A DNA stretch of 64,000 nt, from positions 52,888-116,887 of the forward strand of contig LLCB01000186.1 of NCBI GenBank assembly GCA_001414345.1, written 5' to 3'. The translations under genes were made by a program, and so were the position numbers. Positions 1 to 64,000 of the stretch are shown here, one piece after another. Under the pieces are notes generated by a model. It saw only the letters and a program-made list of their open reading frames with translations. It made no database searches and was not told the origin of the DNA. How positions within the stretch are numbered: the first letter of the stretch is position 1; every line of letters begins with the position of its first letter. The DNA comes from Hymenoscyphus infarciens. Lineage: Eukaryota; Ascomycota; Leotiomycetes; Helotiales; Helotiaceae.

Positions 1-179
1 CACGTTTAGTGGTGGACAACGAAAATGGCAATGGATAGCTCGTTATTCTAGTTCAAACCACCTGGGTCACCAGGGTTAGTCTTCTAAATCATTCCGATTT
101 TTTAGGATTCTTTCTTTAGATTGCTCTGGAAGTTGGGAACAACGAGCTATAGGCAGGTACGACCTTGAAGTTCTGTTTG
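1..179. other. balanced-composition DNA without a recognised gene
   Basis: This short stretch runs from the window edge to the degenerate repeat array. The open frames are small, overlap on both strands and resemble no known protein. Confidence 0.4.
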
Positions 180-930
180 TACGTAGCACTGCCGCTTTTG
201 CATACATGCTTCGGAAATAGCACCTCGGAAACTTGTGTGCTCGGAGATATATACTCGAAAGTATCTTTGGGGAAAAATTAGCCAGAAATCTAATTATGTC
301 TTGTACATCTTCAGAAATATCTACTGGGAAATACACTCAGAATATACTTTGTTCAGACATGTATTTTCGGAAATACCTGCTCGGAGATACTTTTAATCTT
401 AAAAATTTACCTCGGAGATAGGCTCGGAACTTTGTGCGCGGAAATATATGCTAGGTAATATATAGTTCAGACAGTTCGGAATTTTACGTTAGCCATATAC
501 AACTCCGAGTACCCGGGCTACTTGAAGCATTCTCGGGGGACTCGGAAATATTCTCGAAGATCTAGAAAGCTTCGGAATGAAGCTCGGATATGTTAGCGAA
601 AGTTGAAATTCGTTACTTGATTAATTCTAAAACAAATATCTCCGAAGTAAATCATCTCCGCGGCAAGACCTCTGAAATCTAGTATAACCGAGCGAAGTAA
701 TATCTCCGAGAAAAGAACGAGAAAACACCCAGTGAAAGTAAAATAATTCCGGGCCAAAATAATATTTCAGAGCGAAGTAAAACCGAAGTAAAGTAGTATC
801 TCCTAGTGAAATATCTCCCAGTATAATAACCGAAGTAAAAGAATATCTCCAAGACATGTAAGTACTGCTAGAAAACACGCGGAAAAAAGTACGGAGAAAG
901 ATCCTTTTCCTCGGAGATAATTTATTTGTA
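180..930. repeat. degenerate short-repeat array with an orientation switch
   Basis: From about 200 to 600 the top strand repeats variants of TCGGAAATA and CTCGGAGATA (for example near 241, 388, 410 and 573). From about 630 to 880 the same words appear mostly as reverse complements such as TATCTCCGA, often with CGAAGTAA (near 636, 700, 793, 815 and 845). A forward copy returns near 910. Spacing is irregular, roughly 20 to 60 bases. The whole looks like a decayed array of short repeats in two opposed blocks. Nothing in it looks coding, and I do not recognise the family. Confidence 0.55.
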
Positions 931-3900
931 CACCTGTTTGTGTTGGTTGTTCTAGCAAGGCGTTGAAAATTAAGGTGTATCTAGCTGTTCACAAGTATAA
1001 GAATATCTCCTTGTTGAAGGCCAAACTCAGCTATGACAAAGTTGATCAACAAATTAGACAGCATGCATCTGAAATTTGGTATGCAGTTACCTGCTGAGCT
1101 TGGTCAACACAGTATGCCATTGTATAATACCTCCTTCTATGAAAAAATGGCCGGCCAGCCAGCCCTTATCAGGCTCCTAAATGTCTTTGTTTACTGTCGA
1201 TTCCCTAGCTACTGTCGAATTATGCCTCACAGTCCACTTAGCGAACTCTTTTCAAAAACAAGACCCTTGACTTGGAGATTTACTTGCATTTATGGCTGCC
1301 ATCCTTGAATGAAGGTCGTCAACGAAATTTTCCAACATGCTCTTAACACCGCAAACAGTAAATGGTTTTTAAGGCTTGTTCTGAACCACGTAGAGTCAAT
1401 AAGGGGAACACGACGTTTGGTTTTAACTTCCAAGATCGAAATCTCCCGGTTTGCTGAAGAGCTTGCTGTCAAGGATTTAAAGGCCATGGAAGAATAGGGA
1501 GTAAAACAAATTTGAAGGGAGCTTGAAGTCTGAAGTTTAAAGCTATAGATTCAACCTATGCAAAGATATAGAGGCGTTGTGATGGGTTTGTTAATAAGTC
1601 CTAGTTATAAGTATTAAGATATCCCGAGGCTTCTGCGAAAGTAGAGATGAACAAGTGTAATGTACTTGTACTATAACGTTGACACAAACAAGAACTGAAA
1701 AATAGCATTGAAACTAGCTGAAATTGTTAGTATAAAGTCTTTCTTTTTGCGTTTGATTGTCTTAGTAGTTGGTGTTCTTAGGAGCCTTGCCGTAATGCCT
1801 AGTTTCTTGTGACTTTCGGCTTCCTTTCATCTTTCTCCTCTCCGCTCACTACTGGTTTTCCATCTACAAAATCTTGACAAGAAACCTTCATCCACCTAAG
1901 CTCCTCATTTAACAACCATACTCCTTAATGCATTTAATCAACTGTTGACTTACTAGCTAGCTCCTGTCGAAAATTTCTATCTCTCGTTCAAATAAATAAA
2001 CTATGAGGCAACATGAATTTATTGATATAGTTCCACTCACTCAACAGAGTGAGAGACTTGTTTCATGCTCTGTGAAAGGAAACCAAATTGAGATTTCATC
2101 CTTCAGTTGTCCCATACAACAGTAACAGCTCAATCTCTTGACTTGTACTGCTTCTCTTGAATTGCTAGATTATGACCCCCTTTATAAAAAGAGTCCAGAA
2201 AATATTGGATGGAAAAGATTTGATCATGGTTCTATATACTGTCGCTTTGATGTGCATTTCTTGGAGCAGTAGCCGAGTACTCGAGGGGGGTTGGAAGAAG
2301 GAGAAACTCGGCTTCTTGGTTGTTCTCGATACTCTTGGGTAATGATATGAAGAACTAGAAGATTAGTCTAAGAGATGGGTGTACGAAGAGCAATGAGAGA
2401 TGCTGAAATATTTTATGTGAACTAAAAGCGGAATAATAGGCGGATTTCCAGAGATGAAAAAGAAGCGGAAGGAGGGCACTTAGGGTTCACAAGTTGAAAT
2501 TGTATAGTTAAAGTCTTTCTCTCTGGTTACTACAACCTTTAGTTCAAACACTACACAGTATCACTCATTACCATTGTGTCTTCCTACTGTTCTGTTCCTT
2601 GCAACTACTCAATTTTCCCCGCCTCTTGCCCTCAACTTGTTTTCCACGTCAAAAAGGTTTCTTAGGAACTCCCACTCCTGCAGTTCGCAAAGATCTTTTA
2701 TTCGCTCTTTCTGCTTTCACTTTAAAAGCTGCTATCGAACCTTCACTTCACGTTCGCATTGGAAACCCCTATTTTTTGGTAAACTTTAATTAAGTTTCTT
2801 GTTATAGCTGTTCAAATCTATAGAGGCGTCGTTTTGTGTTTTTGTGTCGAGGTTGGTAAAGACTTGAAGTATACAAACCTTTATCTTCTGCTTCGAGTTC
2901 CTTTTGTCTAAACTGACCGGCTTTGTTTCGCTGTCAGCAAGGCTTTATAAAACCAATTAGATGTATATCCCAAGAAATCTTTGCTAACTGTGCTTAAAAC
3001 CCTGTGGGTCTCTCAACGAGTTGTACAGTTACCGACAACTGCCTGTTTACAAGTGCTGACCAGAATTCCATTTTCGGTCTAACCAGGGAGTATTGCTCTT
3101 CCACACTTCCATTTATTTCACTCACAGGCCCTGGTAAGAAACAAAATCCAAAAATAGAAAGCGAATAAATGAGTAAGAAACTTTGAGATCTAAATTGAGT
3201 TTGTGCCTCAGGAACAGAACGAATTGTTAGATACTATTCCCCAGTCTTGGAAGTATGATTTGAAAGAAGTAAAGAACATACCATCTCTAATCCTTTTCAA
3301 TGTTGGAAGTGAACTAAAGAAAGCCATTAAATACTCAAAAAACTAAGTCAATTAAAGTTGTGTCTGACAACGCGAAAATAGTCGCGACCACATGAAAGCG
3401 TGACGTCTTTCCTTGAAGTTTTTGTACTTCTTTCAAGTCCCATAACTTTCTTGAATACACTTTCAATTTCCCAAGATGAGAAGAGAAAACGAGAAGCTGT
3501 TGTTGACCCTCTAACATCTATTGAACATATATTTCTGCTGCCGAATTCGTAGCTTCTGTCGAACTCACAACTTCTGATCAAACCAACCACACTACTAGTA
3601 GGCAACTATCTAGAAGAGGTATGAGATGGCTATTCCTGAAGATTCACAGGAAATGGAATCACATCTTGTTTCACAGCCTACTTAAGCTAGCAGCTAGCTA
3701 GTGCAATATCGAATGACCACCTAGCGAAGAGCAGACCAAAGTGCCGAGCTTGTACTCAATCTGTCTACCTCTCTGTCAGACTGCATAGGTACACAAAGAG
3801 GTCTTGAGGGATAAATCTTGAACAATCGCCACTGTGGAGAGGGTTGATCTTGTTCACAAAAACGAGCCGAAATTATTACACTTTACAAACAACTCAATAT

Positions 3901-5331
3901 AAAACCTAGATATCTCCACTAACAGTGACAAGTGAGTTGAAGCCATTTCCCTAGGTCTCTTAGTCCATTTCTTCGGGTGCTATACCTGCTTACTCCTCTC
4001 ACTCCCTCGGCATCCCACGAGATATATCCTAGAACACCACAAAAGAAGCGACAGTTACCCGAGCTCTTCACTGGAAGCTAGTTAACCAAGGTCCAACCTT
4101 GCTTCTTACCATAACCGTCGAGATTGATCAAACCTTCGTTTTGATCTTGATGAGTAGCCATTGACAGAGGGTTAAGACTATACTTCGCAAGTCATCTTAT
4201 TAATGTTCCGCACCGGGTTTGCAATTGGGTTCTTTGTTTCTGCCGCCGCTGCCTACAGAATCCACCATGATCGACCTGTAGAGCTGTATGATGAGTTAGC
4301 AGTTTATGTACAGCAGCAAACTCTATGATATAGAGGGTCTAACGGGGGGACTCCTGAATTACACTTTTCAAAAGGACAAACAATAGTGAACAGAGCCCAC
4401 TTAAGCAGGGCCATACTAAGAATGGGTAATATTTACTTCTTATTCTAATTCTTTGAGATGATTATTATGGAACTATAGCGCTTCAAGTCATCCAACAGAA
4501 TTCAAAGAATATCTTGCAACATCTATATCAAAGAATATCTTGCAATAACCTGTATCGAAGAATAAGATAGCAAAGTCTAGATCTCCTCTCTCTAGGAAAA
4601 ACTGGGTATAAAAACCAAGCGACCGCCCTTTCTTTGCGCCAACAGAGAAATCCCGTCGGTTTGAAGGCCCTGGTTATGTCCTCTCGTGAGAAGGAATCAG
4701 GTACAGAAACGTGAACATCCCACAAGAAACACTACAAAATACAGTATCACAAGAGCCTGAAGGATTTTGTGACAGTCGTCTCATAGTTAGGTTCTACTAA
4801 CGTTCCTTTCTTGTTACTTCATGTCGAATTCATAGCTGCCGTCGAAACCTATCTCATCCCCGAACCTTTCGTTCTCAATATCAATAAAGTTCGCAGGCAT
4901 AGAATATGGATACAGTTCGCAGTAAAAAGATGTGAACCCTAGCAAACTCTGTTGTCAAATTCTCTCGCCCCAAAAGCTGAACACAGGAAGTGAACCACAA
5001 GCTGAAGAGGTGTACTTTGAGATAGTCTTCAAATTTGAGGCCTCCATGTCTTAAACACAGCTGACTCACCCAGTAAACAGAGGACAGGCCCAAAACATTC
5101 CCCAGAAAAACAAATAAACCTGTAGAGTCATAATTAGTAGAGTGTGGTTTGTATCATTCCCTTCTACGCCATAAGAGAGTGGTGTATCGTCTTCCCCTAT
5201 CTGTACAAGTCTGACCAGCTCTTACATATCTAGAGTCTTATGACCCATCCAAACGCCATCTCCCAAATGCCCATAACTCCATATTCACCAAGAGGTGCCA
5301 CCCCATATTACATCGTGACAGTGTCCAACAT
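931..5331. other. gene-poor region, no convincing gene
   Basis: Composition is balanced, TpG and CpA are present, and there is no RIP signature. Open frames are short and unconvincing. The longest possibly coding item is 1033-1497 on the plus strand: 154 codons in one phase, interrupted by a single TGA at 1306-1308 that is followed at once by ATG. Its translation resembles nothing I know. The word GTCGAA or close variants recurs (about 1196, 1968, 3556, 4822, 4845), which may mark old dispersed repeats. No tRNA, rRNA or transposon termini were seen. Confidence 0.45.
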
Positions 5332-6351
5332 TCAGCTACCCCTTTTCCCCAACTTCCGTGATTCATCCTCTTGCCAAAAAGCTGGACAAGGAGCCCCTCC
5401 ATCTCCATTCTTCTTCATGCCACCCAACAACCAATCAGTAAGTCCCACAACCTTCGCCCCAACCCCATTCTCCCAATTCCCTCCTTCCTGTACATGTTCA
5501 ATCGTATGCCTAACCACCCTCCCCTCCTCATCAAACTCAAAAATGAAAAGACCTGTGAACTCCTTACTATCATCCTCCCCTTTCCCACCCCCCAGCCACT
5601 CGGTAATCTTATCCACATTATCCTTTGCCCCAATGCCCTTATAAAATGCGCCCGTCCCCTTTCCACGGGTTTTTCCTATGGTTCGCCATCGTACGATGAG
5701 TTGCTCGGGACAGGTGGTGGATTGTGAGGATGCTGCGTGTTTTATCATGCGCTCAGTGAGGACCTCGAGCTTCACATTTCCGACGAGGGGGACGCGTCCC
5801 CATGCTATGGGGGAGGTCCAGAGGGCGGCGGAATAGGCCACTCGACCGGAGACTTGGGGGAGGTGGGGATGGGTTGAAGGGAAGAGGTGGAGGGTTATTT
5901 GTGGCGAGAGGATTTCCTGGGGAAGTGGGGATTGGAGGAGAGTTGGCATGCGGGCTTGTAGGATTCGGAGAGCTGTGGTTTGTGAGTTAGTTTGTGTGTT
6001 CTTGCTTGCGTTTGTTGTGTGTGGTTGTATGAAGGGAATGGAATGCTTGCTTTTTCCGAGCTTCAGAGTCCGCGGGTCTGGCTTCCTGTTTGGGTCTTGG
6101 AGATTATTGGAGGGCGGTATGGCATCTAATTTAGATCCAGACCCGGTGAATGCAACGCCATATAGTGCTCCCGTGGTTTCGATAGATGGTGTCCCAGTGA
6201 GGTGGTTGACTGGAAGTGTACTAATAGTAGTAGCGTTGGAAAGGGAAGCTATCGGAATCCGCGGTCCTGCTTGACAGCCGGTAGTTGTGATGGTGCGGGT
6301 TTTGACATTATGCCTTATAGCAGAGCGCAACAGATTCAATGGCGCCGACAT
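5332..6351 (-). CDS. conserved fungal protein, probably mitochondrial, NTF2-like/DUF2358-type fold suspected
   Basis: This is an intron-free frame of 339 codons, from ATG (bases 6349-6351) to TGA (5332-5334). The first 25 or so residues carry Arg and Lys (R9, R13, K17, R19) and no acidic residue, as in mitochondrial presequences. Residues about 45-100 are low-complexity, rich in Pro, Thr, Asn and Ser. The C-terminal two thirds are ordered: a segment with SPIAWGRVPLVG, then EQLIVRWRTIGKTRGKGTG, then FEFDEEGRVVRHTIEHVQEG. The last resembles the terminal beta strands of the NTF2/SnoaL-like folds found in uncharacterised mitochondrial proteins of fungi and plants. That family call is from memory and moderately uncertain. 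The function is unknown. It shares a 568-bp divergent promoter region with YPT1, so co-regulation is possible. Base composition matches a normal nuclear gene. Confidence 0.8.
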   Translation of the reverse strand: MSAPLNLLRSAIRHNVKTRTITTTGCQAGPRIPIASLSNATTISTLPVNHLTGTPSIETTGALYGVAFTGSGSKLDAIPPSNNLQDPNRKPDPRTLKLGKSKHSIPFIQPHTTNASKNTQTNSQTTALRILQARMPTLLQSPLPQEILSPQITLHLFPSTHPHLPQVSGRVAYSAALWTSPIAWGRVPLVGNVKLEVLTERMIKHAASSQSTTCPEQLIVRWRTIGKTRGKGTGAFYKGIGAKDNVDKITEWLGGGKGEDDSKEFTGLFIFEFDEEGRVVRHTIEHVQEGGNWENGVGAKVVGLTDWLLGGMKKNGDGGAPCPAFWQEDESRKLGKRGS

Positions 6352-6919
6352 CAGCCAAGATGCTTTTGGTTATCTTTCGAAGACATCAAGGACGTAAGGG
6401 ATCTGTGAGGGGTCTTTGCTCGCTTCGTGGGCAGTGGAGGTGGTGGACTTTTGAAAAGAACCCGACTTCGTTACGTGGTGTGGAAGCTTTATCGATAGCG
6501 GAGGTTCAGGGCCAAGGGTTGGTTTACCTTACTTTGGGGAAAGTGCCATCTAGAAGAATACTGAATTTCTCCGCAAGGCCAGAAGGAGGACTCGAGTACT
6601 ACTTCCGATTCGGAATCACCAGATCGCTCTGTTCCTAAATTGCACACAATGAAAAAGATCTGTGAATTTCTGCAAAGAGTCATCTTGTCTACCTCTACCT
6701 GACCTTTGCCCGGCGGCAACTGTTTCAGCAATCACGTGCTGCACTAGCGAGGCTGCTGCAGGTGCATCTTAAGACGTCGTTGATCCTCAAAGGTGCTGGT
6801 TGCGATATAAACTTGGATACTTTCCCCCAAGCAACCCACACCTCAACAACTCCATCACAAACCACACCCACATACACCCTACAACTTCTAAACCATCAAA
6901 ACGTCGTCAAACCGCAACC
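6352..6919. promoter_or_regulatory. divergent promoter region between the 5332-6351 gene and YPT1
   Basis: These 568 bases separate the two start codons. On the YPT1 side there is a TATA-like GATATAAA at 6804-6811, about 110 bases before the ATG, followed by a CT/CA-rich leader typical of highly expressed fungal genes. A palindromic CACGTG (6733-6738) is a potential E-box for bHLH factors. The YPT1 start context is CAACCATGA. Short open frames here are not convincing genes. Confidence 0.55.
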
Positions 6920-7945
6920 ATGAATCCAGAGTAGTACGTTCCGCTCACCGTTCTTCATCTTCATCTCCAACCTCATCCTCAACCTGCCTAGGCCACCCCG
7001 GGTTTATCAGACTCCTCTTCTCCAGACGTATTGCTAACTATTTGCCTTCAACAGAGTACCTCTCCTAAACATTCCCCTCTATCAAAGACTCGTCGCCCAG
7101 CCTGCGAGGCTACCCCCGATCCCAAATCCATACTTACGATTTTTAGATACGATTACCTCTTCAAACTCCTCCTCATCGGAGACTCGGGAGTTGGAAAGTC
7201 GTGTTTGCTCCTCAGATTCGCCGATGACACATATACCGAGAGTTATATCTCCACGATTGGTGTCGATTTCGTGCGTGCATCCTCTCAACTGTTGGCAAGG
7301 AGGCGCTAACATGCTGGCAGAAAATCAGAACCATCGAGTTGGATGGCAAGACCGTAAAGCTCCAGATTGTAAGGATGACACAACCATCAATAGATTCACC
7401 GGGATGCTGACTGTTGGCATAGTGGGACACCGCGGGACAGGAGCGTTTCCGTACCATCACATCATCCTACTACCGAGGCGCCCACGGAATCTGCGTCGTC
7501 TATGATGTTACCGATATGGATTCGTTCAACAACGTGAAGCAGTGGCTCCAGGAGATCGACCGATATGCCACCGAGGGTGTCAACAAGCTCCTCGTAGGCA
7601 ACAAGTCCGATATGTCCGACAAGAAGGTTGTGGAGTATACCGTCGCAAAGGTACGTAGTGTCACATGGCAGCAATCAGCTGGTCGAAATCTCGAGAACCA
7701 CGAAGTTGCCTCGAATTTCTGGAATGTCCGGCTAACCCACCCATCTATAGGAGTTCGCAGACAGCCTCGGCATCCCTTTCCTAGAGACATCAGCCAAGAA
7801 CGCCAGCAACGTTGAGCAAGCTTTCTTAACAATGGCGCGCCAGATCAAGGAGAGAATGGGCACAACTACCGCTAATAACAAGCCAACCGTGCAAGTCGGA
7901 CAAGGACAGGGGGTTCAATCAGGATCAGCTGGTGGATGTTGTTAA
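6920..7945 (+). CDS. ypt1: Rab family small GTPase Ypt1 (Rab1 orthologue)
   Basis: Five exons, 6920-6930, 7147-7270, 7321-7368, 7423-7650 and 7751-7945, give a 201-residue protein, the usual length for fungal Ypt1. Introns are 216, 50, 54 and 100 bp, all GT-AG, with branch-point-like GCTAAC or GCTGAC before the second and third acceptors. Visible motifs: P-loop GDSGVGKS (residues 15-22), the effector loop around T40 in [22 protein letters not shown] for guanine recognition, ETSAKN, and a C-terminal GGCC for double geranylgeranylation. The phase is open through every junction. Known role: a membrane-anchored switch for ER-to-Golgi vesicle tethering and for autophagy. Exon 1 codes only MNPE plus part of the next codon boundary, so the start is fixed by the conserved MNPEYDYLFK N-terminus. 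An alternative acceptor at 7054 in intron 1 would shift the frame. Confidence 0.97.
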
Positions 7946-10900
7946 GAGTTTGAGTCTGTGATGTGCCAACATGAACCAAAGCTCACGGAACACCCGCGCG
8001 CTTTTTCCTTTCAGTCTACGCAATAGAACGATTTCCATTCTGGATCGACTTTTCCCCCTGCATTCCATTCCAAGCTCCGGGGTAGATTAGACCCAACGCA
8101 CAACCACCAGCAATACATGCATTTACGGGAGGGGAGTAAGACTGTGTAATGGTGGATGGAAATGAAGGGAGCATTTGATGGTTGTCGGATTGCCTTTGGC
8201 GTGGTAACTGGGGGGTGGGAACATTTTCACGTTTTTTTACTCGTTTCCTGCGTGCCTGGTCTTCTTTTTTTGCTGATTGCGTGGGGGGTCTTCACATTTT
8301 TTTGTTATTATGATGATAGGAATAAAGGTTGATTGTGCAACTGAGGATAGGCTTCTGATTTGAGTGGGTGTGTGCTGTGATATTTTCCATGTCACTTCCT
8401 TGGGAGACTCTTCAAGCGGCACCTCTTTCTTTCCATTATATTTCCTGGCAAGAGCCGCTTGCTATCTCAAGCTACTGAGATGTCTTTCTTGATAATATAA
8501 GGGGAGACCCTAGAGCCACCTGTTGGTTTTGGCATCTATCATCTGGCTACTGTGGGTTCTTCGCGACGATCTTGACATGCTCCTGGTCTTGTCTTGTTTT
8601 TGATTTTTGGGGACGTTGATACGGAGCCCTTCTCGAGTATTCCTTTTCAAAATACCCACCTTTTTGCTTGAGAGCTTGGGTTGTGAGTTTGTGTTTACTT
8701 TTTGAGCTGGGGGGTTTTGAAAGTGGGGGAGTTGGGCTTGACGGTATGGCCTTTTGGAGTTTCAAGAGCTAAAACTATGCATTCACTTTCTTGGTTCCGC
8801 TGGGGGGGGGTGTGTAGCCTTGTGTTGTAGCCTCACGAATGAAGGGAAAGAAGGGGTAGATAAGTTGGCTGGTGGGGAATTATCATCAGCTCGACGATTC
8901 TTGTGCAAAATGTAACGAGTGCGTGGATCTTGGCGAAGGGGAGGTTAGTGTTGTAGATGATTGGAGGTGTCAGGCTAGGGAATCCGTGTAGGGAATTCCT
9001 GAAGCTTGAGTTTTTCGAGCCTTCGCTCTGGTGCTGCGATCTTCGTTTGACTTTGGTGTGTTTGGCTACTCGTTCCTGCCGATTTCATTGCTATCTTTGA
9101 ATTTAGAATAGCTCTCATCGTTTTCAATGGACAGGGCAGCGAGCGTGGTGAGAACTAGAAAGTGGCAGCTGGCCAAGTTGAGTTTCAGGGTTTCAATTTT
9201 GTTAGATGTTACGTTGGTGGGCTGACGGTTGGCGGCGTGAACGGCGGAATGAAGTTGGGATACTCGGAGGCGTTTCGTATGGTGAGGTCATTTTGGTGCT
9301 GTAGAGTTTTATTGTAAGCTCTAGGGTTATGTTGACTGCTGCCAAAAGCTTTAGATAGAGGTCACTATTGGTGAGGTAGGGTGATTGTGATATAGGGTGT
9401 GAAGGTGTAGGGGGTGATACTATGGCTTTGAAGATCAACACTAGATTGTGTAAACTACAGAGAAGTAGTATATCACTTTTACTGCCTAAATAAGCGATCT
9501 ACCGACATATAAATAGCAATTATTCATCTACATTCACTGCCAACCTTACTTCCAACTATATAAGAACCCCCCTCCCCCGCGTGAGAAGTTCTGGGCCGCA
9601 ATGCAAAGAGAAATATGACGAGAATTCACTGCGGTTCCTGCGTGGCTCGTGGGTACATGCTAAGCGAGGCATCCATCTACAACTTAAGAACCTAGGTCGT
9701 GGTTTTACAGATATTTAGGGTCTGGGGGCTGTTCACTATGCTGTTGCCAACGTGGGTTTATCTGATTTTTCCAAGTTTGGAGGAGAGACTGTTGTCGGTT
9801 TTTATGTTAGCTTTGGGTTGGAGCGAGGTTCGGATATTGAAGAGGAGATGGTGAGTATTTCAGGATGAGGATGATGAATCTGAGGCACTGTTTATGTGAG
9901 GAAGGGCATGGGGGGGTTTTTAAGTAAGGGTGGTGAGAATTCTACCGGGTGTAAAATGTAACCTTGGATTTAGTATTGATTTCATCTTCTTTTGTTCTTT
10001 ACTTGTGGGTGAGATATCTTTTGTGCTTTTTTACTCTTTTCTAACTACTAGACTGGCACTAGGTAGTAGATAGAGAGGATATTAGAGTTTCCCTAGCGCT
10101 TTTTAGTTAAAGTATCAAGGTACTGGTACTTGGCCTTCTATTTCAACATTTACCTTCACGCAAAGATTGTTCTTTTCTCTCCGTTTTTCAAGGAACATAA
10201 TGACAATCTGCTATCATCAATTGTAATCTTAGCACATCTGCTCCCATCAAGGTCGCTTCTGCTGAGCCCCATTAGGAAAATCAGCGTATTTAACTGCTAC
10301 TATACACAAGCGAGGCAGTGTCTAGCGAAACTTCATTTCTACTAACCTAACTACAATAATTCAAAGTTTACTGAATACTTTCTGCTGCTGTCGATTTTGA
10401 TTCCAGTCTCGAATATGAAATAGGTTGCTTCTTTTTTGGGAACAAGTAGGACTCGGGTTTATTCACCTGATTCTAACTTCTAAGATTGGGTAGTAGACTT
10501 TGTTCACCCTCTTCCGTTTGGATTCTGACGTCTATAGTTCCAAGTCTCTCTGTGGAGTGAACTGCATGCTTCAGAGAGCTTTTAAGGATAAGTTCATCTT
10601 ACAAGTCTATCTTTATGTCCTTGTTTGAATCCTTATACCGATATCGTAATCAGTACTTCTTTTGGGATCTGCTTATGTCTGTATTAGATATGTATGAGAC
10701 AGGTGTTCGAGTTCCGCGTGAATGCTTGAGAATATATTATTCATTACGCGAGATGACGTGCAAGTCGTCTGTATAAAAACGAAGATCAGGGATTCAAGGG
10801 AATAGCATCGGCAAACTTTTGGACTTTATCCACACCTACCGGAGCTTCGAGGCTCCGCCCCATTTCAATTTTCTTGGCTTCAAAGCTGGAATGTTACCAA

Positions 10901-13662
10901 AGAACTTCGCAGCCTATTGTAATTGACGAGTGATCTAAGGTTAGATATCACTTTGTTTATCTGAGTTGTCTACGTTTGGGGGAGAGAGTTGCTGTCGATT
11001 TCAATGCTGACTTCGATTCGGAGTATATTTTTGACTATATGGGAGAGTTTATTCTCTTCGTGCGAAGTGTCACAGCTGGTTACAACTATAATATAAATGG
11101 GAACGCTACAAGGATAGTACACATCCATCGCAGCAAACTCTTTAGCGTCCCCTTTCACAAATGACTATGATTCCGGTTCCTATGCGGCCTATACGTCCTT
11201 AGGCGCATTAAAGTGGTTGCTCATCGTTAAATGTGGAACGTTGGGGGAAGGCGAAACTTGATACCTAGTGAATCAGTTGACTGCCACTAGGTGAGTAATC
11301 ATCCTCTACAACACTGAATCTGTTGTAGGAGGGACCTGGAGCAAACGGGATGGGTGAAAGAGAAATGCCTGAGAGCTCCAACTCCAGTAGGTTGGCGGTT
11401 TCTTACACGCGGTGTCCACGAGCCATCAGGTACTCGACCCCGCGCAATAAAAAACAACGAGCAACGTATCTCACAACTTTGACGACATCAAACGATTCCA
11501 CACGTACCTCCCAACTTAATCTACGTTGGTTGATCATATTGAAGTAGCCTTGATCATCATCATAATTCCCGAAGTAACTCATTTTGTGAGTTGTCACTTG
11601 AGTTTTGAATAGTAGAGTGAATGTCTTGTTATCTTTTCTGAATGTTTCAAGTTCAGTATCGAACTGGTTGCTGTTGTCGAACTCGACACATCTTTGAATG
11701 GAAGACAGGTGCGTGTTTGGAATACTTGCTGCCAGGCACCGTTCTCTCCTACGCCGAGATCCTTTGCTAAAAGGTGGCGGTTCACTGTCTTTGAGTTTCC
11801 TGTGTAGGTGTAACCGAACTCTTGCTTATTCTTACCTATGATTTCGAGAGATATAGCTATGCTCCTTCTTAGCTTATTCTTAATTATCAAGGGCAGATTA
11901 ATTATAGGGCATCTCGAATGTTTAAGACTAGGCAAGTGAAGGTTTAGGCTATGTGGTGGTAAACTGCACCGCTTTGCACGGGTTTTCCTTGTTCTCATAG
12001 CGGTCGTTACCCTTCCTACACGACCTACTGTTATAACTTTGCTTTAAGTGCTTCCGAGAGCTATAGTCGTTGTTAAAGGGAAGTTATCAGGTCAAAATGG
12101 TTAACCCTGAGACCGCAGAAGCCTAGAACTTGACTAGCGCGGAGATTTTGGGACTCGAAGAGAGCTCATTAACAGGTGGTTTAATACTGCGGAGGTGATG
12201 AGAAAATCCAAGAGAGTCTAGATCAGCTCGGCGAAGCGGATGGGGAAGTCATTCTGGAGGAGAAGGAAAGCATCAAACTTACTTCGAAAAAGCCTCTCAA
12301 ACTTTTGCGCTTTGAAAATATTATTTGCACTATTTTGAAACTCTATCTGGATGTTTCAAGCTCGTCGAAATATCTGCTGTTATTAATTTTGATTCTAAAT
12401 TTAGGATAGAGGACTCGAAGTTGGAAGCAGGAGATTATTTTTAAGGAATGGAGATGACTAAGTGAGTGCGCGCCCTCTCAAAGACGAAGAACATGGTTCT
12501 GTGGCAAGAACTAACTAAGTTAGGGCATGATAAATGGCGGTGTCAGTGTGTTTGGTAAGCCTGACCGATGTTGCCGGGGTATTTTAAGCGAGTTTGCACG
12601 TATAAGAAGGTATATAGGACGCGAAAGAGTTCTATTCTCTCCGTAGGACTAAAAGTCATCCGCAATTAATTGGGGATTCACCATGCTATTCACGCCTGGC
12701 AAACAGAGTCTTAAGCGAGATCGACGACGCGATGTTGCAAAACAACCTGGCAACGCGTCTAAGAATAGAGAAAAACGACAACCTCGCACAAAAAAATGGC
12801 AAAAAATCCTTCACCCTCGAGGGCGGCTAGGTTTAAACCAGACGAACTGAACGTTTATTTTTTAAGCTCCGTATCCTTAGTGCTATCAATCTGACCCGGG
12901 CTGTTGACCAGCTGTTTCTACTATGCCTAGTAGACCTAGATCCAAGTTTCCGTACTCCCAGAGTTGACCCCTCTGACCCCACTGGGCCAGCCGGACTAGA
13001 AACTTGTTAATTGATGGGAGAATGTGTCTTATTTGTATACTTGAATATTTGGCGGTTGGTGGGGGGAAAGGTGGGTCTAGGTGCTGCGGGGGGGCGGAGG
13101 GCCAATTAGAAAATTCGTGTCGGAAGGCGGATCCACTGCTGGTACGCAGCAGTTTGTATGAAGGTCTTGTGTTTTGTAGTTTGTGTTAGTAGGAGGTATG
13201 AAACCGGGGTGTTTACTAGTGCAGAAGGCAGGTGATAATTTAGTAATAAAAACAGACTTGTGGGAATCTCATGGATGTCAACTGGAGCTAATAGTAGCAG
13301 ATGACATGTCGAAGGTGATGTAGAGCCTAAAAGTGTGCTGACTGAAGCGAGCGAAAAATAGTCCTTGAAGATGGGGATACGGTCTCTTTAAGCGCCATTG
13401 TTGGTTTAGGGGTCGGTTTGTAAACAAGATGCTTCCAGCGAAGTGGGTTAGGGGAGAAAAGCTTCATACAAAGATCAAACAAAATAGTCTGTGGCTCAAC
13501 TCGTTGTCCTTAGCAAAAATGCCAAGAAGACTATGGGGCCTTCAGGTCACAATTTGAATTGTACTCCTCTTTGGAGACAGCTTTGCCATTTCAATCCACG
13601 CTTTTGCCTCGGGTACACGAACAGCTGGATTCTTTACCTTCTTCTCAAACCTCTTACACTAC
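7946..13662. other. YPT1 3' flank and gene-poor region
   Basis: The first few hundred bases are presumably the YPT1 3' UTR. Beyond that, only short overlapping frames occur on both strands. The longest, 134 codons on the minus strand at 11594-11998, has no recognisable domain. G-runs occur near 8801 and 13059-13097. GTCGAA-like words recur near 10388, 10991 and 11668. No RIP signature, transposon ends or RNA genes were found. I see no supported gene in these 5.7 kb. Confidence 0.5.
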
Positions 13663-14486
13663 TCATTCTCCGAATTCTATCCACTTCCTTATTTCGGTTC
13701 TATACGTCTCAGAAACAACGAGGAACAATTCCACAGGCGTTATCAGAGTAAAAACACCATCCGTCGATATTCGTCTTTCGAGCCAGTTAATTCTAAAAGG
13801 AGAAGATTCGCAGTCCCTTTCATGGATTCCTTTTCGTCGCCCTTTTCTTCTGTTGATAACCCTTCTGTTTAAGATAGCGGCGAGGGTTTGATCTAGATGA
13901 AGGATATGTTGTTGTTCGAATTCGAAAGTTTCGTTGGCTCCCTTGTTTAGCAGTTGCAGAGCGAATGCATGGTGAGAGGGGTATTTGTAGGTGTCTGAGT
14001 TGGCTTTCCTTTTTGGAAGGCTCTTATGTTCTTCCCAGGAAGGAGATACAGTTTTCCAGTACTCTGCGCCAAGGTCACCCATCGGGAAAAGTGAGCCCTT
14101 AATGATAAGAAAGCCGGACTTCAACTGGCCGTATAAATCTTCACCCAAAGGTTCAAGCGAGATTATGAAAGGCGTAGCAATATTCTTGATGGGTTTCTGG
14201 TGCTCGATAGTAGTGCTACACATCGCGACTCGTCCACCATTGATGGCAGCCCAAGACCAGGATGGAGCTTGGTAAGCTGTCGGTTTTGTGAAGTCCATGT
14301 TTGATGGCCCGTATAATCGTTTCTTGGGCTCGTCAAGCTGGACTCTGTCGCCACTAGCAAAGTGATTGCACTTTCTCCGACTCCCACATTCCAGCGCAAT
14401 ATTTGTCCTTGGTTAGGTCTGCAAAGTCACGGGCAACACCTCCAAGAGCGGGGAGGATGTTGGTGTCATGGGTATAATTTCGTCTG
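13663..14486 (-). pseudogene. HET-domain gene, 3' part (split by Element 1)
   Basis: This is the C-terminal part of a heterokaryon-incompatibility (HET) protein. From the insertion site downward the minus strand reads THDTNILPALGGVARDF and then AGMWESEK, the conserved segment after the HET domain (LPALSG..A..F, AGLW). It then meets a TAG and needs a one-base frameshift near 14370. After this, 14298 to 13663 is open for 211 codons, beginning MDFTKPTAYQAPSWSWA; the APSWSW motif is a hallmark of HET proteins. It ends at TGA 13663-13665. HET proteins trigger non-self recognition and cell death when incompatible hyphae fuse. The N-terminal half lies at 30069-30857 beyond the retrotransposon. The frameshift, the stop and the insertion make this a dead gene, unless the 211-codon remnant is still translated. 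Confidence 0.85.
14482..14486. repeat. target site duplication GTCTG, left copy of Element 1
   Basis: GTCTG directly precedes the left LTR and is repeated at 30069-30073 directly after the right LTR. This is the 5-bp duplication expected of LTR-retrotransposon integration. Confidence 0.93.
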
Positions 14487-14669
14487 TGTTGCGGGAAGGA
14501 CACGTGACCACACTAGTGGCGGACCTGCAGATATAGATAGTACAAGTGCTCTACACTCTCCCCTTCTCTATTTAGACGTTTATTACCATACTATATAAGA
14601 GATTACTTTCACGTATTTCATCAGGCCTAGCTATAAGCTCCTAATCTATAATCTATCCCTTATACTATA
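14487..14669 (+). repeat. left (5') LTR of Element 1
   Basis: 183 bp, beginning TGTTGCGGGAAGG and ending in TATA aligned with the ACA of the right copy (a C-to-T change at the end). It contains CACGTG near its start and a TATA-like ACTATATAAGAGA about two thirds along, a likely core promoter. It aligns without gaps to 29886-30068; differences are mostly transitions. Confidence 0.93.
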
Positions 14670-14694
14670 TAGTAGTAATGCTCTAAATTCGAAC
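14670..14694 (+). other. candidate primer-binding site of Element 1
   Basis: The bases directly after the LTR begin TAGTAGTAAT and run on to TTCGAAC. If the first TAG was TGG before RIP, this could pair with the CCA end and T-loop of a tRNA. A similar TAGTAGTAAT lies 10 bases inside the 5' LTR of Element 2. The tRNA is not identified. Confidence 0.35.
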
Positions 14695-14999
14695 TATATA
14701 TAATCCCTTTAAAATTATTAAGCCTCTACTTTCTACTAACTATATTATAACCTATAACTCTTACCTCTCTCTCTCTTATCTACTTCCTAATCTTATAATT
14801 CAAATACTTAATTAGAATCTAACTATTAGTATATATACTATCTAGTAATAAGTATAACCGTCTCTTAGATCTCTAGTAAGTTAGTAAGAAAGACGAAGGA
14901 CACCTCTCTTATACCTATTCTACTCTATATATATATATTACTTATAATTTATATAGGAAAGCCTTAGAAAGAAGAAGCACTAGTAAAACCTAAACCTAA

Positions 15000-17150
15000 A
15001 AAAATTCTTAATAAATATAGTAGCTACTACGATAAATAAGGTAGATATTAAAAAAATAGTAGATATATAAAAGAGCCTACTCTAAGAGTTCTAGTAGAAT
15101 CGGCCCTGTTCTTAATACTATTAGAACGATCTATTATACTTAAAAACCCCTTTTCTAAGCTTCTTAAAGCTCTACTAAGTATCTTAGCTCTATAAGCTTT
15201 ATAGACTCTATTAGCTCCTCGTATATACTATTCATAAGATATATCTATTATACTAGTTAACCCTTATATCCTAAGAGCCTCTAGTCCTATTTCTATAAGC
15301 TCTAGTAGACTTAATAAGATTAGAGCGCTTATATATTAGAGACTAGTGTTTAGAAGAGATAAGGAAGGAGCGAATCTTAATAATAATCTAGATATTATAA
15401 TTACTAAACATTAAGAAGAGAGAGCTCTTAGTATTTTTAAAGACTTAACTGTTATTAGTAGAGATAATATTTTAAACTTTACTATAATTAGAGAAGAGCC
15501 TATAGTACTATCCTCTCCTAGCTCTACTCTAAGTTACTCTAGCTTAATCCCTAGCTCTAACGCTTATTCTAAGGCTTCTAAACTAATAGATATTACTACT
15601 ATGTTTAATCTTATATCTTAGATAGCTTTTACTTTATACTAATTAAAGCCTCTTCTATTAGATTAAGAGTCTATTAATTTAGACTTCTTTAATAAGATTA
15701 ATAAGCTTCTAACTCTACTTTTAAGTAGTAGACCTATTATAATAGTAGAACCTAAAGTACTATATACTAGGTAGCTTTAGTAGAGAGACGCTATAATTAT
15801 CGATTTTATAGTAAATAAGATAGCTAAGGATATTACTAGGTATATAAACCTTTAACTACTTATTATAGACAAGGACTTAGAGAATATAGAGTTAGTATTT
15901 AACTTATTAAGAGATAACCTCTTAAATAACCTTAAGACTAGTATAGTATAACTATTTAAATTACTAGATAGTCTAGCTATAGAAGATAAATTTATAGTGC
16001 TTCTTACTTATTTCTAACCTAGACTAGAATAGGCGAACCCTTATCCTAGTAAATCTCTACTTAGAACCTCTTATTAATCTCTTTATTAATCCCTTTATAG
16101 ATCCTCTTATAGATATAAGTAATAAGACTCTAATAACTAATAATAATATTAACTATATTTTAAGATAAGAAATATTAAATATAATAGTAAGATACTAGTT
16201 ACTTTATAGTTTAGCTAGGTTAAGAGATTTATATAGATCTATAGTAAGAAGATAATATTAAGCCTTATACTCTAGGCTTTAATAGATAACGCCTAGGTCT
16301 AGTATAATAGACTTATACTAAATACTAGGACTTAAATACTTTTAAACTATAATAACCTTAGAAGCTAGATAAGCGAACAGTTTTAAAAGGACATATTAAT
16401 ACTACTTATCTAAGCTAATAAAGAAGAATTTTAGTTTAAATTTAAAGACTAATACCTCTTTTAAGTATATATAGTAAAGAAGTAATTACTTTATATCGAA
16501 GCTAGATCTACTAATAAAGACTACTTAGTATATAGAATTTATACTAGACTTAACTCTATACTAAGCTCTATAATTATACTAAAGCTATTTAGTAATATAC
16601 TAGAATTTCTTAAAAAGAAGATATATACTATAGAGTTTATAGTATAAGCATCTTAGACTATCTAAAACAAGAAATTCAAGACACTTAGTAAGAAGAATAA
16701 ATTACTAAAGAAAAAGTTTAAAAAGTCTAAATTATATAGTAAAGGTTAATTAAGTAAGAGTGACTAAGAGAATTAGATAGAATAGAAGTAAGATAATAGG
16801 AGAGTTAATAACAACTTTAAGAGACGTAATAATAATAACTTTAAGAGATATAATAATAGATATAGTTAAAACTCTTAAAGCAATCGTTAGAATAGTAGAG
16901 ATAGACGACTCTTTAATCCCTTCGTTCTATAATAATTTAGATAGCCTAGATTCAGCCTACTAGCCTAGTCTTAGCAATTTAGTAGACAGCCTTTTAATTC
17001 TCTATACGCTTAAAACTACTAGATACCTCTACTAATATAGCCTATATAGCCTACGTAACTAAGATTTATACTAAGAGTAGCTACTTAATTTATATAGAGA
17101 TAGTAGTAATAGTAATAGCTACTTTAACTCTCTTTAAGAAACGGTTAAAA
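15000..17150 (+). pseudogene. gag-like region of Element 1, decayed
   Basis: This interval occupies the gag position between the 5' LTR and the protease. No single phase is open because TAA and TAG are frequent. Stretches of the translation near 16790-16960 are rich in Asn, Arg, Gln and Lys with repeated NNFKR, as in nucleic-acid-binding Gag tails. No zinc knuckle can be confirmed; RIP turns Cys codons into Tyr codons. Limits are approximate and the call rests mainly on position. Confidence 0.4.
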
Positions 17151-17879
17151 GCAGTTATAGTAACTTATAAGTACTACTATAGTCCTAGTATACTTCGAAG
17201 AAGCTAAACCTTTAAACCTAGTAGCTATAGACGAGTATATATACTAGATAATTATTAGTACTTTAGATAGATTTAAGACTAATTTATATATTAGTTTAAA
17301 TAATTTAGATTTAGAAAATAAATATAATAGTTGTTCTAAGGTAGTAAGCTACTTATAAGAATTCCTATTATAACTCTATTACCTAATATCGATATTATAA
17401 TATAATAGGAAAATTATATATCTTTACTATTACCTAATCTAGACCTATTACTAGTTCTAGTACTAGAAAGCCTAAAAAAATTTAAAAATAATAAACTATT
17501 TAAAATAAGCTATTTAGTTAAAATATTACTTATTCTATTTATACCTAGTATTTTACTAAAATTAGCTACTCTACCTAATTCTCTTATACTATAGAAAGTA
17601 AATACGATATATATACTCCCTTCTACTACTCTACTTCCTCTATCTTTTATAAATCTATTAGTAAAGAGCTTAGTAACCCTATTACTCCTAGATATACTAA
17701 TTAAAGAGATAATTAAGATAGACGCCTTATTAGATAGTATAGAGTTCTTTAATAAGCTATTATATACTAATTAACTATATAAAAGAGCTAAAAAGATTAT
17801 AGTCTCTAATATAAAATAGAAGAGTAATAGTAAGTACTTTATAAATAGTACTTAGTATTACTACTATATAAGTATAAAG

Positions 17880-20800
17880 TATATTCTTACTACTTTATTA
17901 GGCTAGGATATTAAATTTTATATAGATACTAGTTTAAGTATAAATCTTATAACTAAGTATATAATAGATTATTTCTTCTTATATATTAAGATAGAAGAAG
18001 GACTAAATATAGTTAGCCTTTTAGGTATTAAGAAAGGTGCTTAAAGACTTTGAAATTTTATAAAGATTCCCTTTACTATTTATAATACTTTTAAGTAAGA
18101 GTTCCTCTTTAAAGTAGAATTCTATATTATTAATAAGCTAGGCTATAATATACTAATAAGTACTTTATTTCTAAAGCTAAATTACTTAAACTTTTATTAA
18201 GTAAAAGGATATAGTATTAATTATCTAGATTACTATAGTTATAAATTCTATATCTTCTACTTATTAGATTAAGAAGAGAAGGAGCTTAAGTATATAACGA
18301 TCTATATAATAGAAGATATAATTATTAATCTTATATAGAGCTAGAATATTAGCGTTTATTATAGTAAGAAGTTACTAGTATTAGTATAAGAGTATATAGT
18401 TAAGCTATATTAGAAAAGTAGCCTAGTACTAAACTAATTTAAAAGCCTTATATATATAATTACTAATAAAGATTAAAAACCTCTTATATTTATAAACCTT
18501 AGTACTACTCTTATAAGGATTATAAAAGAATAGTTATTAAGATTCCTTAAGCTATTAGATAAGCTACTATTAGCTAATTACTCTATATACCTTAACCTTA
18601 TTAATGTATTTAAAGGACTACCTCTAGTACTAGAATAGCTTAAAAGTAAATATCTTAATAGTTAGCCTTATCTTATATAACTAATTAATAATCTAATTAA
18701 CATTTCCTAGGCTAATATTAGACTAGAGTAAAGTAAGAAATATTAAGTTAAGATTAGAGACGTTATTTAAAGTAAAGCTAAGCTATTCTATAATAAGTTA
18801 AGTTACTTTAATAATAGAATTGAAATACCTATCTCTTTTAAGAAAGAAGTAGATATTAAGAACCTAAAGTAAGCTCTCTATAGTTTATTAAAAAGAGATA
18901 AGAAAGTAATAGACGGTATTATTAACCTATTAATTAAGGTAGGCGTTATTAAAAAGGTACTTTTAAGAGAACCTTTACTAGCCTTTATACTAGTATTTAT
19001 AGTATAGTATAATAGAAAACCTTATATAGTAGTAGATTTAAGAAGAATTAATACTAAACTATATATAAACGCTTAGCTCTTATCTAAGTAAGACGATATA
19101 CTATAAGTAATATATAGTATAACTATGTTTTCTATACTCGATATAATAAAAAGCTTTTTCTAGTAATTAACTTATCTTAAGAACAAATAGAAGTAGACCT
19201 TTATAACGCCTTATAAGAGCTAAGAAAGACTAACTATTAGTATTATAAGACTAGCTATATCACCTACCTTCTTCTAGTATTATATAGAAGACATGTTTAA
19301 AGATATACTCTAGTAATTTATATATATATTTATTAATAATACTATTATCTTTTTAAAGACCTTAAAAGAATATCTAGTCTATTTAAAGTAAGTACTCTAC
19401 TACTTTATAGAGTTAGAGGTTACTCTTTTACTATTAAAATACTACTTCGCTTAATTAAGATTATAAGTATTAGGCTATTAAGTATTATAATATAGTTTAT
19501 ATATAATAAAAGATAAAGTTAAAGTAATAAGAGTAATAAAGTTTCCTTATACCTTATCTAACTTAGAAAAGAGCTTTAAGCTGTTTAAATACTACTATAA
19601 ATTTATTACTTATTACTTAGCTATTATAATACTATTAATTAAGCTAAAAACCTTAGGGTTTAAAGACTCCTCGATTTCTAATAAAGAATATAATACTTAT
19701 TTAAGATATATAATAAAGTCTTTTATAATAGACTTAGAGTTAGCTAAATTACTTAATAATAGTAAATCTATATAAGAAAAGCTTAAAGATAAGCTATACT
19801 CTATATCTATATTAGTATTTTTAGACTTTATAAAGCCTTTTAAGCTATATATAGATAGAAGTAAAGAGATAGGTTATAAAGTAGTATTATATTAGGTAGA
19901 TAATAAAGAAGTTAAGTATCTTATCTTATACTTTTCTAAATTATTATTACTAGTAAAGGAAAGATACTAGCTAATAGAGCTAGAGACTAGCGTACTTATT
20001 TAAGCTTTAGAAAAGTTATTATAATACCTAGATAGTAACGATTTTATAGTAGTTACTAATTACTAAGCTATTACTAATACTTTTAAGAATAATAGCCTTA
20101 TTAAAAGTAAAAGGTTAATCTAGCTATAAAACTAGTAATTGTTTTTATCTTATTATAAATAGTATATAAATATTATTTACTATATAGATAAGACCTATAT
20201 TAATATAAACGCTTTATTAAGATTACCTTATAATAAGTTAAAACTATTATTCTAAAAGAAAGCTATAATTAAATCTAATATATATTTTATATAAGCCTTC
20301 TTATCTAAAGTTATAACCTTATCTATATCTAAAGAGTTACTATTAGAAGTTATAAAACAGCTACTCTTAGACTAATCTCTAAAGCTTATATTTACCTAGA
20401 TATTAAAATAATATATAAATAGTAAGTATACTAAAGCGCTAGTAGCTACCTTTAAAGGCTTTTATTTTAAGCCTACTAGGAAGCTACTATTTTTTAATAA
20501 GCTTCTTTATATATTAAAAGTATGTCTAAGAAAGTTCTTATCTCTTACTTATAATAATAAGAGCTACTTTAAAATCGAAAAAATCTATTAATATATAAAA
20601 AGTTACGTCTTTTATCCTAGATTATATTAGGAGATTATAGAATACGTAAAAGGCTACCTAGTATATTAATAAGTAAAGCCTTCTAATACCTTACCTTAGA
20701 GATCTCTTTAGCTAATTAAACATCTTATAGTACCTTTAAAAGTACTATTGTTAGATTTTATAAATAGCCTTCTAATCTCTACCTAAAGTAATAATAAGAT

Positions 20801-21800
20801 ACTTATTATTACTTATAAGTATTTAAAAGTAGAAAAGCTCTTAGTAGATAAAGATACTAATACTACTAAAGATTAAGCTACCTAATACTTTAGATATATC
20901 TATATAGATTAGAGTCTACTTAATAGTATAATATCTAATTATAACTCTAAGTTTTAATTAGTATTCTAGTATAAGCTTTTTAAGCTTATAAAAGTTAATT
21001 TAAGCTTTACTACTATATACTATTTAGTAGGTAATAGTTAAGTAGAGTATACTAATTAAATCGTAGTCTATACCTTATAATATACTATTAGTAGAGTATA
21101 TAACTAGTTAACTTAGGAGGACCTTATACCTTTTATCTAGCTATTACTTAACTCTTTTATTAACACCTCTACTAAAGTAACGCTCTTCTCTTTACTATAT
21201 AGCTAGAACGTAAAGACAGAGCTTAGTACTAATACTAGAGAGGATATTCTAGACTTCTTAACTTATTATAAATCCTTATAAGACTAAGTAGAATAGTTAG
21301 TTAAGATAGCTTAAACCTATATAAAGATATACTATAATAATAAACATACTCCTCTAAAATTCAATAGTATAGTATACTTATAAATAGTAAAAAAATAAGA
21401 TAAGAGTTACTATCTTTAAAATTATATAAGCTATCCTTTTAGAGATTAGAACCTTTTAAGATTATATAGCTAATAAGTAACCTCGTCTTTAAAATTAAGC
21501 TACTAAATTAGCTTAAGATTTACTCTATTATATCTATTAAACACTTAGAACTAACGAATAATAATCTATACGCTCGTTCTTAACCTAAGCTAGGACTAAT
21601 TACTATTAATAAGAAGGAAAGATTTATTATTAAGAATATTCTAAGATAAGAAATATATAAACCTCTAAAAAGGTAATACTAATTATACTATAAGATTAAG
21701 TAGCTAGGCTATAAGGAAACTACTTAGAAGCTAGTATTAATAATATAGGATTAAGCTAAATTAGTTATATTAGCTTATAAAAAGAAAAAAAAGAAGAATA
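17880..21800 (+). pseudogene. pol of Element 1: protease, RT, RNase H, integrase, chromodomain
   Basis: Protease: FYIDTSLSINLI from 17916, a D-T-G active site with Gly changed to Ser. RT: KPYIVVDLRRINTKLY from about 19017, then FSILDIIKSFF, then FINNTIIF near 19330, where both catalytic Asp codons of the DD box have become Asn. RNase H: LYIDRSKEIGYKVVLY from about 19845. Integrase: core from about 20750 with SNYNSKF (Asp now Asn) and a later VEYTN. Chromodomain: FIIKNILR then QLGYKETT at 21623-21720. Protease, RT, RNase H and early integrase share one phase; the chromodomain is shifted. Asp-to-Asn changes and TAA/TAG stops are what G-to-A RIP gives. The enzyme cannot be active. Confidence 0.88.
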
Positions 21801-21814
21801 TATACTCTAAGTTT

Positions 21815-21920
21815 AAAGCCTTCTTATAATAGAGTAAAGCCTCCTTATAATAGAGTAAAGCCTTCTTATATTAGAGTAAAAGCCTTCTTATAATAGAGTA
21901 AAGCCTCCTTATAATAAGAC
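21815..21920 (+). repeat. 21-bp tandem repeat after the Element 1 chromodomain
   Basis: Five copies of a unit starting AAAGCCTTCTTATAATAGAGT begin at 21815, 21836, 21857, 21878 and 21900. The fourth carries one extra A. Read in the pol direction the unit encodes a 7-residue repeat (A-F-L-Q-Q-S-K, if TAA/TAG are read as RIP-converted Gln). Confidence 0.85.
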
Positions 21921-22034
21921 AACGTCTAAAAAGACGTTAAACTACGTTTTAGTACTAGTTATACCTCCTAAGAAGAGTAAACTAGTAAGATTTATAGGTA
22001 TCTATATCTATAGTACTTATAATCGTTTCTAGTA

Positions 22035-22052
22035 AAAGGCTTATAAGCCTTT
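22035..22052. other. perfect 18-bp palindrome
   Basis: AAAGGCTTATAAGCCTTT equals its own reverse complement. It lies in the linker between the pol repeats and the next long frame, about 110 bases after a smaller stem-loop with arms AACGTCT and AGACGTT. The function is unknown. Confidence 0.6.
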
Positions 22053-22379
22053 CTTAAAGAAGTAGATACTCCTCTGTTTTTTTATTTTTTATTCTTATAA
22101 GCTATAATTGCTTAAATTTTATATATTATATTAATTTTAATCGTTTATTAGAAATTTACCTTTACTACTTAGTAGTAACGTTAAATTTATATAACGCTAA
22201 TTAGTTAGTACCTAATTTTTAGCCTTAATATTATTATACTCTACTAAGGAATTTATTCTCTTATTAACCTTATACTATAATAAATTCAACTTAATAATAT
22301 AAATATATATAACTCTTTTATATTATATTCCTTTTAATCTATTAATCTAGGAATCTTAATCACCTTAATTATAAACTCC

Positions 22380-24950
22380 TTAGATTAACCTTCTATTATT
22401 AATATAGTAGACAATTACTTTACTAAGTAGGTCTTCGTAGACGACCTAAACTAGGTCTACTATAAGATCGACTTTATAGCTTACTCTACTATAATAGGTA
22501 ACTACTAACTCTTTAAGAATATACTCTCTAGCGTACTTAGTCCTAATAACAACTCTAAAAGTAAAGTCAAGACCTCTATAGTTAATAATAATAACCTTCT
22601 TACTCTTAGTAATATAATACTATTCCTAGAACAACGAATTATAATAGATACTACTACTAATACCTTAATTAATAATAAAGCTTATACTTATAATACTATC
22701 TATAATATAGTTACTATAATAACTTAGTATAACAAGTTAGGTACTATTATCTCTCTACTTATTTATAAACTTAATAATAGCAAATACGAATTTACTCTAG
22801 CTACTAACAAGTCTACTACTATAATCTAGTCTAATAAAGAAGCTATTATTAAGGCTAGCTATATATTAGAGGTACTCTCTATTACTATTAGAAGTTAGAA
22901 CGCTACTAATAATAATATAAAGGAGCCTACTACTACTACTAGTAGTTAAGACTCTATTAGTAATAATATAAAAGAATCTACTACTACTACTAGTAGTTAA
23001 GACTCTATTAGCAATAATATAAAGGAACCTACTACTACTACTAGTAGTTAGGACTCTACTAGTAATAGACCTACTACTATTACTAGTAGTTAGAACACTA
23101 AAGCTACTAATAGAGATTCTAAACCTAAGGACGAAATAGTTACTACTTATAATAAGTAAAAGAATAAGAAGTTAAGATTTATCTAACTAGAATATATCCT
23201 ACTTAAGAAATAATAGAAGATTCCTAAAGTTATAAAGATAGAAGCTAAATTTAGAACTATATTTACTATAAATAATAAGCTATACTATCTCCTTAACTAA
23301 GTCGAGTTATCTAGTAATAATAGTATCCTAGCCTCTTTAAAGTAACTTTATTTCTAGTACTTAGAACCTTATATCTACTTTAATATAAAACTTACTCTTA
23401 ATAGTAAGCGAATATAAGATAATAAGAACGTCTCTTATAAAGAAAGATTTAATATCTCTAACTATACTTACTTTAAGACTTACTTTAATTAAAGAGCTTA
23501 TATTATTAAAGACTTTATATATTAGAACCTTAATAAATATAACCTACTAGCTACCTTTCTAAAACTAGACTTTAGAAAGCTAGAAGATATAAAGATTATT
23601 ACTATTAATATTAAGATAAATATAATTAATATTACTAGTACTAATATCTCTTCTATAGTTAATCTAAACTATAGTTAAATAATATAATAATTTATTAATA
23701 AAGTTAAGACTACTTAGATAGAAAAGAGTATTCTTAAATTTATATTTATTATTAATAATTACTATAGTAACCTTCCTCTTATTAGTACTAAAATCGAAGC
23801 TAATAAGAAAAGGAACTCTAATAACTTCTAGATTAAAAACACGTCTATTTCTAGCTAATTAGATATAGGTAATCTATTCTAGATTCTAGAACAGATACTC
23901 TTAAGAGTTATAAGTAAATACTTATATTATATCCTTATATTTTATAACTATAAGTATATATATATACTTCTAGCTTATACTATTTATAATAAATTCAAGA
24001 TTATAGCTAAGAAAGCTATAGATTAGTAATTAGATGAATTTACTATAGCTATTTCTTATATTTATAGCTTAGATAGAAAGCTATTATAATATAATTATAA
24101 TAGAGATAAGGCCTAGATTACTACTATTAATATATAGCGCTATATTTATAAGAATCCTAAAAAAGGTAATTATATTAAAGTCTAATTCCTTAATCTTAAA
24201 GCTATACTATATATTAGATATAAAGGACTTAATACTAAGAATAAGTATTATTTTAGTAAAGAAGTCTTAGATAATAAAGATAAATCTAATAATAATACTA
24301 GAGAATAGATCTATAACGTAGATAGTAGTAAAATAATTATTAGAGGTAATAAGAAGGAAAAAGCGAAGATAAAGAACCTACTAGAATAGTAAATAGAAGA
24401 GCGATAAGCTACTATTATAGGAATTATTACTAATATACTATTCTCTCTAAGTATGATCTTAATTACCTTATATACTAGAAAGGATCTACTATAATAAGGC
24501 TCTAATAGTAAATAAGTTACTACTTATCTTAATATTCTAATATTAAATATTACTAATATACTTCTTATCTATTTTATAAACACTTTTAATAGAATAGAAT
24601 CTATATATAAGATTAAGATTATCTTTAAGATTTTAATATAATTCTAAAATAATATTATTTAAAGTCTTAATAATAGAAGAGTATTAGTAAAGGAGAATAA
24701 GCTATCTTATACCTCTATATATTATATAAAGCTATTTATAAACTTTAACTCTCTAATTCCTTAAAAAACTATAGACTTTTTTACTAAGTATTATAGTAGG
24801 CCTTTCTTAGATAAATTCATTTAAAAGGCAATTATAAAGTTTAATTCTAACTATTAGATTAAGTATAAGAAGTTATAAGAGCTATATATACTATTTATTA
24901 GTATCTAAGGCTATATCTCTTCAGTTATTCTTATACTCTACGTGATTTAG
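22380..24950 (+). pseudogene. accessory ORF-X of Element 1 (unknown protein, about 855 codons)
   Basis: One reading phase (codons starting at 22380) stays coherent for about 2.57 kb. It has no frameshift and no TGA, only scattered TAA/TAG where Gln or Trp would be expected. Near 22923-23096 it contains a 51-bp tandem repeat encoding Glu-Pro/Ser-(Thr)4-Ser-Ser-x-Asp-Ser-Ile-Ser-Asn-Asn-Ile-Lys. The rest is rich in Ile, Asn, Lys and Tyr, inflated by RIP. A hydrophobic run, ATIIGIITNILFSLSMILIT, near 24410 could be a membrane segment, but RIP bias makes that call unsafe. The protein lies downstream of pol, where some elements carry extra genes. I do not recognise the family, and homology with Element 2 is unclear here. 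Confidence 0.6.
22923..23096 (+). repeat. 51-bp tandem repeat within ORF-X
   Basis: Two full 51-bp units (22923-22973, 22974-23024) and two shorter ones (to about 23096). Each contains four to five ACT triplets followed by AGTAGT, giving Thr/Ser-rich peptide repeats. Confidence 0.8.
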
Positions 24951-25978
24951 TAGAACGCGGTTCTAACCTTATATTTCCAGCTCTAACGCGACTAAATATT
25001 TAAATCATTATCTTATTCTTTAAACTCTACCAAAGTATATAATAATACTGAAATTCAACGATGATTTACCTATAATCTTATGTTTAAAAAGCTCTACTAA
25101 AAAAATGATTATTTCAGTATAAGTTAGTCTATAATTAGGTCTATATAACGAATAAAAGCTACGAATATATCTAGAATATTCACGATTTTCTACGGATAAA
25201 ATACCCTTCGAATTATTCAAGAATAAGAAGCGTTTAGAGTGTAAATAGCAGTCGTTTATTTATGAATATTCTGTATTCTCTACTCTTTTAGTATAGTTTC
25301 CTACTTATCTAAATATATATGAAAATCTCTTGAATTTAGTCGCTTTCGTTATCTCGATTAGGCTACGCTAAGGCGTTTCTAGGCTAAAAAGTGGATAAAT
25401 TATCAAATAAGGTGAAAAGAGTAGAGTTTGAAACCTTAGTTTAAAGGTCACGTATATAAGGTTTTAGAAAGTAGGGTGTCATATAATACCCTTTGATATA
25501 ATACTCTATTTCATATAATATAAGTAATAAAGAGTAGAGACGATAGTAATCTATTAATAAAAATTAAAAGTAAGTGAATTTATAGTTTAGTTATATTTAA
25601 ATATATATATAAAAAGAGAGTGAAATTCAACTTATACGAACTCTCTATACTAAGACCTAGAGAGCGGATATTAAGCTTAATAAATAGAAACTATTCGTAA
25701 TATATTTATTTAAGCTCTTATTACTCGAATAATCGCTCGAATACTATATATTTATTTAATATTTATAATAAATAATTAATATTTTATTTATCTATTCGTT
25801 ATATAGACCTATCTATAATACCTACTCTTACTACTTCTACCACTTCTACCGCTACTTTTATACTCTTTTATTCTTCTTTTTAATTAATATACCTTCTCTA
25901 GGATAGCGTAAGGCTAATACTAATAAGCTAGGACGAAAAAGTCTACTAAAAGAGCCTTAAAAGCTACTAAAAAAGTCC

Positions 25979-26026
25979 TCTCAAAGAGAAGGCCTCTCAA
26001 AGAGAAGGCCTCTCAAAGAGAAGGCC
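25979..26026 (+). repeat. three perfect 16-bp tandem repeats
   Basis: TCTCAAAGAGAAGGCC occurs three times with no change (25979, 25995, 26011). Each unit folds as TCTC-AAA-GAGA. CpA is intact in all copies, so the array looks younger than the RIP episode or escaped it. Confidence 0.9.
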
Positions 26027-26212
26027 TCTTAAGTACCTATCTTATACACGTCAAACTAAGAGCTAGTATAAGCAGTATAATATACCTATTTATAGTAGTA
26101 ATTAGCTATGTTAGAAAGAGGTAGAAAGAGCTTCAATTCAGATTTTGATATCTTAGCACTTCTAAACTGGCTTAGTAGCATCGTAGTTCGAAGCTACCTA
26201 GATTTTAGTCTG

Positions 26213-26237
26213 AAACTACTCTAAATAAGAGTAGTTT
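26213..26237. other. perfect 10-bp stem-loop
   Basis: AAACTACTCT (26213-26222) and AGAGTAGTTT (26228-26237) are exact inverted repeats around a 5-base loop. The stem extends outward imperfectly (AGTCTG against CGGACT). It lies just before the start of ORF-Y. A role in translation or RNA structure is possible but unproven. Confidence 0.6.
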
Positions 26238-26269
26238 TAAACCGGACTACTGAACGCGTCTATACGTAG

Positions 26270-29200
26270 GGTATAAGGATAACTAAAGGGATAGTATCTT
26301 ATAAGATAGATTAGATAGAAACTCTTTTTATATTAGATTACTATAATCCTAATAGTATAAAGAACCGAGTCCTTCTTATATATCCTATAAATAAAAGAGT
26401 AGATAATCTCGCTAAAAAAATAGATAAGATCTTCTTATTACTTAGTATTAAGAAGACAGTTATTTACCTTAGTAGTTTATTAGTAGAAAAGAATAAGCTT
26501 CTTAATTACTATATACTAGAAGACTTTAAGTTTTATATTAAAGATATATTAGCTCTATTATATAGTTTTATTAAATATCTTATTTATAAAGCTATTTAGA
26601 AGGTTAAGATAAATAAGAAGGTAGGAGATTAGAGATATCTAATATATATATAGAAGTTTAGCTTTTAGAAGTATATCTTTAATCTAATTAGTAGATTAGC
26701 TAAAGAGGTTATAGAATTCTAAGCCTTTAAAACATATACTTAAGAAGTCTTCTATAATCTTAATAACCTAGACTTAAGGCTTTTAGCTTATATAGATACT
26801 CTTAATAAGGCTATATAGAAAGTTATTATAGAAGTAGATATTATTATAACTATACTAGTAATTACTTTATAATTAAGAGCTTAAGAATAAGTAAGTAAAT
26901 TATTTAGATTTAGTATAGACAAGGCTAGTATAATAAATCTAGCTATTATAATTACCTTAGCTACTAGTCTTAAGTTTAAGATATATAGTATAAATAGTAA
27001 TATTAAATAAATACGTTATTATTTAGTCTTAAAGACAGATAAGGAAGCTTAGAATCCTAGTATAAAGTATCTTAATAATACTATCCTAGAGCGTTCTAAG
27101 TATAGTAAGTATTATCTTATATACTTAAACTATTAAAGCTAAATATATAATAGTATTATCTAGAAATTCGTTAATAGAGAATACTACTATAGCGAAATAA
27201 TCGACACTACTACCTACTATAGCTTACTTCTAAGCGATTATATAATAAAAGAGGTTAATAAGGAAATTTTTAATCTTAATACTTAATTTATTATAATATA
27301 AGTATAAGATAGTACTTCTAATATTAAAGCTAAAAGCACTTCTATCTTTAATAAGAACTATATTAATATTAGTAATAAGTAGATATAATATATTAAACAA
27401 AAGCTTAAGTAGTATAAGATTAAGTACTTTAAGACTACTTATATCTATTATTATAAAGTAGAAGTTAAAGCTATAGTTATTAACCTTAAACGTCTAAATA
27501 ACCTAGGCTATATCTTATATATTACTAAAGTTACTTAGAGTATAATATTTAACGTCTTAATACTTAGTATTCTAACTAGTATAAAGATTTTAGAATAGTA
27601 TAGTAATATAAAGCGTATATTAGTATTAGTTACCTAATACGTTTACTTACTTATAGTACTTATCTTAGACTATATTCTCGAGCTAAAGTTATATAGCTAT
27701 AACGTTTTCTAGGATAATATATAGATAATATAACACTCTAATATCAGTTATATCTACTAATTATAGTATTATATAAAAGATTATAAATATACTACTAATA
27801 CTTAAGTAATAAATACTAAAAACTATAGTAGATATAGTTAATATAGCTATCTTTAAGCTACTTATATAAATAATAAGGCTTTAAAATATAACCTTTATAA
27901 TTGTATTAGTTATAAAAAGAATATATACTCTTATACTAAGAATAAGGAAGATAATAGTACTAATATATTTAGCTAAATATATAAGCGCTATAAATTAGTA
28001 TATTATATTATTATAGAGAAGCTAGACAGCTATAAGTAATATAACTATAAACATACCTTTTAAGAATACCTATATATATAATATATAAAGTATAAGGAAT
28101 TTAGCTATTATAAGTTAATATATATAAATATAGTTAAGTATACTACTTATAGTTTAAAGGATTATATTAAAGAGAGCTATAAAATAGCCTATAGTAAGGC
28201 TAGAAAGGTAATATAACGTATACTTAGTATATAGCTTAGTAATCGCGACTACGTTCCTCCTCTTAATAATAAGAAAAAGCTAGTTATAATAGTAGATAAT
28301 AATCAAGACGCCTTAGTAATAACAAGTAAGCCTCTACTATAGTCTAAAATTCTACCTACCTCTATAAAGGTATATAAATACTTATAGACGTAAATAGATA
28401 TAGTACTTATAAAAGGTAATATAATTATTAGTAATTTAAGCTAAAAACTACTACTAATAAGATTTATTAAACTAAATTCTAAGTAATTTGTTATATACTT
28501 AGTCTCTACTATCCCCTAAAACATAGTAATTATACTACTAGCCTTAAGAAATAAGATCGCTTTTAAGATTAATAATTAGACCTATACTATAGGCTAGAAA
28601 TAGAAGCTACTTTTAGATAGTAAGGAGAAGACGATTAAATTATAAATCTTAGAAATATTTAGTAAACTAAGTAACTATACCTTCTAGAGACTTTATAGTA
28701 TTAATTAAGACTCTTAAATAAATCTAACTATTACTACTTTAGCTATTATTTCTTAAAAAGATAATAGGTTACTAGATTCTAATACTACCTCTAGATAAAA
28801 TATAGAGATTAAGACTTAGAATATAGAGATCGAGCCTTAAAATTCAAAGATTAAGACCTAGAACATAGATATCGAGCCTTAAAATTTAAAGATTAAGACC
28901 TAGAATATAGATATTAAGTCTTAAAATTTAGAGATTAAGACTTATAACGTAGATATTAAAACTAAGGATATAGAGATCGAGAAGTCTATAAGAACTTTAC
29001 CTAAATTAGCTACTAAATCTACCTCTCCTCTAACTAAGGCTCTAGTCCCTTATATACCTAATGCCTTTAATAAATAGGTCTTTAAGCTATATATTATATA
29101 CTTTAACTTTATAGATAAGCTAGACGTTCTCTAAAAGGACTTATACTATACCTAGTTCTCTAATAAGCATATTATAACTAACGTTAGTAGAAATAAGTTA

Positions 29201-29821
29201 TACTATAGAGTATAATTAATTGTCTTAGCTTTATAGATTTAATATAGTATTAAATATCTATTTTCTAAAGAGGAACTTATTAATATACTAGTAAAGAGGC
29301 CTATAAGTAAGGTGTATAGAGCTATACTTAAAGACGCTAAGATAGAGCTTATTAAGAGCGATTTTACTATAGATACTTTTATGTTTTTCCTTTATCTACT
29401 TATAGATATATTAATTAAGTTAAAGATTACTTTAAAACAACTAGATCTTATTATTTATATAGCTAACGCTTCTACTACTTCTTAGGTTATTTAGGATAGT
29501 AGTTATAATTTATATACTACTAACTATATCTTATAAATTTAAGTAAATAGTATCTACTATAAGGTTATATAACTAATTACAACTACTATAGATTAAATAA
29601 AGGTTTAAGAGATAAAAGCTAAGAAGTAACAATTAGCTATCCTATGCTATAGAATTAATATCTATAATAGGATAACTATAGCTAAGATACTAGGCTTTAA
29701 TAATAGATTTTTTAATAAATTAGAGAATAAGAACAAAGGAGAGGATAATATAGAGAAGGATAAGAATAGATTAGAAGATATTATAGAGAAGTTAGAAGAT
29801 AAGGAGCTAAATAAGGCCTAA
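26270..29821 (+). pseudogene. accessory ORF-Y of Element 1 (unknown conserved protein, 1,183 codons)
   Basis: A single phase runs from 26270 to 29821 with no frameshift and no TGA; only TAA/TAG interrupt it. The true start is uncertain because ATG becomes ATA under RIP (ATA codons lie at 26273, 26279 and 26291). Recognisable landmarks: LNNLDLRLLAY (26759), LNNLGYILYITKVT (27494), a Tyr-rich, probably once Cys-rich stretch (about 27890-28200, with FSQIYKRYK at 27968), and a 14-residue tandem repeat (28799-28985). The end is charged, with many Glu and Lys. The first three landmarks recur in Element 2 at almost identical spacing, so the protein was under selection before RIP. No known domain is recognised. 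It sits between the pol genes and the 3' LTR in the sense direction. Confidence 0.75.
28799..28985 (+). repeat. 42-bp tandem repeat within ORF-Y
   Basis: Three full 42-bp units (28820, 28862, 28904) with partial units at both ends. They encode a 14-residue repeat with alternating Ile and Lys/Glu (N-I-E-I-E-P-x-N-x-K-I-K-T-x). Confidence 0.8.
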
Positions 29822-29874
29822 TATTAACTTATATTTAGTATCTCTTTTTACGACTTTAAGAGAAGACGCTTTTT

Positions 29875-29885
29875 TAAGAGGGGTA
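29875..29885 (+). other. polypurine tract of Element 1
   Basis: AAGAGGGGTA directly abuts the right LTR start TGTTACG. The same arrangement (AAGAGGGG before TGTTAT) occurs at the 3' LTR of Element 2 on the opposite strand. Confidence 0.75.
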
Positions 29886-30068
29886 TGTTACGAGAAGGAC
29901 ACGTGACTACACTAGTAGCGGACCTATAGATGTAGATAGTACGAGTACTTTACACTCTCTCCTTCTCTCTTTAGACGTTTATTACTATACTATATAAGAG
30001 ATTACTTTTACGTATTTCATCGGGCCTAGCTATAAGCTCCTGATCTGTGATCTGTCCCTTATGCTACA
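29886..30068 (+). repeat. right (3') LTR of Element 1
   Basis: 183 bp, from TGTTACGAGAAGG to TGCTACA, followed directly by the TSD GTCTG. It aligns without gaps to the left LTR. It keeps some G and C bases lost on the left and the reverse, as expected when RIP hits copies independently. Confidence 0.93.
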
Positions 30069-30073
30069 GTCTG
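30069..30073. repeat. target site duplication GTCTG, right copy of Element 1
   Basis: Identical to 14482-14486 and directly adjacent to the right LTR. Removing the element and one copy joins the two HET halves in frame. Confidence 0.93.
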
Positions 30074-30857
30074 CTATATTCGAGAATTCATACCACCGGG
30101 TGTAGGGCTCTAAATTCAGAGAAACTTGCATATTGGACTGTACAACTGTTAGCAGGTCTATTATTAAAGTAGGAGGTCGAACTGTATTTCAGGTGTGGGG
30201 CAACAAACACCAGAGCTTGTCATAAACTTCGGCAATCATCCTATTCTATCTTTTCGTGTTTCAAGTGTATAGCTTTAGTAGGCCGCATTGTAGACCTTGA
30301 TATATAACTTTGGCTTTGTTTCTTCGACTCTTGTTGTGAAAGAAGTCTTTGCTGTTAAACAAAAGGTCAATCACCATAACATGGCCGCTTTCTGTAAATC
30401 GTTCCCTGCTGCATTCTTGCGCCATTTGATCATTGCTAAAAGACAACCTTCGTAGTGCTAATAGACCCTCTTACAACGTCTAAATTATTTTTTGTAGTGG
30501 GTTCCTGATCTACGACCTTACGAAAACTTGGTCGGATCCAGATGGCGCATTTGTCCTTGGCATTTTCAGAGGGGAATTTGAGAAGGTTCTAATGCGATGG
30601 GTAGTCGAGGACAATAGATACCGGCCGTTTTGGATGGGGACACGGATGCTAGGATGGTAATTGCAGCACCTGGCATCGATCCAAAGATATCGTAGAGCTA
30701 AGTTTTGGGTGACTTGGATGGCATCTCGACGTGTCGCTGGCCATTTGTCCATGGCAATGCCGCCTCTGAAATCTTTAAATGTGTCGCTCCTCAAATTAAA
30801 CTTAGTGACCGCCACAAGCATATTTAATTCCACATAGGTAGCTCTTGTAAAACGCAA
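30069..30857 (-). pseudogene. HET-domain gene, 5' part (split by Element 1)
   Basis: Reading on the minus strand from 30857, TYVELNMLVAVTKFNL corresponds to the HET-domain opening (YVALSYCWG..), followed by KWPATRRDAIQVTQNLALRY and LWIDA, the most conserved part of the family. After LWIDARC the phase shifts, and later stretches are readable only piecewise. The fragment ends in VV-stop-ILEYSRR at the insertion site, where the stop is TGA in place of the expected TGG (Trp). Position 30857 is TTG, not ATG, so the true start lies upstream or has been lost. The 3' half is 13663-14486. Frameshifts plus the insertion mark a pseudogene; I cannot tell which came first. Confidence 0.82.
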
Positions 30858-32342
30858 CCAAGAAACTTTCGTTAGACCAAAATAAACATTCAGTAAAAGT
30901 TACTTGTATACGTGTTATATTTAGTGTTTTTATGTTGTTATGATATAAGAGATAGATGAGTTTATAAGACTTCTGTAGGTACGCCAGTTGTAGTGTGCTC
31001 TGTGCTTTCGTATCAGTGTATTTAAAGGGATATCATTGATCGCGATTCTTCTAACAGAAAAGAGCGATGAATCTAGATTATATGGTAAGATAGAACTTTT
31101 AGGACGATTAGCGATCAAAATATGAAGGATGGGCGGGGTTTTTTAGAAAAAGAGAGACTTAGTAAGTTATTACAACGGTACCTCTGGTAAAAAAGTGTAT
31201 TAATATACGCTCTTGTAAAAGAGAGCTATACCTTGCTTAACACGCGAGGTAGGGTCTTATAGATGCTACGAACTTTCTATTATTATATAAATAACATAAC
31301 TTAGAGTATGTTAGCTTTTTATACTATATATTAAATTACTATAGGAACCAGAATACTTATTTTTTGATAGTAGATATTTAAAGAGTAAAATAGTTAAGAC
31401 TTAATTTATTAAAAGATCTTTTATAAATTAATTATAGAATAAAAGGCCTAATTAATAATGATTTATTAATCAAATTAAATCAAGTCTAAAATAATCTAAA
31501 AGAATAACGGAGTTTAAGATTTCTACGTTTATTTTATAATAAAGCCTAAAAATTACTTACTAATTATACAAGTTTTCTATCTACGACTATTACGCCTGAG
31601 ATGTGGTTTGTTAATTAGTTTTGGGACTATCTAGAAAAATGTACTAGAATACCGATACACTTAAGGTATAAGGTTGATTCTTAAAACTCTCCCCGAAGAA
31701 GTTCATATACAGCAGGATTTGGGAAACCCTATTGAAGAATAAATTTCTCTCTATGAATTTTCCTTTGCACTCAAATCCCCGCACAAGCTTTTGCCGCTTC
31801 CCTGAATACTAGGCGTAGTATTTTCTAAACGTCTCTCAGCTCGTTACCACTTTTTGATGCGCTTTTAGCATCAAAACTAAGTAAAAACCACTTATACACC
31901 TACTTTTATTCTTATAATTAATTAACAACTATAACATAAAATGGCAAAGAAACACTGAAGATATAAAGGTTGCTAAGCCTCTAAACGAAAGACTTCTCGA
32001 CGTGAGGTCCTAGTTTAACAGCGTACTATTATTATTAGTAGAAGTAGACAGAATACTAATAAGTAAGAGTTACTCCTTTAGACATAAGATAACCTAGATT
32101 ACGTATCTATTTCAGAGAGCAGTGTTAGCGACCTTAGTTTCTATTACTTTTTATATAATATATATATAGTAGAGGTGAAAAAAGAGGGTTATGTTCAAGC
32201 GAGAAACTGAGCTGAAAATTAGCTAAGGACGCTCAGAAAATACTAGACCGAGTACCCCCCTAGACTTTAGATACCTCGGTATCTTAGACTATTCCCCCTA
32301 CCAGTGAAATTAAAAGGAAAAACAAATCCAGACTTACACAAA
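30858..32342. other. intergenic region with RIP-like relics
   Basis: 31260-31600 is AT-rich with few TpG/CpA and looks like a small RIP-mutated repeat relic. From 31941 a frame starts MAKKH and runs about 70 codons through several stops (mostly TAA/TAG, one TGA) to about 32162. This could be the remains of a transposon gene, but the family is not recognisable. A perfect stem-loop occurs at 31852-31876 (TTTTGATGC and GCATCAAAA). No intact gene is visible. Confidence 0.45.
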
Positions 32343-33404
32343 CTAGAATCCAGGGGGCCAAACACAACGCGTTGGCTCATTCTCCTTATTCTCGTCCTCC
32401 AGCGAAGTCTTCAAAATCTCGAATCCCAACTCCCCACACTCTTTGCACAAAGTAGCGAATTCTTCCCGACCAACTAATTTCTTGACATATTTGCCAGCTG
32501 TTTTAAAAGCGACTTGCATCAAAGGATCCGATTCTGGTGTTCCATCAAAGAGGAGTCGTAAGGTAGTGATGAAGGATTGACTGCCCCAGTTTGAATTGAC
32601 AAGTTCTTCGTACTTGATCTTTGCAAGTGTTTTGAGGGGTTGGACGTCGTACTTCTCTGCCATGATGTATACTTGTGTATTGGTGAGTAGGGCGATTTCG
32701 GCGTTGTGGTCTACAACTTCCACCTCGTCGTTGGGTTTTTGACGTTTGGCATTGGGTGGTGAAATCATGACCGTTTCGTGGACTCTTTTTTTGGGGTTCT
32801 GAGCGTGCAGACTAGTACTTGGAGTGATGAAAGAGTTGTACGTTAGGGCTGCATAGGCGTCTTGTGGAGGGCGGGGCCTTGAAGTGGTGGGAATCTCTGG
32901 AGCAGCTTGGATAATGGGCTTTTTCTGGCGATTGTCATCATAGTCACCTGTATACAGGAACTTGAGAAAAAGCACGACAATATCAGGATCCTCGTCCTCA
33001 AGATCAATCTTGCCATCAATGGCTTCCTACGTTAGAAAATCAGTCGCAGTTTTGTGATCTCAAATTGAAGCTGGACAGCATACCTTGAACCCCCCATCAA
33101 TAGCAGCAGCCAATGGCTTACTTTGGGGCAATACTATACACCGATGAACCTTAAATTCCTTTCCCTTGCAGGTGAGGATAAGATCGGAGTAACGACCAGT
33201 TGATAGCATACTATTTTGGATTACTAGTATCGGCAGTAAGATGAAGTGGGGATGTGCATACGTCGCATTAATGGATTGAATGTGTTCTGCGATTGCTGGT
33301 GAGAGTGCCATCTTTCCAGGTGGACTTGAGTCGATAGAGATTGGATTGGAAGGTCTGGTACCGGAACGTAATGAGGAAAACGGTGAATAAAGTGTTGGCG
33401 GCAT
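32343..33404 (-). CDS. BTB/POZ domain protein
   Basis: Three exons, 33404-33262, 33210-33084 and 33026-32343, code for 317 residues. Intron 2 (33083-33027, 57 bp, GTATGC to CTAACGTAG) is required to keep the phase. Intron 1 (33261-33211, 51 bp, GTATGC to AATAG) is inferred; it is a multiple of three without a stop, so retention would add 17 residues. The BTB core follows the first intron: GRYSDLILTCKGKEFKVHR, then LPQSKPLAAAIDGGFKEAID, a D/E-rich turn, and FLKFLYTGDY. An 85-residue Pro/Ser-rich insert contains PKKRVHE and NAKRQK, a possible nuclear signal. A helical C-terminus (VYIMAEKYDVQPLKTLAKIKYEEL) matches the region after the BTB in fungal proteins. Likely role: protein dimerisation, perhaps a Cul3 adaptor or nuclear factor; the target is unknown. 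It has normal base composition between two RIP-mutated elements. Confidence 0.88.
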
Positions 33405-34763
33405 GAGAGCTGGGATTTTTGGTAAAGTTGGTGGTTGTTGAAGTTGTGCCGACGAGGGAAAGGTTTGGGAAGATAAAAGGAATTTAAGGAGATCATGCCA
33501 AGACTACTTGGAAGTGACGAAGTAGAGTACGTTACTTAGGGCCTGAAACTGGGAATAGTCTAGTCCTCACCTTCAAATCGGGAGGAGCGAAGACGAAATT
33601 AAGCAGCAATGGTGAAGCTCAAATTTTACAGCGAGTAATACTAGTTGACTTTAATTTCTTGATAAGTGATGCAAGAAAAGTGAGTGAGAGCAGAATACCC
33701 CTCTGGCATATTTTTTGAAGTACTCAACGCAAGGCGGGTTATTATCACCAACCTTGACATCCCACCATCCGTGACCTTTTTGGTTAATTATTCAACAACC
33801 ACCGGTCGGAAAACTCCACTTTTTGCTTGCAGTCAAGAATATACTAGTAAAGAGTCAAACACACAAAGGAATAGTATTTTTCAGAATCAGAGCATGTACT
33901 AATTCTTTTCCAAGGGTACGAGCTACCGCAAAACAGGCTCTTCGCGACCACTGGACAAGTATACGCTTCAAGTACACCGTGTAATGAATTCGATCAAAAA
34001 TCTTGGGAGCCTTTTGCATGAGAAAAGCAGTCAGACTCAACGGTGATTTTCCGTACTGATATTTCTATTCAATTAGACACGCAACTTAATCGATTGTGTT
34101 TCTTAGTTGCCTGTCATCGGGAAACAAGCTGAAAAGACTCTTTAAATCCATACTGTACAGTTTCTCTATTTTCATCACACATCGTAGCCTAGTTACTTAT
34201 TTCTTTCTTTCCTTCTTTATCAGAAGCCAAAGAGTTGCAAGAAGAAGGGATCTCCCTGAGACCATTCGCAAGAAATACAAGCTTTTGAGATCCGAGAGCA
34301 TTCTACTACTATTTCGGTGTAGGCTTCAATTTCCCTGTCAAATACCACACGGAGAGGTGCATGTGATGATGGGACGATGGGATGGACTAAGAAACTTTTG
34401 GAGTATGCTCTGAGAAAAGTTTCATGGAGTTTACGGCTACTCCCTTGTCCTACTCTCAACACCAAAGGAAATCCAGGAGGAGAGACATTGGGGTCGTGGA
34501 TGAAGCGCGACAACCCCCATGAACAGCCTGCTGGTTCTGGATTCTGCAGCCCCCTTCGATTCCAATTATGGCCAAATTCCTCAGACTACCTGTTGGACCC
34601 AGAGAAACCCAATCCCAGGAGAGTGGCGTTGAAGGTAACAATTATGTACATATGGAGTTTGCGATCCGCTCGTTTCTCATTTGCTTCAAATTCAAAATCT
34701 TATTAAAGGATACTTCGCAACTCGAGATATTTTATTCGAGTGTTCTTCATCTATATCACAGGA
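33405..34763. other. BTB gene 5' flank and intergenic DNA up to Element 2
   Basis: Balanced composition. Short overlapping frames on both strands have no recognisable domains. Presumably it holds the BTB promoter; no clear TATA box was identified. The boundary with Element 2 at 34764 is sharp. Confidence 0.45.
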
Positions 34764-34946
34764 TGGTCGTATTGAACGTAGTTTCGTTATCTTGCCCTAG
34801 TCGAGGCTTAAAAGAAAGGTAGATTTAATATAATTAATTATAGTATATAAAACGTCTAAAGAGAGAAGAGAGTATAAGGCGCTCGAAGCTATCTACAGGT
34901 TCCTCCGTCTATTAGCGCCAAGAGTTACGTGGTATACCCTATAACA
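34764..34946 (-). repeat. 3' LTR of Element 2
   Basis: 183 bp. On the minus strand it starts TGTTATAGGGTATACC and ends CAATACGACCA. It aligns without gaps to 48321-48503. A polypurine tract (34947-34962) lies directly before it in element orientation. Confidence 0.92.
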
Positions 34947-35022
34947 TGCCCCCTCTTAAAAAACGTTCCCTCCTAGGAGCGAAATAATTAACTATTAATC
35001 TCCTATATTTAGTCTATTACTA

Positions 35023-38000
35023 CTAAGAAGAGGGTTTAAACACGCTCTTCTTTAATCCTTCTATCTTTCTTATTATACTACTCTCTAGAGCTTCCTCTTC
35101 TTCCTTATCTATAAAGCTTCCTAGTATTCTAAGGACAGATTTAATATAAGCGATATTATCGTTTTATAAAGATTAATCGTCTTAAGACTAATACTTAGAT
35201 TATTAACTGTCTTAGGATTATTACTCGTCCTAGGATTAATATTTAGATTAATTATTATAAGTAATATCTTAAATTTCAGTTATATAATCATCTTTTAGAT
35301 TATTATTAAGCTTAGATACTTAATTGTTACTAGTATTCTTCTAATACTTATATTCTTACTTAATCTTGTAAATCTCTATAATTATTAGGTATTTCTACTT
35401 AGTAAAGTCGATAGTTAAAAAGTAAGGAATTTTATAGTTATTTAGAGGGTTTATAATAATAAAGGACTTAAATTTTTAACTATTTACCTCTTATCGCTAT
35501 CTTATTATATACTAGTTTTAAAGAAGCTTAATTACGTATTCTATTCTATTAGTTATAAGAGAAGGATAAACGTTTTCTAGAACCTTTAAGAAAGTATATA
35601 CTATAAAGATATTATTCTTAATTATAAGTATTATATATAAACTTAATACTAGGTAATTTAAGACTACTAAAGTAATATCTATATACTTTATAAGATATTT
35701 AACTACTTATTATAGAGGTAACTAAATTATATTCTATTATAGCTTATATATTACTACCTTTATAGCTACTTCGTTAGTTAGTAATTATAGTAACTCTTTA
35801 ACCTCTCTTATTTATAAGACTTATTATATAGATTTCCTAGTAAGTCTCTTAGGTACTATATAATCCTATACTTAATATAGGCTACTATAAGTCTTATAAA
35901 TAATATTAGCTATATATACTAAGGAGTTATATCCTATCTAGGTATATTTATTATAATAATAGTACTTATAATATTACTAATTATATACCTTATATTTATA
36001 TTATAAGTAGCTATTTAGAAATTCCTTATAAAGGTAAAAGTAAGATTAGTATTTATAATATCTCTAGCTAAAAAGGTTATAGCTCTTAGAATTCTTTAAG
36101 AGCTTATTTAAACAGTTATATTCCTTATATCTTAATTCTAAGTATAATTTATATTTAAAGACTAGATTATTTAAATATTCTAATTTCTTATAACTATACT
36201 CTCTATAGTTTAGGCATATCTTTATTATAGAAGCCTATTATTCTACTACGTAATCTTAGTCTCGAGTATAGTAGTATAGGCTATAAAGCTTACTAACTGC
36301 CTTATAGTCTATTAATAATCTAGTATCCTTTTTACTATAGCTATATCTAGTAGAGTTAAAAATATAGTTATTAATAAGGATTACTAAGCTATATATATAG
36401 TATATAAGAGTAACTAATAAACGTTCTAAGCTACTAACTTATAAAGAAAGGAACATAGTATCTAAGAAGTCTAGAATGACGAAAGAGTAGATATTATCTT
36501 ATATAGTCTTAATTATATATAAGATATAATTTAGATCCTTTAATTAGTTAGTTTTAATTATAAAAGCGTTTATCTTAGCCTTATATTTACTAAGAGTTAT
36601 AAATTTATATTAATCTTCTAGCTTTATAAAACGTTATAAGCTAGCCGTAGCCTTTATATAACTGTGTACTTTATCTATATATGCTTTATTATAGATACTA
36701 TAGCTATACTCTTTAATATTAGACTATACTTCTTAAATAATAACTATAAGAAATTAGCTACTATTTCTAAAGACTTTCTAATTTAGCTTCTAAGTAAATA
36801 AGTTGCTAGGTAATTTTCTATAGTCCTTTATAGCGTTGATAAGCATACTATTATAATGTTACTAACTTAAAAACTAGATAGTAAGAGAGGTTTAGTAGCG
36901 ATAAGAATATATTAAGTATATAGTTAGAATTTCGCTATAGATAGCTTAACTTAGTATAGTTAAACTAAGAAGTAAAGAGAGAGAATTCTATATAGCTTTA
37001 TTATCTTTTAACTAAATAAAAGGCTTATCTTACTTTTTATTACTATTATTAATAAAGATCTTATATTTATAAATTAATATAAGAGCTAATATAATAGCTA
37101 AGTCTCTTAGGCTATCTTTATTATTTTTGAAAACGTAAATTAGACTAATAGCTTTAACTACCTAAGTCTATAAGGCTAAGGCTAGAGTAGTAATAAAAAC
37201 GTTAGCCTTATAGTATACCTTATAAGCGATTCTCTTAATTACTAGCTTTATAGTAGCTAGGTTAAGCTCTAGGTTATTTAGATTTAATTTAAGCTCTATT
37301 ATAAAGCAGTCTAGCTAGTGATATTTAAGGTTATTAGAGTAATCGCGGATCTTCTTAATTATATAAAAAGCTAAGGTATAAATATATATATATACCTTAA
37401 ATCTCTTATTACCTTATTACTTATTATTATCTATATTTATAGCTATATTATAAAGTAGCTCTTAGAATATATATTTAACGATTATAGTTATGTTTTTACT
37501 CTTATTATCTTTCTCTCTATTTCTAGTATTATTATTATAATTATCTTAAGCTACCTTATTTTATAGTTTAATAATAGATATAAAATTCTTTAGAATATAG
37601 TATATAAGGAATTTTAATTTCTTAATTCTAAGACTACTAATATAAATAACTGTCTTATCTAATCTAAATTTCTTAAACAGAGCTACTATCTTCTTAGCTA
37701 ATTTGTTAGTTCTTATATTAGTAGAATAAGTAAGAAGAGCGCGCTTCTTTTTATTTAGATTAGCGTATATTATAATAATTATATAGCTTATATAATCAGT
37801 CTTATAAGTAGTAACGCTCTCTTAAATTAGGATAAAAGAGATAGTATTCTTATAAGACTTAAAATTTACTAAGTAGTTAGATAGGAAGCTATGAATAATA
37901 TACTAAATAAATAGGTTTATAAAGAAACGTCTATAATAGTTCTTCTAAAAATTTAAAAGCTTAAAATAAAGAGAATTATTAAAGTTAATAAATAGTATAA

Positions 38001-40990
38001 GAATAAAGGCTAGTATATATTATAAAGTAATATTTTTTATGTTTATTAGTCGTCTAAAATTAATATAGTAGACTATATTCTTTAATAGCTAGTTAGTTAT
38101 CTTTAGTATTACTATAACCTTATACTTAATCTAGTTTTTATACTCTATAATATTAAGGGCTTTTAAACGTGATTTGTTAGTAGAAATGTTAATATTAATA
38201 GATACTTTAGTTCTAGGTAGTTCTCTTTAACGTCTATTCTTTTTTATAGTAAGAAGGAGAGAGAGTATATCTAATAGAGCCTCTAGGAATTTAATAACTA
38301 TTCTAGTAAGAGTATATAGAATGTTTTTAAGCTTATATTAAAGAATAGTATATGTCTTAGAAGCTTTAAGCTTAATAATAGTTTCGCTACTCTCTAGGCC
38401 TTTATCTCTATTATCGAGTAATTCGTCTTTAATATCTATATCCTTATTAAACTATTTTTATAGATTATATAGCTTTTTTTTATTTAGTCTCTAGTATTTA
38501 ATATAATTATTTATTTTAAGGTTTAGAAATTATATTATAAGGTATTTACTCTTATTAAGATTATAGTAGAAATAGTTTCTTAGGTCTAGAAAGGTAATAA
38601 AAGCCTTAGGCTTAGTATGATTCTAAGTATTAAGCTTTCTATATAATCTTTTGAATTTAAATATAGATATATTGAATTAATCTCGTATTTAGTCTTAGAA
38701 GTAACTCTTATTTAATTAGAATTCGTTAAAAAATATATATATAAGTAGAATATATATATATATCTAGTCTTAGAATACTCTAATATAGTATAGTAGCTCG
38801 TCTTCTACTTAGAGAGTAGGTTATTATATAACTAGGAATAGATTACCTATATTAAGATTACTAGCTCTAGGTAAGTCTTTAATCTATTTTAGTAATAGAT
38901 TTAACTACTTATTATTAGTAATCTTTTATATAATCTCTTATACTTTCTTATATATAGAGAAGATAACCTATATAAAAGTAATATTCTTATTATTAGCCTT
39001 TATATAGGATAGGATATTAGCTAATTAAAGTATCTTAGTCTTATAGCTAGCTTAGTATATAATAGGTATTTCTCTACTATTACTAGTCTTAAGAAGAGAG
39101 GCTTTAACTTTTATATATATAACGAGCTTCTTCTCTAGGTTAAAATTCTTTACTCTAAAGGCTTTAATAGACGGATTATCTTTAGTAGTATCTTCTATTT
39201 AAAGGTTTTTAATAGTAGTAGCTTTAATAGTAGTATAAATTATATATTAAGGCTTACTACTAGGGTTAACCTTGTCTTTGTTATCTAGCTTATTAATATA
39301 TTAGTTACTACTTATTTTAAGATATATAGTAAATTATATGTTTTCTTATACGTAGTAGATCTTTACCTAATAAATAGAGATATATAGACTATTAATATTA
39401 GCGAGGTTATAGTTCTAAGATAAGCTATATAATACGCTATTTACTAAGTATACTATAGTTAAGGCTATATAATACTTAGAAAGATCCTAGTATTTCCTAG
39501 GTTCTTTAAGTAATACGAAATCTAGGCGACTTTATAGTATCTTAATACGCTTTCTATCGCTATTAAACTCTAGTTATTCTTCGGCTTATAGTTAGTATTC
39601 CCCGCCTTATATAAAAGTATTACTAAGCTAGAGTTAGGCTTCGTCTTATAAGTCTATATAACTTTGAGTAAAAGGGTTATTAGGCTAAGGCTAGGATTCT
39701 TCTAAGTCTACGTAACCTTAAGCGAAAGAGTTATTAGACTAAACGTTAGACTGAGATTTAGAGTTAGACTAAGATTTAATATTAGGCTAAAGCTCGATAT
39801 TAAGCTAAGATTTAATATTAGGCTAAGATTTAGTATTAAGCTAAGATTTAATATTAGGCTAAGGTTAAGATTTGCGAATTAGGTATACTAGCTCTTATAT
39901 AAGTATAGTAGTAATACTCTAGGCTTCGACCTTACTAAAAGCTACTAAGAAGCTTTTGTTATTTAAAGTAATAGTAGGTTAATTTTCCTAATTGCCTTTA
40001 AACTTATTAATAGACTTTTTAATAAGTTTAATAGCTAGTATTTTAGGATTTGCCTTCTAATTCTTTTAGAGTATAGGTATAATCTTAAAAACTAAGGAAC
40101 TTGATAAGCTACTAGCGTTTATAGCACGGTCGAGAGCGTTATTACTCTTAGTAGGTATTATACTAGTAGCTATATTATAGAAGGTTATAATAGTATTAAA
40201 GCTAGTATAACGTTTACTAGCTTTAATTAAGCGTAGTCGTTCTAGGCCGCCGTTGAATATTTCGTTTAGTAATCTATTAACTAGTAAATATATTATAATT
40301 AAGGTGCTTACTACGTACTATAATAATAGTTTTATACTATTTAATAGTTCTAAGGTTAATAGACGAAATAGTAGGGATTTAAGTTATATTAATAGATAAT
40401 AGATTAAAGAATAAAAGTTATAGAGTAGATAGAAGATAAGGTTATAAGGTTTAATCTATAATCGTAATATTAAAGCTTAAAATTTATAGGGTTATATAAT
40501 TACTATCTTAGGCGTTAGACTAAAAATAAGGTTTTAAGTAGATAACGAGTTAGCTAACTAATAAGAGCTTACGATTTAATTAGGTTATTATTAAAGATAA
40601 AGACAATAGATAATACTTAAATCTAAGATTAAGTAGATAATATCTAATCTAAGATTAAGTAAGTAGATTAAGAGATATTAAGATTAAGGAAAATATACTG
40701 TTATAGAGATTATAATTAAATTATTATAGAACGATATTATATTAATATTTTTAAAAGTATATATATACTATACTCTTTAAAGAGAACCTCGTAGGTCCTT
40801 TACTAAGAACGGTTAAGGCGTTATAAATAAATATAAGTCAGTTTAATACTATAGAATTAGTAGATAACTAGTCTTGATTTATATCTTAAATATAGCTTTT
40901 AAGATTAGAAAGGATAATTTATAAAAACCGTTATAAGTACGCCTTCTAATAGCCGGCGCTAATATCTAATAAAAAGTACTATATCTTATA
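35023..40990 (-). pseudogene. accessory region of Element 2, homologous to ORF-Y (unknown protein)
   Basis: Minus-strand blocks sampled at 39841, 37261, 36478 and the terminal stop at 35023-35025 share one phase, which is also the phase of the chromodomain (41161) and RT (43921). Stops in this phase are TAA/TAG only. The N-terminal part holds a hexapeptide repeat (Gln-Pro-Asn-Ile-Lys-Ser, 39745-39866). LNNLELN (37281), LKDLNYILYIIKT (36543) and FSQRYYKYQ (36072) match Element 1 ORF-Y motifs in order and spacing. A Tyr-rich stretch (about 36200-35850) probably stands for a former Cys-rich domain. The C-terminus is acidic (IDKEEEEALESS). It may be a C-terminal extension of pol rather than a separate gene; the ancestral stop cannot be told from a RIP stop. 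No known family recognised. Confidence 0.7.
39745..39866 (-). repeat. 18-bp tandem repeat in the Element 2 accessory frame
   Basis: About seven units of AAGATTTAATATTAGGCT on the top strand. On the minus strand, in the accessory phase, each reads Gln(stop)-Pro/Leu-Asn-Ile/Thr-Lys-Ser. Confidence 0.8.
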
Positions 40991-43900
40991 GAATATTATA
41001 AGAATAGTCTACTCTATTTCTTAGCTTAGTAAGCCTTGAATACTAGAGTAGCTTACTCTTAAATAACAGAAGTAGATTCTTATATTATATCTTTATATTC
41101 TAACTACTTTACTCTAAAGTATAGCTATATAGAACCTTTTATTAGCTTTTATATCTCTTTACCTAGGATTTCTTTAATAATATATTACTCTTTACTATTA
41201 ACTATAATATAGCTAGGTTTAAGCTATAGACGATTAAAGAGGTTACTCTTTACTAGTTTAAGGTATTCTATAGAGATAACTAGATAAATAGCTTTTAGAT
41301 ATAAGAGTAGTTTAAGCTTAAATACTAAGTTATTAATAAAGTAAATAATCTTAAATAGTCTTAGTTTTAGAAATAAGAGCTTAGTAAAGTTTTATAAATA
41401 GGTGCTCTTCTTATAACTCTTAGCTATATAAAAGAAGACGTAATCGTTGAATTTAGAAGGTATATACTTTTTATTATAGTATATCTTTATATATACTTAT
41501 ACTATTTTAACTAAGTTCTCTGCCTACTTTTATAATTAGTCTCTATATATAATAAAGTCGAAATCCGATTCTACTTCGCCTATTCCTAGTTTAGTCTTTA
41601 CTTTATAGCTATATATTATTGTAAATAGCGTAACTTCTATAGATACGTTAATAAAGGTATTTAGAGATAGCTAGATAAAAGAGATAATATCTTTCTATTT
41701 AAACTAATTATATACTTTACTAATAATATAGTATAACATATATACTACTATCTAATTACTTCTCTCTACCTATCTATTTACTATTGAATAATATACTATA
41801 GTAAAAGCTAGTCTAGTCTTTAATAATTCAAAGAGTCTTTTCTAGAAAGTAGATTAAAACTTTAAGTCTTAATTAGAAATAATATAATATAGTAAGCTTT
41901 AATCATTATATACTCTTTTAAAAAAAAGGTTTACCTAGTCCTCTATAGTATATATATCTTTGCTTATTATTAGCTTAATAGCTTTTATATATTTATATAT
42001 AATTATAAGAATCTTATTATTACTATTATTAGTTATAAGTAGACTGTTAATAAAGTTTATAGAAAGTACTATAAATAGTATTATTAGATATTCAATAGGT
42101 TGAAGGCTTCTTTAAAATAAGATATTCAAAGGCTTAGCTATCTAGTAGATAGAGTAGATTATAATATACTCTTTAATCCTTTTATATATCTTAGGAAAAA
42201 ACATATATTTCTTAACTTATTTATATACTCTTTTTATACTAAAATAACTCTTATTATTATAAGTAGTAGTAAGGATATCTTTAATATACTTTTAAGAAAT
42301 ATATAGCCTTTCTTTACTCTAATCTTAAAAGAATAGAAGCTTATTTATAGAGTTAAAATAGAAGCTTTCTAAGGTAGTAATAGAAGTACTATTTTTTATA
42401 TCTACGTACTATCTAGCTAGCTTTCTATATATAAGTCTAAAAGCACGGTTATAGAGTATCTTCTTAGCTATATCTTCTAGAATGTCTTTGCTTATTATAA
42501 GAGTAGTTAATTCGATTATTAGATTAAGTAGCGTAGGTTTTATTAAATCTAAAATAATCCTAGCTAAAGAGGTTAGCGCCTCTAATCTTATAGTTTATTA
42601 AGTTTATATAAGAAAGTAGTATATAAAATAAGATATACTATAATTATAGTACTCTTAAGTACTCGATATTATAGCTTTTCTAGTCTAAATTTTAATAGCT
42701 TTTACTACTAGAGAGTCTCTAGAAAGCTTAGAAAGAGTATTTATATTAATATATAACTTTCTAGCTTAATAAATAATTATTATACTTTTTATATACTTAG
42801 ATAAGAATAATTACTAATTTACTAATCTTACTAATTGCTTTTCTTTTACTAGACCTATATCTTTAAAAGCATTCGTTATAGTATTATAGTCTATAACTAC
42901 TATAAAATCCGTTCTATCAAGGTATTAGAGTAGCTTCTTAAGCGCTTAGATAAGTATACTAGTCTTAAGCTTTATAGACTAGTATTAATCTTCTATAAAG
43001 GCTAACGATTTAGATAGAAAGAGAATAGAGTATTTAATACCTTTACTATCTTTCTAGTATAATATAATGCTATAACCTATCTTATAGCTACTATTTACGT
43101 ATAAAATAAAGAGTTTTAAAAAGTTAAGAAACGCTAAGATAAGTACTAAGTAAAGTTTATCTTTTAGCTTTTCCTATATCTCTTGTCTCTTCTTTAATAG
43201 CTTCTAGTATAGCTTAGAATTATTAAGAAAATCGAGTAGCTTCTTTTTTATATAGATATCGCAACTCTTTCTACTAATAGACGAGCTTTTAAATCTAAGG
43301 GTTTTAATCTTATTTAATAAATTAGTAATTACTACGTAATATCCAACGAATTTATAGTAATATCTAAAAAGACTTAATTCTCTTTTAAAGTCTAAAAGCG
43401 TATTAGGCTATTTAATAGCTCTAATAGCTTCTACTTTATCTTCTATAATATATAGACTATAATAAGTAACCTAATATTCTAAGGCCTTTAGTCTAAGCTA
43501 AGCAAAATAACACTTTAATAATAATAAGGTAATACTAGATTTATATAATCGTTTAAGAACTTAGGAAAGGTAGATAAGATAATCCTCTTTTATTTATAAA
43601 AAGATAATAGTATTATTTATAAAAACATATATAAATTACTATAATAGATTACTAAAGAGATTTTCTATATAATATTAAAAAAAGGATAGAGAGGTTACTA
43701 AACCTATTATACTAACTATAAGCTACTCTTAGTTATAGTATAAGGTAATAAAAGTGGTTTTTTATCTATCTTTTAGCTTAATCTTTTACTAGAAGAAGCT
43801 TTTAGTTATATCTAGTACTAAGAATATTATAGTCTTATATATCGCTTATAGAATATTATCTTAGTAAGGTAGAGGCTATACGTCTATATAGAGTTTAGTA

Positions 43901-44450
43901 TTAACTCTCTAAAGGTTAACTACTATATAAGGTTTACTATCTTATTATATAAGAAAGGCTAGTAATACTACTAGCGAAGGCTAATCTAAGAGAACTCTTT
44001 CTACTACTCCGATTTTAGTAAGAGGATTAATAATACTATTAATAGCTTACTTATCTTTATAAGATATATTATAGAGAGCTTATTTTAGGTTCTTAATATT
44101 AACGCTATCTTAAAAGTTAATAGATATCTCGATTCTATTATTAAAATATCTAAGCTTACTATAAAATAGTAAAGTATTATTTTAAATAATACTACTTATT
44201 TTAAGTTAGTAATCTTCTCTCTAATATTTAGATATATTTACTTTTAAGATGTTAATAAGATTAGGATTAGTAAAAAGAGGTTTAATAAGAGCTACTAGAT
44301 AAGGCTATTTATTAGGTTACTTACCTTTAAGTTACTTAGATATAAGTAGAAGTCTTTTAAAAACATTAGTTAGGCTTAGGTATACTATGTAATTAGGGTT
44401 CTCTCTAAGAGCCTCTTTAAGCTACTCTAGAAACCCTAGGATTTAGCCTC
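40990..44450 (-). pseudogene. pol of Element 2: RT, RNase H, integrase, chromodomain
   Basis: On the minus strand, FNNRIEISINF and NIKNLKQALYN (about 44.2 kb) lead into KPYIVVNLxRVNTKLYIDV (about 43.93 kb), LDITKSFF, and FINNTIIF with both catalytic Asp codons changed to Asn. RNase H follows at about 43.1-42.9 kb, integrase to about 41.4 kb, and a chromodomain with YIIKEILGKEI at 41161-41195. The sequence parallels Element 1 pol residue by residue in many stretches but differs clearly, so these are distinct subfamilies. Stops are TAA/TAG. The protein is dead. Where pol ends and the accessory region begins cannot be fixed. Confidence 0.85.
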
Positions 44451-45893
44451 TAACGATATAAATAGGCGTGTCTCTAAGGTTTATATATATTAGTAGCTTA
44501 TTATTCTTATTAGTAATAGTATATACTAGGCTTTTATAAAAGCTAATTGTTATATCTTTCTAAGTATAAGATATAACGAGATACTCTTAAGTATATACTA
44601 GTATAATATAGTATTTAACTTATATATTCGTAGCTTTATAAGGTTTAAGAATATAAGTCTCTGCGGTATATATAGTTATATAAGCTCGCTCTTTTACTAC
44701 GTTATTAAGATATATAATACGAAATTAATATTTATAATATTAAATATAGTCTATCTTAGTTAGGTTCTTCTATTATTAGAAATCTATATAGTTTAGCTTT
44801 AAGAACCTAGTACTAATAAGGATATTATAGCCTAGGTCTTCTATAACGTATACTTTAGCTATAAACGAAAAAACTACCTTATCTATAAAGTGTAGATAGA
44901 AGAGTAATTTAATAAAGTTTTAGCTTAAAGGGCTCTTCTCTACTCTATTTAAGTTTATAATACTAGAGTCGACGGTTAATATAATATTAGAGAAATATTT
45001 CTTAAGAATCTATAAGCTAATTAGACTAATTCCTAAGCTAGTATTAAAGTAGAATTCTATTAAGTAGCTATTAAGGGATTTTATTATATACTTAGTACTA
45101 TTATAATACTTATATAAGATACTATTAACGAAGTATAAGCTAGTTAGCTTTCTAATAACTACTAAGAGAACCTCCTTCTTTAATAGCTCTATTAAAGGTT
45201 TAGGCCTTTTCCTAGGTTAATTAGTATAAAATAGTTTACTATAGAAGTTAATTTTATCTAGTAAGCTATCTACTTATATATCTTTATTCAGATTATCTAA
45301 AAGCGATTCGTAGTTTATTAGAGATAGTAAAAGAGTTATATTTAAAGCTACTAGAGAAAGAAGTAATACTTTAATATCTTCGTTTAGAGTATCTATAAGA
45401 GTAATTATAAAACTATTAATAATAGAGGTATTAATAATATTAGGTATAATAGAAGCTATCTTAGCTATTTCGCTTATTTTAGTAAGAGATTTATATCTTT
45501 TAATTATTTTTAGGTTTTCGGTTTTTTCAGTCTTCTTTATAGTACTTAATAAGAGTAATAATAATATATAAATATTCTATTATACTATACTATTAATATT
45601 AGATAATAAGGTTATAATAGAAGAAATTATAAGCGGTATACTATCTCGAAGCAACCGCTGAAGTCGTTTTCTAACTTATTATTAGAATATAGATTAATTA
45701 GCTGATTTTCTTAGTTCTATAATATATCGACTTTATAGATAGAAGCGAATTAGACGTAGGTCTGTTTATCTACTAGAATAAGATTATTATTATTAGCTTC
45801 TATAAGGTATACTAAGATAGTAGAAGCGATCTATTTTTAATTATTTAACATATTTAGCAAAACCTATAAGAGCTACTACTATTATCTAAAAGG

Positions 45894-45938
45894 CGGTGTA
45901 TCTTAGAAGTATTAAGTTACACTTCTAGGGATATACCG
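45894..45938. other. long stem-loop in Element 2
   Basis: CGGTGTATC plus TTAGAAGT (45894-45910) pairs with ACTTCTAG plus GGATATACCG (45921-45938) around a 10-base loop, with one mismatch and one bulge. It lies in a short, less AT-rich segment between the gag-like region and pol. Confidence 0.6.
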
Positions 45939-46085
45939 AGGCTGCTAAGTAGGAAGAGGCTAACTGTTAAAGGCTTAAGAATATCTCGGCGTAGGTATAA
46001 ATTAGTTATATAGATTTAGCTATACGTTTTAGTAGCGATCATCTATTTGATTTCTCTTAGGAAAACGTTATTTATAGCTTCCTTA

Positions 46086-46199
46086 GTTATTCTAATTGTC
46101 CTAATTATCTTAATTATCTTACTTCTAATTATCTTAATTATTCTAATTATCTTAATTAATTTAATTATTTTAATTATCTTAATTATTCTAGCTATTATT
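46086..46199 (-). repeat. 9-bp tandem repeat in the gag-like region of Element 2
   Basis: TTAATTATC-type units repeat about a dozen times. On the minus strand they encode (Asp/Asn)-Asn-Gln tripeptides if TAA/TAG are read as former Gln, giving an Asn/Gln-rich tail. Confidence 0.7.
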
Positions 46200-48320
46200 T
46201 TAACGTAGGCGGTAATTATAATTCTATTAGTTCTTAAGCTCCTTTTCTTACTCTTTAACCTTAGTCTTCTTAGACTTAAACTATATATTAATTATTACTT
46301 AGAATTATCGCTATTAGGTTTTATATAGAGCTCTCGAAAAGCACTTTTACTAGAAATATTAAGTATAGAAGTAATCTAGAGTGTTATTATACTACTTTAG
46401 TAATATATTAGCCTAGAGGAAAGGGTCTAAATCTAAGTATAGTCGATAGACTATTTAATCTTTAGTTATACTACTAGCTTTTATATATATAGCTTACTTT
46501 TTAGATAGGTATTTTCTTAGTAGTAATTCCTATTCGTTCTTAAATTCGAACTTTATACTATTAGCTTTTTTTAATAATAGTAATAGGTTCTTTTAGAAGT
46601 ATATAGTTATACGCTCTCTCTATTCTTTAAAGTCGTTTTAAAGTAGAGCGTGTACTTCTAGGAATAAGCTATTATACTATAATTAAGTATCTCCTTCTAT
46701 AGCTTATAGTAAGAGGGCTAATACTTAGCGGTCGTTGTAGCTTTAAATAAAGCTTTCTATCTAATTTAGCTATAAAGTAACTAGTGTAGTACTATTATAC
46801 TTTAGATTATAAGCTTTAAGGTATAGTACTCGTAGCTTATATTAGTCCTTTTAGGAATTATTTCAGTAATAGTTTTAATTAACTAGAGAATAACTATTCC
46901 TAGAGATAAGAGTTATAATAATTAAGCTATCTTAAAAGCAACTTAGAAGTACTTCGAAGTCCGCTTATAAGACTATAGATAAGGCTAGCTTTCTAGTATT
47001 TACAACCGCTTTAGCTTCTATATCTTAACACTTCTTAATATCTATTAGATCTAAGACATCTTTAGCGTCTTCTTTATTATTATTAGTAATCGTGCTAATT
47101 AGGAGTAGAAACTTATTTAATAGAGTAGAATTCTTTATTATAACGTATTTAATTAAAGTAGCGTCTTTTTACTATAGGTACTATATATATAGATCGTTAG
47201 ATAGCCCTTATCCTAGTACCTAGCTACCTTAGTCTTATTCTCTCTACTAATTCGATATATTATTACTTAATTATAAGAGGCTACTTTAGTCTTGTCCTTC
47301 TAGCTAATTTAATATATTATTACCTAAGTATAAGAGAGTAAGAAAGTACGAGGATTATACTTTGTTATAGATATGTCTAAAAAGGTTTTTTATACTAATC
47401 TAAGAAAGAGGAAAAGTAAAAAGGTTAACTTTAGAGGTAAGTATTTAGTTCAGTTTTATAGTCTCGAAGTCTTATAGAGCTTAGGTTATTACTACTAGTT
47501 TAGAGATTATAACGTTAAAATAAAAGGTATAAGTAGTAAAGGTACTCTTATTAAAAGTACTAGTAGTAAGTAGTAGTAGTACGCTATTTAAAGCTATAGA
47601 GGAAGCTAGAGAAGGTAATAATATTAGAATACTTTAAAAGGTTATAAAGACTAGATTATTAAGTCTTAAATAGTTAAAGAAGGTAGTTTTATCTCTAGTA
47701 CCTTCCTAAGTAGTAGTTGCTCTTACTTAAGGCGTCTTAAGATTAAGTACTTCCACTTCTAGGCTTCGAGAGCGACGAAGGAAAGAGGATAGAATTAAAT
47801 CCTAAGCTTCTATAATAGGTAAAGGTGTTAGGCTTACTATAATATCTAAGACTTCTAGGACTTCTAATACTTCTAGTACTTCTAAGGCTTCTAAGGCTTC
47901 TAGGGCTTTTAGTAAAGGTCTCTTAAATAGTAGAGTTAGCGCTTTTATAAATCTACTATTTATTCGATATTAACCGTTCTTATTATATGTTCTAATACTA
48001 AGAGATTTAATACTCTTATTTTTTAGTATATAGGTTATAGTCTATAGAGTAGAGCGAATTAAGGTATAGGAGAGTAGTGCTTTACGTCGTGTTTACTACT
48101 GATTAAGCTTCTTAAGAGACGGTTATACGCCTTATATAAGGTTATACTAGTATAGGCTAGTATTCGATTTAAGTATACGAGTATAAGATTATAGTAGAGG
48201 TAAGAAGTAGAAGTAAGAATTAGTAGATATACGATAGAGTGTATATAGAAGCGCGAAGGTTTATTATTTAATAGAGGCTTATCTAGAATCGAATTATAGT
48301 ATTACTACTATATTATAGAA
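46200..48320 (-). pseudogene. gag-like region of Element 2, decayed
   Basis: This interval follows the 5' LTR in element orientation. A minus-strand phase from about 47,920 to 47,360 is fairly coherent (for example FFNYLRLNNLVFITFQ) after a Leu-Glu-Val/Ala tripeptide repeat (47846-47915). An Asn/Gln-rich tail lies near its end (46086-46199). No Gag motif is recognisable after RIP; the assignment is by position. Confidence 0.35.
47846..47915 (-). repeat. 9-bp tandem repeat (Leu-Glu-Val/Ala)
   Basis: About eight units of TCTAGTACT/TCTAAGGCT on the top strand. On the minus strand they read as repeated Leu-Glu-Val and Leu-Glu-Ala. Confidence 0.75.
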
Positions 48321-48503
48321 TAGTTATATTAAACGTAGTTTTGTTATCTTACTTTAGTCGAGGCTTAAAAGAAAGGTAGATTTAATATAATTAATTATAG
48401 TATATAAAACGTCTAAAGAGAGAAGAGAGCATAAAGCGCTCGAAGCTATCTATAGGTTCCTCCGTCCATTAGCGCCAAGAGTCACGTGGTACACCCTACA
48501 ACA
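48321..48503 (-). repeat. 5' LTR of Element 2
   Basis: 183 bp. On the minus strand it starts TGTTGTAGGGTGTACCACGTG and aligns without gaps to 34764-34946. The outer end is less RIP-mutated than the inner end. Confidence 0.92.
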
Positions 48504-51500
48504 ATCTGGCAGGACCGGTGCTGCTGTCAATTTTACACCAGCTTCGAAATATAAATCCCCCTTTCCTAACTGCTAATTAAGAGATTTCCGGCAAATGTTT
48601 CTTATCCTATCCTCGTTTTGTTTACGTCGCGGAATCGTAGTCGGCACAACAGATGCTCCATGCTCGTGCTCGAGCCATCGCTAATTTTGCACAAGGCCAA
48701 TTTTGCCATACCTACTCAGGATTTATGGGAGCGAATTGCTAGTGGCTTCATCTTCACTCTCCGCTCTATAAGATGCGTCTTCAACTTTCAGGGGGGTACA
48801 AGTTTGACGGTCTTCGCTTGACCGATTGAAAGGGGAATATACGAGACTCGGCCGTTTTATTCTTTTGATTGATCCCCTAGCTCCAGTACAATTAAAGCTT
48901 TCATATGAACACTTGTAACTAATATTCAAGTACACAAGGAGTAATAAATAAAGCTCTTACGCTTTTGAGGATAATATTGAAGTTTTCCCATTCTTCAACG
49001 AAAGGATCGAGCTGATGCGAGTGCGAAAGAAAGAGAGGGACTTTAATTCTTTAGGATTCTTCCTAAACTAGGAGTGAGTGAATTGAGACTGTATATACTA
49101 CCTACCAAGCATCTTCGCGGCTTCGATAGAGGGGGGCTGTCATGTGACATCTCCAAGTTTTCACCTCGCTAAATGGGTATAATCTTCGGGGGTTTGTTTT
49201 GAACCACTCCCCTACCTAGGCTGGCAACACTTGCCAACGTCAGTGAGACCTACTAAGTGTTGTTGCAAATTACTGCAATGAGAAAGGACAATACTCTGTT
49301 GGCACCAGACATTACCTCGAAAGGAAAGAAGAAAGAACCCCGACATGAATTCAAAAACATAATCTGACTTTTTATAGTCGGAAATGCAGCGCTTTGTTCA
49401 TTCAAAGAATCGAGAGTATAAAGTCGCTCGTGCCCTTCAAATTGTCACGCCAGATTTACAGAACCACCAGATTTAGTTACTGAGCTGGAAAGGAACCAGC
49501 GGATATAGCACGGTCAACCAAAGGTTATGTGATGCAAATCTGAGTTAAGCGGGTTGAAAATAAGTGCTCCCTTCGAGTCTCTTTCCACTGTCTGAACAAC
49601 TACATTCCTTTATTCGCACCAAGCTCCGAACTAATGAAGTGCGCTGTGAGGCTCTGTACCAGCGTAATGCTTGAGGCGAAAGTTCACCACATACTGGACT
49701 TCTTAGAGCAGGAGTACCAAGGGTTTTCCTCCCAAGAATAAGCAACAACAAAATCATTTCCGTGTTTCTGTGCACTATAATTCGCAACAACGAGGTCTTT
49801 ACTAGGGAGCCGATACCTTTATAAAATTACACTTTCGCTACAGAAGAATAGTTGGGCTAAAAGAAGAAACAGTTGGGAAATTTGCTTGGAAAGATAAACG
49901 GCGTTTCCAATACTCTCCTACTCTTCTAACCACAATACAAGGGGAACAAACCTATCACTTTCTCCAAGGAGTTTGTCTGCTATTTCAGGTTTCAGGAGAC
50001 CATAGGTACCTGTAAGTTTTCATAGTATTCTCGCCATCTAGCTCTATAAGTCAAAAACGTTACTTGTTTGAACTCCGATCGTGAAATATGGCTTTCTTTG
50101 GACGGGTTTTGGAGTGAATACAGCTCTGATTCAACTCTGCTCCTTTCCCTCTTTCTTGAATTTTCCTTGTGGTATTTTCAAGAAGCTGAACGACTGAAGC
50201 AAGAAATACTTCACCGTAATTATGTAATAGTTTCCTTCGGACTTTAACTTGTTGTCCAAAAGGAAACATTTGTTCGTTGCTCTGAGATTCTCTTTACAAA
50301 ACCCCGGTACTCCTGGGGGGGAGGGGAGGGGAATGCGGTGATCTCAGCCATTGATCCCCAGTCACATGAAAACCTTTAGAGATTGGGAAAACAAATAATG
50401 TACATGAGACCATCAGGTGATGGGTGGTTTTATACTGATTTCGCGCGGAAAATACGAGCTGCTGGGATGAGATGAAGTGAAATCGAAAGAGATGAGAAAG
50501 AACAATCTCTTCAGTACATTGACCTGTATCAAATCCATCTTGACAAACCGTACTTGAGTGTGTCTAGAGTAGTAAAACTCTGGTTCATCTTTCCTCGTCC
50601 GCTTTGGTATTGACCATTCTTTCCACCTTGGCTGTCGCTGCCTTCTCTTCATCCACCTTGGGGTTGACTGTCTTCTCCCGCTTACTTATGGCTATACTGC
50701 TCCCCGTGTTAGCGTTGCTGATTCTGCTAAATTGCTTTTTGATAGACTAGAAGTGTAAATCCATCCATTTCTGGGATTTGTCTAGCCGTCGAAACCCGGT
50801 AGTAGTCGTCTGAAGGTGCCCTTCGCTAAACCGAAATCACACGCAGCTTTTTTCAATACTTCAAGCTCCGTAGAGTGTGCTGCCTGTATGGTCTGGAATG
50901 CTTTGACTTCTGGCATCAGTGAGGTTATAAGGCCGCACAATTTGTTTTCTCCTTCCACAAAAATCTCTCTTGAACTGTTTTCGGGGTTTCAATTACCACT
51001 GGCTCACTATTCCGACTAAAATCACTGGGTCTTCACATAATTTTAGAGGGCAAAAAACCCACCCAAAGACAGGGAAAGCGGCACAATGGGGAAAAAGAAC
51101 AGCCTGTTGTAACTTGTACAAGGCTCCAATTCCAGGAACCCATCTTACGCTACCAAGTGAATTATCTTTCTACTGCAAAGTGATCGAAACCTGGTGCACC
51201 CGAAACTTTAATCAATGTTTCCATCATATCATCGCTCCATCAATTACTTTCGAAATCTAAATCTGTGTCGAAATAAGCGAGAGCGTTCGAACTCATGTTT
51301 CAGGCGATCATCCACTAATAAGGTAAGTGAAGGTTTCTGTAAACAAAAGTCGAGCGCAATCGACTATTCTTCTGCGACAAAAGTATCTTCACTACATAGA
51401 AGTTCAACAAGAGACTCCCCTGGGCTTAGCGACTTTTGACATGTATTGTTGAGCAAGACACTTCACAGTCTAGTAACACTCTATTTAAGCAAGAAAAGTC

Positions 51501-52860
51501 CAACAAAACTTGGAATAGGCAGGAGGTCAATGCTCTTTGCTAGTGAATAGCAAAACTTGGAGTGACTCTTCAACGATTACCAAGAATCTTCAATCCAAGG
51601 TCAAAACCATTTGCAAATACCAATTACTCTCCAGCAATGCTTTGATTCACATTGTCATAGTGAATAAATATCATAGTCATGAAATATGTTTTTTCGAAGG
51701 AATAGAAACAACTTTCAAGGGCAACGATTTCCTCCTAAGGAACCAAGAGCAGTACATAAAACACGGACCAGAAAACTATCGGCTAAATTACTAAACCAGA
51801 CCTACTTCGATATTCTTACCTCCAGCCTCCAAGGTCAAGATACTAAGTTACTATCGAAATCCAATTCCCCGTCGAAACAAGCTAAGATTATTTCCATGAA
51901 TACAACGAGTTTAAAACAGAAAGACGTTAATCCGCAAAGCGAACTCGTGTACAGCCAACCTTCACCTTTAAGACCAAGTACTTTGGCTCCATAGAACCCC
52001 AAGAGGTTAAGCTCAGGTGTCTGAATCGTAGCGTGGCGCATACCAGGAAAGCATAAGAGCAATGTATCGTATTTAAGCAAAATACACTGATTCAAAAAAA
52101 GCTGTCAAAAGTAGATAGATAGAAGTATACTATAAAAAATGGATACCTACTTAGTATGACGTAGCCCGCCATTCCCATCGAGGTATGCATTAACGGACAA
52201 TAGCTAGATCTGACAAAGTATCTGGCCGAAGTTTACCTACCCAAGCTCTACGGGGACGGATGGATTGTCGGATTTTTGTACATGAGATACCGTCGCAAAA
52301 CCTTAATAAAATCATGACCAGAACCAGAAAATTTAGTTCCTTCGATCTAGTGAAAAAACAAGAGCTGATAGACCTCTTTGAAGTTTCTGTATATTTTTAC
52401 GAGTTTTCCTTAGTCCTAGAGAAGTCTTATAGTCGTAGGCGCTTATCAGCACAGAAATCCAAATATCCATCCGCCGTAGAGCCAAGGTCGTAACTAGCCT
52501 GAAGTGAAATGGTAAGAGCTTTCCCAGCATCGTTGAGAAGCTTTTTCTAGTCTGCAAGTTTTAAGCTACACTTTCCCGTGGGTTGGGACTAAATATATAT
52601 CCCTAATGTTCACTAAAAGTGGCACTCAAACAACAAAAAAAAACACAACAAATTTGACCAAAAGGCGTTCCAACCGCGGACAACCTCCCATGAGTACCTT
52701 CCCACTTCTTAGTCCACAAACTCACAGCTCACAAAAAGCACCAGAACGAAGTCGCGCCTCTATCGCTGAAACTCTCTTTGAAATAAAGCCTCTTATTCAA
52801 CCTCTCACTGTTAATTCTCAACTTCCTATTAAAAAGAAAAATTCATTTAAAGTCTAGAAT
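48504..52860. other. balanced-composition DNA without a recognised gene
   Basis: TpG and CpA are normal, in sharp contrast to both neighbours. Frames up to about 100 codons occur on both strands, but none has a recognisable domain or convincing splice structure. GTCGAA/TCGAAA words recur (near 50788, 51188, 51248, 51268, 51852, 51870). A G-run cluster at 50315-50331 could form a G-quadruplex. Likely a gene-poor accessory segment. Confidence 0.45.
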
Positions 52861-53264
52861 TTGTATCTATTCGATATGTTCAGACAGCATGTGTATACTT
52901 TCATATCCTTAATCTATATTATAATTACTCTCTCTATATAACCTCTATCTCTATTATAACTCTGTCTCTAAACTTCAACAACTACTCGTAAGTATATATT
53001 ATCTATTAAGAAACATCGAGTTAAGAATAAATAAACGTACTTTATATATATCACTTTAAACAAGTCTACTTTTAATAATTCCTCTAAACTAATCTTTAAA
53101 ATTCACTACTTAGAAAACAAAAAGTAAACTACGCGATAGAGTATAAAATAGGTTTTCTAGCTTTCTAAACTTCAAGTTCTCTCTTATTTTAACTAAAGCT
53201 AATTAAAATCTATCTATTTACTAACGCTCTTTCTATTACTACTAAGTTATATCTCTTAATAAGT
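52861..53264. other. RIP-mutated sequence left of the solo LTR
   Basis: AT-rich with few TpG/CpA from about 52,900. No element ends or coding similarity were identified. It continues on the other side of the solo LTR, which was inserted into it. Confidence 0.4.
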
Positions 53265-53269
53265 CGTAT

Positions 53270-53453
53270 TATAGTATAAGAGATAGATTATAGATTAGGA
53301 ACTTAGAGCTAGGTTCGATGAAATACGTGAAAGTAATCTCTTATATAGTGTAATAATAAACGTCTAAAGAGAAGAGGAGAGTACGAAGCACTCTCGTAAC
53401 TCTATATAGGTCTGTCTAGGCTACTAGTGCGGTCACGTGTCCTTCTTAGAACA
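53270..53453 (-). mobile_element. solo LTR of the Element 1 family
   Basis: The reverse complement of this 184-bp stretch aligns end to end with the Element 1 LTR: it starts TGTTCTAAGAAGGACACGTGAC, keeps TTTAGACGTTTATTA and ends in ACTATA. CGTAT occurs directly on both sides (53265-53269 and 53454-53458), a perfect 5-bp TSD. No polypurine tract or primer site flanks it. It is therefore the product of LTR-LTR recombination that removed a full element. Confidence 0.92.
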
Positions 53454-54013
53454 CGTATATAATATAAACTAATTTAATAATATTATAACTTTTAAAAAAA
53501 AAGAATTATATATAATATAATAATAAGTAAAGAGAAGAAGAGAGATAAAGAAGTTATAAATTATTATAATTAAATAAATATATAATCTAAGACCTCTATC
53601 TCTAATAAAACAGAAGAGAAGCTAAAATTTAAAAATGAACTAAGATATAATTTAAATTAGATTAGATTAATAACCTATAATTAATCTAATTATTAATTAA
53701 TAAGATATTAATTATAATATAATATATAACTAGTCTAGAGATCTTAGAGTATAAACTAAGTATTTAGTATAATATAATATTATAGTAGCGTTCTAGTATA
53801 CTAGAAGCTTAAGCGAGACTATCTAAGTAGCCTTTTTACTATATAACTTCTTTATTCTAAGTCTTAATAAATTAGCTATTAATTATTTACTAAGAAATAT
53901 ATAGTACTAATATATATAATTACTAGCTTAAAGAGCTAGAGCTTCTATATAGAGGAAGAGATAGAGAAAGAGAAGAAGGAAAGATTAAAAGAGAAAGTAG
54001 AGAAGAAGAAAGT
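53454..54013. other. RIP-mutated relic without identity
   Basis: Very AT-rich, no coding phase or terminal repeats recognised. Purine-rich (GA) tracts occur near 53950-54013, directly before the next LTR. Confidence 0.4.
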
Positions 54014-54369
54014 TATAATAGTACGAAATATATATAACTATAGAAGAGGTATATAAGAGTACGTTTAGCAGAATAACGTATGTAAATACTAGGCTCTGAT
54101 ATAGAAGAAAAGGCTAAACTAGCCTTTTCTGACTCTAGGAGTAGGCTACTATATATAAGAGGTTTTAGATAATATAAAAAGAGGTACGAAATCGAATAAC
54201 GATATACGTTAGCTAATATAAAAGTCTAAACTCTACGAAGTACGTCTAAAAGTCTAGACGGACGTATAGACGTACGTAACCTTTCTAAATTAGATAATAT
54301 AAAACAATAACTACTAAAACATAGTATATACTATATAATCTCGGCTATATAGAACAGTATACTATTATA
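54014..54369 (-). repeat. LTR copy A of the Element 3 family
   Basis: 356 bp, starting TATAATAGTACG and ending CTATTATA, the RIP-altered form of inverted ends TGTAATAG/CTATTACA. The first 95 or so bases and the last 25 match copy B at 56184. To its right lies CTCTCTTAAAAAAGACTCG, the complement of a polypurine tract, so this is a 3' LTR of a minus-oriented element. The middle differs in length from copy B. Confidence 0.7.
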
Positions 54370-56183
54370 TCTCTCTCTCTTAAAAAAGACTCGTCCTCGA
54401 GTCTATCTATCTTATTATTTAGAGCTAAATTAGAATAGTATAAGTATTATATTATTATATTATTATAAGTTAGTTAGAGTCTAAATTATAACTAACCTAG
54501 GTTCGAAGATACTTTATTTATCGTAATTTATTATAAGTAAGACAAGATATTAAGATAGGTTTTAAATCGTAACTATAAATACTTATAAAGAGACTTCGTT
54601 TCTAATCCTTTAATATTAAAAGTAAGTATTCGCGTCTACTAAAAGAGTATAGTCTAATCTATCTAATAGGTTAGAAAAAGTTCAAAGTTTAAAGTTTAAA
54701 AGTTTAAAAAGTTTAAAGATTAGAAGTAAATTTAAAGTAGAGTTAGAAGTCGTTTAGTTAAGAGGTAGTAATAACTTAGTTAAGAGCTTACTTTAAGAGC
54801 GTACTAATTTACATCTAATTTAAATTTAAATAAAAAAAGAGTATAGGTTTATAAAAGTTTAGAAAAAAGAATTTAAAACTTAAAGATAAATTTAAAATAG
54901 AGTTAGAAGTAAATATTAAGAGGTAACGTTATAGGTAATAGTAATATCTTAGTTAAAAGTTTACTTTAAGAGTATACTAATTCCTATCTAATTCAAAGAA
55001 TTTAAAAATAAAAAAAAAGAACTTCTAGTCTAGTTAGAAGTAAAAGAAAGTAGGAAAAAAGTTCAGAATATTCAAAAGCGAATTTAGAATAGAGTTAAAA
55101 GCGAATATTAAGAGGTAATATTATAAGTAATAGTAATATCTTAGTTAAGAGTTTACTTTAAGAGTATACTAATTCATATCTAATTTAAATTTAAATAAAA
55201 CATCTAGTCTACTAGATATAAAAGAAAGTATGTTCGTTTAAACTTAGATTAGTAGAAGTTTAAAGTAGAGTTAGATAGTACTTAGTTAAGAAATAGTAAT
55301 AACTTAGTTAAGAGCTTACTTCTAAGTTTCATTCTAATAGAGAGCGTATTTCAACTAATTCGTATCTAATTTAAAAAGTTCACTTAAAGAGTATAAGTCT
55401 AAAAAAGTTTAAAATAAAGTTAGAACTGAAAAATCAGTAATATTATAGATAATAGTAATAACTTAGCTAAGAGGTTACTATCCTTTTAAGAGCGTATAGA
55501 TTTATATTTAATTTAAAGAATTCAAATAAAAAGAAGTATAAGTTCATCTAAACTAAGGTTAATAAAGACTTAGAGTAAAGTCGGAAATGAAAAGTTAATA
55601 ATATTATAGATAGTAATAACTTAGCTAAGAGGTTATTATCTTTTTAAGAGTATACTAATTTATATCTAAGTTAAATTTAGATAAAAAAGAACTTCTAGCC
55701 TAGCTAGAAGTAAAAGAAAGTAAGAAAGAATATAAAGACTATAAGACTCTAATTAGAGTTAGTAGGGTTTTAACTAGTTAAAAACGAAGTTATTACTAAA
55801 GTTAAAAATATTATCTAAAGTCTAAGATAATAAAGAGAGTAGTTTTAGCTAGTTAAAAACAAAGTTATAGCTAAGTTATTAAAGTTAAAATTCTTATCTA
55901 AGTATTTAGAGATAATAAAAGAAGTAGTTTTAACTAATTAAAAGAGTTATTACTAAATTTTAAAATATTATTTAAGATTTAAGATAATAAAAAAAGAAGT
56001 AGTTTTAAATAGTTAAAGACGAAATTATTTCTAAAGTTATTAAAGTTAAAAATACTATTTAAAGTTTAAGATAATAAAAGAAGAGGTTTTAGCTAGTTAA
56101 AAGAGTTTATTACTAAATTTAAAAGAGTTTTACTATTCTAAGTTTAAGACTACAAAAAGAGATATAGTTTTAGATATAATAGT
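54370..56183. repeat. tandem-repeat internal region between LTR copies A and B
   Basis: Two decayed arrays fill most of it. Six units of about 150-190 bp start near 54741, 54901, 55093, 55269, 55418 and 55579, each beginning AGTTAGAA or similar and containing AACTTAGYTAAGAG. About five units of 74-85 bp start near 55768, 55842, 55927, 56002 and 56086, each with GTTTTARCTAGTTAAA and CTAAGATAATAAA. The second motif also occurs at about 61840 inside Element 3. No pol motif is present. Together with the flanking LTRs it may be a non-autonomous derivative. Confidence 0.6.
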
Positions 56184-56679
56184 TGTAATAGCACGAAATA
56201 CATATAACTATAGTAGAGGCATATAGAAGTGCGTATAGTAGAATGACGTATATAGATACTAGGCACTAATATAGAAGAAAACAATAACTGTCCCTCTACT
56301 ATACTAAATATGAACGTCTATATATAAGAAGGTTAGAAGCTTCTAAGTTCTAATAATAATAATAACCGAGCCCTGCCTAATATAGCTAATACTAAATAAT
56401 AAGAGCTGAAAAGCTAAATATATAACCTCTAATCTTTTAGAAAGCTAAATATATAACATCTGAACCTTAATCCCTTCTATATATAAATATTAGATATTAA
56501 TACCTTTAGTACTTCGCTTATATAAGTATCGGTTATTTGTAATCTCGGCTCTAGAGATATTAGAGGTATTAGTACTACTTAAAAGTATTAGTAGTTTTAC
56601 GAATACTGATAATTTAGAATAGTGCTATTATATAATAATCTAGCTATTATATAATAATCTAGAATAGTATACTATTATA
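56184..56679 (-). repeat. LTR copy B (3' LTR of Element 3)
   Basis: 496 bp, starting TGTAATAGCACGAAATACAT and ending CTATTATA. TCCTCTCTTCTTTAAAAAGA follows, the complement of a polypurine tract. A 19-bp duplication (TAGCTATTATATAATAATC) lies near its right end. Copy C at the window edge shares its start, so B and C flank Element 3. Confidence 0.75.
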
Positions 56680-57479
56680 TCCTCTCTTCTTTAAAAAGAC
56701 TCGTCTTAAGTCTTTAGTTAGTGATTAACATAGTATTAGATTAATTAGAGTATTATTTGTCTTTTTGTTATAAAGAATATAATTTGTCTTACTATTATAG
56801 TATCTAGTGGTTAAGGTGGGGTTAGTAGCTGGTGGTATTATCTTTTAAGAGCTAATCGCTCTTTGTTTACTACTATATACTATGTAATAATAGAATACGA
56901 ATAGAAGAGAAGCTAATAATTAGCTAGTAGGTAGAAAGTAGTACGCTACTATAGAGTTATCGTGTTCTTACTATTATTATATGTTATAATAGTAATTATT
57001 AAGTAATAAATAATAATCGTAAAGCGATAGCTATTATTATAAGTAGTATATTAGTAGGCGACTTTTCTACGATTCTAACTTCTCTTCTTCTTTTCTTTTT
57101 ATCTAAATAATATAAATAGTAAGAATACCTTCTAATTAGATATCTTCTTATATACTAACTTTTATCCTAGAATATATATATATATTATATATCTAAAAGT
57201 AAGTCTTTCTCTCCTTTATTAGGCCTAATTTAAGGCTAATCTAATATAGTAAAATGCCTCTCCTATATCCTCCTAGTACGCTTCTAGCTACCTACTAAGT
57301 CTACTACGTTTAGTACCTTTAGGTAAAATCTTAGAATAGAGATTATATATATACTTTTAAGAAGGCTAAGTTAAAGAAGTATAGGTACTATGTAGAGTAG
57401 AATACTATATATATCCTAGTAAGTTTAATCTCAAATATATACTAAATCTATTCTAACTTAGATAGTTGCTATAGTTTAT

Positions 57480-57990
57480 AAAGAAGGAGTTTAATAAGCT
57501 TAAGCTTAAAGAAGAGAAGAGAGAGATTAAGAAGGCTACTAAGGCCTTAGATAAGGTATTAGTTATTACTAGTATAGAAGTACTAAAGAATAGTTTAGAG
57601 GTATAGTTTACTCTTTTAGAGAAGACTTAAGCGCTTTACGCTAAGGTTATTATAAGTACCTCTTACTTATTAGAGTAGTTTTAGTTACTAATATTTAACA
57701 GTCCTTATACTATACTATAAAGGGTAAGACCTTTATCTAAACCTAGGTTTAGGTCCTCTTTAAAGCCTATCTAAAGAGTTTATAAGCGTTCTCTTCTAAG
57801 CTAGTTATAAGAGGTTATTAAGGTAAGAAGCGTACTTATAAGAAGGATATAGAGGAAGAGCTAATTTAGACTCCTTATACTCGAGAGAGTAGAGAGAAGG
57901 ATAATAAGTTAGAGGAAGAAGAGGCTATAGCCTAGAGAGAGTTAGTAGGCTTTATTTTAGTAGTAACTTAGTCTTAGTTCTTTACTTTAT
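57480..57990 (+). other. plus-strand coding-like stretch opposite to Element 3
   Basis: On the strand opposite to pol, two phases give Lys/Glu-rich text: KLKLKEEKREIKKATKALDK from about 57496, then, after a shift, KKRTYKKDIEEELIQTPY near 57830-57880. It could be the remnant of another element nested in the 3' region, or an antisense frame. RIP-mutated DNA gives spurious open text on both strands, so this is only a suspicion. Confidence 0.25.
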
Positions 57991-58779
57991 TAATTTCGAA
58001 TATTCCTACTAGTTAGTATTTTATCTTAGGTTTTTATTATAAGTTTCTTATTAAGAGTAACTAGAATTAGAGAGTATTAATAGAGTTTTATAAATTTACT
58101 CTTTTACTTAATTCTTATCTAATTCTTATATATTAATCTATTTAGAGAGGAGTTAAGATAGTTCTAGCTATTCTAGATATTTAGTATAAAAGTCTTTTAA
58201 ATAATATAGTAAACCTTGAAAATTGTTTATAAGATATTAAGTAGGATCTAAATTATATCTAACCTATTTTACCTAGTACTATAGCTATCTTTTAAAAAGT
58301 CTATTACTAAGTATTTCTTATACCTCTTATTCTTATATATCTTAAATAATAGCTAATAGAGGCTCTAGAGCCTCTTATTCTAGTAGAGAGGTATTTAGAT
58401 TCTTTAAAAGTATATTAAAGGTAAAAATATTATAAATTAATAATTCTTTTAAAAGTTTTAGCTTATAGAAGTATCTTATATAATCTAGTATTTTAAAAGA
58501 TCCTATCTACTATTTAGTAAGCTTTTAGTTAAGACGATTTATCTTAAGATTCTTAGTAGATAAGTAGACTTTATCTCTAATATCCTAGTTAATAGCTCTT
58601 TAGTACTAATTTATACTATTCTCTATTCTTTTCTAAGCTTTATTTATATTATCTTTAGCTATCTTCTAAGTAGAGTATATATATTAAGCTACTTTTACTA
58701 CCTTATTATAGTTAAGATATTTCTAGAGAATAAAAGTCTTTAGTATATTCTAGTTCTATAAAGTCCTTAAGTTAAGTCT

Positions 58780-61200
58780 AAACTTAAGCTAATAAGAGGT
58801 TATACTAATAGATAAGTATAGAAGTATTATTTATACTTTATCTATTAGAGAGATTAATTTACTCTAGTTATCTTAATAGTAGGTTATAAAAGGCCTTAGT
58901 CTCTAATTAATATATTAGTTTATTATCTCTATCTATTTATCTATCTATTTATAGTAAATAGTACTAAGCTTAAGCTTAATACTAATTATTTAATAAAATT
59001 TAGTCTAAAATAATAATATAAATTAAGGTTCTTAATTAGATATAATTAATTTAGAGTAGTAACTAAAATAGTAAATCTATTAAATAAAAAGTTTAGCTAG
59101 TCTTTTAGTATCTATAGTTAAGTAGTAGAGTATTAATACTAAATTCTTTCTAAGTTAGTTAATAAATACTAATATAGTATTAAATCTATATTTATCTTTT
59201 AAGAATAATTTAAAATCTATATATAAATATTATATAGAATAGTTAGATACTAGTAGAGAGTAAAGAAAACCTTATTACTTAGTTTATTAAGAATAAAAGT
59301 ATTTATAGACTTAATAATTTATTATATACCTCTTATAGTCTAAACCTAGTCTAACCTAGTAGTAGTATTATACTAATAACTAGTATATCTTTTTTATACT
59401 TAGATAAGTACTAGATACTTAGTTATAAACTTCTTAGATTAGTCTTATATAGAGTTTAGTATTCTTTTAAATATAAAGTTAATCTTTAAAGAGTAGTAGG
59501 TTATCTAATAAGAGGTAGTATCTATCTAAAAGTTTATAATATTCTTTTTAAAAAGAGCTTAGATTATCTTCTTTTAACTTCTAAATTATATTTAAACTTA
59601 TTCCTAAAATAATATTTAACTAAATTATATTAAGAGATATAGACTATTCTTATAAAAAGGTCTAAGTAAGTTTAGTATTAATTTAGAGGTTTAAATAATT
59701 AGATATTAAAAGAGTATATAAGTAGCTATCTACTTTAGCTTAATTATAGGTTTTTAAGTCTTATTTATATTAAGTTAATATATCTACTTTTTAATTACTC
59801 TTCTTAAATATAAAATAGATTTAAAAGTTAAAGTCTAATAAAAACTCTATCTATTAGACTTATTTAGCTATAAGTAGCTTAGTTATTATAAAGTATTCTA
59901 ATAATCTATAATCTAAATATATATTAATATACTTCTAATATAATATAAGTTTAAAGTACTATTTCTTAAAAGCTTTTATAATAGTAGATAGCTTTTTATT
60001 ATAGATTTTCTAGTTTAATTTATAGCTAATTAGAATATATAAGTAGAACTTAATAAAGTACTAAAAGCTATTATACTATTATAAGAATATATCTACTATT
60101 ACTTCTTCTAAGAAGTCTATTTCTAGTTTTATATTATAATTAGAGTTAAAGTAGTATAAGGTTTAAATTATAAGTAGCCTAGTCTTTTATATTTTAAAAG
60201 CTTCTTTATATTTAAGTATTTATAAAAATAGCTTTATAAAGTATATTATTATAGTTAAGAGTTTAGTAATTTTAATATATTCTTTAATAAATTATCTATA
60301 GAATCTTATAAACCCTAAGTAAGACTTTATATTTATTATAGTATTAGGTTAGACCTAGTTCTATAAAGGCTTTACTTTTTTAAGATTAACTTTAAGTCTT
60401 TTTATAATTAAGATAAATCTTAAATATTTAACTTTAATAATACTAAATTTACTTTTCTTTATATTTATTTAAAGTTCTACTTCTTAGAGCTGATTTAGAA
60501 CCTTCTTAATCTATTTCTTTTATTCTTTAATAGTATTTAAATAAATTAAAATATTATTTAAATAAGTAATATAGAAGTTATTTAAATAGTTAATTAAGAT
60601 AATATTTATATATTATTATATAGCGATTACAGAAGCTATATCGAGAGCATAGAATAAGCAAAGTGAAGTTAAAGTAGATACTTGATTCCTTGAACTATAG
60701 AGGAGAGCATAAGGCTTTAAATACTATGCTCCTCGCTTAAAAGGTAGAGATCATCAGGTGATCCTTTGTCTGACCTACCTTTGTCCCGTGACATATTAAT
60801 AAGTAGTAAAGCTATTATAGAGTTTAAAAGAGAGAACTTTATATTTATATATATTATACTTAGTTTTAAATATAGTTATCTCTTTTAAGTTAAAGTCTAT
60901 TTAAATATAATAGAAAGCTTATCTAATATCTAATTTAGTAAAGATTTTAGCTATTCTTATTCTAAAAAGGAGCTTATTAATATAAGAGATTAGATAAGGA
61001 TTATTTTAGATTAAAACGTTTAGCTTCTTATAATTAATATAGAACTATAACTTATTATTATTAGCCTTTTTAATAAAGAGTACTAGAAAAGTAAAAGAGC
61101 TATTACTATTAATAATAAACCTCTTATCTAGGTTCTTTATAAGATACTCCTTTATAGCTTTAAGCTCTATAGTTAACTATTAATATAAAAGTAAAAAGAA
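58780..61200 (-). pseudogene. pol of Element 3 (RT, RNase H, integrase), interrupted
   Basis: The RT reads LDKRFIINSNSSFTFLVLFIKKA, matching the usual Gypsy start S.S..SP.LFVKK, then LQFYINYKKLNVLI, FTKLDIR and KYKVLSFKL. The frame then meets the 175-bp insertion (60619-60793); beyond it come YINIILINYL and YLNNILIYLNTIKE, with both Asp of the YxDD box now Asn. RNase H and integrase follow in order. Phase is kept across the insertion if one TSD is removed. TAA/TAG replace Gln/Trp codons throughout. The enzyme is inactive. Confidence 0.85.
60619..60793 (-). mobile_element. young solo LTR (Copia/Gypsy-like) inserted in Element 3 RT
   Basis: These 175 bp have normal TpG/CpA content inside a RIP-mutated gene. 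On the minus strand it starts TGTCACGGGACAAAGG, contains TATTTAAAGCC as a possible TATA box, and ends CGCTATA (perhaps CA changed to TA). TATTA flanks it on both sides (60614-60618 and 60794-60798). Deleting the insert plus one TATTA restores the RT reading frame exactly across the conserved stretch before the DD box. The parent family has no other copy in this window. Confidence 0.85.
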
Positions 61201-63948
61201 GTTAGAAAGTAACTTATTTAAAGTAATCTTATAGTTATATTTATAATAAGAAGAGAGCTTATTAAAAACTACTTTTAAGAATATGTCTTTATAAAAAGAA
61301 TAATATTTTAGAAGTTAAGCTTATATTAGAGCTTTTATATTATTATTATTTTAAAGAGAGACTAATCTTTTATTAATAATCTAATCTAGCTTATAAATAC
61401 TAGTTATATAGAATTCTAAGTTAAGTTATTTTATATTAAAGTATATAGTATTTATACTTATTTTACTAATAAAAGAGTATAAAGTTTAGCTTTTTAAAGC
61501 TATACTAGTAGTTTAAAAAGGTTTTAGACTAGAGTTAGAGGTTAAAGTTTTAAAAGATATTATTATTATAAATAAAAGTAATAATATAACTATATTTATA
61601 AGTCTATTCTTTTTATATCTTTCTTATTAATAGATTATATATTCCTTTTAATTTATATCTAACTAGTAATTTATAATAGATTTCTAGTTCTAGCTAGAAA
61701 GTAAAAGTAAGATCTTCTTACTAAAGTAAAGAGTTAAAGAGTAATTAACTAGCTAAGTAATCTAGCTTTTTAAAAGGTTAAGAAGAACTTTAAAATAGTT
61801 TAACTACTTATTACTAATAATTAAGTCTTACTATTTAAGGTCTAAGATAATAAAGAGGTAGTTATAAATATAATATTTATTTATATTTAGATATAGTTAT
61901 ATAAACTAAGTTATCTAGCTTTTAGTACTATTATTATATTTATAAATAAATACTAAATAAGATAGTTTCTAGATTTATAAACCTATTACTTTTAATAATT
62001 ATAAAGCTAGAAGTTAATTTAGAAATAAGTACTTATTTACTTTTATATTTACTAAAGCTTATATTTTAATACTATATCTCTATATACTAAGAGTAGTATT
62101 TATAAGGAACTATTTTCTTCTTATAAGCTTAGAAAGGTTAAGTCTAGCTAAATTATATTTATATAAGCTTAGAAAGGTATTTTTACTTAGGCTTCTTTAT
62201 TTTCCTCTTAACTTAGGTTAAAGTTAGAGTACTCTTTAAATAGTTATTCTTTCTTAAGTTAATTATCTATTTTATTAATACTAAGTAGATTAAGATAGTT
62301 AAGCTTAATATACCTAGGTTTCTTATAATTAAAACACTTTATACTAGTAAGGAATTAGTCTATAGATAAAGTCTTTAATCTTTTACTAGTAAAAGAAAGC
62401 TTAAAAGTTTAAAAAGTCTTTTAAGAAGTAGAATAAAGTCTATATAAGAGTAATAAAGGTTTTATAACTAAACTAGATAAGGATTAGTTAGTATTAAGCT
62501 TTTAGTATAAAGAGCTTATTACTACTAGTTTTTCTATACTTATTATACTAGTTATATATAACTTAGTATTTTAGTATTATTCCTTATCTATAAATAAAAG
62601 GTCTCTTACTATCTTATTAAAATTAGTATTCTAGTATCTCTTACTATTAACTAATTAGTTTCTAAGCTAAAGTATAAGCTTCTCTTATATATAGTAGAAT
62701 TTATCTTACTCTAATACTTCTCTAAGTATTATTATACTTAAAAAGCAACTTTTAAATTCTATAAAACTTTCTCTTATATAACTCTTCTATTCTATCTAAA
62801 GAGACTAAAAGGCGTTCTAAGTATCCTTCTTCTTATAACTAGTTAGATAGTAAGTATTAAGAAGTTTAATTATTTCTTTATAATCTTTAAATATTATCTT
62901 ACTTATATTAGACTTATATTAAGACTCTAAGTAGTTTTAAGTAAGTTTCGTTATCGTTCTCTAAATAAGAGCTTTATAAGTTAAAAGCGTCTAATAATAG
63001 TTAGTGTTTATATAGAGTTAATTATATATTAATATTCTCTATTACTTATATATAAGTAAAATACTATTATCTAAAAGTTTAATTTTCTCTATAATCTTAC
63101 TTTTAATAGATTAAAAAGCTTTTAAAGTACTTTTAGGTTATAAGTATAGAGTAGGTTATTATAAGAAAGGAATATTAAAGATAGGGTTTCGCTTCTAATA
63201 ATAGTTTAAAAGAATAAAAAGAGGTATTTATATAGGTTAAATAAGACTTAGACTTTAGTTATTATTTAATAGTTATTAACTAATTTACTATACTAAATCT
63301 AATAATTAAATAATCTAGTTATCTTACTCTAAAATTCTCTCTTCTTTTTCTTAATCCTTAGCCTTTATAGCTTAGATTATATCTTATATCTCGTTTATAT
63401 TAGAAAAGTCTTATTAATCTCTTTAGCTTCTAAGTATTAAGCTTTTATCTTTATTATTCTTAGGCTTCTTAGTATTCTTAAGAGTATAGTACTAAGTTAG
63501 AGACCTTTCTATAAAGGCTTAACTTTATTTCTTAAAAGAGAGCTCTATACTTAGAAGTAGAGCTTAGAAGAGACTTAGAGTCGCTCTAGATTTTAATATA
63601 TTAAATATTAAATTAGAAGAGAGAGAGTAAGATTAGATTTAAAAGCCTTCTAAATAACTATAATAAGTTAACTTATTTACTAAACCTAGGGTTATTAGAA
63701 CTCTTAAGAATACTTAGTATATTCTAATCTCTTAATATATCTATAATACGATTTTTACTAGCTATTTATATAGATACTAAACCCTAGTATTACTAGCTAT
63801 CTAAGTAGTCTTTAATTACCTAGCTATATAAGAATACTATTATAATATTCTAAATTAAAAGTAAATCGACTTTTAAATAAAGAGTAGTAATAAGCTTAAA
63901 AGAGATATTATTAAAGCTATTACTAGTAAAGAAGAGTTATTATTTTTA

Positions 63949-64000
63949 TATAATAGTATAAAATATATATAACTATAGTAGAGGTATATAAGAGTATATA
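63949..64000 (-). repeat. LTR copy C (5' LTR of Element 3), truncated by the window edge
   Basis: TATAATAGTATAAAATATATA matches the start of copies A and B after C-to-T/G-to-A changes and continues with AACTATAGTAGAGG. Only the first 52 bases lie in the window. Confidence 0.7.

Follow-up and report, generated by a model that had tools for sequence, protein, structure and literature searches.

Each of two LTR retrotransposons in the window (the whole stretch of 64,000 nucleotides of Hymenoscyphus infarciens DNA that was analysed) carries downstream of pol a second gene of about 2,000 codons, which is likely to have a UPF1-like SF1 helicase in its middle and a Cys/His-rich tail. Both loci are full-length Ty3/Gypsy retrotransposons killed by RIP, and they belong to two sister families. 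The structure of the elements, the co-linear conservation of the extra gene, its linkage to pol, its constraint at the protein level and a modest co-linear similarity to helicases are direct observations, and the motif series read in the sequence makes it quite probable that the accessory protein is a helicase. Both elements are larger than the first-pass annotation had mapped them, and their parts, from LTR to LTR, are the following.

14482..14486, plus strand: target-site duplication GTCTG, left flank of Element 1
14487-30068, plus strand: Element 1, LTR retrotransposon of 15.6 kb
14487..14669, plus strand: Element 1 5' LTR, 89% identical to 29886-30066
15760..16608, plus strand: Element 1 frame in the gag position, kept in Element 2 (tblastn 30%, E 1e-22)
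17313..21677, plus strand: Element 1 pol (RT-RNase H-integrase), 43% protein identity to Element 2 pol
21353..21805, plus strand: Element 1 integrase end with an SH3/chromodomain-like stretch, 40% to Element 2
22509..24916, plus strand: Element 1 accessory frame, N-terminal part
24917..26290, no strand assigned: TA-flanked insertion of 1,374 bp within the Element 1 accessory frame
26291..29821, plus strand: Element 1 accessory frame, C-terminal part, with the putative helicase core, the Tyr/Cys/His tail and a C-terminal extension
29886..30068, plus strand: Element 1 3' LTR, with a purine tract directly before it
30069..30073, plus strand: target-site duplication GTCTG, right flank of Element 1
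34751-48503, minus strand: Element 2, LTR retrotransposon of 13.75 kb
34751..34946, minus strand: Element 2 3' LTR (BLAST ends; the real end is possibly 34754)
35025..39525, minus strand: Element 2 accessory frame, main part, with a run of stops after the frame end
41131..45672, minus strand: Element 2 pol
48308..48503, minus strand: Element 2 5' LTR, 91% identical to 34751-34946

The class assignment is based on paired LTRs (89% and 91% identity) with a short target duplication (GTCTG for Element 1), and on an RNase H lying ahead of the integrase in a pol with Gypsy-type RT and INT; the purine tracts are also consistent with an LTR element. The flanks of Element 2 (CAGAT/TAGAT) are identical only after allowing one RIP-type change. 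In pol, Pfam identified RT_RNaseH above the cut-off (838-935, 9e-11) and H2C2 below it (1083-1123, E 0.14 and 0.0098), and a profile search recovered RVT_1/RNase H/integrase proteins (best E 5e-16), all 12 of which bear RVT_1 and RT_RNaseH. Pol scored 714 with a RIP-aware gypsy yardstick, where shuffles reached no more than 63; this control is favoured because its 12 proteins were retrieved using the same pol. The chromodomain-like stretch in both elements was recognised by eye only, and the sole Pfam match at the integrase C-terminus was SH3_Tf2-1, in one of three pieces (E 0.018). The first-pass annotation held that the elements differ in LTR and pol, and they have indeed diverged, but with pols about 67% identical in DNA and 43% in protein they are sister families.

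In both elements a homologous extra frame follows the integrase/chromodomain end and precedes the 3' LTR, as that annotation had proposed. tblastn with the accessory frames (X at stops) aligned 26273-28570 with 37833-35524 (30% identity over 792 positions, E 3e-76), and a second block aligned 23187-25040 with 39525-37642 (29%, E 2e-46); the accessory proteins of the two families are about 35% identical. The three ordered motifs described earlier were found again, at frame positions 163 (LNNLDL), 408 (LNNLGYILYI) and 566 (FSxIYKRYK) in Element 1 and 749 (LNNLEL), 995 (LKDLNYILYI) and 1152 (FSxRYYKY) in Element 2, with spacings of 245 and 158 codons in the former and 246 and 157 in the latter, and the two E values exclude that this spacing arose by chance. 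The protein had been rightly called large, although "roughly 1,200 residues or larger" understated a frame whose length in eight sister copies is 1,956-2,015 codons. The frames are very long, as reported, but not open: the stretch 26273-29821 of Element 1 contains 75 stops in 1,183 codons, counting the terminal one. In both elements CpA and TpG are depleted to 0.08-0.12 of the expected frequency, and the internal stops are due to RIP. The start of the Element 1 frame had been placed at 26270, but the frame opens near 22.3-22.5 kb and is split by the insertion. A single frame crosses the whole accessory region in eight of the 12 family-1 copies, two others being frameshifted (L054, L059) and two partly covered (L052 and L056, the latter with a short piece in a second frame); in family 2, seven of eight copies keep a single frame across the matched part. 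Differences between the families at codon positions 1, 2 and 3 amount to 0.469, 0.393 and 0.600 (transversions, 0.273, 0.242 and 0.393), and transversion sites within family 1 number 19, 26 and 41 (P 0.012). Third positions thus diverge most, indicating that the frame evolved as a protein gene, and together with the co-linear conservation this excess bears out the view that the protein was kept while the families diverged.

No known domain had been recognised in this protein, which is probably wrong, since profile-profile comparison and a RIP-aware score both give a UPF1-like SF1 motif series, placed as follows.

26366..26422, plus strand: position of helicase motif Ia, Element 1
26822..26929, plus strand: position of motifs Ib to II (IDxAS), Element 1
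26990..27013, plus strand: position of motif III, Element 1
27113..27169, plus strand: position of motif IV, Element 1
27524..27568, plus strand: position of motif V, Element 1, adjoining the second of the three earlier motifs (the RIP-aware chain puts V elsewhere)
27608..27673, plus strand: position of motif VI, Element 1
27806..28198, plus strand: Tyr/Cys/His-rich tail, probable zinc-binding region, Element 1, containing the third earlier motif
36367..37842, minus strand: putative helicase core of Element 2, positions of motifs I to VI
35875..36234, minus strand: Tyr/Cys/His-rich tail, Element 2

In hhalign, 18 element rows aligned with six host helicases co-linearly through I, Ia, Ib, II, III, IV, V and VI (392 columns, P 0.031), at a probability of only 1.6%. 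On trimmed columns the comparison reached 25.7 across 338 columns (P 0.055), stopping short of V and VI; none of 48 block shuffles exceeded 23.8 or 80 columns, and the reversed profile gave 11.1. The RIP-aware chained helicase score was 133.7, compared with 66.5 +/- 8.4 in 100 shuffles (maximum 90.8) and a maximum of 77.7 in 100 column permutations, and it is specific, the helicase yardstick giving z -1.5 on pol and the gypsy yardstick z -0.8 on the accessory frame. UPF1 came first among the eight single helicases tested (z 7.2). The ordered motifs Ia, II, III, IV, V and VI that mark a UPF1-like SF1 helicase were all placed by hhalign, and the RIP-aware chain concurs except for V. The Walker A site (GxxxxGK[ST]) has an invariant Lys, preceded by Tyr in all 18 rows, an irregular P-loop that counts against the helicase reading. 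Behind the core, Tyr, Cys or His is common to both families in 30 of the 155 tail columns, nine with Cys or His in some copy, and the tail probably bound zinc.

An alternative that we regard as unlikely is that this is a genuine conserved gene of the element that encodes something else, for example an env-like or structural protein, in which the Ile/Lys/Tyr-rich reading left by RIP mimics helicase motifs. It is favoured by the lack of any database family reaching its cut-off: Pfam placed none of four accessory pieces above it, and among the 18 rows gave AAA_11 at E 0.027 in one and an unrelated family at 0.24 in another, neither sufficient; NCBIfam gave one unrelated match at 0.36; and PADLOC, the PDB search and a protein database search with accessory protein P0001 returned no match. 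Domain searches of the usual kind fail because RIP has ruined the copies that were read, and since Pfam also missed RVT_1 in the similarly damaged pol, the AAA_11/AAA_12 cut-off is a weak test. The same alternative draws on the C-terminal RecA half, which taken alone is close to null (chained z 1.2, local z 3.3), and on the local scores, which are unspecific: a gypsy integrase profile scores 36.7 at motif Ia (z as high as 6.3), and when each family is represented by a single copy the scores are 50.0 for gypsy and 54.1 for helicase. This integrase similarity was discounted, as it does not chain. For the families taken singly the chained score was 22.6 for family 1 (shuffle maximum 22.5) and 19.8 for family 2 (23.7), where the best path falls in the tail. 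An NFX1-type helicase yardstick gave no signal on the accessory frame (z -0.6), nor did single host helicases on the window frames alone under a context-free or context-aware RIP score; a 22-sequence helicase yardstick failed in hhalign, both undamaged (20.5, below the shuffle maximum of 23.3) and damaged in silico (24.1-24.7 against 24.6), and AlphaFold on the 18-row alignment produced an unusable model (pLDDT 36.5). Against a non-helicase, only forward helicases produce the long co-linear alignment, which is absent when the profiles are reversed, shuffled or of gypsy type, and IDEAS can be read directly in two of the 12 family-1 copies (L051, L055).

UPF1-type helicase genes are normally part of the cellular RNA quality-control or silencing machinery, and the same genome contains two loci (L009, L010) which, from their own sequences, we take to be host UPF1-like SF1 helicases (UPF1 and SEN1; Pfam AAA_11/AAA_12). 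The accessory protein shares with them the order of motifs I to VI, with UPF1 as its best single match. The zinc-binding CH domain of UPF1 precedes the helicase, whereas the Cys/His-like region of the accessory protein follows it; the latter is also encoded by a retrotransposon and has the irregular Walker A. A helicase followed by NF-X1 fingers is the layout of the SAD-3/Hrr1/ZNFX1 group, which the accessory protein resembles in having a Cys/His-rich tail after the helicase (any finger pattern being obscured by RIP), but this group is not the closest in sequence (NFX1-type yardsticks, z -0.6 to 3.1; UPF1, z 5.6 and 7.2). A literature search turned up no fungal Ty3/Gypsy element published with a UPF1-like helicase. 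Three reports (PMC4686597, PMC5563155, PMC6338049) describe SF1 viral-type helicase domains in insect LINEs, fused with LTR-element proteins too, and mention weak RNA-silencing suppression; there, as here, a retrotransposon has acquired an SF1 helicase, but theirs is a viral-type domain within LINE ORF proteins or LTR-element fusions, and the present candidate is UPF1-like and a separate giant gene in a Ty3/Gypsy element of a fungus. Another report (PMC9289625) calls extra enzymes fixed in LTR retrotransposons rare and describes orchid Ty3/Gypsy elements encoding an AlkB m6A demethylase; these are likewise giant Gypsy elements with an RNA-acting extra gene, although the enzyme and the host (a plant) are different and activity was demonstrated in vitro there.

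The living protein would combine two RecA-like halves carrying motifs I to VI with a zinc-binding tail, and is predicted to have acted as an ATPase/helicase and to have bound zinc. The likeliest mechanism, still tentative, is that its target was the 13-15-kb RNA of the element itself, which it would have shielded from host RNA surveillance, that is, UPF1/NMD, or RNAi where Hrr1/SAD-3 helicases operate. As a second choice, somewhat less likely, it could have cleared structure or proteins from the RNA, so that a genome of unusual length could be packaged and reverse-transcribed. It is possible, but doubtful, that a fungal Ty3/Gypsy lineage co-opted an RNA helicase of UPF1/SAD-3 type, zinc-binding tail included, for counter-defence, as a mimic of the host's RNA-surveillance helicase that blinded NMD or RNA silencing to the element's long RNA. 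Each extra retrotransposon enzyme indicates one step in the conflict between host and element; a UPF1-like helicase this large, if confirmed, would suggest that RNA surveillance presses on long fungal retrotransposon RNAs, and would be a testable suppressor candidate. RIP is also able to conceal a gene family from standard annotation.

The accessory gene belongs to the element, as nearly all its copies have pol upstream: the cognate pol lies upstream on the same strand in 29 of 30 accessory matches of family 1 (two of the 30 being fragments on contig C1 close to one pol) and 13 of 15 of family 2. The distance between the probes is 5.66-6.03 kb for 25 of the 29 linked matches of family 1 and 5.52-5.73 kb for nine of the 13 of family 2. 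Conversely, at least 28 of 30 pol matches of family 1 and 13 of 14 of family 2 have the accessory gene downstream, these being lower bounds, with 40 of 47 and 40 of 48 candidates scored. Pol and accessory matches were accepted as linked up to 14 kb apart in family 1 and 20 kb in family 2, and the count leaves out three weak accessory matches (70-78% identity), pol matches of the other family (10 and 24; 67-70%) and, for three pol copies, a second fragment. It is therefore very improbable that the gene is a second transposon nested downstream of pol, such as a Helitron or other helicase-bearing DNA element, as place, strand and mostly spacing are constant across two families and dozens of copies, and the 3' LTR comes after the accessory frame; fungal DNA transposons often carry helicases (PMC10799480), but those named in the part of that report used here are Helicase_C, DEAD and PIF1, not UPF1-like. 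Hardly more credible is a captured host helicase gene carried as a useless, neutral passenger, since, although gene capture by retrotransposons is known and function is read here from sequence alone, the gene was retained in two families while their proteins diverged to about 35% identity, with a third-position excess between families and, weakly, within them. The window copy of Element 1 does contain one nested insertion, of 1.37 kb, which is absent from all 12 sister copies and has a TA duplication at its ends.

The genome of the source fungus (65.6 Mb) contains RIP-type AT-rich blocks, and two full-length LTR retrotransposons, Element 1 and Element 2, lie here in opposite orientation, both with CpA and TpG at 0.08-0.12 of expectation, compared with 1.03-1.05 in the adjoining gene region. 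These elements, and an insertion that splits the accessory frame of the first, are located as follows:

14487-30068, plus strand: Element 1, LTRs 89% identical, target duplication GTCTG
48503-34751 (or 34754), minus strand: Element 2, LTRs 91% identical
24917-26290: insertion of 1,374 bp in the Element 1 accessory frame, flanked by a TA duplication and ending in imperfect inverted repeats

A tblastn search with the six-frame translation of Element 1 (X in place of stops) against Element 2 found a gag-position block, pol (43% identity), a chromodomain-position block and two accessory blocks in co-linear order. The pol gene is of the Ty3/Gypsy type according to an RNase H match, profile matches to RVT_1/RNase H/integrase proteins and a RIP-aware gypsy yardstick (z 28.8), a reference set built from the same proteins that the profile search matched; the chromodomain was recognised by eye only in both elements.

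The accessory gene is a large extra frame ahead of the 3' LTR. The three motifs that the first-pass annotation had read in it (LNNLDL/LNNLEL, LNNLGYILYI/LKDLNYILYI and FSQIYKRYK/FSQRYYKYQ) and their spacings were exact on re-measurement; its frame start at 26270 in Element 1 was wrong, as the frame opens near 22.3-22.5 kb. In sister copies (family members elsewhere in the genome) the gene spans 1,956-2,015 codons with 119-129 stops, measured in the eight of 12 fetched that keep one unbroken frame. The insertion, missing from all 12, appears to be Tc1/mariner-like, judged by its TA duplication only. A short tandem repeat with 51-base spacing (22879-23118) lies in the N-terminal part of the Element 1 frame; its copy number seems to vary, as the matches overlap in some of the sister copies. 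The family-1 probe (601 bases) matches over at least 589 bases at 28 places in the genome, and nearly the whole family-2 probe (1,101 bases) at 14.

The accessory gene and pol travel together. In 29 of 30 family-1 and 13 of 15 family-2 accessory matches, pol lies upstream on the same strand, with a probe-to-probe gap of 5.66-6.03 kb (25/29 pairs) and 5.52-5.73 kb (9/13), respectively; the accessory gene lies downstream of 28/30 and 13/14 pol matches. These counts are lower bounds, the pol searches having scored 40 of 47 and 40 of 48 candidates, and omit three weak accessory matches (70-78%), other-family pol matches (67-70%) and second fragments of three pol copies. Comparison of the two families (12 x 6 rows) gives, at codon positions 1/2/3, 0.469/0.393/0.600 differences per site and, for transversions, a change type that RIP does not make, 0.273/0.242/0.393; transversion sites within family 1 number 19/26/41 (P 0.012). 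This pattern marks a constrained protein gene; the signal is strong in the between-family comparison and weak in the within-family one.

From sequence comparison, this gene is likely to encode a UPF1-like helicase. Searches of Pfam, PDB, a protein database, NCBIfam and PADLOC gave no match past cut-off, which says little because the same searches miss RVT_1 in pol; therefore, an X-read alignment of the accessory frame (12 family-1 and six family-2 rows) was compared with intact helicases from the same genome, named UPF1, SEN1, DNA2, NFX1-type and Aquarius by reading their sequences. With hhalign, 392 columns were co-linear (P 0.031, probability 1.6%), spanning the Walker-A region and motifs Ia, Ib, II, III, IV, V and VI. 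Trimmed columns scored 25.7 over 338 columns (P 0.055), stopping short of V and VI, against at most 23.8 and 80 columns in 48 block shuffles, 11.1 reversed and 22.2 over 107 columns for a gypsy profile. A RIP-aware chained score, tolerating CpA to TpA and TpG to TpA, reached 133.7, versus 66.5 +/- 8.4 (maximum 90.8) in 100 shuffles and a maximum of 77.7 in 100 column permutations; its path and that of hhalign coincide at Ia, Ib, II, III, IV and VI, with V placed elsewhere. This score discriminates both ways (helicase yardstick on pol, z -1.5; gypsy yardstick on accessory, z -0.8). Among eight single helicases UPF1 was best (z 7.2), followed by SEN1 and Aquarius (3.5), one NFX1-type (3.1) and the remaining four (0.2-1.1). 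Motif II reads directly as IDEAS in two of the 12 family-1 rows (L051 and L055), and one of the 18 rows matches AAA_11 (E 0.027).

Other tests speak against this identity. The second RecA half alone was near null (z 1.2 chained, 3.3 local), and the chained test gave 22.6 for family 1 alone, barely above its best shuffle (22.5), and 19.8 for family 2 alone, below its own (23.7). Local scores are unspecific: a gypsy integrase profile matches motif Ia (z up to 6.3), and when each family is represented by a single copy, gypsy scores 50.0 versus 54.1 for the helicase yardstick. A 22-sequence yardstick, mostly NFX1-type, gave z 5.9 solely via motif Ia, its NFX1 subset alone z -0.6, and hhalign with it scored 20.5 undamaged, below the shuffle maximum of 23.3, and 24.1-24.7 damaged, versus 24.6. 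Tyr precedes the Walker-A lysine in 18/18 rows, and AlphaFold was uninformative on the accessory protein.

After motif VI, both families have Tyr/Cys/His at 30 of 155 tail columns, compared with 10/276 in core columns 301-576 and 9/210 ahead of the core, and Cys or His occurs in some copy at nine of the 30. Because RIP can convert Cys and His codons to Tyr codons, the tail is probably a Cys/His-rich, zinc-binding region.

The part of the literature covered describes helicases in LINEs, insect LTR fusions and fungal DNA transposons, but none of the UPF1-like type as a gene of a fungal Ty3/Gypsy element. Helicases of the UPF1 and Hrr1/SAD-3 group act on RNA. UPF1 acts in nonsense-mediated decay. 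Roles in meiotic silencing and in heterochromatin directed by RNAi are described for Hrr1/SAD-3 (PMC3759863); insect LINE helicases suppress silencing weakly when tested in a plant system (PMC6338049), and the RNA demethylase encoded by an orchid Gypsy element has in vitro activity (PMC9289625). The element RNA, 13-15 kb long and largely untranslated beyond the first gene for long stretches, would be an obvious target of such surveillance. Given these roles, the LINE and orchid precedents and the long untranslated stretches, protection of the element's RNA by the putative helicase is our tentative first choice, at somewhat under even chances; a contribution to packaging or reverse transcription, the second, seems less likely.

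Elsewhere in the window, a HET (heterokaryon incompatibility) domain fragment (E 2e-5) lies between the elements (30510-30899, minus strand), and a sequence resembling the Element 1 LTR (79-82%) lies inverted at 53270-53446, perhaps a solo LTR or the end of another element. In an AT-rich tract at 54675-56281, several direct duplications (about 0.1-1.4 kb, 66-85% identity) overlap one another, and an ordinary host gene of the MMU163 mitochondrial protein family occupies 5332-6369.
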